Shown: piece by piece, positions 1 to 39,938 of the stretch
How positions within the stretch are numbered: the stretch's first letter is position 1
How the letters are laid out: the number at the start of each line of letters is the position of its first letter
NCBI GenBank assembly: GCA_021731625.1
Contig: JAKFXC010000101.1
Span: forward strand, 1-39,938
Direction: 5' to 3'
Origin: Candidatus Omnitrophota bacterium
GTDB lineage: Bacteria; Omnitrophota; Gorgyraeia; Zapsychrales; Fredricksoniimonadaceae
DNA length: 39,938 nucleotides
Program-made: the position numbers and the translations under genes
The notes under the pieces: generated by a model
The model's input: the letters and a program-made list of their open reading frames with translations, nothing else
Database searches by the model: none
What the model was told of the DNA's origin: nothing

Positions 1-254
1 GGCCCCAATCTGGCTTCCATGTTGTAGGCCTTGAGGACTTCCTGCGTTTCCAGGCCCAAGAACTCGGCATAAATTTTGATAAAACCGCGCTGATAAAACG
101 GGCTTAAGGTGCGCACATAATACCCCTGCTCAATGGCTTTGAGCACATCCAAAGGAATTTTGGTGGCCTCATGCACGATTTCCAAAGTGAGGCCCTTGGC
201 TTGGCGCGTGTCCTTCAGGACTGAACTACTGGGGTTGAGTGTTTGTTCCACCAT
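1..254 (-). CDS. RodZ-like helix-turn-helix protein, N-terminal part
   Basis: This partial gene runs off the left edge of the window, and 84 codons are visible. The start is the ATG at 254, which overlaps the last 29 bases of ftsK, so translation is probably coupled. After a short Ser-rich head the protein has a Cro/CI-type helix-turn-helix: a KDTRQAKGL-LTLEIV-type first helix, then ATKIPLDVLKAIEQG, then YQRGFIKIYAEFLGL. This is the pattern of the N-terminal domain of RodZ and related HTH_25 proteins. In RodZ this cytoplasmic domain links MreB to the cell-wall elongation machinery. Whether a membrane segment and a periplasmic tail follow cannot be seen here. A plain DNA-binding regulator is the alternative. 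Lying directly after ftsK is common for such genes. Confidence 0.72.
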   Translation of the reverse strand, partial: MVEQTLNPSSSVLKDTRQAKGLTLEIVHEATKIPLDVLKAIEQGYYVRTLSPFYQRGFIKIYAEFLGLETQEVLKAYNMEARLG

Positions 255-2529
255 TGGCTTCCTGCGTATTTCCTAAATTTTCCAACAACCATTTTTCGCG
301 GTCCACTAAAATATCGCGCGCTTTGCTGCCGGCATAAGGACCTACAATGCCGTATTGCTCCATCATGTCGATCAAGCGGGCGGCCCGCGAATATCCCAGA
401 CGCAAACGCCGCTGCAGGATCGTCACCGAGGCTTGGTTGGTTTCGACCACCACCCGCACCGCCTCGTCGTACATTTCATCTTTGTCCTCGCTGCCGCCGG
501 CGCCCGACACCGATTGGGGTTTAAGCACCTCATCATTATACTCCGGATTTCCCTGGGCCTTAATAAAATTGATGACCCCGGTAATTTCCTCATCCGACAC
601 ATAACAGCATTGGCCGCGGGTGGGCTTGGGATCGCCGGGTTTCATAAACAATAAATCGCCTTTGCCAAGCAAATTCTCGGAGCCGTTCATGTCCAGCACC
701 GTGCGGGAGTCCACTTTCGAGGCGACCTTAAACGAGAGTCGGGCAGGGAAATTCGCCTTGATGACCCCGGTGATGACATCCACCGACGGACGCTGCGTGG
801 CCAGAATCAAATGGATGCCGACCGCGCGGGCTAGCTGGGCCAACCGGGCGATCGCCCCTTCCACGCTTTTGGCGGAAACCTGCATCAAGTCCGCCAGTTC
901 GTCGACCACCACGACGATATACGGCAACGCCAGCCCCTTGGCATGGTAGCCCTTGATATTGCGGACCTGTTCTTTGACCAATAATTTGTAACGGTTCTCC
1001 ATTTCCCCCACCAGCCAGTTTAAGGCCGCGCCCACTTTCTTGGCGTCGGTCACCACCGGGCAAATCAAATGGGTCAAATCATTGTACGGGGCTAGTTCCA
1101 CCATTTTGGGATCCACCATGATGAACTTGACTTCCTGGGGGGATGCATTAAACAAAATGGACATGATCAAGCTGTTTAAACATACGGTCTTTCCGGACCC
1201 TGTGGTGCCGGCCACCAGCAAATGCGGCATGTCCGCCAAGTCGGCGATCAATGGTTTGCCGGAGGTGTCTTTGCCGATGGCCAACGATAATTTGGAACTG
1301 GAGCTGCTAAACTGGCTCTGCGTCAGCACATCTTTTAAAAACACGGCGGCGGAGGCCCCGTTGGGGACCTCAATGCCGACCCGGTTCTTACCAGGGATGG
1401 GGGCTAGGATCCGCACGGCCGAAGCTGATAACGCCATGGCCAAGTTGTCGGACAAACTGGAAATGCGTCCCACTTTGACACCGGGCGCCGGTTGCAATTC
1501 ATAACGGGTGATGACCGGCCCCCGCTCGATGTCCACCACCTTGACATTGACCCCGAAATCCGCCAGTGTTTCTTCCAGAATCCGGGACCCGTTGATGAGC
1601 GTTTCCTGAATCTTGCCTTCGGAGGTGATCGGCGCGTCCTTGAGCAAATCCAGCGACGGCAAAATATATTTTCCTACCACTTTGGCTTTCGCTTCCACAG
1701 CTTTGGCCGCCGGCTGGTCTTTGGACCCGGCCACAGCCGCGGCCACGATATGGATATTGGGCGAGGCGGGTTGCGGTTTGGCCGCCGGAGCTGGCGATGG
1801 CGTTTGAGATTGCATGTGGGGTTTGGGCGTTGACTTGGCAATGGCCTGGTCCGCCAACCCGGCAAAATCCTCTTCTTTAAAGGCCGGCTTCTTGAGCGCC
1901 GCTGGAGGCAGGGGGGTTTTTACTTTGGCTGACACGGCCGACAGGTTGCCCCCGCCCAAGTTCAGCATTTTTTGCAATTTACCAAAGGCCGCCTTGCATT
2001 GATCGCTGAGCGACCGCCACAGCCACACAAAAAAAGGCGACACCATAAACTCGCCGGCCACGACCAAGGACAAGGCCCCTAGCACAAACAGCGTGATCAA
2101 CGCCCCGACGGGACTCAAATACCGCTGCAAAAAATCACTAAACGCGATGCCCACGACACCGGAGCGCTGAAAACGCTCCATGGCCGCCTCCGGCGCGGTC
2201 ACGCTCAGCAGTGAGCTGACCACCACCATGAGCACCACCAGACTTAAACCTTTGGGGATGGAGAATTGAATGTCGCGGGATGTAAACCGGTTCCAACTAC
2301 AGAAAAAACCAACGGCCACCAAAAAATACGCGCTCAAGCCCAGAACAAAAAAGGCCATGCCGGCCAAATAGGCGCCGACGATGCCTATCAAATTATGGGC
2401 CTGAGCGTTGGGTTGCGAAGTATACCAGGAAAGGTCGTTGGGCGTAAATGACGCAAGACTGGCCAACAAAATCAGGCTCAGGGTCAAAATAATAATGCCC
2501 TTGATCTCATTGATGTGCTCAATCTTCAT
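226..2529 (-). CDS. ftsK: DNA translocase FtsK/SpoIIIE
   Basis: This is the septal DNA pump that clears and positions chromosome termini during division. The 767 residues show the standard architecture. Four membrane helices lie at about 11-30, 46-74, 95-110 and 138-160. A Pro/Ala-rich linker covers about 200-285. The motor follows, with Walker A GTTGSGKT at 441-448 and Walker B in VVVVDELADL near 538-547. The C-terminal winged-helix gamma domain is at about 685-745 and contains the typical SVTILQRRLRLGYSRAARL stretch, which reads KOPS-type sequences. The linker is short compared with E. coli FtsK, as in most non-enteric homologues. The ATG at 2529 follows pnp by 19 bp and has a G-rich ribosome binding site. 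It appears to be the third gene of the rpsO-pnp-ftsK transcription unit. Confidence 0.96.
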   Translation of the reverse strand: MKIEHINEIKGIIILTLSLILLASLASFTPNDLSWYTSQPNAQAHNLIGIVGAYLAGMAFFVLGLSAYFLVAVGFFCSWNRFTSRDIQFSIPKGLSLVVLMVVVSSLLSVTAPEAAMERFQRSGVVGIAFSDFLQRYLSPVGALITLFVLGALSLVVAGEFMVSPFFVWLWRSLSDQCKAAFGKLQKMLNLGGGNLSAVSAKVKTPLPPAALKKPAFKEEDFAGLADQAIAKSTPKPHMQSQTPSPAPAAKPQPASPNIHIVAAAVAGSKDQPAAKAVEAKAKVVGKYILPSLDLLKDAPITSEGKIQETLINGSRILEETLADFGVNVKVVDIERGPVITRYELQPAPGVKVGRISSLSDNLAMALSASAVRILAPIPGKNRVGIEVPNGASAAVFLKDVLTQSQFSSSSSKLSLAIGKDTSGKPLIADLADMPHLLVAGTTGSGKTVCLNSLIMSILFNASPQEVKFIMVDPKMVELAPYNDLTHLICPVVTDAKKVGAALNWLVGEMENRYKLLVKEQVRNIKGYHAKGLALPYIVVVVDELADLMQVSAKSVEGAIARLAQLARAVGIHLILATQRPSVDVITGVIKANFPARLSFKVASKVDSRTVLDMNGSENLLGKGDLLFMKPGDPKPTRGQCCYVSDEEITGVINFIKAQGNPEYNDEVLKPQSVSGAGGSEDKDEMYDEAVRVVVETNQASVTILQRRLRLGYSRAARLIDMMEQYGIVGPYAGSKARDILVDREKWLLENLGNTQEANGGTNTQPQ

Positions 2530-2548
2530 CTGCCCCCGACGCTGTAGC

Positions 2549-4657
2549 CTAACTCTCGGCCTGTTTCTTGCTTAAGTTAAACCTGCCCATCTCGTCTTTT
2601 TCGATGAGCTTGACTTTAAACTTATCGCCGAGTTTGACAACTTCATTGACGTCTTTGACAAATTTGCTGGCGAGCTCCGAGACATGCACCAAGCCTTCGC
2701 GGCCAGGCATGAATTCCACAAAAGCCCCAAAATTCATGATGCGCTTGACCGTGGCCTCGTAAATGCCGCCCACTTCGGGCTCCTGGGTCAAGCCTTTGAT
2801 CATGCCGACGGCAATGTCCAAGGCCTTGCTGTCCGGGGACGCCACGATGACTTTGCCATCTTCTTCGATATCGATGGAGGTGACGCCGCTTTCCTCGATC
2901 ATACGGCGGATGGTCTTGCCCCCTGGCCCGATGATCTCGCCGATTTTATCCTGAGGGATGATGAGCGTCACGATGCGCGGAGCATAGGGCGACATTTCTG
3001 CACGCGGAGCCGGCAACGTTTTCTCCATTTTATCCAGGATGCTCATGCGGGCGCCTTGGGCCTGCGCCACGGCGCGCTTAACCAAATCCATGCTCAGCGA
3101 TTTGATCTTTAAATCCAGTTGAATGGCGGTTACTCCCGTGCGGGTGCCGGCCACCTTAAAATCCATGTCCCCAAAATGGTCTTCCAGACCCATGATGTCG
3201 GTAATAAGAACTGCCTGCTTGCTATCGGAAATCAAGCCGACCGAGATCCCGGCGACAGCGGCTTTAATCGGCACACCGGCGTCCATGAGCGCCAAACATC
3301 CGGCGCACACCGAGGCCATGCTGGAAGAACCATTCGACTCTAAAATTTCCGACACCACGCGGATGGTGTAGGGAAATTCATCCTTGGAAGGAAGGACATA
3401 TTTAAGGGCTTTTCCCGCCAGGGCCCCATGCCCGATTTCCCGGCGTCCGGGAGAGCGCATCGGTTTGGTTTCGCCGACGGAATACGGCGGAAAATTGTAA
3501 TGGAAGAGATACGTCCTATACGTCCTGCTTTCTAAGCTTTCCACCAATTGCTCATCATCTTTGGTGCCTAGGGTGATGACGCCTAAACTTTGGGTCTGGC
3601 CACGGGTGAATAACGCGGAGCCGTGGGTGCGCGGCAATACCGCAACCTCGCACTCGATGGTTCGAATGTCGTTTAAACCCCGCCCGTCGGCGCGTAATTT
3701 TTTATTGAACACATTGCTGCGAATGACTTCATATTGCAGGGTCTCAAAAATCGCCTTCACCTGGTTGGCGGAGATTTCTTTGCCGCCTTTGGGGGCGAAT
3801 TCTTGGTACACGGTCAGATCTTTGGTCAAAGAGCTCGACAGCTCGCTCACGGCACTTTCGCGCGCGCTTTTCTCGGCGATGCTGGTGTAGATCTTCTCCA
3901 GCTGAGGGAAGGCACTTGAGCGGACGTTGGCGATCAACGCTTGATTGGGCGCGGCCAACTCCACTTTGGTTTTGGTTTTGCCGGCTTTCTTTTGCAATTC
4001 CACTTGCAGGGCCTTAACGGCCTTCAGAGCGTCCAATGCAAATTGCAGGCCTTCCAAAACTTTGCTCTCCGGGACTTGATCGGCCTCGCCTTCAATCATG
4101 ACCACGCCGTCCCCCCATCCTGCCACCACAAGCTCCATCGCACTATTGGCCCGCTGGGAAAACGTGGGGTTGGCCACCAATTGCCCGTCGATAAGGCCCA
4201 CGCGCACCGCGCCAATGGGCCCGTCGAACGGAACGTCGGAAACCATGAGCGCACAAGAGGAACCGATCATGGCCAGGCAATCTGGGTCATGTTCCCCGTC
4301 GTGACTTAAAACAGTGGCCACGATTTGCACTTCGTTTAAAAATCCCTCCGGAAATAAAGGGCGGATGGGTCGGTCGATCAACCGGGAGACCAGCACTTCA
4401 CGTTCGGTAGGCCGGCCCTCGCGTTTAAAAAAACCGCCGGGAATTCTTCCGGCGGCATACGTCCGCTCTTGATATTCCACAGTAAGCGGGAAAAAATCTA
4501 TTCCTTCTCTGGGGCTTTTGGCCATGCACGCGGTGACGAGCACCACGGTGCCGCCGACCGTCACCGTGACGGCGCCGCCGGCCTGTTTGGCCCATTTGCC
4601 TGTTTCTATAATAAGGGTTTCGTCCCCGAATGGGGCTTGGACTTGCGCCGTAGACAT
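2549..4657 (-). CDS. pnp: Polyribonucleotide nucleotidyltransferase (PNPase)
   Basis: This is a phosphorolytic 3'-5' exoribonuclease that degrades mRNA and can add tails when run in reverse. Its 702 residues match the usual family length. The first RNase PH domain is at about 10-140, followed by the helical linker near 230-310. The second, catalytic RNase PH domain is at about 320-540. A KH domain carries IGPGGKTIRRMIEESG around 576-591, and an S1 RNA-binding domain runs from about 628 to 700. The ATG at 4657 is preceded by AAAAGGATCT. The gene lies 24 bp downstream of rpsO, the arrangement found across many bacteria, and is followed by ftsK after 19 bp. No truncation or frameshift is seen. 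Confidence 0.97.
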   Translation of the reverse strand: MSTAQVQAPFGDETLIIETGKWAKQAGGAVTVTVGGTVVLVTACMAKSPREGIDFFPLTVEYQERTYAAGRIPGGFFKREGRPTEREVLVSRLIDRPIRPLFPEGFLNEVQIVATVLSHDGEHDPDCLAMIGSSCALMVSDVPFDGPIGAVRVGLIDGQLVANPTFSQRANSAMELVVAGWGDGVVMIEGEADQVPESKVLEGLQFALDALKAVKALQVELQKKAGKTKTKVELAAPNQALIANVRSSAFPQLEKIYTSIAEKSARESAVSELSSSLTKDLTVYQEFAPKGGKEISANQVKAIFETLQYEVIRSNVFNKKLRADGRGLNDIRTIECEVAVLPRTHGSALFTRGQTQSLGVITLGTKDDEQLVESLESRTYRTYLFHYNFPPYSVGETKPMRSPGRREIGHGALAGKALKYVLPSKDEFPYTIRVVSEILESNGSSSMASVCAGCLALMDAGVPIKAAVAGISVGLISDSKQAVLITDIMGLEDHFGDMDFKVAGTRTGVTAIQLDLKIKSLSMDLVKRAVAQAQGARMSILDKMEKTLPAPRAEMSPYAPRIVTLIIPQDKIGEIIGPGGKTIRRMIEESGVTSIDIEEDGKVIVASPDSKALDIAVGMIKGLTQEPEVGGIYEATVKRIMNFGAFVEFMPGREGLVHVSELASKFVKDVNEVVKLGDKFKVKLIEKDEMGRFNLSKKQAES

Positions 4658-4681
4658 ATGAGATCCTTTTCTGAGTGCTCT

Positions 4682-4951
4682 TTACTTGCGTAAATCGAGC
4701 TTGTTAATGGTTTCTTCGTATTTTTTCGGATCTGTCTTTTGGAGGTATTCCAAAAGGCGACGGCGCTTACCAATGAGCATGAGCATGCCCCGACGGGAAT
4801 GATGATCCTTCTTATGGGACTTGAAATGGTCGTTGAGACCGTTGATTTGGGCGGTCAAAACGGCGACTTGCACCGGGGCTGACCCCGTGTCTTTGGCATG
4901 GGTCTTAAACCGATTAATGACCTCTGCCTTTTTCTCTTTAACAATAGCCAA
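4682..4951 (-). CDS. rpsO: 30S ribosomal protein S15
   Basis: S15 is a primary 16S rRNA-binding protein of the small-subunit platform. The 89 residues contain the family core: a TGSAPVQVAVLTAQI stretch, the KSHKKDHHSRRGMLMLIGKRRRLLEYL stretch in three helices, and the YEETINKLDLRK end. The start codon is TTG (complement of 4949-4951), supported by an excellent Shine-Dalgarno AAAAGGAGG about seven bases upstream. No ATG or GTG fits the family start better. The gene is first in a transcription unit with pnp and ftsK. A promoter and a GC-rich hairpin lie in its leader. Confidence 0.97.
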   Translation of the reverse strand: MAIVKEKKAEVINRFKTHAKDTGSAPVQVAVLTAQINGLNDHFKSHKKDHHSRRGMLMLIGKRRRLLEYLQKTDPKKYEETINKLDLRK

Positions 4952-4968
4952 TGTGCTTCCTCCTTTTA

Positions 4969-4983
4969 GGCGGCCCTGCCGCC
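4969..4983 (-). promoter_or_regulatory. Hairpin in the rpsO leader, next to the ribosome binding site
   Basis: GGCGGC and GCCGCC, separated by three bases, form a perfect six-pair stem six bases upstream of the AGGAGG of rpsO. S15 represses its own translation through leader RNA in several unrelated bacterial groups, so this hairpin is a reasonable candidate for such a site. The structure is seen in the sequence; the regulatory role is inferred. Confidence 0.4.
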
Positions 4984-5009
4984 GGTTTTTCGCTCTTTTG
5001 AGTCGGGAA

Positions 5010-5039
5010 ATTATACAATTAAGGCGGGCTTTAAGTCAA
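5010..5039 (-). promoter_or_regulatory. Sigma70-type promoter of the rpsO-pnp-ftsK unit
   Basis: On the minus strand there is TTGACT (5039-5034), an 18-bp spacer, and a perfect TATAAT (5015-5010). The predicted start of transcription is near 5003, giving a leader of about 50 bases before the rpsO TTG codon. The -35 box overlaps the stop codon of the upstream minus-strand gene. Confidence 0.75.
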
Positions 5040-5545
5040 GGGGATTGTTTGGAACCCTCGTGTTTTAAAGACATAACGCGCAACTTGTTGGGCCCGGACA
5101 TCAGCAGCACCGGCTCCTTCCGGCCCTCCACCAAACTTTTCAAACGTGCTTCCAGTTCCTCTGGGGCCAGGGTGAAATTCGGGGTGGCTTGGTCCCAATT
5201 CTGATGAAAATCGGTGACGACCTGGCCCATGGGTTTTTCCACGCCTAAATCCACCAGCCGTTGGATGGCCAGGGCCTCCCCGGTAGAAACCAGGGTAATG
5301 GTTTTGATTTTTAAAGGGTCATACATCACGCCCAGGCGCAAAGCTTCGGCCTTTAAAGAATCGGCTTCCGATCCTGCCTCCGCTCCCAGGATGATGTGTT
5401 TGGAATATTTCTTAGACTCTTGATAGGCTTGCAGAGACGGGTAGCGGTCTCCATTGACCACGACTTCCACCGGTCCGGCCAACAGCCCGGCCGACGGAAG
5501 GAGCAACCAAAAGCACAAGCCGTTGACGATGGTCATGAAAACCAT
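5036..5545 (-). CDS. Exported protein of unknown function
   Basis: I do not recognise this family. With the ATG at 5545 the protein has 169 residues and starts with a hydrophobic signal-peptide-like segment (about residues 4-23) ending in AGLLAG. A mature domain with mixed alpha/beta character follows. The open frame extends further upstream, but that part lacks coding character and would cross the divergent gene at 5558, so the internal ATG is preferred. The ATG at 5536 is an alternative. A TATAAT hexamer on the minus strand (5549-5544) overlaps the chosen start, which would favour the second ATG if it is the real -10 box. The mature part contains GEALAIQRLVDLG and a Leu-rich tail but no catalytic motif I can name. 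It is probably periplasmic. Confidence 0.6.
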   Translation of the reverse strand: MVFMTIVNGLCFWLLLPSAGLLAGPVEVVVNGDRYPSLQAYQESKKYSKHIILGAEAGSEADSLKAEALRLGVMYDPLKIKTITLVSTGEALAIQRLVDLGVEKPMGQVVTDFHQNWDQATPNFTLAPEELEARLKSLVEGRKEPVLLMSGPNKLRVMSLKHEGSKQSP

Positions 5546-5557
5546 TATACTTAAAAT

Positions 5558-5794
5558 ATGAATTCCACCCTTTTTGTGGTCCTGCTCGCCGGGGGAGTAT
5601 GGGTCCTGGCGGTGTTTTGCGGCTACCTGTTCGGGCTTGGCAAACCGTTCCCAAAAAAACCCGCTGCCATTTCCATCCAGGCCGAACAAACAAAAGATGC
5701 GCAGCAAAAAATCAGTGATGCCACGCGGGAAAAGCTGAAACAATCCATGGATGACATGAAGCAGCGGATTTCCGACGGAACCCGCAAATATTAA
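5558..5794 (+). CDS. Small membrane-anchored coiled-coil protein
   Basis: This is a 78-residue protein with one strong membrane helix at about residues 4-27. A short basic/Pro-rich turn follows (KPFPKKP), then a hydrophilic, Gln/Lys/Asp-rich tail (about 40-75) with a heptad-like pattern that suggests a short coiled coil. It is one of few plus-strand genes here. It starts 12 bp from the divergent minus-strand gene and ends overlapping, by a few bases, the stop of the convergent gene at 5791. No family is recognised. The clean membrane-plus-helix design and the exact fit between neighbours argue that it is real. Confidence 0.55.
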   Translation: MNSTLFVVLLAGGVWVLAVFCGYLFGLGKPFPKKPAAISIQAEQTKDAQQKISDATREKLKQSMDDMKQRISDGTRKY

Positions 5795-6171
5795 TGCTCG
5801 GTGGACGCCCAGATCCGGCGGGTGAATTCCTCCTCGTAAGCGGCCCGGATGTTGCGCAATTCCTTCTGCCCTAAGAAATCTTTAATGGCGGCTTCCACGG
5901 CATCCAAACGGTCTTGCAGATACAAATGCTGCCCCTTGGGTACGGCTTGCGCCCGCTTCTTTTCCACGTAGTCCTTAAATTCAGCCAGCAGGGCCTGATA
6001 TTCCGCGGATCGCCTGCCCTGATGTTTAGATTTTTGCGACAATTTCGCCCAAATAAATTCATCCGCGGTCAACTGGGTGGTTTTTCGTTCCAGGCGATCA
6101 TACGCTTCTTTGGTGTTTTTATACGCCCACACCAAATACCGACGGATCAGCGCTTTATGCTGCGGGGACAT
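5791..6171 (-). CDS. Hypothetical helical cytoplasmic protein
   Basis: This 126-residue protein is not recognised. It is strongly charged (many Lys, Arg and Glu), has no signal peptide or membrane segment, and is predicted from composition to be almost entirely helical. Its start codon follows directly on the stop of the upstream small class III signal-peptide gene (TAA then ATG on the minus strand), so the two are almost certainly cotranscribed and translationally coupled. The sequence DEFIWAKLSQKSKHQGRR near the middle could be a basic binding patch. Co-occurrence with the pilin-like gene hints at a role with that protein, but this is only context. Confidence 0.6.
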   Translation of the reverse strand: MSPQHKALIRRYLVWAYKNTKEAYDRLERKTTQLTADEFIWAKLSQKSKHQGRRSAEYQALLAEFKDYVEKKRAQAVPKGQHLYLQDRLDAVEAAIKDFLGQKELRNIRAAYEEEFTRRIWASTEH

Positions 6172-6381
6172 TTAAAACTGGATTTCTTTATTTACGTTAT
6201 TGAGATGACGAACAAAAGCGTTGGTAAAACTGGAGTCCAGGGTCTTTTTAAAGCCGCCAGTGGGGCTCAAAAACACAATCATGAACGTCACCACCGCGAC
6301 CACCAGCAGGATGTATTCAATAACACTTTGGCCTTGGCAGGTATGGCTTAATTTATTCTTCACGGTGTAAGTATAGCACAT
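6172..6381 (-). CDS. Class III signal peptide protein, pilin-like
   Basis: This 69-residue protein has a basic, Cys-containing head, then GQSVIEYILLVVAVVTFMI. The G-Q-S-x-x-E-Y sequence followed by a hydrophobic stretch is the hallmark of class III (type IV pilin-like/Flp-type) signal peptides cut by a prepilin peptidase. The mature part would be one hydrophobic helix plus about 30 polar residues. Such proteins form pilus or pseudopilus fibres or anchor small envelope structures. No prepilin peptidase, secretion ATPase or Tad gene is nearby, so assembly genes must lie elsewhere. It sits between the EF-Tu-domain-like gene (3 bp upstream) and the helical 126-residue protein. Confidence 0.62.
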   Translation of the reverse strand: MCYTYTVKNKLSHTCQGQSVIEYILLVVAVVTFMIVFLSPTGGFKKTLDSSFTNAFVRHLNNVNKEIQF

Positions 6382-6384
6382 CCT

Positions 6385-6813
6385 CTACTTGTACACAATA
6401 TCCCCGACCGCCGCTGCTTTGTCGATTTTGAGGCCGATCAGCTGGCCCTTTTTGGCAATTTTGACGTCCTTACTTTCAATCTGCATAGACCAAACTTTTT
6501 GCACAAACACCCCGGACTTGGCCGCAATGCTCAAGCGGTCCCCGATTAAAACCGTCCCCTGGGTGATTTTCACCACCCCTACCTTGATGCGGTCAAAATA
6601 GTGGGTAATTTCCCCGACGCGGACCAAATTGGGATCCAGGGCAGGCTTGGCGGGTTTAGGAGGTTTCGTGGGTTTGGAAGGCTTTGTTGGCTTGGCCGGA
6701 TTAAGCGGCTTTTTTCTTTTGGAGGCGGATTTTTTGGGACGGGCAGGACGTTTTTTTGATTTTTTCTTCAGCCAGAAAACTTCTCTGAGGACATCCACCA
6801 GCTTGTTCATCAT
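6385..6813 (-). CDS. Lys/Pro-rich protein with EF-Tu domain 2-like barrel
   Basis: This 142-residue protein starts with an amphipathic helix, followed by a long Lys/Pro/Ala/Arg-rich low-complexity segment (about 17-58). A compact beta domain follows (about 62-142) that begins VRVGEITHYFDRIKVGVV and contains ITQGTVLIGDRLSI, SMQIESKDV, KKGQLIGLKI and a GDIVYK end. This is the pattern of the beta barrel found as domain 2 of translational GTPases and as a free-standing translation-factor-like domain in some archaea and bacteria. No GTPase domain is present, so it cannot act as an elongation factor by itself. The basic tail suggests binding to nucleic acid or the ribosome. It overlaps the upstream membrane-protein gene by four bases. 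Confidence 0.62.
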   Translation of the reverse strand: MMNKLVDVLREVFWLKKKSKKRPARPKKSASKRKKPLNPAKPTKPSKPTKPPKPAKPALDPNLVRVGEITHYFDRIKVGVVKITQGTVLIGDRLSIAAKSGVFVQKVWSMQIESKDVKIAKKGQLIGLKIDKAAAVGDIVYK

Positions 6814-7054
6814 AAAATGATTATTTCAGCCATGCCCGACACCCCGAGGGGTTCCGCCATGGGGCTGCGGATCGCCGCAATCACCCCCGACAACGCGAAC
6901 AAAAACAGCACCAGCCCTTGCTTGCCTTGGGCCAGGACAAAAGGATTTTTTTTCTCAAGGATGCGCGGGATCATGCACAAGACGGGCAGATACGCCAGGA
7001 CAGCAGACATCTTGCTTTCTAAGATGTCTTCCTTCACAAACTCCGGATGGGGCA

Positions 7055-7055
<1 letters not shown>
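6810..7055 (-). CDS. Small membrane protein, Tic20/DUF4870-like
   Basis: This 81-residue protein has the look of the DUF4870/Tic20-like family of small membrane proteins: a charged head (FVKEDILESK), then SAVLAYLPVLCMIPRIL, the conserved FVLAQGKQGLVLFLF turn and second helix, and a short end. The family normally has a third helix; here the tail after residue 60 is short and stops early, so it may be a minimal or slightly decayed member. Its ATG shares a base with the stop codon of the ParA-like gene (TAATG). The next gene starts inside its stop, so the three are translated together. Confidence 0.6.
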
Positions 7056-8239
<1,184 letters not shown>

Positions 8240-8261
8240 AATCCTCCCCGTTAGTCCTTGG

Positions 8262-8837
8262 CTAATTGGAAAAACTGATATCGTCTATCAATACTGTGCC
8301 CTGGCGGTAATCCGCGTTCCACGCTTCCAGCACAAACGCCAGTTCTTTCACCGTTGCCCAATCCGACAAATTAAGTTTTGCAAATGGGATGGTCATACGC
8401 TGCCATTGCGGCCCCACGTCTTTAACGTAATACGTGGCTTTCTCATTTTTTTGATTGCTGATCACCAATTTCACGATCCCTGGATACGCATTGTTTAAAC
8501 CGCGGATTGAAAACTTTAAGGCTTGAAATTTTGAAACGTCTTTTTCCGGGATACTGATGGCGAACGTTTTTGTCGACGGAAAAGGGTCATTCAAATCGTA
8601 CGCCACTTTGATCAAACTGTTGTTTAACTCGTAATACACCTGATTTTTGATGACCGACCGCCTGGTCAGGAAGGCGGTGAACCCGTACACCGTGGTGGTC
8701 AAGATCACACCGGTAATGACGATGTTAATCACCAGCCATGGCTGATTGACCGCTTTCTTTTTTTTTCGGTCTACGGTGCTTTCACGCTTACCAAGGTAAA
8801 CCTTGGCCAAGTGTTCGTATATTTCATCGCGGGTCAT
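8262..8837 (-). CDS. Membrane-anchored protein with beta-sandwich (galactose-binding-like) domain
   Basis: This is a 191-residue protein. The N-terminal part (MTRDEIYEHLAKVYLG) and a Lys-rich stretch are cytoplasmic. One membrane helix spans about 33-57, and the rest (about 70-190) is outside the membrane. The outer domain is rich in alternating hydrophobic residues and ends in VKELAFVLEAWNADYR..TVLIDDISFSN. That ending, with its acidic VLIDDI strand, is typical of jelly-roll carbohydrate-binding domains such as the galactose-binding-like fold. The fold is an inference from pattern. It lies 22 bp upstream of the ParA-CBM gene on the same strand, so two proteins with sugar-binding-like domains are adjacent. 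Confidence 0.6.
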   Translation of the reverse strand: MTRDEIYEHLAKVYLGKRESTVDRKKKKAVNQPWLVINIVITGVILTTTVYGFTAFLTRRSVIKNQVYYELNNSLIKVAYDLNDPFPSTKTFAISIPEKDVSKFQALKFSIRGLNNAYPGIVKLVISNQKNEKATYYVKDVGPQWQRMTIPFAKLNLSDWATVKELAFVLEAWNADYRQGTVLIDDISFSN

Positions 8838-9133
8838 GCTGCCCCAATCGCTTTCTTACGGAACTAACTGTAATGGATGCAAGGAGTTAAGATTGATATT
8901 TTTATATTAGCAAAGAAAATGGAAATGCGAAATGGAAAGTGAATTATTTTTCGCGGTTGGAAGCGTGTTTGTCGTCGGAGAGTGAATTTTTTGCGAACAA
9001 CGAAAATTTTTTTGCGGTAATTGGTCCACGTCGCTGCTACGTCGAGGTTCCCTTCTGTCCAGCCAATTTCTCCAGATGTAAATTTACTATCGTTGTTGAA
9101 ATTAGCTGGATGGTTCGGACAAAAACGACTTAC
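8838..9133. other. AT-rich intergenic region, no gene seen
   Basis: About 300 bases separate the porin terminator from the 191-residue membrane protein gene. Short open frames on both strands here lack ribosome binding sites and have unlikely compositions (many His, Phe and Arg). An imperfect inverted repeat (9057-9070 with 9098-9111, 12 of 14 pairs) could form a hairpin in the leader of the minus-strand gene at 8837. No promoter stands out. Confidence 0.4.
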
Positions 9134-9168
9134 AAAAAATTCCCCCCGCTTTTGAGGGCGGGGGGAAT
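9134..9168 (-). terminator. Intrinsic terminator of the alginate-type porin
   Basis: A perfect 11-bp stem (ATTCCCCCCGC, 9139-9149, with its complement at 9158-9168) encloses an 8-base loop. On the minus strand the stem is followed directly by a run of six T. It lies 33 bases after the porin stop codon and is oriented to end that transcript. Confidence 0.92.
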
Positions 9169-9200
9169 GAAGCCAACAACTACGTGTGGTCAAACTCCGA

Positions 9201-10643
9201 TTAGAAGTTCACCAACACGTGTGCCAACGCTTGGCTGGCAGTGCTGTCATTACCTGAGGTGAATGTCTTTCCAGGAACGAACCAGCCTAAGTTTACGCCG
9301 AAAGAAACATCTTCGGTGTAAGCGTAGTTGACATTAACATCGTACTCATGACCCATTTGCTTGTTGGTGGTTGTCGTCGGAGTAACCGAAGAACCATCCG
9401 GTTGACGGAAGGTCAGCGTATTCGCGCTGGACAGTTCTCTGGCCGCCCACAAACCGCTCCAAGTAAACGAGGTGGTCACATCTTCCAACGGCGTGACTGT
9501 CATACCAGCAGAAACAATGTTCATGTTGGTCAAGTCAAAGATGCTGTTGTAGATGGTGCCGGCGCCTTGGGCTTCATTGAACGGATCCCAGGCCGTGTAG
9601 TGTTCACGTGAGGACGGTGGTGAGAGCTGACGGGCATTGCCGGCATTCTTATCACCAGAAACATGCGTGACCGATGCATTGACACTGGGTTTGTATTTTT
9701 CAATATCAGCCCCAGATAATGCATAGTTCATCATGAGTTGGTACGCCATGGCTTGACGTTGAATCCCGTCGCCATCCGCGGAACCGCCGGTAACAGCCTT
9801 GTTGCCGCCTTGCCAGGCGACTTCCGCTCCAGCATTCAACCCTTTAACAGGATTGGTGCTCACGCGCAAACCAGGCACGTACAAGGTGTCGCCTTTGTTT
9901 TCAACAGTGGAGGTATTGTTGCCACCATTGACTCTGGCGAATAAGTAACCTTCCACCACGGTGTTTAGGTCATCACCCAATTGATAATTGGCATTGATAC
10001 CAAAAACATCCGAACTGGAGAGGTCGGAATTGACGTTACCGTTTAAGATCCCTTGGTTATTCTTGAAATAGATCAAGTCCAAGGTGAGCGGTTTATAATC
10101 CAAGATGGCTTTGACGCCGTCATACGTGGTTCTCTTGGTTAAGTCAGCGGCGACAGTAACCAGGTTGCCAGTGGCCAGGTTGTTTTGACCACCATCACCC
10201 ATGATGAGGCCGTTGCCGTAGTGGAATACTTGACGACCAACACTCACCGTGAGCGGTGAATTCAAAAACTCACGCATGGTTGCATACGCCAAGTACAACT
10301 GGACATTGGTGTCTTGATCACCGGTGTTTCCAGTGGAAGTGGCAGTGCTGGTATTCGCATTATTTTCAGCATTCCAGGCGCGTTCGTTGATCAACCCCAC
10401 CGTAGTTGCCACATTGTCGCTTAAATCGGCGTCAACGCGCAGGCGGGTTTGAGTAATGAACACACTCTGTTTGGCCAAGCCCAAGTCAACGTGCGCAGGG
10501 GCTTTGGCACCCAAGCTGAAATGATTACGATTGATGTAAGTGGAGTCAATGTCACCACTCACTCTGACGTTTTGCACCGCGGCGAAAGCCGGCGCAGACA
10601 GCATAACTGCGAAGGCAGTCACTAGAAGCAGTTTAGTTCTCAT
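9201..10643 (-). CDS. Outer-membrane porin, alginate-export type
   Basis: This 480-residue protein has a clear signal peptide (MRTKLLLVTAFAVMLSAPAFA, residues 1-21). The mature part alternates polar and hydrophobic residues and has frequent Asn, Gly, Thr and aromatic girdle residues, the pattern of a large beta-barrel. The chain ends in a C-terminal Phe (HVLVNF), the usual BAM signal. Segments such as VSGDIDSTYINRN, FITQTRLRVDADLSDNV, AYATMREFLNSPLTVSVGRQ and GNGLIMGDGG match the alginate-export/AlgE-type porin family. The true substrate is unknown. The start is backed by GGGAGGAAT before the ATG. The gene is monocistronic, with its own terminator at 9134-9168 and a long leader. Confidence 0.82.
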   Translation of the reverse strand: MRTKLLLVTAFAVMLSAPAFAAVQNVRVSGDIDSTYINRNHFSLGAKAPAHVDLGLAKQSVFITQTRLRVDADLSDNVATTVGLINERAWNAENNANTSTATSTGNTGDQDTNVQLYLAYATMREFLNSPLTVSVGRQVFHYGNGLIMGDGGQNNLATGNLVTVAADLTKRTTYDGVKAILDYKPLTLDLIYFKNNQGILNGNVNSDLSSSDVFGINANYQLGDDLNTVVEGYLFARVNGGNNTSTVENKGDTLYVPGLRVSTNPVKGLNAGAEVAWQGGNKAVTGGSADGDGIQRQAMAYQLMMNYALSGADIEKYKPSVNASVTHVSGDKNAGNARQLSPPSSREHYTAWDPFNEAQGAGTIYNSIFDLTNMNIVSAGMTVTPLEDVTTSFTWSGLWAARELSSANTLTFRQPDGSSVTPTTTTNKQMGHEYDVNVNYAYTEDVSFGVNLGWFVPGKTFTSGNDSTASQALAHVLVNF

Positions 10644-10808
10644 GCTATTCCTCCCAAGAAGATTGGAATTTACTCTATATATATCTAGGATCTATCAATA
10701 CCTAGGAAAAATGCCACATAGACCCCTTAGTGATGATTCCCGGCTGTTTTTAGCTCATCCCTCCTTTCGAAGCCATGATTGAAATCACCAGGGTGGAAAA
10801 GTATTTGA

Positions 10809-10837
10809 ATTTTGGCACGCATCGGTGCACATGTCAA
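10809..10837 (-). promoter_or_regulatory. Candidate promoter of the porin gene
   Basis: On the minus strand there is a perfect TTGACA (10837-10832), 17 bp, and then CAAAAT (10814-10809, four of six consensus bases). It would give a leader of about 160 bases. Closer to the gene, CTAGG (10685-10689) and CCTAG (10701-10705) form a small dyad beside a TATATATA stretch, which could be an operator or a second promoter. Only the TTGACA is strong. Confidence 0.4.
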
Positions 10838-10880
10838 GCGAATTTAAGAAAATTTTATCAACTTGAGAGAAATCGAGGGC

Positions 10881-12215
10881 TTAAATAGGAAATTTCGACG
10901 GGTCATCGAAAGAGAAGGAGCAGGTGTCTTCATGGTATTCGTGCAGTTTGGGCAGGACCAAATCCCGTTCCTGGGGACTGCGATGGCCGTCAATATGCTT
11001 TTTAAACTCCATGGTAAAGGCCTTGATAATACTGGGGATAAGTATCGACTCTTGCGTAGGCAGGAAACAACGGGTTTGATTGGTGCAGCGGCCGCAGATC
11101 TCCAGGATAGCATCCAGATGCTCCGGGCTGCCGTGGCCAAACTCAATTTTCTTTAAAAAGTCGGTGATTTGCGCGGTCCCGCTATTGCAGGGCACGCATT
11201 GGCCGCAGGAGCTTTTGGCCAAAAAATTGCTGAATTTTAGGGCGGTTTGGACCATGCAGGCGTCCTGATCATAGACAATAAAGCCGGCAGACCCTAAGCC
11301 ACCCCCTATCTTCTTTAAGGAGCCGAAATCCAGGGGGTTATCGAAGCGCTCGGCTGTCACCACCCCGCTGGCCACCCCAGAAAACACAGCTTTAAGGGCA
11401 AATTTTCCTACTGGCCCCTCGGCCACATCGTACAGCAGCTGTTTGAGGGTTACATTTGACGTAACTTCATATATACCAGGCCTTTTCACATCACCTACCA
11501 CGGTGCACATGACTGTCCCGGGGGTGTCTTGAGTGCCCACGGACTTAAACTTGTCCGCCCCTTCCCTTAATATATAGGCGGCTTGACAGAAGGTTTCCAC
11601 GTTATTGACGCAGGTGGGATTGGGCGAATTGGGCTGAAAATTGATGCCTTGGATGTACGGCGGGATATTGCGCGGCATGGGGTAGCGGCCGTCAATCGAC
11701 TCCAAGAGGCCTTTTTCTTCGCCAAAAAGGTACTCATCCGGGCCCAAATGGATCTTAATGAGGCCCTTGGGGATCATTCCGGCCTCCTCCATCTCCTTAC
11801 GAGCGCTAAAGAGGCGGTGTACCTGAGGATGGTATTTCTTTTTGATGCCGATATAGGCTTCGATGGCCCCTATGGCATAGACAGCAATGGCCATGCCCTC
11901 AAAAAGGTGGTAGGGGTTTTTTAGGATGTTGTAGCGGTCTTTAAAGGTGCCGGGTTCGCCCTCTGAGAAGTTGCAGGCCACGTATTTGGTTGGACAGGGC
12001 TCATTGCGCACCCCCGCCCATTTGATGGCGGTTGGAAACCCGGCCCCGCCGCGGCCGCGCAAATTAGCGGCCTTGATTTGGGCAATGACATCGGTGGGCG
12101 ACATGGCCAGAGCGCGTTTGTAGGCAACGCCGCCGCCAACGGCTTTGTAATCGCTAAGTGTGTTAAGTGGTTTTAAATCATGCGGAAGCAACCGACGGCA
12201 CTCTAATTGATGCAT
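10881..12215 (-). CDS. NuoF/HoxF-like NADH-binding flavoprotein, stand-alone
   Basis: This 444-residue protein is related to the 51-kDa subunit of complex I and to the beta subunits of NAD-dependent hydrogenases and formate dehydrogenases. The FMN/NADH site shows as LRGRGGAGFPTAIKW (52-66) and FSEGEPGTFKDR (83-94), with GPDEYLFGEEKGLLES near 158-173. The [4Fe-4S] ligands are C337, C340 and C343 (CGQCVPC) plus C383. The Gly-rich SLBB region is present in the middle. NuoE and NuoG, its usual partners, are not adjacent, so it must work with distant subunits or as part of another NAD(P)-linked redox enzyme. The leader (12216-12286) is AT-rich with a weak ribosome binding site. Confidence 0.85.
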   Translation of the reverse strand: MHQLECRRLLPHDLKPLNTLSDYKAVGGGVAYKRALAMSPTDVIAQIKAANLRGRGGAGFPTAIKWAGVRNEPCPTKYVACNFSEGEPGTFKDRYNILKNPYHLFEGMAIAVYAIGAIEAYIGIKKKYHPQVHRLFSARKEMEEAGMIPKGLIKIHLGPDEYLFGEEKGLLESIDGRYPMPRNIPPYIQGINFQPNSPNPTCVNNVETFCQAAYILREGADKFKSVGTQDTPGTVMCTVVGDVKRPGIYEVTSNVTLKQLLYDVAEGPVGKFALKAVFSGVASGVVTAERFDNPLDFGSLKKIGGGLGSAGFIVYDQDACMVQTALKFSNFLAKSSCGQCVPCNSGTAQITDFLKKIEFGHGSPEHLDAILEICGRCTNQTRCFLPTQESILIPSIIKAFTMEFKKHIDGHRSPQERDLVLPKLHEYHEDTCSFSFDDPSKFPI

Positions 12216-12286
12216 AAATTAATTATCTTACTTTTTAAAATATTGTACAGGGCTAAAGTAAAAATGATAGAAGTCGGGGGCTGATT

Positions 12287-12715
12287 TTAAGGGTTGGTAG
12301 TAAGCCACTTACGGATGGTGTGTTCAATGGTGTTCCGCACCGTGCGGATTTTGGTGAGTTTTTCCTGATGGGAACCGGTCAAGGTCGAGGGGTCGGGAAA
12401 AGACCAGTGCAATTTCTTGACCGCCCCGGGGAAAATGGGACAGCGTTCGGCGCTGGCTTCGTCGCAGACGGTGATCACATAATGGTAGCGGCGGCCCTCG
12501 GTGAAGAGGTCAAAAACTTTTTGGGTTTTTTTGCCGGTGATATCAATGCCTTTTTCCCTTAAAATTTCTACCGCCAATGGATTGAGTTTTCCCGGTTCCA
12601 GACCGGCACTTTCCACGTCGAAGCGTTCACCGCCGAGCTTGCGCAACAGCTCCTCTGCCATTTGGCTGCGGGCGGAATTATGGATACAAACAAAGAGGAC
12701 TCTTTTTTTAGGCAT
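12287..12715 (-). CDS. arsC: Arsenate reductase, thioredoxin-type (LMW phosphatase fold)
   Basis: With the ATG at 12715 the protein has 142 residues. It has the P-loop CIHNSARSQ with nucleophile Cys10 and Arg16, typical of low-molecular-weight tyrosine phosphatases. The extra cysteines Cys84 (VTVCDEA) and Cys92 (ERCPIFPG) are those used by thioredoxin-linked arsenate reductases, and FPDPS near the end carries the general-acid Asp. It would reduce arsenate to arsenite. The longer open frame upstream (to 12799) would run deep into phoU and is not supported. The start overlaps the phoU stop by eight bases, so it is the last gene of the pst operon. A protein-tyrosine phosphatase role is a weaker alternative. 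No arsenite exporter is visible. Confidence 0.82.
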   Translation of the reverse strand: MPKKRVLFVCIHNSARSQMAEELLRKLGGERFDVESAGLEPGKLNPLAVEILREKGIDITGKKTQKVFDLFTEGRRYHYVITVCDEASAERCPIFPGAVKKLHWSFPDPSTLTGSHQEKLTKIRTVRNTIEHTIRKWLTTNP

Positions 12716-13370
12716 CGTTCTCCGTATGGCTATGCTTGATGTCACGGCCTTCCACAATATAAATGACCTCTTCGGCAATGTTGGTAGCCAAATCCGCAAT
12801 GCGCTCCAGGTTGTGGGCGATGCGCATAATGTGCAAGGCCCGGGTGATGGCGTCCTTCTGGGTGCGCATGACTTCGGTCAGGTCTTTGAGGATTTTATCT
12901 CCGGCATTATCGACGATGTTGTCCCGCTCCAAGACCGCATTGGCCAAATCCACATTCTCATTCACAAAAGCATTGATGCTGTCTTTGAGCATGTGCACGG
13001 CGTTCTCGCCCATCATTTTGAGGTCATCCACCGGGCCGAGCACCGGCTTTTGGATGAGCACCAAGGCGCTTTCACACACATTGACGGCATGGTCGGCAAT
13101 ACGCTCCAAATCCTTGTTCATTTTGACAATCATGATGACCTGGCGCAGGTCGCGCGCCACCGGCTCATACTGCGCGATCAAGACCACGCACATCTCGTCG
13201 ATCTCGCGGTCATAATCATTGGCCTTTGGCTCTTCAGTGTTCATGACCTCAAGCAGCAAAACCTCGTTTTTATCGGTCAGGCCGCGGAGGCTTTTGGTGA
13301 TCATGTCCTCGACCAACGCCGCGTCTTCCAGAAGATGACGCTTTAGTTCAACCATTTTTTCTCTAAGCAT
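12708..13370 (-). CDS. phoU: Phosphate transport regulator PhoU
   Basis: PhoU restrains the PstSCAB transporter and couples it to the PhoR kinase. With the ATG at 13370 it has 220 residues, preceded by AAGGGA at a good distance; an in-frame ATG seven codons upstream overlaps the end of pstB and is less likely. The two repeated three-helix bundles each carry the acidic metal-binding pattern: ANDYDREIDEM in the first half and NAGDKILKDL in the second, with DLERIADHAVNVCE and NLERIADLATNIAEE as the matching helices. The gene lies 13 bp after pstB, and the arsC start is inside its end. Confidence 0.95.
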   Translation of the reverse strand: MLREKMVELKRHLLEDAALVEDMITKSLRGLTDKNEVLLLEVMNTEEPKANDYDREIDEMCVVLIAQYEPVARDLRQVIMIVKMNKDLERIADHAVNVCESALVLIQKPVLGPVDDLKMMGENAVHMLKDSINAFVNENVDLANAVLERDNIVDNAGDKILKDLTEVMRTQKDAITRALHIMRIAHNLERIADLATNIAEEVIYIVEGRDIKHSHTENDA

Positions 13371-13383
13371 GTCTGTCCCTTCG

Positions 13384-14148
13384 TTAGCCAAACCGTCCGG
13401 TTAAATAGGCTTCTGTTCGCTTATCCTGCGGCACTGTAAACATCCGCTCAGTCACTCCAAACTCGATCAAATCTCCCAAATACAAAAAGGCCGTGAAATC
13501 GGAGACCCGCGCCGCTTGCTGCATATTGTGCGTCACAATGACGATTGTGTAATCATTTTTTAATTCAAAAATCAACTCCTCAATGCGGCTGGTGGCAATG
13601 GGGTCCAGGGCCGAACACGGCTCGTCCATCAAAATGATTTCAGGCCCCATGGCCAGGGCCCGGGCAATGCACAACCGTTGCTGCTGCCCGCCGGAAAGGG
13701 CCAATGCCGACTTGTCTAAATTGTCTTTGACCTCGTCCCATAGCGCCGCCCGGCGCAGACTCTTCTCCACCATATAATGGAGCGTTGCCTTATCTTTGAT
13801 GCCGATAATTTTTAGACCATAGGCTATGTTTTCATAAATGGATTTTGGGAACGGGGTGGATTTTTGAAACACCATCCCCACTTTGCGCCGCAGTTCCACG
13901 ACATCCACATGCTTGGCGTAAATGTCCGCCCCGTCGATTAGCACCTTCCCTTCCACGCGGGAGGTGGGGATCAAATCATTCATGCGGTTTAAAATGCGGA
14001 TGAAGGTCGACTTGCCGCAGCCCGACGGGCCGATTAAGGCGGTGACCTTTTTGGAGAGAATGTTTAAGTTGATGTCTTTGAGCGCTTTGTTCTTGCCGTA
14101 GTAAAAATTCAGCTTCTCAACGATAATCTTGACCGGAGATCCCAGCAT
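13384..14148 (-). CDS. pstB: Phosphate ABC transporter ATP-binding protein
   Basis: PstB powers high-affinity phosphate import. From the ATG at 14148 it has 254 residues, close to the family norm. It has Walker [10 protein letters not shown], the Q-loop (VFQKSTPFP), the signature LSGGQQQR, Walker B IILMDEP and the switch His (VTHNMQQ). The open frame extends 18 codons further upstream into pstA, but homologues begin near this ATG, which has AGG upstream. It follows pstA by 13 bp. Confidence 0.95.
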
Positions 14149-14161
14149 ATCAGGAAACCTT

Positions 14162-15079
14162 TCAGGTCTTGCCGGCAAAAATGCGGCTTTGCCGGGTGAC
14201 AAAATAATTGGCCAAAAGATTGATGATAAACACCAAAATAATCAAAATGAGCGCCCCAGCCCAGGCCTGGCGGTGCCAGTCGTCATAGGGTGAAATGGCA
14301 AACGCAAAGATCTGCAACGGGAGCGCCGCGATCGGTTGTATCAAGCCGCTTTGCCAAAAATGATTGCCGAACGCCGTAAAGAGCAGCGGCGCGGTCTCGC
14401 CCGCCACCCTGGCCAGCGACGACATGATCCCGGTCATAATGCCGCCCAGGGCGGTGGGGATGATGATATCCAGCGTGACTTTCCATTTGGGCACCCCTAA
14501 CGCAAGGCCTGCCTCCCGCAAAGTCTCCGGCACCAGGCGCACAAACTGCTCGCTGGTGCGGGCGATCATGGGGATCATCATGATTCCTAACGCAAAGCCC
14601 CCGGAGAGCGCGGAGAAACTCTTCATAGGTGCCACCAAAATTTCATAAGCAAAAATACCAAAAACAATGGATGGAATGCCGTTCATAACATCGGTGGTAA
14701 AACGCACGATATAGGCAAAACGCTTGTGCGCGTATTCGCTTAAGTAAATCCCCGCACCCAAGCCCACCGGCACCCCAAAGGCCACCGCAATTGCCAGCAA
14801 TGTCAAAGAACCGACCATGGCGTTGGCCATGCCTCCGCCCTTTTCACCGACCGGAGCGGGCAAATGGGTCAGGAACGCCAAATTGAGCGAAGAAACCCCC
14901 TGCGTCAACAAATGCCCCAAAATGGCAAATAAAGAAAACACAATGATCAGGGCGCAGAAAGACAGCACATAGACCACCGTGTTGTCAGCCAGGCGCCGCT
15001 TCATGCGCGTCGCCCTAAAAGTTTCCAGCAAACGGGTCTTTATTTGAATATCGCTTAAGGTTTTTGTGTCACTGACCAT
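14162..15079 (-). CDS. pstA: Phosphate ABC transporter permease PstA
   Basis: PstA is one of the two inner-membrane subunits that form the phosphate channel. Its 305 residues include a cytoplasmic N-terminal segment (about 1-30), six hydrophobic spans, and the EAA loop around [22 protein letters not shown] that docks to Pst[13 protein letters not shown] and [16 protein letters not shown] are typical PstA signatures. Its start overlaps the end of pstC by 25 bp, indicating coupled translation. Confidence 0.95.
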
Positions 15080-15975
15080 ATCAGAAACCTGGCAATCATG
15101 TTTACAAAAATAGACACTAAAAATAAAACCAGGCCGATTTCAACCAGGGCGGACAAATACAATTTGCTGGCCGCTTCGGCAAACTCATTGGCAATGACGC
15201 TTGCCAGCGTATACCCGGGGGAAAACAGCGACGCGGAAATTTTAGCGTTGTTGCCAATGATCATGGTGACGGCCATGGTCTCCCCGATGGCCCGGCCCAG
15301 GGCTAAAATAATCGCGCCCATGATACCGGGTTTGGCGTGGCTTAATATGATGAAACGTAGGGCCTCCCAGCGGGTCGAGCCCGTGGCGTAGGCGGCCTCT
15401 TTATAAACGGCCGGTACCGCTAAAATCACCTCGCGGGAAACCGAAATAATGAAAGGCACGACCATAATGGCTAAGATCACGCTGGCCGAAAGGATGCCCA
15501 CCCCATAATTGGGCCCTTGAAAAAAAGGTAAAAATCCTAAATGTTTTCCTAAAAACGGCTGCACATGCTCGCGCATGATAGGCACCAGCACGAAAATCCC
15601 CCATAATCCGTAAATGACGCTGGGGATAGCGGCCAGAAGATCAATGAACATGGCAATGGTTTTTTGAATTTTGAGGGGTGCATATTCAGCCAAATAAATG
15701 GCGGTGCCCAGGCCGATGGGAATGGCCAAGAGCAAAGCCACAAAAGAAGTGACCAAGGTCCCAAAAATAAAAGGAAAGGCGCCAAAATTTTCGAACACCG
15801 GATCCCAAGTCGAGGAGACCAGAAACTTAAAGCCGAATTTCTGAATAGACAGCCATGACGCATCAACCAGCTTCCAGAAAATCCCGGCCACCAGGACAAG
15901 GATTAGGCAGGGAAAAACGGCCAGGGTGCGCTCAAAAATGAGATCGCCGGTGTCTTTGCGATTCATGGCGTGCAT
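15055..15975 (-). CDS. pstC: Phosphate ABC transporter permease PstC
   Basis: PstC is the partner permease of PstA. Its 306 residues have six membrane spans. The family motifs AIPSVIYGLWGIFVLVP, YKEAAYATGSTRWEALRFIILSHAKPG (the EAA loop) and GRAIGETMAVTMIIGN are present. The ATG at 15975 has AGGAT seven bases upstream; another ATG three codons later is possible. It is separated from pstS by a 33-bp-arm inverted repeat, which may lower the amount of transcript that reaches pstCAB. Confidence 0.95.
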   Translation of the reverse strand: MHAMNRKDTGDLIFERTLAVFPCLILVLVAGIFWKLVDASWLSIQKFGFKFLVSSTWDPVFENFGAFPFIFGTLVTSFVALLLAIPIGLGTAIYLAEYAPLKIQKTIAMFIDLLAAIPSVIYGLWGIFVLVPIMREHVQPFLGKHLGFLPFFQGPNYGVGILSASVILAIMVVPFIISVSREVILAVPAVYKEAAYATGSTRWEALRFIILSHAKPGIMGAIILALGRAIGETMAVTMIIGNNAKISASLFSPGYTLASVIANEFAEAASKLYLSALVEIGLVLFLVSIFVNMIARFLIWSVTQKP

Positions 15976-16001
15976 TATATCCTAGAATTAAGCAGACACA
16001 A

Positions 16002-16083
16002 TAAAAAAGTAGGGACAACGCCCTATTAATTCGGGTTACATTGGGTGGCACCGAATTAATAGGGCGTTGTCCCTACTTTTTTA
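16002..16083. repeat. Perfect long inverted repeat between pstS and pstC (MITE/REP-like)
   Basis: The two arms, 16002-16034 and 16051-16083, are exact reverse complements over 33 bases, with a 16-base loop. The arm core reads GTAGGGACAACGCCCTATT. The pstS stop codon (16083-16081) lies inside one arm. On the minus strand the stem ends in a run of six T, so it can also act as an intrinsic terminator or attenuator between pstS and pstCAB. Length, perfection and composition suggest a small non-autonomous mobile element, but no second copy is present in this window to prove it. Confidence 0.85.
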
Positions 16084-17091
16084 ATACTTCACTTTTGTGA
16101 GCTTTTGGTCGATCATATCCACGACTTCGGAGGGTAATGGTGCATATAACAAGTCTTTGGCATATTCCTGGCCGTCATGGATGGCCCATTTTATAAAATT
16201 GACGATGGCCGCACCTTTGACAGGGTCGTCCATGTCCTTATAAATCAACAGCCAGGTAAACCCTGAAATCGGATACGCGTCGGCATTGGAACTATTGACG
16301 ATGGAAACCCGAAAATCGTCAGGGATCTTCACGCCTTCCGCGGCTTTGGAGGTGGATTCAATGTCCGGGGTAATAAAATTCCCGCTGCTGTTCTTGACAT
16401 CGGCATAAGACAAATCATTATGAATGGCATAGGCCAGTTCATTATATCCTATAGAGCCGTTGGTCTGCTTGATCAAACCAGCAACTCCTTCATTGCCTTT
16501 GCCGCCTAAGCCCACCGGCCAGTTAACTGACGTGGCTTTGCCGACTTTGCCCTTCCATTCGCTGCTTACCGAGCTTAAATAGTCCACGAAGATATACGTT
16601 GTGCCGCTGCCGTCAGAACGGTGCACCACGATAATAGGCAGATTTGGCAAATTGACGTCCGGGTTGTCCGCCGCGATACGGGCATCATCCCAATTGGTAA
16701 TTTTGCCCAAGAAAATATCGGCCAGGACATCGGGACTTATTTTTAAGCCACTGTCCACTCCCTCTAAATTGTAGGTTACCGCAACAGCTCCCATGACCAT
16801 GGGAATATGGTAAATACGTCCCGGGGCCTCATTCATTTGGTCCGGGGTCATTGGACCATCGGTAGCACCAAAATCCACCGTCTTGGCGGTGATTTGCTTA
16901 ATGCCGCCGCCGGAACCGATGGATTGATAATTAAATTGGACCTCAGGGTTGGACTTGGAATAAACATTGAACCATTTGGAGTAAATGGGGTACGGAAATG
17001 TGGCCCCGGCCCCATTGATCAAAACCGGTCCGGCCCAAGCCAAACCCGCCATGGCCATTGTGAGGACCAGCAAAAAAAATCGTTTCATCAT
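16081..17091 (-). CDS. pstS: Periplasmic phosphate-binding protein
   Basis: PstS captures phosphate for the Pst transporter. Its 336 residues begin with a signal peptide (about 1-20, ending AWA). The mature protein starts with the classic VLINGAGATFPYPIYSKW, and phosphate-contact regions follow: QSIGSGGGIKQI, VDFGATDGPM and VHRSDGSGTTYIF. It ends in a typical domain with WLLIYKD and VNFIKWAIHDGQ. The start is supported by AAAGGGG upstream. The porin gene is 14 bp upstream on the same strand, and the stop codon falls within an inverted repeat. Confidence 0.96.
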   Translation of the reverse strand: MMKRFFLLVLTMAMAGLAWAGPVLINGAGATFPYPIYSKWFNVYSKSNPEVQFNYQSIGSGGGIKQITAKTVDFGATDGPMTPDQMNEAPGRIYHIPMVMGAVAVTYNLEGVDSGLKISPDVLADIFLGKITNWDDARIAADNPDVNLPNLPIIVVHRSDGSGTTYIFVDYLSSVSSEWKGKVGKATSVNWPVGLGGKGNEGVAGLIKQTNGSIGYNELAYAIHNDLSYADVKNSSGNFITPDIESTSKAAEGVKIPDDFRVSIVNSSNADAYPISGFTWLLIYKDMDDPVKGAAIVNFIKWAIHDGQEYAKDLLYAPLPSEVVDMIDQKLTKVKY

Positions 17092-17105
17092 ATAAAACCC
17101 CTTTC

Positions 17106-18401
17106 TTAAAATTTCCAGTTAATGTCCGCTTGGAACAAATGCTCCGGGGCCTTGTTGGCCACTTTGATCCGCCGGGCTTGATAATAATCAAAAACAAAAG
17201 TCATATTTTTGGCCAGGCCAAACTCGAAAATGCTCTCGAAACCTTTGACCCCCGTATTGCCGCTGTAAAAATCGGAGTCGGGCAAAATGTCCAGCCAGGC
17301 ATCTTTTTCGATTTTCTTAAAAGCCGCTGTGGCCTTCCAGGTGCCAAAACCGCTGACTTTAGAATTGCCCATATAAACACCAGCCATAAAGGCTTTATTG
17401 TCGGTGTCGGGACTTGGGTTTTGCGTGTATTGACCAAAGACTCCCACCCGCGGGATATAAATGCGGCTGGGCAACAGTTCCCCGAAAGGATCATTGATGC
17501 CGACATCCACAGCACCCATCGGAGCGGTGTAATCATATAAGAGCGAATTTGCCCCTATTCCGGCCGAGCCGGCAGTATTGTTGGTGCGGCTACCGGTGAA
17601 ACCAGATTTGATATTAGCATAACCCTGATAGGTCCCAACCAATTTCGCATCCAATTTTTCCCCTGCCTTTGCGTTCAGGCCTGTCTGCACCACCCACATA
17701 AACGGATCGCTGGTGCTGGCGGAGAAATTATTGAGCACAAACGAATTGCCCGTGGCCCACACGCCAAAATTGTCGTTGATTTTCTTGTCCAAACGCAATG
17801 ATCCGCCCTCAGGCGTGATGTCCCCGTCCCATAAAAATTCCATGGGTTCCCAAATGGGATTGTCCATCTTACCTGCCATGAAACTCACGTTCGGATTAAA
17901 CGTGTACGCCCCGTAGGCTTTATTTAAAACCACATTGGTTTTGGCAAACGGCTTGTTGGCGGCCTCGGTGCTGGTGTCACCGCTGAAGGTCAAATTATTG
18001 GAGCGCGCATTATTGGCCCCGCCGTTGGTGGCGATACCAAAGACCACTTTGGCCTTGTCGGTCAGCTTTGTTTCAAAATTTAAACGGGCCCGGATGCGCC
18101 CTTGAGAATTATTGACGGACCCGTTTTTCCTTTTCTGGTCCTGGAACCGCACCCGCATGTCCCCGCTGAATTTGGAATTTTGTACCCATTCCGGGATGTC
18201 CCTCTTCATGTTCGCTTCTTGAATGACTTTGGAATCATAAACGATACGGCCTTTCAGGAGGTCGGCCTCGTCCGCGGTCAGAATTCCCTTATCAACCAGT
18301 TTCTCGATCAAAGCATCCACCGTGGTGTCAGGGCCTGCCGCATGGCATAGAGAAGATGCCATGACAGTCATGACCATGAAGCCTATTAATATTTTTTTCA
18401 T
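17106..18401 (-). CDS. Putative porin, phosphate-regulon associated
   Basis: This 431-residue protein has a signal peptide (about 1-21, ending CHA). A short helical segment follows (about 25-75, TVDALIEKLVDKGILTADEAD), and then a beta-barrel starting KFSGDMRVRFQDQKRK and ending in an aromatic residue (INWKF). This matches the putative-porin family (PF16930 type) with its N-terminal helical hairpin. Its place immediately before pstS and behind a Pho-type promoter argues that it lets phosphate or phosphate esters cross the outer membrane, as PhoE or OprP do elsewhere, though it is not obviously related to those. The start follows GAGGAAGAGG. Confidence 0.82.
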   Translation of the reverse strand: MKKILIGFMVMTVMASSLCHAAGPDTTVDALIEKLVDKGILTADEADLLKGRIVYDSKVIQEANMKRDIPEWVQNSKFSGDMRVRFQDQKRKNGSVNNSQGRIRARLNFETKLTDKAKVVFGIATNGGANNARSNNLTFSGDTSTEAANKPFAKTNVVLNKAYGAYTFNPNVSFMAGKMDNPIWEPMEFLWDGDITPEGGSLRLDKKINDNFGVWATGNSFVLNNFSASTSDPFMWVVQTGLNAKAGEKLDAKLVGTYQGYANIKSGFTGSRTNNTAGSAGIGANSLLYDYTAPMGAVDVGINDPFGELLPSRIYIPRVGVFGQYTQNPSPDTDNKAFMAGVYMGNSKVSGFGTWKATAAFKKIEKDAWLDILPDSDFYSGNTGVKGFESIFEFGLAKNMTFVFDYYQARRIKVANKAPEHLFQADINWKF

Positions 18402-18464
18402 CCTCTTCCTCCGTTAGCGGGTTTAATGTGCGGTTTATCGACGATGCAAGTGTAGTTTTGTTTT

Positions 18465-18503
18465 GTTATAATTTAATAAAGGGATTGTTAAGTTTGTGTT
18501 AAG
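18465..18503 (-). promoter_or_regulatory. Pho-type promoter of the porin-pstSCAB-phoU-arsC operon
   Basis: Read on the minus strand, three 7-bp units recur every 11 bp: CTTAACA (18503-18497), CTTAACA (18492-18486) and CTTTATT (18481-18475), with AT-rich 4-base spacers. TATAAC (18470-18465) follows as a -10 box exactly one further period on. This is the geometry of PhoB/PhoP boxes, in which 11-bp direct repeats replace the -35 box. The TTAACA core recalls the Gram-positive PhoP box more than the enterobacterial CTGTCAT. The expected transcription start is near 18457. Confidence 0.8.
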
Positions 18504-18535
18504 CGTCTAACTATATGAAAAACAATGATTTGCAT

Positions 18536-19237
18536 TCACGATTCAGCATCCCTTAGCCGATATCCAAAGCCCCGGACGGTCTCAATATATTGACAACCTA
18601 ACCCTAGTTTTTTACGTAACCCCTGAATATGCACATCCACGGCCCGGTCAATGATAAATTTCCCTTCCTTCCACACATTGTCTAGAATCTGTTCCCTGGT
18701 GTAAACCCTCCCGGGTTGACGGGACAGAAATTCTAAAATCTTAAACTCCAAAGTGGTCAGGTCGATCCGCTTGCCGTTCACCAGAATTTTGTGCTTAAGG
18801 GTATCGATGATGAGGGGTCCAAATTCACGCCGGTCTTTGAGGTCCAAACCCGCTTCAGAAGATTTTATCCGTCGAAAAAGGGCTTTAATGCGGGCCAGCA
18901 GGATTTTGGGGCTAAAGGGCTTGGTGATATAGTCCTCCGCGTGCATTTGCAGCCCCACCAAAACATCCGCCTCTTCACTTTTGGCAGTCAACATAATCAC
19001 CGGTATGCGCCTTAGCGTTTCGTCGGATTTCAATCGCCGGCATACTTCCATGCCATCCATCTCGGGGATCATGAGGTCCAACAGAATCAAATCCGGTTTC
19101 AAGCGAAGGGCGTATTCGTAGGCATTCAGCCCGTCGAAAACTGCGGACACATCGTACCCTTCCCGCTGCAGGTTATAACGGATGAGCTCGCTGATGTCCC
19201 GATCGTCCTCCACCACGAGAATACGTCTTTTGATCAT
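18536..19237 (-). CDS. phoB: PhoB-type response regulator
   Basis: This 233-residue OmpR/PhoB-family regulator has a receiver domain (1-120) with the acidic pocket D11/D12, phospho-acceptor D54 (LLDLMIP) and K106 (EDYITKPFSP). A winged-helix DNA-binding domain (about 135-230) carries the TTLEFKILEFLSRQPGRVYTREQILD and VDVHIQGLRKKLG motifs and ends VRGFGYRL. Its position upstream of the porin-pst operon and the matching Pho-type repeats at both promoters identify it as the phosphate regulator. The likely kinase, PhoR, is not adjacent but at 30444-31607, beyond the giant gene. Confidence 0.92.
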   Translation of the reverse strand: MIKRRILVVEDDRDISELIRYNLQREGYDVSAVFDGLNAYEYALRLKPDLILLDLMIPEMDGMEVCRRLKSDETLRRIPVIMLTAKSEEADVLVGLQMHAEDYITKPFSPKILLARIKALFRRIKSSEAGLDLKDRREFGPLIIDTLKHKILVNGKRIDLTTLEFKILEFLSRQPGRVYTREQILDNVWKEGKFIIDRAVDVHIQGLRKKLGLGCQYIETVRGFGYRLRDAES

Positions 19238-19260
19238 CGTGTCGAGTGTAACGCGGGCAC

Positions 19261-19299
19261 ATTAAAATCAGGTAAAGAAGCTGTTAAGTTTGTGTTATT
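19261..19299 (-). promoter_or_regulatory. Pho-type promoter of phoB (autoregulation)
   Basis: Minus-strand units AATAACA (19299-19293), CTTAACA (19288-19282) and CTTTACC (19277-19271) recur every 11 bp, followed by TTTAAT (19266-19261) as a -10 candidate. The arrangement is the same as at the porin promoter, and the first spacer (CAAA) is identical. The first unit overlaps the stop codon of the giant gene. Positive autoregulation by PhoB is the natural reading. Confidence 0.75.
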
Positions 19300-22200
19300 T
19301 CACAAAGAATTCAATGGGATTGAGCATGGGACGGTATTGCAGCAATTCAAACTCGAACCCGCGGAAGGACTGCAAATCGTAAACCACGTTGGGCTTAGAG
19401 GCTGGTAGGGCGTCTGATTGTTGAGAATCAATCCGGACCACATTTCGGGTAGCGGTAAGGTCCAAACCGCCGTCGGGACTTACCATGGCTTTTTCTCTTC
19501 TAACCATCCGCAGCTGCCGCGGCTGCTTGCCGTTAACAGGAATGGGGCTGACGGTAGGGATAGTGACGGGGCTGGCCACCTCATCCCCATTGCCAGATTT
19601 CGTGTAAATCTTCAATTTTGCCGCCTTAAAATGGGGCGCAAAGACATTAATGACCAATTCCTTGTTACCTTTGGGAATTCCTTTGGCGCGCGAGACAGCC
19701 TCGAACAAAGCTTCATAATAATTCCACAGCTGTGTCCTGTGCTGTGCCCTCAGTTCCCGGTTGTCACCATATATTTTTCTCAAATCCGGTAACCGGGCCC
19801 TCTTTCTCAAATATCTGTCCACATGGTCGTGCGTCGGCTGCGCAATCACGTTGAAGAAGTCTCTTCCCAGATGCACCGGAAGCTCCTTCGGAAGTATGGT
19901 TTCTACCGCGTCTGCCATCTCCTCCATAATGTCACTCACCCTTGCTCCCATGACCAGCCGTCCCGCGCTTAAGGGATACTGATCGATGCTTGGGTTGGTG
20001 GGATCAACGATTTTTTTCATCTCGGCCAGGATGTCATTATTTTCCTCCGCCTGCATTTCGTCCAGGTCCAACTTTTCGAACGTCCCGCGAAACTTGCCAT
20101 TCTTGCCCATACGAACGAACCCTTCATCCAGGTCTTTTTTCTTTCCTCGGACCGCAACGAGGCTGATATCCGCCTTTCCGCGCGGGGGAGGAATCGGGCC
20201 GCTATATTTGTTTTGAGCATACGTAATCACAAATTCCTTGCCCGGCTTTCGGGAAGCCAACCAATAGCCGTCCATAATGGCCCCGCCGATGGCTTCCACC
20301 ATATCTTCTTCAGCGATGCCCTGGGGGATCGGCACAAACAATACCCTGGCTTGAGGCCAGCGGGCACCCAATTGTGCCCGTGCAAACCTGACCCCCTCAA
20401 AAATACTGTTGGCACTTCCGGGCCTGGTCTTCTGAAAGAGCTCCACGCTTGCTTTTTTATGAAAATATTTTGCCGTGAATTTCGGGTCCTTGATGACCCT
20501 GGAAATCGCATCCATATCGTTGGCACTGGCCGGAATAAGGGCAATCAAATCGAATGTGGGCTTAGCTCGACGGCGCTCCGGCGCCAGCAATTTCTGGCTT
20601 TCCTGGGCCACCGTGGATTTAACTTCACCTAAGGCCGCATTGAATTGATTTTCCCAAGCTTTGAAACTGCTTTTCCACTCTTGGCGATATTCCATTTTCA
20701 ATAAATTCAAATTGCGGTCCCAATGAAACCATAAACTCAGCAGCAAGGCGATTAAACCGAGCACGGACAGTTTTGGAACACTGAGATTAATCAACGGGCC
20801 CCAGAGAAGAACACTGACTAAAGCGATGGGGACAGCGACCGCGCCCAAACGGGTCAAAAAACGGCCTCGCCGGTTGATGTCCGCCTGCCCCTCCGAAGAA
20901 GAAGGCACCAATGAGGTGACATTTTTGATGGCATTGGCCTGGCGTTTTTCATATTCAATCGTGAAACCTTCAGGGTCAGGATATAAGCCCGGAATAATGC
21001 GGTTGCCATTGGCTATAATCGCGTTGCGATCTGCCCGCATGGCTGCTACGGATTTTTTCCCCATATAATCGTATCCTTGAAGCCCACGAATAAAAGGATA
21101 AATACCAACCTTATATCCGCCCAACCTATAAAGACGTTCCAGAGGATGCCCGGCGCGATACATATGGTCAATCCACGTGTTGAGATTGCCGCGTTCGTCC
21201 AACCATCCGAGGTAATCCGTCACATACCCCATCATCTGCATAATGGTGTCTAACTCGTCCTTGAGATCCCGGCGCTGCGATTCATCCAATGTTTTGTGAC
21301 GCTCCACATATTCGGCCAAAAAAGGCAAAGTATGGCTTCCTAGAAAAACAAAAAACGCATAACCCTTTATGTAATCTCCATTATTAATTTCGGGAGAGCC
21401 GCGCGCGGGGCTATCCCCTCCATTTTTAGACACAAGCTCCGGTGTGAGCGGGGCCAGAATCATGATCGTCGACATGGAATTGATCATATTATTCACCGCT
21501 AAAATCACGTCCCTGGGTGCGGTTTCATGGCTCAAGGATTCCAACTCTTCCTTCCAGGCCAGCAGGTGGGTGTTAAAGTTGGCATTGGCAGGAATTTCCG
21601 GGCCACCTTCGCCGGGATCCACCATCACCATGGCCGGGTCACCCTTGTTCCTGCGCACCAGATTAGACCATTTAGGCAATTTGGAATGGCCATTCGTCTT
21701 CTTGGACTGATAGCCCTGACCGAAATGCGCCAGTCCGCGGTCGACACGCTGCCGCGGCGTGGCTTTTTTGCGCCAAAAGAATTCCCGTGTCCGTCCAAAT
21801 CCAAACAAAGTGATGAATATGGCCCCCACGGCGGCCGGGAAGATAAAATGCCCTAAAGGTTTATACGGCAACTCTTGATTGTTTTCCCTTATTTCTCGCT
21901 CAAAACGCGGTGCGTTCTTAATCACCTGCTCCACAATTTCTAAGCCCGGTTGGCCTCTTAATTGACCGAGGGTGTGTTTAAGATCGCGCGGGTTCGAGTT
22001 GCGGGTTTTCAGAGCAATTTGATCCAGGGCATTTTCCTCCACCTCTGTAAAAAAACGTTGATTGGAATGGGTCCAGAATCGGTGTTCCTTCTCACGGTCA
22101 TGTTTAACGTATCCCAGTGAAAAGGCGATGGCCTTTGCCTCGATATAGGCATCCACGGCTGATTTCCCGCGGGGGTCCTCGGCCAGCCGTATTTCGTCAT

Positions 22201-25200
22201 AGGTATCAAAGGTGTTCAAGCGAATGTCTAGAAACTGTTCATTCCCGCTGGCCTTATACATGTCCAGGGAAGCCTGCCGCACAATCAGGGTTTCCTGGGT
22301 GTTTTTACGCTCAAGTTTTTGCAAAATGTCGATCCAGCCGCTGCCCTCGATCGTCCCCTTGAGCTTAGGGTTAGTAATGTACTCCTGAAGGGCTTGAATG
22401 ATGCCCTCCCGGGTTTTCAAAAGCCAATCCAGCGCCTCCTCGGCGGAAGATGTTCCGGTGGCTAGAATTCGCCGCAGCTGTGCCACATTGTCTTTGGCTT
22501 CACTCACCGGGCGCGGCTGATCGTCCGGACCCAAAACTGCAAAACGACCCAGAGCCGGCTGGTCGGCTTCTTCGTCGGGCACCTCAAAGAGAAAGGCAAA
22601 CTGTTCAGCCCTGCTCCTATTCCGCTCCAAGACCGCGTTGGCCGCGGCCTCCGCCTGTCTAAAGACATCCGCGGACATGAGCTCAATATTGTTGGCAATC
22701 CCGGAAATTTCAATCCCCCTTTTTTCTTCAGGAAAAAGTTTGACGGCACGAAAGTCATTGCGCATATCGTTCCAAAAATACACGTCCGGGGACTCATACG
22801 CTTGGAATTTCTTAGCGGCATTCCTTTTGTATTCCCGGCGCTGGATTTCCTTATGAATACGCTCCGCCAGGTCCCGGGCATCCAGTTGGGGATTGTCCAT
22901 CTTAAGGCCCCAATATATTTGTGCCAAGGCATCGCTGTCCCAATAGGGCGACCGCAAAAGATATTCCGCTGTCAGCCGATCAGTCCTTTTCAAAAAACTC
23001 ACCCATACGCGGCGGGACAGGCGCCTTAGGTCCTGGCCGTCCGGGGTACCCTTCGGCGGAGGAAACGGAAACATGACATCTTCCGATATATTGAGATCCT
23101 TTGAATTGATGATCAAATCCCTGATGGCCTGAAACCCCCATTGCCCCCGGAGCGAGCCGGACAATCGCGGGCTGTCGATGGTGGGCAGAGGTTGACTAAA
23201 GGCGCGGTGGATCATCTGGATGAACAACGGAATGTTGTTGTCGTTGCGATTGGCCAAATGGGCCCATAGCTGCTGGATGACTTCGGGATAGTCGCTGGAC
23301 AATAAAATTTCCTCAACTGCCTGCAAAAACTGCGGATCATTCCTCTGGCGCTTAAACAGCCGCTGCAAAGTCTCATCCCGCACCAGCTCGTTAGGTTCGC
23401 TGATCAGGATGCGCGCCACTTCCGCAATAGGTCCTGCCAATTTTTCTTTAGTAACATTATTTGGTCCACTGGGCGCTGATCCCGCCGGTCCTTTGTCATT
23501 CGTCCCACTCATCAACAGCCAGAGTCTTACCGCTGCGCGGTTGGGGTCCGGTGCGCCCGCCGCTTGAAAAGTGACGGCGCCCGCCGGAAAAAAGGGACCT
23601 CCTCCTGCGGATGGGGTACTCGGCCTCACCACAATATCATCCACCCCTTTGGGCATGGCTAACTGCATTCCCCCCGAGCTGCGGGTAACTGGCGGCGCTG
23701 AGGACACCCGCACCGCCCCAACGTCTTTGGCTTTGACCAATGACTCATCCAGCACCTGCAATTCGCGCAATTTGGCTTCTTGCTCGAAGTAATCTTTCTT
23801 CCTTTCAATGATTTGACGGCCCATGGCTTCAATGCGCGCACGTTCCTCCACCAAATCCGGCATGGAGTAGATGTCGGGCTGGGCGGCCTTCCCTTCCCAG
23901 TGCACAACCGCCCCTTCATGAAGTTTTTCCATTCTGGAAATTTCCTGGCTGGCCATATTAAGAAGACTCACAGCTATACGAAGGTTTTGAGCTTCATTGT
24001 GTTTGGCACTGCTGACTCTTAAGCGGGCGGCCTGGTCTTCCAAACGCATAATTGTTTCCAAGGGTCGCTTGGTGGAATCATAAAGCAAAAGCTCAAAACC
24101 TGCCCCTCCGGTAAAATGGCCTTGGGCAGCCGTTGTCCGTAAGTCCGCCCCCCGGGTCAAATCCCTGATAGGGTTAAATGTTTTATCGTCGGAGATAAGC
24201 AGCGACGTGAAATTCACCGCCGGAAGCAAGCCATCCTTTTGCATTTGTATGGCCACATCCATTGACCGCTTCTCCGCTTCCGCCTGTTTGATGTGGTAGC
24301 TTTCGGAAAGCAATGTGCGCAGCATCCGCTGCTCCTGTTCCGCCGAAATTGATACAAAATTCCCGTCCCAGACTATGTCCGGGGTAAATGACGAGCCGAG
24401 TGGCTCAAGCCGCAGGTGGTTAAGGGCATCGGTCAATCGCTTCATGTCATCAAAGCAACGGGCAATGCGGGTATCAACGTCCTCAATTTTCTTGGCCAAA
24501 GCACGGACCTCTATCACCGTGGCCTCTCCGACCTCAGCCCGCTTGTCTAAGACCTTTTTTGCCTTTTCTAAGTCTTCTTTGAGCGACTGCAGCGAAGCCG
24601 CGCGTTCTTGAGCCGCACCCACAGCAGTCCATAAATTGTCGGCGGCGTTAATATTTCCCATAAGCGTTGTCTTAAGACCCCACCGGGAGGCCTCAACACC
24701 CGTGTCAGCCAATTTTTTAAGTTTTCCCGGTTTATCGGTCAGAAGGTCGGTGATTTGGGTCCAGACTGCGGAGATCAACTGGTCCGCCACAGCCCCGTAC
24801 GCATTCCCCATGGCAATAGAACCCCCTATAATATTTCGGAATACGCCGCCTAATCCACCTGAGAACAACACCTTTCCAGCTCTCAGAAAAATATTGGCCT
24901 GAAGGCTTATTTTGGTGGGATTGACCATTTCTGCTTCCGCCTCGCGCATCTGAACCGCGATGGTGGCTGGGTGACTCAAATATTGATTGCCGATGATCTG
25001 GGATCTTAGATCCGCCAAACTCAGGGACGGACCAACGGGCTTGTGCGGTCTCGACGGAGAGAAGCGCACGGGTTGTAGAGGGAAAGAAATTCTTGCTGGT
25101 GGCCGCGTTTGATACTTAAGCGGCAGCGGCCGAGCCCTGGCTGCCTGAGCCCGTCGCTGCTCTTCCGCTCTGTGGTTCTCGCCGTCTTGCAGCACGCTGG

Positions 25201-28200
25201 CAATGCGGGCCGCCTCTTCCTTCGTCAGCACCCGCACCTGCACTGGTTGACCTTCACCAAGGGCAAAACCAGTGTCTTCCACCATGACTTCGAACGTCTC
25301 TTGCGGCCGCAGGAAGCGTAAAAATCCGCTGCCGGCCATCCGATTAATCGATGTTATGCGGCCAGGCATCACGTTTCCCCTTTTCGTAACCACCGCCACC
25401 GGAGATCCTTCTTGCAGCGCCGATTGTCCTGATAAAGTTGGGCCGGTTTCGATGCTCTCGGTGCTGCCCACGACAGCTTTTCTGGTTTGCAGTTCCAAAA
25501 TAACGGTCCCCTTAGGATTATTGACACCGGCCCGGCGGGTGACGATGCCGTCTTCAGAGGCAATGATCTGCAAATTCGAGATCCGAGTTGCCAAGGTTGA
25601 CAAGTTGCCAGCAAGCATGTCCATTTGCTCGCGGAGCCGGTCCTTGTCCCGATTAAGAACATAGGGTATGCCGTCCAATTCACCAGACATCTGATCCATT
25701 TGCTCCTGCAGCACATTGTACGCCAGCACGCGCTGCTGATATTCCTGAAATAAAAGTTCGACCATGGTTGATTCGGCCAACAATTGCCCGGCCTGGACCC
25801 GGTCGCCCAAATCGACGTGATATTTCATATTGCTGTCTTCGGGGTTAAAAAATTTTACCCGTTGGACGGCTTTTACCGATGACAGTATGGAATGGGTACC
25901 CCTCATCCCAGCCAGCTGGACATGACGGTTTTCCGAGGGATGAAGTCTGGCATACACCGGCACCCGACGCTCGGTGGGAACCGGACGCGGAGATACCAGC
26001 TTAAAAGTGACTAACACTTCGGTATCGGAGGCTTGCTCTTTCCATTCCACGCCCGCTATCTTGACTTTTTCTCCATTGAGGGTAAATTCACCGATCTTTT
26101 CAAAACTGGTCATTCCGGTCGGCGCCCGCACTGTTAAATTAACCACCTGCAAATTGTCCAACTCCAAAATTTCGGTCTTCTCATCCACATGTTGCCCATC
26201 CCTCACCAAAGTTTTATGAACCCTGCCAGCATGGGGCGTTCTGACGGTGCGGACCTCTTGACTTTGTTCAAGCTCATCCGCCTCGCGTTTTACGGTGATC
26301 GCTCTATTGCGGGCTGCCAAAACTTCCGCCGCCGTTGCTGCCCCTGACTTATGCAACTTTTCCTTACGCTTAAGGTCTTCCGTGGCCAATTTTAGGGTGA
26401 CTTTTTTATCCTCTATTTTTCCGCTAATGCTCAGACTGTCCACCTGGGCAACCTTGGCATTTTTCGGATAGACCCTGACGTCCGGATCAAAACCGCGCAT
26501 AATCCCCGCCGCCCCGGCAAAAAGCTTTTCCCTCACCGGCACCACGCTCGCATTTCCTGAAATAGTAAATACACCCCGCGCATCGATCTGAACCCGCGCG
26601 GTTGCATCCGTCGAGGTATGTGGCACGGCAGGCCTTGCAGGGTTTTTTGCCGCTTCCCCTTCACTTTTTACGCTGCCACCGTGACCTCCACCTGAACCGG
26701 GGAGCACATCGCTCTTCTCAGGCGCTTTCGCTGCCAATTTTCTCATTTGACCCGCCGCAGACTTGTCCACTCCGTCTTTGCTTGAGACTTTTTCTGGACC
26801 CCCGCCCGCAGCCTTGATCGCCGGACCATTGGCCTCGCCTGCCTTTGTTGATGAGAAAGCGTCCATCGCCTTGCGGTTATTGACAGCGGCGCCTGTCTGC
26901 GGCCCTATAACACCATCGATGCGCACTCCCAGTATTCCCTGCGCGGTTTCAGTCACAAGTCGCCGCGACTTTCGCAATTGCGAAGACTCAAAAATTTTGT
27001 CCCAATTGGCTCGGAGATACGCAGCTTGCCGGGAATTGAGCTTCTTGGCCTTAACCACATCTTCAACTTTGACAATGTCCTTCATCTTTCGAAAGACATC
27101 ATTTTTTTCCTTGGCTGACATACGGATCTTGCTCGCTCTACTTACTTGCTCTTTCTGGATCTTAATCTGGACCATCTGAGGACCGATGTTTTCTACGACC
27201 GCGGCCCGCGGAGGAGCAGTTATTTTATCGGCTGGTATTGCCAGCGGGGTTAGAGGCGCCACAAAAATAGTGGCGGCGAGTGCGGCGGCAAATAATTTTT
27301 GCCGGCTAATGCCCTTGGGAAGCAGTGCCAGATCCACGCTGTAGAGACGTTTCCCCAGGTTATTGACCAGCATGGCAAATTCAGAAGGAGACGCGGGAAC
27401 GGGTAAAAATTTAGCCCACCCTCTGGCGTTAAAAACCACGCCGCCGGAGAAGTATTTTCGGGGTACCAGGCCGCCGCTCTGGTCACGGTCTTCCCGGATA
27501 TAATTGTAGACTCCTTTCTTGAAGGCCTCAAGATACTGACCATAGATCTTTTCCTTAAAATTTTTCTCGTCAACGGCAATGCCGAAGGTTTTCTTCTGGT
27601 CCGCAAAAACTTTGTTCACCAAATGCTCTTTGAGACGCCGTTTAAACCAGATCGCCAGGATCAGCGAATGGAACATCTGGCGCAAAGGGGCAAACTCCCT
27701 CCCTTCATTGACTTCCCGCTCGAGCTCCGGAAGAATGATCTCTTTGAGCAGAGTGGATTCCAGCGCGTTATTCGCGGTTGGCGCCTGACCACGCATTTTT
27801 TGGGCCAGATAATCCTTCTCCAACATAACCTTTAAGCGACTCTCGGCAATAAAAGCTGACCCGTCGCGTTCATAGACCACAGCTTTTTCGGGGACGATCC
27901 AGACTTTGCTGATCATATCCATCGGCGCATATCCCCTGTATTTCTCCCCTGCCTTGGCCAACATTTTCTTCCAAAATGTTCTGCCAGGCTCCCGCTCAGG
28001 ATACGTCATGGAAGCGGCCATTTGTTTAAGCATATAATCCAGAATGAGCATGTCCCGTCCGACGATCGTTGACTCGAGGTTTTGATTTAGGATGCGATTG
28101 GCCTCGTAAGGCGAAAGGTTGACCCAAAGGTCTTCTTCTGGAATAGCCAGAAAGGTCAGGAAGTATTTGGCCAGGCGTTCAATCTGCTCCTGATCAAGAT

Positions 28201-28468
28201 GGGGATCATCGGCGGCATTGACCAGAAATTTAAACTTACATGGGTCCAGAGGGTCGACGGATATGGCTTTAAGCTCAGGGGCGACAAAACGGGGGGAAGC
28301 TTCCAATAACCGGCCGGGCGGTGGCATCAGGGCATTGGGAGCGGAGGCATCCTGGGCGTAAGCCGTGTGGATGTTGAGGATGTCCACGCCGACCGTATTG
28401 CCGCCAAAGGCCAGCAATACCGACCAACAAATCACCCGAAACCAAGCAGGACAAATCTTTTGAGGCAT
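19295..28468 (-). CDS. Giant multidomain exported protein (3057 aa) with efflux adaptor- and TolC-like regions
   Basis: The ATG at 28468 follows AAGGA. Residues 10-38 form a signal peptide or anchor (ending AYAQD). Residues 75-350 form a helical block, including KVWIVPEKAVVYERDG and LVPRKYFSGGVVF, that I associate with Omnitrophota giant proteins. A hydrophobic span lies at 391-412. Residues 475-535 resemble a peptidoglycan-binding domain (GILGVRIDGVIGPQTGAAV). Residues 540-620 are a Gly/Ala/Lys-rich linker. Residues 620-1085 carry two membrane-fusion-protein (HlyD/RND adaptor) units, with coiled coils at 690-735 and 900-965 and barrel-sandwich halves such as RTPHAGRVHKTLVRDGQHV and VDLGDRVQAGQLLAES. 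Residues 1150-1590 have the long paired helices and LxxA/S pattern of TolC-type outer-membrane factors. Residues 1680-2200 are alpha-solenoid-like. Membrane spans lie near 2205-2223, 2537-2562 and 2566-2584. Residues 2640-2960 form an unrecognised alpha/beta region. Adaptor and TolC calls are pattern-based inference; exported giant status is well supported. Confidence 0.8.
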   Translation of the reverse strand: MPQKICPAWFRVICWSVLLAFGGNTVGVDILNIHTAYAQDASAPNALMPPPGRLLEASPRFVAPELKAISVDPLDPCKFKFLVNAADDPHLDQEQIERLAKYFLTFLAIPEEDLWVNLSPYEANRILNQNLESTIVGRDMLILDYMLKQMAASMTYPEREPGRTFWKKMLAKAGEKYRGYAPMDMISKVWIVPEKAVVYERDGSAFIAESRLKVMLEKDYLAQKMRGQAPTANNALESTLLKEIILPELEREVNEGREFAPLRQMFHSLILAIWFKRRLKEHLVNKVFADQKKTFGIAVDEKNFKEKIYGQYLEAFKKGVYNYIREDRDQSGGLVPRKYFSGGVVFNARGWAKFLPVPASPSEFAMLVNNLGKRLYSVDLALLPKGISRQKLFAAALAATIFVAPLTPLAIPADKITAPPRAAVVENIGPQMVQIKIQKEQVSRASKIRMSAKEKNDVFRKMKDIVKVEDVVKAKKLNSRQAAYLRANWDKIFESSQLRKSRRLVTETAQGILGVRIDGVIGPQTGAAVNNRKAMDAFSSTKAGEANGPAIKAAGGGPEKVSSKDGVDKSAAGQMRKLAAKAPEKSDVLPGSGGGHGGSVKSEGEAAKNPARPAVPHTSTDATARVQIDARGVFTISGNASVVPVREKLFAGAAGIMRGFDPDVRVYPKNAKVAQVDSLSISGKIEDKKVTLKLATEDLKRKEKLHKSGAATAAEVLAARNRAITVKREADELEQSQEVRTVRTPHAGRVHKTLVRDGQHVDEKTEILELDNLQVVNLTVRAPTGMTSFEKIGEFTLNGEKVKIAGVEWKEQASDTEVLVTFKLVSPRPVPTERRVPVYARLHPSENRHVQLAGMRGTHSILSSVKAVQRVKFFNPEDSNMKYHVDLGDRVQAGQLLAESTMVELLFQEYQQRVLAYNVLQEQMDQMSGELDGIPYVLNRDKDRLREQMDMLAGNLSTLATRISNLQIIASEDGIVTRRAGVNNPKGTVILELQTRKAVVGSTESIETGPTLSGQSALQEGSPVAVVTKRGNVMPGRITSINRMAGSGFLRFLRPQETFEVMVEDTGFALGEGQPVQVRVLTKEEAARIASVLQDGENHRAEEQRRAQAARARPLPLKYQTRPPARISFPLQPVRFSPSRPHKPVGPSLSLADLRSQIIGNQYLSHPATIAVQMREAEAEMVNPTKISLQANIFLRAGKVLFSGGLGGVFRNIIGGSIAMGNAYGAVADQLISAVWTQITDLLTDKPGKLKKLADTGVEASRWGLKTTLMGNINAADNLWTAVGAAQERAASLQSLKEDLEKAKKVLDKRAEVGEATVIEVRALAKKIEDVDTRIARCFDDMKRLTDALNHLRLEPLGSSFTPDIVWDGNFVSISAEQEQRMLRTLLSESYHIKQAEAEKRSMDVAIQMQKDGLLPAVNFTSLLISDDKTFNPIRDLTRGADLRTTAAQGHFTGGAGFELLLYDSTKRPLETIMRLEDQAARLRVSSAKHNEAQNLRIAVSLLNMASQEISRMEKLHEGAVVHWEGKAAQPDIYSMPDLVEERARIEAMGRQIIERKKDYFEQEAKLRELQVLDESLVKAKDVGAVRVSSAPPVTRSSGGMQLAMPKGVDDIVVRPSTPSAGGGPFFPAGAVTFQAAGAPDPNRAAVRLWLLMSGTNDKGPAGSAPSGPNNVTKEKLAGPIAEVARILISEPNELVRDETLQRLFKRQRNDPQFLQAVEEILLSSDYPEVIQQLWAHLANRNDNNIPLFIQMIHRAFSQPLPTIDSPRLSGSLRGQWGFQAIRDLIINSKDLNISEDVMFPFPPPKGTPDGQDLRRLSRRVWVSFLKRTDRLTAEYLLRSPYWDSDALAQIYWGLKMDNPQLDARDLAERIHKEIQRREYKRNAAKKFQAYESPDVYFWNDMRNDFRAVKLFPEEKRGIEISGIANNIELMSADVFRQAEAAANAVLERNRSRAEQFAFLFEVPDEEADQPALGRFAVLGPDDQPRPVSEAKDNVAQLRRILATGTSSAEEALDWLLKTREGIIQALQEYITNPKLKGTIEGSGWIDILQKLERKNTQETLIVRQASLDMYKASGNEQFLDIRLNTFDTYDEIRLAEDPRGKSAVDAYIEAKAIAFSLGYVKHDREKEHRFWTHSNQRFFTEVEENALDQIALKTRNSNPRDLKHTLGQLRGQPGLEIVEQVIKNAPRFEREIRENNQELPYKPLGHFIFPAAVGAIFITLFGFGRTREFFWRKKATPRQRVDRGLAHFGQGYQSKKTNGHSKLPKWSNLVRRNKGDPAMVMVDPGEGGPEIPANANFNTHLLAWKEELESLSHETAPRDVILAVNNMINSMSTIMILAPLTPELVSKNGGDSPARGSPEINNGDYIKGYAFFVFLGSHTLPFLAEYVERHKTLDESQRRDLKDELDTIMQMMGYVTDYLGWLDERGNLNTWIDHMYRAGHPLERLYRLGGYKVGIYPFIRGLQGYDYMGKKSVAAMRADRNAIIANGNRIIPGLYPDPEGFTIEYEKRQANAIKNVTSLVPSSSEGQADINRRGRFLTRLGAVAVPIALVSVLLWGPLINLSVPKLSVLGLIALLLSLWFHWDRNLNLLKMEYRQEWKSSFKAWENQFNAALGEVKSTVAQESQKLLAPERRRAKPTFDLIALIPASANDMDAISRVIKDPKFTAKYFHKKASVELFQKTRPGSANSIFEGVRFARAQLGARWPQARVLFVPIPQGIAEEDMVEAIGGAIMDGYWLASRKPGKEFVITYAQNKYSGPIPPPRGKADISLVAVRGKKKDLDEGFVRMGKNGKFRGTFEKLDLDEMQAEENNDILAEMKKIVDPTNPSIDQYPLSAGRLVMGARVSDIMEEMADAVETILPKELPVHLGRDFFNVIAQPTHDHVDRYLRKRARLPDLRKIYGDNRELRAQHRTQLWNYYEALFEAVSRAKGIPKGNKELVINVFAPHFKAAKLKIYTKSGNGDEVASPVTIPTVSPIPVNGKQPRQLRMVRREKAMVSPDGGLDLTATRNVVRIDSQQSDALPASKPNVVYDLQSFRGFEFELLQYRPMLNPIEFFVK

Positions 28469-28593
28469 TTTATCCTTGTATCAGAGTAGCTGCTTTATAG
28501 ATAAGGAAGTATGCCAAATGATTGTTAAGAATAAGTAAAAACAAGATTAAATTCTAAATTTCCTAAACCTGATTCCGGATACATTGCGGATCA

Positions 28594-28656
28594 TCACAGG
28601 TCCAGCTTAAAATCAAACAGCAAATTGACAATCAATCTGAAAACGGAGAGAAACAT
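28594..28656 (-). CDS. Very short ORF (20 aa), hydrophobic peptide
   Basis: The ATG at 28656 is preceded by AAGGAGGGCCT, a near-perfect Shine-Dalgarno at the right distance, and the frame closes at TGA after 20 codons. The peptide is MFLSVFRLIVNLLFDFKLDL. It is strongly hydrophobic with alternating charges, and could be an amphipathic or membrane-inserting helix. It lies on the same strand as the giant gene, about 126 bp upstream of its start, so it may be a leader peptide or a free small membrane peptide. No family can be assigned at this length. Confidence 0.4.
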   Translation of the reverse strand: MFLSVFRLIVNLLFDFKLDL

Positions 28657-28746
28657 AGGCCCTCCTTAAATGACGTGCATGGATTATTGTAATTACGGAT
28701 TATTATCGAATTATCAATAAACGATGAATTTCTCGTTAAGAAAAGA

Positions 28747-28764
28747 CTTAATCCTTTCTTAATT
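28747..28764 (+). promoter_or_regulatory. 11-bp-spaced CTTAAT direct repeat, possible weak Pho-type box
   Basis: CTTAAT occurs at 28747-28752 and again at 28758-28763 on the plus strand, with the same 11-bp period as the two clear Pho-type promoters. It lies 83 bp upstream of the plus-strand 51-codon ORF. No good -10 box sits one period further on, so this may be chance in AT-rich DNA. Confidence 0.25.
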
Positions 28765-28846
28765 GAAAATCCATCGCTCCTTCATGCCATTCGATTACAC
28801 TTTTAAAAACACTTGGGGATGGAACGTAGGTTGAAAGGGAGGTGCC

Positions 28847-29002
28847 ATGCACACAGTCAAGGATTTCATTCTGGAAGCCATGTTGATTTTGAGAGTTCTC
28901 TTTAGCTTCACCCGTCGGAAGAAGCCCACATCAGGCAAGGGTCTTGAAGCAGAAATTATTGGAAGAGACCTTCTATTTTATCGCGGATTTCAGGAGTCAT
29001 AG
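28847..29002 (+). CDS. Short ORF (51 aa), amphipathic basic peptide
   Basis: The ATG at 28847 follows AAAGGGAGGTGCC, a strong Shine-Dalgarno. The first half (VKDFILEAMLILRVLFSF) looks like an amphipathic or membrane helix, followed by TRRKKPTSGKG. The last 16 codons overlap the 3' end of the convergent lipoprotein gene, which makes the C-terminal part less certain. Its hydrophobic-then-basic design resembles the 20-residue peptide encoded divergently 190 bp away. No known family is recognised. Confidence 0.4.
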   Translation: MHTVKDFILEAMLILRVLFSFTRRKKPTSGKGLEAEIIGRDLLFYRGFQES

Positions 29003-29459
29003 AGGCATTGCTACCCCAGAAAGTCATCCAAGCAATCTTATATCGGCCGCCCTCAGGGATGAGCGTCAAATCGCAATTCACAGTGCTGTTTTCAAACGTG
29101 ACCTCATAAATATACCGCCTGATTTCTTCTGGTGTGACATTGGCCAGAACAGCGTCGGGTTCGCCTGCCCGTCGATGAAAAGGCATGACTGCTGTTTCCT
29201 CACTCTCAATTTTACCCCACTCGGACTCAAAGGCTGCAATCAATTCTTCAAATTGATCAAGCGATATTCTCTGGGACAATTCCTGGGTAAACAACTCATA
29301 CGCGTCCCGTTCTTTTGAGTTGCGCACGTCATCAAAGAATTTTTGCGCCACCTGGTCCGCTGTGACCGGGGATCTGCCGGCCATCGTGGCGCATCCCGTC
29401 ATGAATAAAGAAAAAACCACCATGGTTCTCAACCGTTGCTTAAATGTATGCTCGTTCAT
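28956..29459 (-). CDS. Lipoprotein with possible NTF2-like domain
   Basis: This 167-residue protein has a lipoprotein signal: a basic head, then VVFSLFMTGC, with Cys23 as the lipidation site. The mature part has an N-terminal helix (ADQVAQKFFDDVRNSKERDAYELFTQEL) and later curved-strand-like segments (YIYEVTFENSTVNCDLTLIPEGGRYKIAWMTF). This order, helices first and a strongly twisted sheet after, resembles NTF2-like or DUF3887/DUF4019-type domains that bind small ligands or partners. The fold is inferred. It starts divergently, 70 bp from the nucleotidyltransferase-like gene. Confidence 0.65.
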   Translation of the reverse strand: MNEHTFKQRLRTMVVFSLFMTGCATMAGRSPVTADQVAQKFFDDVRNSKERDAYELFTQELSQRISLDQFEELIAAFESEWGKIESEETAVMPFHRRAGEPDAVLANVTPEEIRRYIYEVTFENSTVNCDLTLIPEGGRYKIAWMTFWGSNASMTPEIRDKIEGLFQ

Positions 29460-29481
29460 GACCTTTATTTTAACTCTTTTT

Positions 29482-29510
29482 TTGTCAGTCCTTTATAAAT
29501 TCTTCATATT
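29482..29510 (+). promoter_or_regulatory. Candidate promoter of the nucleotidyltransferase-like gene
   Basis: TTGTCA (29482-29487), a 17-bp spacer and CATATT (29505-29510) lie 20 bases before the ATG at 29530. Five of six -35 bases and four of six -10 bases match consensus. Confidence 0.4.
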
Positions 29511-29529
29511 AAAAAGGTAACTTATCATT

Positions 29530-30438
29530 ATGCGCATATACAAAAAAATGCTCCCTCAGCATCCAAAAATCATCACCGAGATCAAAAACAACGTCCGCGC
29601 CGAGCTGGCCAAAATGATCGACGTCTGGCCGTCCGAAGCTAAAGATGATTTGCTCCTGCGCATTGTGCAGGAATGGGATGCCTTTCTGGACCTCATGCAA
29701 AATCATTTGGAACAATCGGCGATTTATCCCTTCGCGCAAATAGCCGTCTCCGAGGCTGAATTCCCAAAAAGTTTTTATAGCAAGGCGCTGCGGATCGGGT
29801 TTTATCCTATCTCGGCAAACCCCTTGCATTGGGGGCATTTGTTGGTGGGAGTATCCGCGATCGCCCGCCCCAAACTGGATAAAATCATCTTTATCATTGC
29901 CGGCGAAGACCCCAAAAAAGACCCGGCGCCGACGGAATCCAGGCATGCCCAATCTCAAAGCATCCTAAAAAAATTCTTTCCGTTTTTTGAGTACTCCAAC
30001 ATTGCCAAAAACACCGCTCTAGACGGTGAAACCAATATCTTCAAAATCCTGTCCTTGAATCCATTTCAAAAGATCGATGCGTCCTATATTGCGGGCCGCG
30101 ACCATTACCACCGTATACAGCCGGAACTCAATAAGCCGGACACCATCCAAAAACTGGAGGAAAACATTGCCAAGCGGATATATGGATATAACGACATGGC
30201 CCATAGCATTTCCGTGCTGTTTGTAGAACGCCAAGGCGGGTCAGCTGTTCCCATACCCACTTCTTTAAAAATCGAAATCCTCCCTCCAGTGCAACCTCAC
30301 ATCTCTTCCACCCTGATCCGCCATGCCTTGATTTCAAAAAATAACAAAGCCGCATTAGCTTTTCTGCCCGCCAGCATTTATGAAAAAATCTATGCCGATG
30401 TTTATGTTTTTCCTTCCAAAAATTTTGCCAAAGTGTAA
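29530..30438 (+). CDS. Nucleotidyltransferase (HxGH cytidylyl/adenylyltransferase fold), NadD-like
   Basis: This 302-residue protein has a long helical N-terminal part (1-86). From residue 87 a Rossmann-like nucleotidyltransferase domain begins with RIGFYPISANPLHWGHL; HWGH at 100-103 is the HxGH nucleotide-binding motif. Near the end, HISSTLIRHAL supplies the ISSTxxR motif that binds the triphosphate. The family includes nicotinate-mononucleotide adenylyltransferase, pantetheine-phosphate adenylyltransferase and FMN adenylyltransferase; the ANPxHxGH start and ISSTxIR end fit NadD best. The usual protein is about 200 residues, so the 86-residue extension is an addition, and the exact substrate is open. 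The gene runs convergent with phoR, with five bases between stops. Confidence 0.75.
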   Translation: MRIYKKMLPQHPKIITEIKNNVRAELAKMIDVWPSEAKDDLLLRIVQEWDAFLDLMQNHLEQSAIYPFAQIAVSEAEFPKSFYSKALRIGFYPISANPLHWGHLLVGVSAIARPKLDKIIFIIAGEDPKKDPAPTESRHAQSQSILKKFFPFFEYSNIAKNTALDGETNIFKILSLNPFQKIDASYIAGRDHYHRIQPELNKPDTIQKLEENIAKRIYGYNDMAHSISVLFVERQGGSAVPIPTSLKIEILPPVQPHISSTLIRHALISKNNKAALAFLPASIYEKIYADVYVFPSKNFAKV

Positions 30439-30443
30439 TGAGG

Positions 30444-31607
30444 TTATTTAGCTGGCGGCAGGAAGATGGAAAAGACCGTGCCTTTGTCGGGGGTGCTGTG
30501 CACTTCGACTTTGCCTTGGTGGGCCTGGACAATGTGTTTGACGATGGCCAGTCCCAGGCCGGTACCGCCGGTTTCCGTTGAGCGGGCTTTGTCCACCCGG
30601 TAAAACCGTTCAAACACGCGGCTTAAATGCTCTTGGGCAATGCCGATGCCGCTGTCCTGCACATCGATGCGCACAAATGGCGGCTCCACAACGGCCTTAA
30701 TCTGGATGCGCCCCCCCGCAGGAGTGAATTTGACGGCATTATCCAATAAATTAATAAAAACCTGTTCCAAATGGTTGCGATCGGCCAAAATGGCTGGTAT
30801 GTGATCAGGAATGTTGACCATCACCTGATGTTTGGCAGCTTCAATGGCCTTTTTATTCATTGCCAGCACCGCGTGCACCACCGCAGCGATGTCCTGAGGG
30901 GCCAAATCCATCTTGGCTTCCCGCGATTCAATGGCGGAAATGGTCAAAAGGTCATTGACCAGCATTTCCAGGCGCAGGGTCTGCTTGTGAATAATGTCTA
31001 AGAACCGGCGGGCGTCCCGCGCCCCCCCCTCCTCCTGCAGCGTTTCCACAAACCCCTTGATCGACGTCAAGGGAGTTTTTAGCTCATGCGAAACATTGGC
31101 CACAAATTCGGTGCGCATTTTTAAGAGCCGTTTGAGTTCCGTGATATCGTGAAAGACCGCCACCGCGCTGGTCAACTGGCCCTGCTGCACCACCGGAGAA
31201 ATCTGCAAACTAAAAAAATTATCCTGGGCTCCCAAGAGGTAAATTTCTTTGTTCACGGCGCGCTTGTGCTGCAGGGCTTCCTTGATGCTTTGGTTGATCT
31301 GCTGGTGCGGGATGACTTCCCAATAAGGTTTCAGGGCCACATCTTTGGAGCGCATCTGGAACATGCTGGAGGCATTGGGGCTGACGTAGAGAATTTTCTC
31401 GTCGCGGCCGATGACCAAAACTCCCTCGACCATGCTGGAGAGGATGGCATTGAGTTCATTTTTCTCGTGGAAGGACTGCTGTTTTTGGAGCGACAACTCC
31501 GCCGTCAAGTCCTGGAGGGCCCTGTCTTTGTGTTGTATGACCCCACCATAATACCGCCGCAGTAAGAAAAGTAGGATCGTCGCGAAAATGGCCAGGGCGA
31601 GTAACAT
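30444..31607 (-). CDS. phoR: PhoR-like sensor histidine kinase
   Basis: This 387-residue kinase begins with a single membrane helix (1-16) and no large periplasmic part, as in PhoR. A short coiled coil (25-50) and a PAS domain (about 52-160, ending VFHDITELKR) follow. The dimerisation and phosphotransfer helix carries NVSHELKTPL with H174. The ATPase domain has the N box at NLLDNAVKF (near 287-295), DSGIGI (318-323) and GGTGLGLAIV (347-356). It would phosphorylate the PhoB at 18536-19237 under low phosphate, through PhoU and Pst signalling. The pairing is inferred: kinase and regulator lie 11 kb apart here, with the giant gene between them. Confidence 0.85.
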   Translation of the reverse strand: MLLALAIFATILLFLLRRYYGGVIQHKDRALQDLTAELSLQKQQSFHEKNELNAILSSMVEGVLVIGRDEKILYVSPNASSMFQMRSKDVALKPYWEVIPHQQINQSIKEALQHKRAVNKEIYLLGAQDNFFSLQISPVVQQGQLTSAVAVFHDITELKRLLKMRTEFVANVSHELKTPLTSIKGFVETLQEEGGARDARRFLDIIHKQTLRLEMLVNDLLTISAIESREAKMDLAPQDIAAVVHAVLAMNKKAIEAAKHQVMVNIPDHIPAILADRNHLEQVFINLLDNAVKFTPAGGRIQIKAVVEPPFVRIDVQDSGIGIAQEHLSRVFERFYRVDKARSTETGGTGLGLAIVKHIVQAHQGKVEVHSTPDKGTVFSIFLPPAK

Positions 31608-31630
31608 TAGATTAATCTTATCATTTTTCT

Positions 31631-32461
31631 ATGCATTTTCCAAATGCCGTATGTTACAGTAAACGCGTGACCGAGCAACTTAACCTCTTGTATTGGGCCA
31701 CGCTGACTGGCCTCATCAGCTGTTTAGCGACGGGCTTAGGCGCCATCCCCGTCCATTTTGTCAAGAACAACTCCAAACTGCTGCGGGCCTTCTCCTTGTC
31801 CTTTGCCGCCGGCATGATGATCTCCGCTTCCGTGTTTTCGCTGGCCCAGGAAGGCATTGCCTTGAAAGCCAAGCTCCCTATGGCCCCTTATGGGGTGATC
31901 TTGGGGCTGATGCTGGGCGCGCTTTTTTTCTGGTGGACGGAAAAATGTGTGGAGCATTTTCATTTCGAACGGCACCAACTCGCCCACGGACTTTCCAAAA
32001 AAGGAATTTTGCTTTTTATTGCCATGTTTGTGCACTCCATCCCCGAGGGCATTGCCATCGGGGTGGGTTTTGCCACCGGCAACTTTCATTTCGGCCTGAT
32101 CATGGCCATTGCCATCGGCGTGCACAATATCCCGGAAGGCATTGCGGTGTCCCTGCCCCTTAAAAAAGACGGGAATTCAACGCTGCGCTGCGCCTGGGCC
32201 TCGATACTCACCAGCGTGCCTCAACCGCTGCTGGCGGCGCCTGCCGCCTTGTTGGCATGGTTTTTCGAGCCGCTGTTGCCCATTGGTTTGGGCTTTGCCG
32301 GCGGGGCCATGATCTATTTGGTAGTTTCGGAAATGCTCCCGGAAGCCATCGAAGAAGGCGGCCATGTGCGGGCCGCCTGGGGGGTCATGACAGGTTTATG
32401 CGCCATGTTGCTTATCACAAATCTCATCAATTTAATCCCTACGCCTCCCCCGGTCCAATAA
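31631..32461 (+). CDS. ZIP family divalent metal transporter
   Basis: This 276-residue protein has about eight hydrophobic spans. The two signature helices carry HSIPEGIAIG and HNIPEGIAVS, whose His, Glu and Asn residues form the binuclear metal site of ZIP importers (zinc, iron or manganese; ZupT-like). A His-rich stretch between early helices (EKCVEHFHFERHQLAHG) replaces the usual cytoplasmic metal-sensing loop. The ATG at 31631 is used, but a GTG at 31667 is a plausible alternative start since neither has a clear ribosome binding site. It is divergent from phoR, with 23 bp between starts. Confidence 0.88.
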   Translation: MHFPNAVCYSKRVTEQLNLLYWATLTGLISCLATGLGAIPVHFVKNNSKLLRAFSLSFAAGMMISASVFSLAQEGIALKAKLPMAPYGVILGLMLGALFFWWTEKCVEHFHFERHQLAHGLSKKGILLFIAMFVHSIPEGIAIGVGFATGNFHFGLIMAIAIGVHNIPEGIAVSLPLKKDGNSTLRCAWASILTSVPQPLLAAPAALLAWFFEPLLPIGLGFAGGAMIYLVVSEMLPEAIEEGGHVRAAWGVMTGLCAMLLITNLINLIPTPPPVQ

Positions 32462-32496
32462 TTTCATCCTCGTCCACCGTAAAATTAATTTTTAGC

Positions 32497-32577
32497 AAGT
32501 GCGGTGTACTAAAGGGGGGTGCTCAGCGGGCATAGCGAGCGCCGAAGGGGGACTTGCCCCCCCTAGCGAAAGTGCGG
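32497..32577. repeat. GC-rich hairpin region bounded by direct repeats
   Basis: AAGTGCGG occurs at 32497-32504 and again at 32570-32577. Between them lie nested G- and C-runs: AGGGGGG (32513-32519) can pair with CCCCCCT near 32558-32564, and GGGGG (32547-32551) can pair with CCCCC (32557-32561). The region sits between the convergent ZIP and FKBP genes and could stop transcription from both sides, but it has no T-run. It may also be the remains of a small mobile element. Confidence 0.5.
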
Positions 32578-32618
32578 AGTAAACTTCACGAGCAATGAAC
32601 AATTAAGTTTGCGGAACA

Positions 32619-33173
32619 CTACTTGCCAGCAGGAGTCGCCGGCGCCACCGCAGTCACGGGACTGGCAGGAGCCGCCGGAGCTGGTTCGATGCTGATAATC
32701 TTGACTTTGAATTCCAATTGTTTGCCGGCCAGAGGATGGTTAAAATCCAGCATGACTTTATCCTCTTTGACTTCGGCAATGGTAGCGGGAAAACTCTCCC
32801 CATCAGGGGCCTGCGCTTGCAGCACCATACCGACTTTGGGTTCGGAGCCGGCCGGCATGGCGGATTTTGGAAATTCTTTCAGGGCTTTGGCATCTGGTTC
32901 GCCGTAGGCATCTTTGGCCGCCACGGTGATAACTTTTTCCTCACCCACATGCATGCCCATCAAGCCGGATTCCAGACCTGGGATAATGGTTTGATCGCCC
33001 ACCACAAAACGCAGAGGTTCTTTGCCGGCGGAAGTCTCTAGCTGTTCATTGTTGACCGTCAAGGTGTAGTCCACTTTCACCAGTTTGCCCTTGGCCACCG
33101 CATCGTCGGCAGCCAGCCCCGGACCGGAAGTTAAAATAATCGCTAACCCTGTCAACAACCACAATTTTTTCAT
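32619..33173 (-). CDS. Exported FKBP-type peptidyl-prolyl isomerase, SlyD-like
   Basis: The start at ATG 33173 follows AAAGGAT, and the 184-residue product begins with a signal peptide (MKKLWLLTGLAIILTSGPGLAA). The mature domain contains VKVDYTLTVNNEQLETS, RFVVGDQTIIPGLESGLMGMHVGEEK (the FK506-binding fold core) and DAYGEP. The LDFNHPLAGKQLEFKVKII end is that of SlyD-type FKBPs with an IF-domain insert, which act as isomerase and chaperone. SlyD itself is cytoplasmic; the signal peptide places this one in the periplasm or outside. An Ala/Pro-rich tail follows. The upstream in-frame ATG at 33194 has no ribosome binding site and would bury the signal. Confidence 0.85.
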   Translation of the reverse strand: MKKLWLLTGLAIILTSGPGLAADDAVAKGKLVKVDYTLTVNNEQLETSAGKEPLRFVVGDQTIIPGLESGLMGMHVGEEKVITVAAKDAYGEPDAKALKEFPKSAMPAGSEPKVGMVLQAQAPDGESFPATIAEVKEDKVMLDFNHPLAGKQLEFKVKIISIEPAPAAPASPVTAVAPATPAGK

Positions 33174-33238
33174 ATCATCCTTTCCATGAGCCACCGTAAG
33201 GCCAATAAACTAACAAATGAAAGCACTAATGAATTATC

Positions 33239-33253
33239 GGTATACTTTATACC
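33239..33253. promoter_or_regulatory. Perfect palindrome upstream of the FKBP gene
   Basis: GGTATACTTTATACC is a dyad with 6-base arms and a 3-base centre. It lies 66 bp before the FKBP start, at the edge of the non-coding region, in AT-rich promoter-like DNA, and is a candidate operator. Confidence 0.35.
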
Positions 33254-33560
33254 TTAATAATGAGCTCCTGTCAATCTTACCATCTAGGATATTTCTTGAT
33301 AACTTGCGTGACGGTGCCGCTGAAGGGCGCATGGCTGGCATCGCCAGAATTAGGAAGCCGTTATTTCAGGCGTGGCAGTGGTAAGCATAATGTTTACGCA
33401 TACCGCAATTCCGCCGGAGCCGAGGGGTTTGGTGCCGCATGGGGCAAGCTGGAGTTTGGAGAATACGGGGTGAAATTCCCGGCCCGGTCCCTGCGGCGGA
33501 CCTGATAAATATACGTCTCCATGAGGCAGTCAGTTTCCGGCTGGGAGGGATTGCCCGGAC
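33254..33560. other. Apparently non-coding, hairpin-rich region
   Basis: No convincing gene is seen. An open frame on the plus strand (33260-33505) has no ribosome binding site and an odd composition. The DNA is much more GC-rich than its flanks and holds several tight hairpins: CTGGC/GCCAG (33335-33347), CGGG/CCCG around GTGAAATT (33466-33481), and GGTCC/GGACC with a 7-base loop (33486-33502). Such density suggests a structured RNA or a decayed mobile element. On the minus strand it would follow the MOSC-MobA gene and precede the FKBP gene. Confidence 0.4.
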
Positions 33561-34595
33561 TTAAAGAAGCTTTTTAGCAAAATCTTCTGGGGAATTCATA
33601 TTGCTTAATGAGAAAAGATATTCTTCTGGAACATCGATTGAGGCGGCAGAAACTTCTTTTAATAAATCTTTCATGGCCAGTCGTCTTCGAGCAATATGAT
33701 CTTGCACATAAGGAAGAAGTGTTGCAGGATACCTTCCTAGAAGAGGCTCTCGGTATCCCTTATTACTGAGGACGACGGGTGATTTGATTTCAGATTTAAC
33801 CAAAAAAGAAAATATTTCCGGTATCACTTTCGAAAGATCACATGGAGAAATCAAATATTCTGAATCTAACCCAGAACTTAATAAAGCCTCTAAAGCTCCC
33901 ATTGGCCCTAAGCCTTGATAATTATCTTGAATGCGCTTTAAATGTCGCAGAGAATCTGGCACCCCCTCCCCATGCCCCACCAAAACAACCTCTTTGCATA
34001 ATTGCTTAAGAACATGGTGAACATGTTCAATTAAAGTACTCCCGCGTGGAAGAATAATGGATGCCTTTGGTTTTCCCATTCGACTACTTCGTCCACCGCA
34101 GAAGATTGCACCGGTATGGGGCCATAAAAAATTAGACATTTTTTCCGGTGAAGGTTTTATCACAATGGTCTCGCCGTTATTTAAAATTCCTTCCTTTAGC
34201 ACCCGCGCATACATCCCGTGACCGTCTGTCGCGTCTTCTTTTAATTTGGGATGGATTTGATCCATGACATAACAGGTGGGCCGGGTACGGGTAATTTCGA
34301 GGACAACGCCTCCGGCAAACTCAAGAACCGTCCCTTCGGGCAAGGCATTGACATTCAATTCTTGTACCGTAAGGTTTTCTCCGGTTGTGCCTGGTTTTAA
34401 AGGATAGCCTTTTGCACAGAGCTCGTGGAGCCGTTCAACATCTTGAATACAAACGGCCTGTGTTAGTCGATAATGTTTTTCATGATTATGTTCATCACCT
34501 ACTAAACCTTTTTCAATAATATTGACAGAATCTATTGGAAACTTTGGAACCCCGCCTTTAGAAATATTAATGGATACCACGTGCGGCTTTTTCAT
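33561..34595 (-). CDS. MOSC domain fused to MobA-like molybdopterin guanylyltransferase
   Basis: This 344-residue fusion starts at ATG 34595 (an in-frame TTG two codons upstream is possible). Residues 1-155 form a MOSC domain with KGLVGDEHNHEKHYR, GTTGENLTV and the cysteine motif ITRTRPTCYVMDQI; MOSC domains carry or insert sulfur or molybdenum. Residues 155-344 form a MobA nucleotidyltransferase with GAIFCGGRSSRMGKPKASI (the GTP-binding loop), GLGPMGALEALL and the LISPCDLSKV metal site. MobA joins GMP to molybdopterin to make the bis-MGD cofactor used by nitrate reductases. It is the last gene of the nitrate cluster and probably matures the molybdoenzyme whose end is at 39474. The nucleotide-binding loop matches well. 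Confidence 0.88.
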   Translation of the reverse strand: MKKPHVVSINISKGGVPKFPIDSVNIIEKGLVGDEHNHEKHYRLTQAVCIQDVERLHELCAKGYPLKPGTTGENLTVQELNVNALPEGTVLEFAGGVVLEITRTRPTCYVMDQIHPKLKEDATDGHGMYARVLKEGILNNGETIVIKPSPEKMSNFLWPHTGAIFCGGRSSRMGKPKASIILPRGSTLIEHVHHVLKQLCKEVVLVGHGEGVPDSLRHLKRIQDNYQGLGPMGALEALLSSGLDSEYLISPCDLSKVIPEIFSFLVKSEIKSPVVLSNKGYREPLLGRYPATLLPYVQDHIARRRLAMKDLLKEVSAASIDVPEEYLFSLSNMNSPEDFAKKLL

Positions 34596-34610
34596 ATCCA
34601 ACGTTGGAGA

Positions 34611-36206
34611 TTAACACTGAATCCCAGAATTTTTCCGATCGTAATAATACCAATTCAAAAAGAGACAGATCACGTAATAGACTGTAAACCCATAAAGCGC
34701 ATACTCGGGGTGGCCTGCTTTAATCTGCTGACCAAACACAATGGGAATTATAAATGCGCCGTATGCCGCAATCGCCGATGTCCAGCCCAGTACAGGCCCA
34801 GCTTGTTCTTTGGGAAAAATATATGGGATACTGCGGAATGTTGATCCGTTTCCAATACCAGCCGCAAAAAATAAAAACATAAAGAGGCCAAAAAACGGCC
34901 ACCAAAATACGTCTGGGGCTGCAGAGGCTTTAGCTTTTACAACAAAAAATGCAACTCCTAAGCAAGCAGCCACCTGCAGGACCGTGCTCCATGCAGTGAC
35001 TTTAGATCCGCTTCCTATCTTATCAGCAAACCATCCTCCTACTGGACGGATCAATGCTCCGACTAATGGCCCCAAAAAGGCCCATACCATAGGATTAGGT
35101 GCGTTTGGATTCACGGAACCATCCGGCATGTAACCAAAAACATCTTGGATCAATTTTGGAAATGAGGCTGAATAACCGATAAATGACCCGAATGTCATGA
35201 CATACAAGACGGTCATGATCCACGTGTGCTTATTATTGAAAATCGCGAACTGACGCTGTAAATTACCTTGAATTTGCTTTGGCGAGAAAAATTTAATAAT
35301 GATTAACGTCAATGTGATGGTTACCGGTAAGACAATCCACATATTAAGCTTTAAACCTGTGAGCATATACGCTCCGGTCCCAGCGGCAATTAGACCAAAA
35401 AGAATCAATAATATAATCTTCCTAAATTCACCGAATGTATCACCCAATTGCGGGGTCGCTGTTTTTAAATTATTCATACCGAAATAGGCCGCCATAGCCG
35501 ACAAAAATAATAAAGGAGCTCCTATGCACCCAGCATTTTGAATAAACACTAAAGAACCGACAGCTTTACCTCCATCCGCCTCAACCAGCTCCAATCCAGG
35601 CCCCGCTGGACTACCGAAATAAGCGCCTGTAATTAAAATTGGGATCATAAATTGCACCGCGCTGACCCCCAGGTTTCCTAAACCCGCATTTAAACCCAAC
35701 GCCGTACCCTGCATTCTCTTAGGGAAAAAGAATGAAATATTTGACATAAACGACGCAAAATTGCCGCCCCCAAGACCAGAAAGAACAGCGAGCAGCGCAA
35801 ATATATAATAAGGCGTGTTACTGTTTTGAAGCGCAAATCCTGCACCTACCGCAGGTATCATAAGCAGCATGGTCGAAATAAAAACAACATTTCTGCCGCC
35901 TCCGATGGCAATTAAGAAGGAATGTGGGATACGCAGTGTTGCGCCTGATAAACCGGCAATAGCCGGCAAAGTCCAAAGTAATTCATTAATGACTTTGAGA
36001 TCTTGAGCTGTCTCATGGGGCATACCCAGCGTAAAACCAAGCTTCTTCATCTGGACAATGATGATGCCCCACATGATCCAGACGGCAAAAGATTGAAACA
36101 ACGCTGAGATGGAAATCCAAAGATTACGTGTAGCAACCTTTTTCCCTTCCGTTTCCCAAAACGTCTGATTTTCAACATCCCAATCTTCAATATTGATCCT
36201 TGACAT
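34611..36206 (-). CDS. narK: NarK-family nitrate/nitrite transporter (531 aa)
   Basis: This Major Facilitator transporter has 12 spans and a soluble N-terminal extension (1-30). The nitrate signature NAGLGNLGVSAVQFMIP in helix 5 identifies the NarK/NasA group. GAMPHETA-type loop sequences and GNGSTFRSIPYIFPKE near helix 10-11 also fit. Some NarK proteins import nitrate with protons and others exchange nitrate for nitrite; the two in this window probably divide these jobs, but sequence alone does not show which does which. AGGGGGGAT precedes the ATG. It follows the heavy-metal-binding peptide by 26 bp and precedes the MOSC-MobA gene by about 15 bp. Confidence 0.9.
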   Translation of the reverse strand: MSRINIEDWDVENQTFWETEGKKVATRNLWISISALFQSFAVWIMWGIIIVQMKKLGFTLGMPHETAQDLKVINELLWTLPAIAGLSGATLRIPHSFLIAIGGGRNVVFISTMLLMIPAVGAGFALQNSNTPYYIFALLAVLSGLGGGNFASFMSNISFFFPKRMQGTALGLNAGLGNLGVSAVQFMIPILITGAYFGSPAGPGLELVEADGGKAVGSLVFIQNAGCIGAPLLFLSAMAAYFGMNNLKTATPQLGDTFGEFRKIILLILFGLIAAGTGAYMLTGLKLNMWIVLPVTITLTLIIIKFFSPKQIQGNLQRQFAIFNNKHTWIMTVLYVMTFGSFIGYSASFPKLIQDVFGYMPDGSVNPNAPNPMVWAFLGPLVGALIRPVGGWFADKIGSGSKVTAWSTVLQVAACLGVAFFVVKAKASAAPDVFWWPFFGLFMFLFFAAGIGNGSTFRSIPYIFPKEQAGPVLGWTSAIAAYGAFIIPIVFGQQIKAGHPEYALYGFTVYYVICLFLNWYYYDRKNSGIQC

Positions 36207-36232
36207 AATCCCCCCTCATGCTTCCACAAACT

Positions 36233-36487
36233 CTATTGCTTTTTCATACCGCAGCAACCACATGTATGCCCTTTGTCCGTAGCCTTAGGATCGTTCTTGA
36301 CCAAGGCCATGCCACACATAGAACAATTTCCTGGCTTATGACTTGTTATTTGAGCATGCATCGGACAGCCATACTCTTTATGCTTTGCCTGAGCAGACCT
36401 TTGACGCTTTCCCATAGACCATGCTGTACTCGTGCCGAATAAAATAGAAACAGACAATGTGGTTATCACCAAATGCTTAATGTTCAC
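36233..36487 (-). CDS. Small exported heavy-metal-binding-domain protein
   Basis: This 84-residue protein starts at GTG 36487, supported by AAGGAG. A signal peptide (about 1-24) is followed by a basic stretch. The domain YGCPMHAQITSHKPGNCSMCGMAL (39-62) is the YxCPMHPxI-x-PGxCPxCGMxL heavy-metal-binding domain seen in copper and other metal efflux proteins. A Cys/His tail (HTCGCCGMKK) adds more ligands. Here it stands alone, probably in the periplasm, between the two nitrate transporters. A role in metal buffering or delivery is possible. The ribosome binding site lies inside the end of the upstream narK. Confidence 0.78.
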   Translation of the reverse strand: MNIKHLVITTLSVSILFGTSTAWSMGKRQRSAQAKHKEYGCPMHAQITSHKPGNCSMCGMALVKNDPKATDKGHTCGCCGMKKQ

Positions 36488-36488
36488 A

Positions 36489-37991
36489 CTATTTTCTCCT
36501 TATAGATTCCTCAATGAACTGTGCCGATTCGGGATGTTTTGAACTCATCATTCGGACAATCACCGTATGCATCCACCAATAACAAATCAAAGACAAAACA
36601 AACATGAGCATCCAGCAGCTTGTCCATAATCCTGTATTTTTAAGTAAATATCCAAAGATGATGGGACAAAAAAAACCTCCCAATCCTCCCAGAACTCCGA
36701 CCATCCCTCCGACAACGCCGACCTCATTTGGAAAATAATCCGGAATATGTTTATAAACAGCCGCCTTCCCGATCCCCCAAACGATCCCCAAAACAAAGAC
36801 CAAGACTACAAAAATCCAGATGTTCGCCTGAAAATAAATACGTGTAATCCCCTTGGCTAGAAGTTCCCTTCTTTGTACTTTTTGGCCAACTTCTACAACT
36901 GATTCCTGCCAGACTTCTTTGGCAGGGAAAACTAGAAGCTTGTCGTCAAAGTCCTCTTTATGAATTTGTTTTTCAATCAGCGGATATGTTTTATCTCCAA
37001 CCACAACGAATTGAGGGCTAACTTCAGTCACAATCCCTGGTCCGACAGCCATGACTCCTTGACCCGGAGAATAGACATCCATTTTGGGGATACACAGCAT
37101 AAAGGAGATCATGCACGATGCACCCAGAACCCAATACATGACTTTTCGGGCGCCCCATTTATCAGATACCCATCCGCCAAGAGCGCGGATGACTCCGGAA
37201 GGAAAACTAAAACACGACGCTAAGATACCGGCGGTGACAAGCGGCAAATAATAAGCGCTGACAAAATACGGCACCAGCCACTGGGAAAAGCCCACAAAGC
37301 ATCCAAACACCAAAAAATAATACAGGCCAAACCGCCAAACTCGAATATTCTTAAGAGGGGCCAGCATGTCCACCCAATGCTTGTCGCTCGATGCCGGCTT
37401 CTTATTGATAGAAAAAAGAAACAACACAATGCCCATGAGAAAAAGGATTGCCGCATAATACTTTGGCAGCATCCTCCAGCCTTCGAGATTTGTCCCATTT
37501 TGAGTAAGAATATTTAGAAGTTTCGGAGCGAACAGTGTGGTCAAAGCCGCTCCGGCGTTTCCGGCTCCAAAAATTCCAAGCGCGGTTCCTTGGTTCTTTT
37601 TTGGATACCAGACAGACGAAAAAGCAATGCCAATGGAAAAACTCACCCCCACCAATCCAAACCCAAAACTGCAAAGAGCGAATTCTAAAAAGTTGTTCGC
37701 ATAAGATAATAAATACATCGGAATCGCACAGAGCAAAAGAAGCGTTCCAAAGACGGGCTTTCCTCCAAACTTATCCGTCAGCATTCCGGCCGGCAACCGA
37801 AAAATCGAACCCGTCAAGATCGGAATGCCCAACAGCCAGCCTATCTCAACCGGTCCCCAATTAAAGACTTGATTCGTCGACAGAAAAGTTACAAGCACTC
37901 CGTTAATCATCCATACTGCAAAACAAATCGTAAAAGCGAGAGTATTTAGAAAAAGAACTCTGTGAGATTGAGCCGTCGCCTGCTCTTGCAT
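36489..37991 (-). CDS. narK: NarK-family nitrate/nitrite transporter with extra soluble insert (500 aa)
   Basis: This 500-residue MFS transporter has the nitrate signature FGAGNAGAALTTLFAP (141-156) and the second one, GMVGVLGGLGGFFCP (near 429-443). Between the helices that end near residue 300 and restart near 389 there is an 85-residue polar insert (303-388). It includes VVVGDKTYPLIEK and VEVGQKVQRRELLAKG, which resemble beta strands of a lipoyl-like or barrel-sandwich domain. A typical NarK has only a short loop here. The insert is in frame and flanked by normal helices, so it is not an error. It starts 44 bp after the small membrane protein gene. Confidence 0.9.
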   Translation of the reverse strand: MQEQATAQSHRVLFLNTLAFTICFAVWMINGVLVTFLSTNQVFNWGPVEIGWLLGIPILTGSIFRLPAGMLTDKFGGKPVFGTLLLLCAIPMYLLSYANNFLEFALCSFGFGLVGVSFSIGIAFSSVWYPKKNQGTALGIFGAGNAGAALTTLFAPKLLNILTQNGTNLEGWRMLPKYYAAILFLMGIVLFLFSINKKPASSDKHWVDMLAPLKNIRVWRFGLYYFLVFGCFVGFSQWLVPYFVSAYYLPLVTAGILASCFSFPSGVIRALGGWVSDKWGARKVMYWVLGASCMISFMLCIPKMDVYSPGQGVMAVGPGIVTEVSPQFVVVGDKTYPLIEKQIHKEDFDDKLLVFPAKEVWQESVVEVGQKVQRRELLAKGITRIYFQANIWIFVVLVFVLGIVWGIGKAAVYKHIPDYFPNEVGVVGGMVGVLGGLGGFFCPIIFGYLLKNTGLWTSCWMLMFVLSLICYWWMHTVIVRMMSSKHPESAQFIEESIRRK

Positions 37992-38035
37992 TGTTACTTT
38001 TCTCCCTTAAACATTACCTAAACCAACGTCCTATC

Positions 38036-38308
38036 TTAGTCATTCTTCTTCTGATAAGTCTTACTTCGTCCTTCCGTCATGCCTTTTAGAAAATCCAAAT
38101 TCGTCAGAAAAATGCTGACGCCGCACGCCATAAAAGCCAACCCGCTTAAAATCACACTCGGCAGCAGATTCGCATATTTACCTTTGAAATAAGCTTCTAT
38201 ACCAGAGAGTAAAACCCAAATCTGCAAGAATATCGCGCCGAGACTGATGATCAAGGCCATCGTTTCCATCGTTTGGGCGAAATATTCTTTCTTATTTGAA
38301 AATCTCAT
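38036..38308 (-). CDS. Small two-helix membrane protein next to the Rieske gene
   Basis: This 90-residue protein has two membrane helices (about 16-36 and 50-69) joined by a short Lys/Tyr loop, with charged ends. It resembles the small membrane proteins (DUF6755-like, a hesitant match) found with Rieske and molybdoenzyme genes. Its ATG overlaps the Rieske stop codon by four bases (ATGA), so the two are coupled. It may anchor the electron-transfer subunits or help take electrons from quinol, but no heme or quinone ligands (His pairs) are seen in the helices. Confidence 0.6.
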   Translation of the reverse strand: MRFSNKKEYFAQTMETMALIISLGAIFLQIWVLLSGIEAYFKGKYANLLPSVILSGLAFMACGVSIFLTNLDFLKGMTEGRSKTYQKKND

Positions 38309-38847
38309 GCCAGCTCTCCTCGTTCCATTCCTGTAACATAAACCCCATCGGATAAAACCTCAATCTTAAGTTTAGGCAGTGCACGTTCCGGCGGACCATA
38401 CAAGACATCACCGGTGGTACCGTTAAACGCTCCTTTGTGGCACGGACAAAAAAGAATCTTTTCGTCTTTCTTCCAGATAACCGGGCATTGCAGATGTGTG
38501 CATTTCTGGCCGAAGGCGACAAATTCATCCTGATTTAGCCTTACGAGAATAGCCGGCTCTTTATATCCTGGCACTTCAAAAACATAGGATTCCCCGACAT
38601 TTAAATCTTCCTTATCAATAATCTTCATCGGCTTAAACGACCGCGATGTTATTTTAAACAGGCTGCTGAGCCAAACACCTGCCGTTCCCGCAAAAAAACC
38701 AAAAGAAACTAGTCCTAAATAACGGACAAAATCCCGTCGAGAAACGTTTGAATCTTGTTTCTGGTCAATGGGGAAATCTTCTGCCCATTTCGGCGTCTGT
38801 TTATATTTGTCTTTCAGTCTTTTTTCGATAGGGTTTTCTTGTGACAT
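38305..38847 (-). CDS. Rieske [2Fe-2S] protein with Tat signal
   Basis: The ATG at 38847 is preceded by AAAAAGGA, giving 180 residues. SRRDFVRYLG (36-45) followed by a hydrophobic helix is a twin-arginine signal anchor. The Rieske cluster ligands are C116 and H118 (CTHLQC) and C134 and H137 (CPCHKGAF), with the supporting Cys121 and Cys136 that form the usual disulfide. It would sit on the outer face of the membrane and pass electrons. A cytochrome b is not adjacent, so this is not a normal bc1 or b6f unit. Its neighbours make it a probable electron carrier of the nitrate-reducing enzyme. Confidence 0.9.
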   Translation of the reverse strand: MSQENPIEKRLKDKYKQTPKWAEDFPIDQKQDSNVSRRDFVRYLGLVSFGFFAGTAGVWLSSLFKITSRSFKPMKIIDKEDLNVGESYVFEVPGYKEPAILVRLNQDEFVAFGQKCTHLQCPVIWKKDEKILFCPCHKGAFNGTTGDVLYGPPERALPKLKIEVLSDGVYVTGMERGELA

Positions 38848-38858
38848 GGCATTCCTTT

Positions 38859-39467
38859 TTACACAATCCACGGTGGTGAATCTTCAATATTGGTGCTAAT
38901 AAAACTCAAAATGTCCATATTGATGGGATCTTCCGTATCCATCATGATATGAACCTTCGTCGTGATTGTCTGTTTTCCGAAAACAAACTGATTGTTCGCT
39001 TTATTTTTGCGCTGAGCTTCAATGACAGATTTGGGGCCAAAAAAAATGGCTTCCGACGGGCAAACGGTTGCGCACATCGGTTTCAATCCTACGGACGTCC
39101 GATCGTAACACATATCGCATTTAATCATCTGGGCCCGTGCCTTAAAAACTTTGGGGACACCGAAAGCGCAGGCGATTTGACAATTAGAACAACCGATACA
39201 GCGCGGCTTTAAGGATGATTGGACGACCCCATCATCCGTGCGCTTAATGGCATCGGCAGGACACACCGCCGCGCAAGCTGGATCATCGCAATGCATGCAC
39301 AGCGTTGGGCCGGTCTTGACGGATTCTGCCCGGTCTAACGGCTCTAAATGAATCATCGGCACGCCGCGATGCGTACCGCATTCCGCACATGCAGCCTCAC
39401 AGGCACGGCAACCAATACAACGCTGCGGATCAATAAATAAATCGTTTTCCTCTAGCCACGTGCTCAT
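38859..39467 (-). CDS. Four-cluster [4Fe-4S] ferredoxin subunit (NrfC/DmsB type)
   Basis: This 202-residue protein has four Cys groups typical of iron-sulfur subunits of molybdoenzymes: [35 protein letters not shown], and CDMC with CATVC. Each provides ligands so that four [4Fe-4S] clusters are made by the usual swap between groups. It passes electrons to the molybdopterin subunit encoded immediately upstream. There is no Tat signal or membrane span, so it lies on the cytoplasmic side or rides with its partner. The C-terminal part (about 145-202) after the last Cys motif is an unrecognised extension. GGAG precedes the ATG by 9 bases. Confidence 0.9.
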
Positions 39468-39473
39468 AAAAGT

Positions 39474-39938
39474 TTACTCCTGGTTAACTTTTTCAATCCG
39501 TACCGCGCTCATTTTAAATTCTGGAATCTTCGATATAGGATCAAGGGCCCGCTGCGTCAATCGGTTGATCGAGCGTTTACCTCCCCAATGATAAGGAACA
39601 AAAATCGTATCAGGCCTGATTGTCTTAACAACCCTTGCCTTTAATTCCATTGAATCCCGTCGGGATATAATCTTCACCCAATCTCCTTCTTTGATACTGT
39701 ATTTATCCGCAAGGAGTGGATGGATTTCAACATACGGCTCAGGGCACTGGTCTGCCAAAAATCCAATGCGCCTCGTCTGCGTTCCGGAGAGAAAATGATA
39801 AATCACCCGTCCGCTCGTCAGATAAATTGGGTACTCCTCGTTTATAAGATCTGCGGAGGGCCGATACTCAACCACATTAAAATGAGCTTTCCCATCCGGA
39901 TGATAAAATTTACCATTTTCAAATAAACGCGGTGTCCC
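39474..39938 (-). CDS. Molybdopterin oxidoreductase catalytic subunit, C-terminal part (probably nitrate reductase)
   Basis: This gene enters from the right edge; the last 154 residues are visible and the frame is open to 39938. The end of the molybdopterin oxidoreductase family is clear: TPRLFENGKFYHPDGKAHF, then YPIYLTSGRVIYHFLSGTQTRR, EPYVEIHPLLADKYSIKEGDWVKI (the molybdopterin dinucleotide-binding barrel) and DTIFVPYHWGGKR. These segments resemble assimilatory-type and periplasmic nitrate reductases and formate dehydrogenases. Nitrate is favoured because two NarK genes and MobA follow in the same run. The active-site Cys or Sec and the N-terminal cluster lie outside the window, so substrate remains inferred. 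Confidence 0.82.
   Translation of the reverse strand, partial: GTPRLFENGKFYHPDGKAHFNVVEYRPSADLINEEYPIYLTSGRVIYHFLSGTQTRRIGFLADQCPEPYVEIHPLLADKYSIKEGDWVKIISRRDSMELKARVVKTIRPDTIFVPYHWGGKRSINRLTQRALDPISKIPEFKMSAVRIEKVNQE

Follow-up and report, generated by a model that had tools for sequence, protein, structure and literature searches.

In efflux and type I secretion machines, the adaptor and the outer-membrane channel usually come as two different proteins that have to meet in a 6:3 ratio. The locus described here raises the question of what becomes of this arrangement when both parts are encoded in a single chain, and what such a chain would do. The window, a stretch of 39,938 nucleotides from the draft genome of an uncultured member of the Omnitrophota (2.28 Mb in 101 contigs), carries a gene of 9.2 kb whose reading frame runs uninterrupted on the minus strand from an ATG at 28468 to a stop at 19295, exactly where the sequence-only reading had placed it, and encodes 3057 residues headed by a Sec-type signal peptide. 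We found that this giant chain holds two HlyD-type adaptor units (residues 632-1090), followed at residues 1150-1585 by an entire TolC-type outer-membrane factor (OMF) with both of its repeats. Pfam, profile searches, AlphaFold/Foldseek and hhalign are concordant in this, orthologues elsewhere agree, and the earlier proposal of two barrel-sandwich units and one TolC-like OMF in one chain is thereby borne out. A sequence search of the PDB with the entire chain gave no match. It is very improbable that an assembly or gene-calling error joined adaptor and OMF genes that are separate in reality: the host genome is a draft and N gaps break some orthologues, but unbroken single frames of similar order and size occur in many independent assemblies from different genera, which rules the error out. 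Natural gene fission was likewise rejected for G022 and G064, where the apparent splits are runs of N in the assemblies. The features of the locus are collected in Table 1.

Table 1. Features of the giant gene and its surroundings, with the type of evidence for each.
Feature	Residues	Coordinates	Strand	Basis
Single-chain adaptor and OMF giant protein	whole ORF, 3057 aa	19295..28468	-	Architecture common to orthologues
Sec-type signal peptide (AYAQ/D)	1-39	28352..28468	-	Sequence; same pattern in paralogues
Lineage-wide N-terminal block	60-350	27419..28291	-	57 hits within the host genome
Second, internal signal-peptide-like hydrophobic stretch	389-413	27230..27304	-	Sequence comparison
Peptidoglycan-binding-like motif, subthreshold	490-535	26864..27001	-	Pfam; recurs in orthologues
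Adaptor unit 1 (barrel-sandwich and alpha-hairpin)	632-850	25919..26575	-	Pfam, AlphaFold/Foldseek, profiles
RLT-type TolC-docking motif RKEKLHKSGAAT, unit 1	701-712	26333..26368	-	Motif definition (PMC3391258) and model
Adaptor unit 2 (hairpin without RLT motif)	852-1090	25199..25915	-	AlphaFold/Foldseek, profiles
OMF repeat 1	1150-1370	24359..25021	-	Pfam, AlphaFold/Foldseek, profile, hhalign
OMF repeat 2	1371-1585	23714..24358	-	AlphaFold/Foldseek, profile, hhalign
Conserved region, proposed periplasmic helical solenoid	1682-2200	21869..23425	-	Orthologue conservation
Predicted TM helix, K/R-rich C-side	2205-2223	21800..21856	-	Sequence
Helical domain, predicted cytoplasmic	2294-2535	20864..21589	-	Travels with alpha/beta domain
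Predicted TM hairpin	2540-2583	20720..20851	-	Sequence
Lineage-specific alpha/beta domain (GSGN, YSRDAYFGP motifs)	2630-2968	19565..20581	-	Orthologue comparison
C-terminal tail GG[LIV]D[LF]...GF	2996-3057	19298..19483	-	Orthologue comparison
Pho-box-like repeats TTTTACT-N4-CTTAACA-N4-TTTGGCA, then CATACT, upstream of giant's start		28512..28540	-	Direct repeats of 11-nt period
Pho-box-like repeats upstream of response regulator		19271-19299	-	Repeat scan
OmpR/PhoB-type response regulator		18536..19237	-	Pfam; Pho-box-like repeats upstream
Perfect CTTAACA-N4-CTTAACA and third unit, upstream of porin		18475..18503	-	Repeat scan
Porin_5 outer-membrane porin		17106..18401	-	Pfam
pstS, pstC, pstA, pstB, phoU		12708..17091	-	Pfam
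RND-OMF fusion (outside the window)		G000:C77:3233-4402; L093:1450-3519; L101	- (G000:C77)	ACR_tran and two OEP repeats

The adaptor part resembles MacA, AcrA, MexA and HlyD in the order of its elements; in model and profiles alike, a lipoyl-like barrel-sandwich with an inserted alpha-hairpin is followed by a beta-barrel, and this succession occurs twice. In the window protein itself, the HlyD families of Pfam are subthreshold (2.9e-4, residues 723-846), while they reach 9e-8 in orthologues. Among solved adaptors, a profile built from 12 orthologues across residues 632-1090 matched a MacA-MexA chimera (1.3e-10), MacA (3.1e-9) and EmrA (1.9e-6). Within the genomes of the phylum, profile positions 1-154 and 224-450 each match ordinary adaptors of 300-490 aa separately, indicating that both units are adaptor-like, as had been proposed for residues 620-1085. 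An AlphaFold model of residues 615-1600, which rests on a shallow alignment of 7 sequences, gives both units pLDDT values of mostly 60-92, with hairpins at ~679-736 and ~902-966, and Foldseek matched it to the adaptor AcrA in the PDB (2f1m, 5.7e-9). MacA, AcrA, MexA and HlyD dock to TolC by the motif RxxxLxxxxxxS/T (PMC3391258), which is found once in all 3057 residues. It sits where the tip of hairpin 1 is predicted, and 0.03 occurrences would be expected in 40 residues; among orthologues, its Leu and Thr/Ser are mostly retained and its Arg is not. The giant differs from these known adaptors in that two non-identical units stand in tandem within a far larger chain, the motif is absent from the second unit, and no pump adjoins. 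Indeed, no RND, MacB, MFS-exporter or ABC exporter gene lies next to the giant in the window, as noted before, or in the orthologue loci examined. Of the pump, adaptor and OMF that a tripartite pump or type I secretion system requires, the pump is missing from both chain and locus, and an exporter or pump partner may be encoded at an unlinked site.

The OMF part shows the hallmark of its family, two structural repeats with long helix pairs, in the model and by Foldseek, profile and hhalign. In the AlphaFold model, residues 1150-1585 run twice through a helix, a strand-forming segment, a helix of 60-66 residues and one of ~35 residues, which agrees with the long helical pattern that had been read at 1150-1590. 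The OEP family (PF02321) is above its curated cut-off at residues 1252-1321 (1.2e-5), and of 16 orthologue cores 8 match it as well. Foldseek matched the model that had hit AcrA also to ST50 (5bun, 1.6e-7) and TolC (7ng9, 2.6e-7; TM-score 0.57 by target); this one prediction covers two of the four stretches (620-1090 and 1150-1600) for which a structural check had been suggested. When 10 orthologous OMF regions were aligned by hhalign with the genome's own four ordinary OMFs, the probability was 96% (E 2.7e-9) over 299 columns that include both repeats, whereas the solenoid profile served as control and gave 0.1%. With the OMF profile, free-standing ORFs of ~420-530 aa were also found in other members of the phylum. 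In length (~440 residues), repeat number, helix succession and intervening strand-forming segments, this part is like TolC, ST50 and OprM. It differs from them in being an internal domain of a larger chain, in having lost the barrel part in two orthologues, and in having strands that are only predicted; the outer-membrane strand regions have pLDDT <50, so that the twelve-stranded barrel which OMFs form as trimers is only putative here.

Ahead of these modules lies an exported N-terminal block of 350 residues, which had been called lineage-type and which heads at least 57 ORFs of the host genome with very different payloads. Since the block is also widespread in the order, only residues 600-3057 are informative for orthology. 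One of its relatives, L018, carries a trypsin-like protease domain. Directly after the block comes a second signal-like stretch with a basic n-region, a hydrophobic core and often an AxA site, which orthologues L067-L083 share at this position, as do paralogues such as L016, L025, and L032; lying inside the chain, it is difficult to square with the topology of the N-terminal block. Of the peptidoglycan-binding domain proposed for residues 475-535, what stands is a motif, LGxxxDGxxGPxTxxAL, common to several orthologues. The domain match itself (PF01471/PF09374) falls below the curated cut-off, with PG_binding_3 at 2.9e-3 in the window protein and PG_binding_1 at 1.2e-4 in one orthologue, the best score being 22.7 bits vs. 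a cut-off of 23.

Behind the OMF, the 500-residue solenoid of the sequence-only reading corresponds to a region that is conserved in orthologues and presumably helical, for which a profile search (residues 1675-2200) found no PDB relative. It is followed by a predicted TM helix. By the positive-inside rule, the basic flank of a TM helix lies on the cytoplasmic side; from the strongly basic C-side of this helix we infer that the adaptor/OMF part is probably periplasmic, and the helical and alpha/beta domains probably cytoplasmic. Across the phylum the latter two domains occur together, including in ORFs that have neither adaptor nor OMF. Profile searches of the PDB gave no match for this end of the chain, and the GSGN and YSRDAYFGP motifs matched nothing among solved structures. 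The structural check suggested for residues 2640-2960 could be carried only as far as a low-confidence AlphaFold model whose fold matches are meaningless. A weak match of the C-terminal end to CofC, in one orthologue only, was not taken as real.

A first scan of contigs found no relative, and an alignment of 16 sequences had no conserved stretch that could be scanned; a subset of five sequences worked. Residues 600-3057 match 19 other genomes of the order, about 16 of which have the gene or a clear, in some cases shortened, relative, at ~18-28% identity. The named relatives are Omnitrophota MAGs, Candidatus Elulimicrobium among them. Most orthologues retain both adaptor and OMF at nearly constant inter-module distances, and the domain order that had been suggested as a check recurs across the order. 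In G251, of the same class, the order is adaptor, OMF and solenoid. In another class, the OMF match precedes the two adaptor units within one ORF (G133 and G154) or lies on the preceding, adjacent ORF (G163), and G127 has two adaptor units with solenoid, helical and alpha/beta parts and no detectable OMF. Retention of both adaptor and OMF while their order is swapped suggests that the modules act together. Other relatives are reduced. In the orthologues of G016 and G006, each OMF repeat has lost its strand-bearing half, and in G011 the gene is a short form consisting of the N-terminal block and the helical and alpha/beta domains, without the internal signal-like stretch, adaptor, OMF or solenoid, which nevertheless lies in the same phosphate locus. 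G160, G214, and G276 similarly have the helical and alpha/beta pair in that locus without adaptor or OMF. Because of the losses in G016, G006, and G011, a duct is not a constant part of the giant.

The sequence-only reading did not mention the phosphate locus, its promoters or the inner-membrane helices that lie toward the C-terminus. Directly downstream of the giant follow genes for a response regulator, a Porin_5 porin, PstS, PstC, PstA, PstB, and PhoU. Genes for Pst, porin or both lie next to the giant at 11 of the 18 loci from the order. Five additional loci from the wider phylum show this linkage, for a total of 16, with differing gene order; control loci (165 kb) contained no pst or porin genes. 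In G009, the gene immediately before the giant encodes a PHO4-type phosphate transporter (L071:5892-6887), and porin and pst come after the giant, so that two phosphate uptake systems flank it. In G152, up to three pstB-like stretches are found beside an OMF-bearing ORF (L142:4631-6120 and 3-668). The Pst/Pho linkage indicates when and where the giant is used, not what it carries.

A Pho box consists of two 11-nt units, each with 7 conserved and 4 spacer positions (PMC4415409). Direct repeats of this layout, with a period of ~11 nt, precede the giant, the response regulator and the porin; the porin copy is perfect and the other two are weaker. Those upstream of the giant stand ahead of a -10 box. 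The window holds 8 repeat matches (≤3 mismatches) vs. 2.3 expected, but no CTGTCAT repeats, which form the Pho box of the E. coli type. When 572,000 positions of the orthologue loci, the window excluded, were scanned with the window's repeat, 11 of the 16 near-matches lay ≤150 bp upstream of a giant gene, against an expectation of 0.06 (binomial P ~8e-24, a value that overstates independence since the loci are related); others precede porin genes. For many near-matches, a -10-like TATACT comes roughly another turn downstream, as in PhoB-activated promoters. Near-matches upstream of the giant include those of G018, G031, G025, and G023, in whose loci no pst gene was seen in the vicinity. Judging from these repeats, the giant gene may lie behind a phosphate-starvation-type promoter, i.e., be controlled by phosphate starvation. 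A sub-group of orthologues (L075, L081, L067, L070, L084) carries a variant repeat, ~[GT]TT[AC]ACA-N4-[GT]TT[AC]ACA, which suggests that the response regulator and its site may have co-evolved.

We propose, with a probability of roughly 45%, that the giant is a phosphate-starvation-controlled, inner-membrane-anchored, single-chain adaptor and OMF whose homotrimer forms a trans-envelope duct beside Pst. In tripartite systems, a TolC trimer meets an adaptor hexamer (PMC3391258). Since each chain here combines two adaptor units with one OMF protomer of such a machine, three copies of it would make up the canonical 6:3 ratio with no need for separate subunits; the three OMF protomers would form one TolC-like tube, and the six adaptor units a pseudo-hexameric funnel beneath it. 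Each chain would be tied to the inner membrane by the TM helix and the TM hairpin and would carry the lineage-specific cytoplasmic domains, while the peptidoglycan-binding-like part would hold the assembly in the wall. Produced at low phosphate, the assembly would span the envelope beside the Pst importer and PhoR/PhoB-type sensors, its tube would be open and inserted in the outer membrane, and its substrate would be phosphate-related. A conduit is favored by the 2:1 module count, the RLT-type motif at the predicted hairpin tip, and the retention of both modules despite their swapped order. Against it, no energy source is recognized in the chain or adjoining it, apart from the Pst importer. 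A serious rival, nearly as likely, is that the giant descends from an efflux duct but serves as a scaffold or tether, in which adaptor and OMF have ceased to form a tube and make a long periplasmic strut. Such a strut might hold Pst, porin and sensor kinase together, or link the membranes through the wall, with the helical and alpha/beta domains, which are the constant portion, doing the work. The rival stands so close because the duct modules are sometimes lost while locus and cytoplasmic part remain, and it is the favored explanation at least for G016, G006, and G011; the three further genomes in which the helical and alpha/beta pair stands without adaptor or OMF, the peptidoglycan-binding-like motif and the lack of a nearby pump are also consistent with it. 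However, most orthologues keep both OMF repeats complete and both adaptor units at little-changed length, the RLT motif is kept at the hairpin tip in the window protein, and the adaptor/OMF pair survives an order swap in another class, which a mere spacer would not need. The sequence-only reading had left a conduit and a scaffold derived from one side by side; its domain reading and its lack of an adjoining pump stand, and the proposal as a whole is partly supported.

It seems unlikely, though conceivable, that the giant is instead an exit duct for export, served by an energized pump or ABC exporter encoded elsewhere, through which phosphatases, scavenging proteins or small molecules would be secreted under phosphate starvation; to our knowledge, every known adaptor and OMF system exports. 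Export is the known function of the adaptor and OMF families (PMC8277102), Pho regulons commonly include extracellular enzymes (PMC4415409), and the host genome has other adaptors, other OMFs and an RND pump. Yet no exporter lies beside any examined orthologue, whereas the Pst importer does, and the chain has its own inner-membrane anchor. The opposite direction is more doubtful still: the homotrimer would then be a complete duct built from export parts and used for uptake, passing phosphate or phosphorus compounds from outside straight to Pst under starvation.

Whichever of these holds, the protein families themselves are known, and among the open-access papers searched none describes the combination of a tandem adaptor and an OMF in one chain, with no pump, an inner-membrane anchor of its own and a place in a Pho locus. 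We found no natural adaptor-OMF fusion in the open-access literature, an absence that is no proof. With the Pho regulon and PstSCAB-PhoU, the giant shares its locus and the layout of its promoter; we know of no Pho regulon that includes an adaptor and OMF protein and found none in the open-access literature. By uniting two adaptor units with a single channel protomer, one chain would encode the 6:3 ratio alone, and its relatives join the modules in other orders. The predicted PhoB-type regulon can be tested in an uncultured phylum, and phosphate starvation offers a concrete, function-related handle on its poorly understood large proteins. Giant ORFs of the Omnitrophota are reported to exceed 20 kb, to carry few annotated domains and to have functions that are unclear (PMC10066038). 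The present protein is like them in being large, TM-bearing and lineage-specific, and its alpha/beta domain recurs in ORFs of 15,564, 18,052, and 18,220 aa (L115, L120, and L122, in G211, G148, and G317); it differs in its smaller gene, its recognizable transport modules and its defined locus. The host genome also encodes a fusion of an RND pump with a complete OMF (ACR_tran, then two OEP repeats) in a 1517-aa frame beside a separate adaptor gene. Both proteins unite efflux parts in one chain, but the fusion joins pump and OMF and leaves the adaptor separate, whereas the giant, with no pump, joins adaptor and OMF.

Follow-up and report, generated by a model that had tools for sequence, protein, structure and literature searches.

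The window analysed here, 39,938 nucleotides in length, is one whole contig (G000:C15) of an Omnitrophota MAG with a completeness of 95%, and the end of the contig falls inside a molybdoenzyme gene. Positions 33561-39938 hold eight co-directional genes on the minus strand, whose content and positions, as given in the preliminary description, were borne out by Pfam and NCBIfam matches. Neighbouring genes overlap by as much as 4 bases or stand up to 44 bases apart. The first gene (39474..39938) encodes the C-terminal 154 aa of the molybdoenzyme, the catalytic subunit (PF01568, E 1.6e-30; best model NF047855, NasC), and its 5' part lies past the contig end. It is followed by an electron-transfer subunit of 202 aa without a signal peptide (38859..39467; PF13247, E 6.8e-19), a Tat-Rieske [2Fe-2S] protein (38305..38847; PF00355, E 6.8e-12), and a two-helix membrane protein resembling DUF6755 (38036..38308; two hydrophobic helices; PF20540, E 0.0065, below cut-off). 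Two nitrate/nitrite MFS transporter genes come next. One is NarK1-like with an inserted soluble stretch (36489..37991; PF07690, E 2.6e-44; TIGR00886, E 4.1e-54), and the other is NarK2-like (34611..36206; NF011608, E 7.3e-88; TIGR00886, E 8.5e-81); the TIGR00886 and NF011608 matches all fall short of the curated cut-offs. Between them lies a gene for an 84-aa heavy-metal-binding domain (HMBD) protein (36233..36487; PF19335, E 2.1e-13). The last gene (33561..34601) encodes a MOSC domain fused to a MobA-like nucleotidyltransferase, expected to act in molybdenum cofactor handling (PF03473, E 1.8e-10; PF12804, E 7.2e-19). An Rrf2-type regulator gene is also found near this copy. Promoter and terminator scans gave signal only at shuffle level.

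The cluster had appeared more AT-rich than its surroundings, and this was confirmed: its GC content is 0.440, whereas 272 overlapping windows of equal length from the rest of the contig range over 0.490-0.539. The eight cluster genes have GC3 values of 0.34-0.51, compared with 0.55-0.72 in the 17 other ORFs of at least 200 aa, not all of which were vetted as genes. In line with the earlier suspicion of transfer, composition and identities support an exchange between Omnitrophota families.

Subsequently, the identity of the catalytic subunit was examined. The window fragment shares 88% identity with residues 575-726 of the enzyme at locus L005, in the relative G245. The enzyme scored best with the NasC model (829 bits, short of the curated cut-off of 1100 bits), against 602 bits for Fdh-alpha and only 54.6 bits for narG. 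The Cys-Met active-site motif (LCMVSAG), as in Nas and Nap, is present in all six full-length module enzymes aligned, and the four Fdh-type rows of the same alignment carry Cys/Sec-His at the molybdenum site. In the tree, the module enzymes formed a fully supported clade, sister to the NasC-type rows (joint group 99/97); the AioA row stood apart on a long branch. The full-length relatives have neither a Tat motif nor a membrane helix. A formate dehydrogenase, which the preliminary description had raised for the upstream part of the enzyme, was ruled out by the Cys-Met motif, the model scores, and the tree. NapA was excluded by the motif, scores and tree; furthermore, no nap partner (NapB, C, D, G or H) was found in the clusters, and the relatives of the enzyme lack a signal. 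These results support the original designation of the enzyme as a nitrate reductase.

The preliminary description also held that the arrangement contains no narI and no cytochrome b. However, this absence is an edge effect, because the window cuts the molybdoenzyme gene. At the edge of contig C54, in the same genome, a gene for a NarI/QmoC-type membrane protein with six helices is present with its first 273 codons; its counterpart is the immediate upstream neighbour of the enzyme gene in the relatives L005 and G311. Judged from L005, about 2 kb are missing between C54 and C15. Thus the upstream neighbour is a narI-like gene and not narGHJI. The QmoC model matched all seven copies of the protein (best 7.4e-12); NarI models matched fewer, TIGR00351 one of the seven (3.6e-5) and PF02665 four (best 1.2e-4). 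A further match in the phylum, the fifth (G238), was dropped as spurious (18.2 bits, two stops). The best-scoring models of the membrane protein, QmoC, HmcE, TmcC and TcuB, describe subunits that belong to other enzymes, and the scores lie far below curated cut-offs. The top PDB matches were E. coli NarI chains at an E of only 0.16, and when the protein alignment was compared with E. coli NarI by hhalign, the E was 0.00062 and the probability only 28. A single-sequence AlphaFold model was poor (pLDDT 47.8). In all eight copies covering the region, a histidine pair is spaced by 18 residues (H-x11-PFGKFFH), as in NarI. Three of the four heme-ligand histidines of NarI are conserved, all three invariant, and none of the eight copies covering the position has a histidine opposite the ligand H66. 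The placement of the first histidine on NarI is ambiguous by three residues: without gaps, the invariant Cys120 stands opposite H66, and with H113 placed on H56, Gly or Ala does. A NarI/QmoC-family membrane protein belongs to the gene set; the individual NarI-type matches are weak, and the missing histidine at H66 suggests a path across the membrane somewhat different from that of NarI.

Of the 17 cysteines in the window copy of the ferredoxin, 16 follow four-cluster spacing, predicting four [4Fe-4S] clusters; the pattern is conserved in an alignment of six copies. It aligned with E. coli NarH at E 1.8e-13 (hhalign). For the small membrane protein, all eight aligned two-helix copies matched PF20540 (best E 1.5e-11). 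A search with the DUF6755 family found a match in only one of 384 genomes at E 0.001, missed the own copy, and matched no control genome, so that it is too weak as a marker of the module. The start of the Rieske protein was taken at ATG 38847, in a frame open to GTG 38871. A Tat motif, SRRDFVRYLG in the window, is present in all nine Rieske copies, and the window copy has the boxes CTHLQC and CPCHKGAF. Its anchor is not strongly hydrophobic (Kyte-Doolittle). The protein is predicted to lie on the periplasmic side. A Bacteroidales Rieske protein (L008, 28%) was also observed.

Matches of the Rieske copies include AioB models and structures (TIGR02694, E 3.1e-8; 8r3a_B, E 1.5e-11), and, as in arsenite oxidase AioBA, a Tat-Rieske protein adjoins a molybdoenzyme of the same broad clade; in an Acidiphilium pair, a Tat-bearing AioB stands beside AioA. 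AioB and AioA are co-exported by Tat, and the AioBA enzyme is periplasmic. By analogy, the Tat signal of the Rieske protein might export the folded enzyme and ferredoxin by hitchhiking, giving a periplasmic nitrate reductase fed directly by the Rieske protein. We regard this layout as quite unlikely. A periplasmic enzyme would not need NarK, and one or two NarK genes occur in every cluster whose contig extends far enough. The PFGKFFH end of the NarI-type subunit would, from the topology of NarI, face the cytoplasm, and the enzyme groups with NasC and not with AioA, long though the AioA branch is. AioBA also lacks a four-cluster subunit and an adjoining cytochrome b, and AioA has no amino-acid molybdenum ligand, whereas the module enzyme has Cys. 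The earlier proposal that the Rieske protein feeds the enzyme directly, without cytochrome b, is likewise improbable: with a Rieske protein predicted to be periplasmic, and an enzyme that has no signal and is accompanied by NarK, the cytochrome b would be needed to take electrons from one side of the membrane to the other.

The core order, NarI-like protein, NasC-like molybdoenzyme, four-cluster ferredoxin, Tat-Rieske, DUF6755 two-helix protein, and NarK, recurs in five Omnitrophota genomes. It is unbroken in L005, with one gene inserted between enzyme and ferredoxin, and in L069; contig ends interrupt it in the own genome, G311 and G237. Beyond the phylum, the same order was found on four of four Deinococcus plasmids, with enzymes 65-66% identical over 99%; the gene order is accordingly not confined to one phylum. 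Among the accessory genes, the HMBD gene is peculiar to the window copy, without a counterpart at the same place in L005, L006 and L007. The MOSC-MobA fusion occurs also in L006, and the MOSC part alone in L005 and L007, judged by length and eye. Rieske matches were obtained in 31 of 81 genomes of the order; five exceeded 200 bits, and the others reached at most 88.8 bits. The surroundings of four of the latter (G319, G130, G354, G308) all adjoin an apparent bc-type cytochrome b, by eye. The G245 cluster additionally contains nrfH (NapC/NirT family) and nrfA. The stated absence of narJ, napC and nirBD thus holds in part: NarJ (PF02613) has no match in the 95%-complete genome, and napC and nirBD are missing from the window cluster, but the G245 cluster does hold a NapC/NirT family member. 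Since nitrate is deduced from sequence alone, the substrate could also be chlorate, selenate or a similar oxyanion, or the enzyme could oxidise nitrite; the NarK genes, MOSC/MobA, NrfHA in a relative, the Rrf2-type regulator and the NasC-clade placement make this highly improbable.

We next compare the module with known nitrate reductases, from whose nar, nap and nas arrangements it differs, as first proposed. Like NasC, NasA and NarB, which are its closest catalytic subunits, the enzyme is signal-less with a Cys-Met active site; unlike them, it has four-cluster and membrane-anchor partners. Neither nirBD or nirA nor an NADH or ferredoxin partner, as in nas loci, was seen in the window or in the Omnitrophota or Deinococcus clusters. 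It is unlikely that the enzyme is assimilatory and merely taps the quinol pool to supply nitrogen. In its favour, assimilatory NasC is the closest clade, the clusters contain no proof of a respiratory role, and the Deinococcus hosts are grown aerobically; against this, nirB lies close by in five of seven annotated nas-type loci (the two without it fall in another clade) while nirB, nirD and nirA are absent from the four Deinococcus and the Omnitrophota clusters, a predicted membrane cytochrome is present, and one copy carries nrfHA. Like NarGHI, the module has a four-cluster subunit and NarK transporters, together with a molybdoenzyme predicted to be cytoplasmic and a membrane subunit that models assign to the NarI/QmoC superfamily. 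It differs in its NasC-clade catalytic subunit, in that four Cys are retained in each of the four clusters, in contrast to the CRGWRMC of NarH, in having three of the four NarI-type His, in the additional Rieske and DUF6755 proteins, and in the lack of narJ. The haloarchaeal pNar (NarB Rieske, NarC cytochrome b, NarGH) likewise encodes a Rieske protein and a cytochrome b with the nitrate reductase, and its Rieske box 2, CPCHFGKF, also lacks Ser and Tyr. Unlike the module, with its NarI-type membrane protein and signal-less NasC-type enzyme, pNar has a bc-type cytochrome b and a NarG-type enzyme outside the cell (PMC2483277; the cluster compared was that of Haloferax larsenii). Streptomyces Nar1 is reported to co-purify with the Rieske-containing bcc-aa3 supercomplex (PMC7931247). 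Unlike the module, Nar1 and bcc-aa3 are separate complexes, and Nar1 is NarG-type.

The catalytic, four-cluster and membrane-anchor genes are encoded together in an order conserved in two phyla, a trio that we take to be the hallmark of quinol-linked molybdoenzyme complexes (CISM). Taken together, these findings make it probable that the product of the cluster is a respiratory nitrate reductase that is bound to the membrane, linked to quinol and equipped with a cytoplasmic active site; its proteins may form one complex. Menaquinol or ubiquinol would be oxidised at the membrane by the NarI/QmoC-family cytochrome b and the membrane-attached, periplasm-facing Rieske protein. Having crossed the membrane via heme b, electrons would pass along the ferredoxin subunit's four [4Fe-4S] clusters and then the N-terminal cluster of the enzyme itself. 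At Mo-bisPGD they would reduce nitrate to nitrite on the cytoplasmic side. Nitrate import and nitrite export would fall to NarK1 and NarK2, MOSC-MobA would serve the cofactor, and the DUF6755 protein may be a small membrane subunit. In G245, NrfHA would carry nitrite on to ammonium. NrfA is absent from the own genome, where no nitrite reductase was identified, only a multicopper-type, NirK-like match far below cut-off.

Most likely the Rieske protein would carry electrons at the quinol site, and it might replace the distal heme of NarI. Its position and that of the enzyme, predicted on opposite sides of the membrane, and the nrfHA genes alongside in G245 could instead fit a Rieske protein outside the electron path of the enzyme: a branch point splitting quinol electrons between the cytochrome b and enzyme and a periplasmic acceptor, or an outlet serving NrfH or c-type cytochromes. 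The window cluster, L069 and the Deinococcus clusters showed no gene for a c-type cytochrome, which argues against a general periplasmic partner, and we hold this to be rather unlikely. Returning to the carrier at the quinol site, a more specific scheme is possible though doubtful: the NasC line would have gained a four-cluster subunit and a NarI-type anchor, a periplasm-side Rieske protein of low-potential type would replace the distal heme of NarI as the first quinol electron acceptor, and a one-heme membrane subunit would carry electrons across. If true, quinol electrons would have a second way of reaching the cytoplasm, and the rule of a purely assimilatory role for Nas enzymes would be contradicted.

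Two superfamily phylogenies, in their accounts of NasC/NasA, treat them as purely assimilatory (PMC7331816, PMC10100899). In its description of the Nas/Aio/Nap/Fdh clade, the former states that no member pairs with canonical four-cluster or membrane-anchor subunits (PMC7331816); by that account, the module is a new variant, a NasC-clade enzyme with the very partners denied to the clade. The conservation of a quinol-linked NasC-clade member in two distant phyla would suggest that membrane nitrate respiration arose a second time, and would mean that some nitrate respirers are labelled 'assimilatory' in genome annotation. It would also give DUF6755 a context, and Deinococcus offers a cultivable host genus for testing the electron route.

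The segment at 33561-39938 was filled by eight minus-strand genes: the C-terminus of a catalytic subunit, a four-cluster ferredoxin, a Rieske protein, a two-helix protein, NarK1, an HMBD peptide, NarK2, and MOSC-MobA. The molybdoenzyme gene was cut by the end of contig C15, which the window covers entirely and which is one of the 101 contigs of this 2.28-Mb Omnitrophota MAG (94.9% complete). The full module set was present in the closest named relative, the Omnitrophota MAG nzgw314 (G245, locus L005), as a 353-aa membrane protein, a 730-aa molybdoenzyme, a CDP-alcohol phosphotransferase-like gene, ferredoxin, Rieske, two-helix protein, NarK1, NrfH, NrfA, NarK2, and MOSC. The 450-aa phosphotransferase-like gene (L005:5999-7351), lying between enzyme and ferredoxin, was seen in this relative alone. 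When our genome was searched with L005, a membrane gene of the same type was found at bases 1-818 of contig C54 (73% DNA identity), and the enzyme part between it and C15 was unassembled. A cytochrome-b-type gene is therefore present in the genome, and the lack of cytochrome b stated in the preliminary description was an artefact of the contig edge. The surprise that this description expressed at the gene arrangement was justified.

Upstream of the membrane gene, C54 carried genes for a porin of the Alginate_exp type and a regulator of the Rrf2 type; a similar porin was recognized by eye in another relative, G311. The genome has two such porins (window 9201-10643 and L015:881-2224), one of which adjoins the nitrate cluster on C54, possibly as an outer-membrane path for nitrate. 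The HMBD heavy-metal-binding small peptide (window 36233-36487), found between both NarK genes only in our copy, occupied the site of nrfHA in G245. NarK1 (window 36489-37991) contained a soluble insert of ~70-80 residues between membrane helices (residues about 308-375), as did the copies of L005, L006 (G311), and L007 (G237); the Deinococcus NarK genes were ~50 residues shorter. Elsewhere in the window, 19295-28468 on the minus strand formed a single open frame of about 3057 codons.

The full-length L005 enzyme scored 829 bits with NasC versus 602 with Fdh-alpha, both below the curated cut-offs. The Mo-ligand motif LCMVSAG was observed in all six full-length module enzymes aligned; at this position the Nas and Nap rows had Cys-Met, whereas the Fdh rows had Cys/Sec-His. 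Neither a Tat motif nor a membrane helix was found in the module enzyme. Two trees, of 21 and 26 rows, placed the module enzymes in a 100/100 clade of their own beside the NasC-type assimilatory rows, separate from NapA, proteobacterial NasA, and AioA, with finer placement limited by the long AioA and NapA branches and the omission of cyanobacterial NarB. The window's own 154 residues grouped in the Omnitrophota part of one tree; in the other, which left them out, the joint group of module and NasC-type enzymes had 99/97 support.

The membrane protein had six hydrophobic helices in L005 and five above threshold in a Deinococcus copy. Among seven copies, QmoC matched all (best 7.4e-12), as did TcuB, followed by PF02665 (four, best 1.2e-4), TmcC (three), NarI (one, 3.6e-5), and HmcE (one). 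The top PDB sequences were NarI, although the E value was just 0.16. The Deinococcus copies (L022:13889-15001 and its counterparts on three further plasmids) are labelled "MFS transporter" in public records, yet no copy of the seven had an MFS match in Pfam at E 1; judged from sequence, these genes encode a NarI/QmoC-type subunit. Three histidines were invariant (H113, H242, and H260 in L005), and H242 and H260, 18 apart within H-x11-PFGKFFH, had the same spacing in alignments as the ligand histidines H187 and H205 of E. coli NarI. At the position of the fourth NarI ligand, H66, there was no His, and either Gly/Ala or an invariant Cys was found depending on placement; one heme may be absent or held otherwise. 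A C-terminal CxxC...CxxC occurred in the four Deinococcus copies (e.g., L022:13889-15001) and in the relative G394 (L069:4881-5234) and was lost in G245 (L005:2687-3748) and G311.

The ferredoxin had 16 cysteines with four-cluster spacing and 57-58% identity between phyla. Its central clusters matched E. coli NarH (E 1.8e-13), but it keeps Cys at one cluster position where NarH has Trp. The Tat motif S-R-R-x-F-x-R was present in 9/9 Rieske copies, together with both cluster boxes and the additional pair of cysteines known from respiratory Rieske proteins. Box 2 was CPCH(K/E/N)G(A/F/Y)F, with Gly and Phe in place of the Ser and Tyr to which bc1 Rieske proteins owe a higher potential; accordingly, a low-potential cluster is predicted. 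The hydrophobic stretch behind the Tat motif was weak, and membrane attachment of this protein is therefore putative.

Transfer had been suspected from base composition, and indeed both GC and GC3 set the segment apart from the rest of the contig. Furthermore, our genome and G245, of different families, shared 81.8% identity in RpoB, 94.1% in the ferredoxin, and 92.1% in NarK2, whereas the values with G394, of the same family, were 85.1% (RpoB), 75.5% (ferredoxin), and 58.0% (Rieske). This greater likeness across families than within one supports lateral movement, in line with the earlier suspicion. Our NarK2 was closest to G245 (92% versus 81% for G311) and our MOSC to G311 (85% versus 58% for G245); by these identities, the module pieces are mosaic. 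The membrane gene was detected in 4/384 genomes of the phylum sample, to which G394 does not belong, after one further weak match was dropped, and the module-type Rieske in 5/81 genomes of the order (ours, G245, G311, G237, and G394). On its short contig, G394 had membrane protein, enzyme, ferredoxin, Rieske, two-helix protein, and NarK in this order. The order also recurs in another phylum: the membrane gene was found in four of 72,556 plasmid records, all Deinococcus, each with the module order kept and NarK next. Genes for a hemerythrin, a cupin, and a group III truncated hemoglobin near one of these modules (L024:22388-24115) are fitting for nitrogen-oxide stress.

According to PMC7331816, four-cluster and anchor subunits of the canonical kind accompany no member of the clade that comprises Nas, Aio, Nap, and a single Fdh line, and assimilation is the sole role of NasA and NasC; this role is repeated in PMC10100899, where NasC/NasA-like sequences of anaerobes, which may include the module type, stand in basal branches. 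Haloarchaea are known to reduce nitrate in a Rieske-linked manner (PMC2483277, PMC4683180), the same has been suggested for Caldithrix (PMC5317091), and in Streptomyces a supercomplex that contains a Rieske protein is co-purified with Nar1 (PMC7931247). Omnitrophota nitrate reductases are mentioned as patchy, without detail, in the part of PMC10066038 consulted, and the corresponding parts of PMC12769810 and PMC5534035 do not describe the module. No description of the module was found in searches of open-licence papers. Taken together, the module is real and conserved, and its NarGHI-like layout built on a NasC-clade enzyme, plus a Rieske protein, is new as a variant.

Judging by the NarK genes and by an enzyme that lacks a signal, nitrate would be reduced in the cytoplasm. 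For the Rieske protein, a location on the opposite side of the membrane is predicted, and the membrane protein would connect the two sides. If quinol is oxidized at the outer face, the reaction would be charge-separating, as that of NarGHI is. In G245, the neighbouring nrfHA would take nitrite to ammonium outside. Since neither NrfA nor a NirK above cut-off was found in our genome, our organism may simply export nitrite, and because a heme-copper oxidase is present, nitrate is not its sole acceptor.
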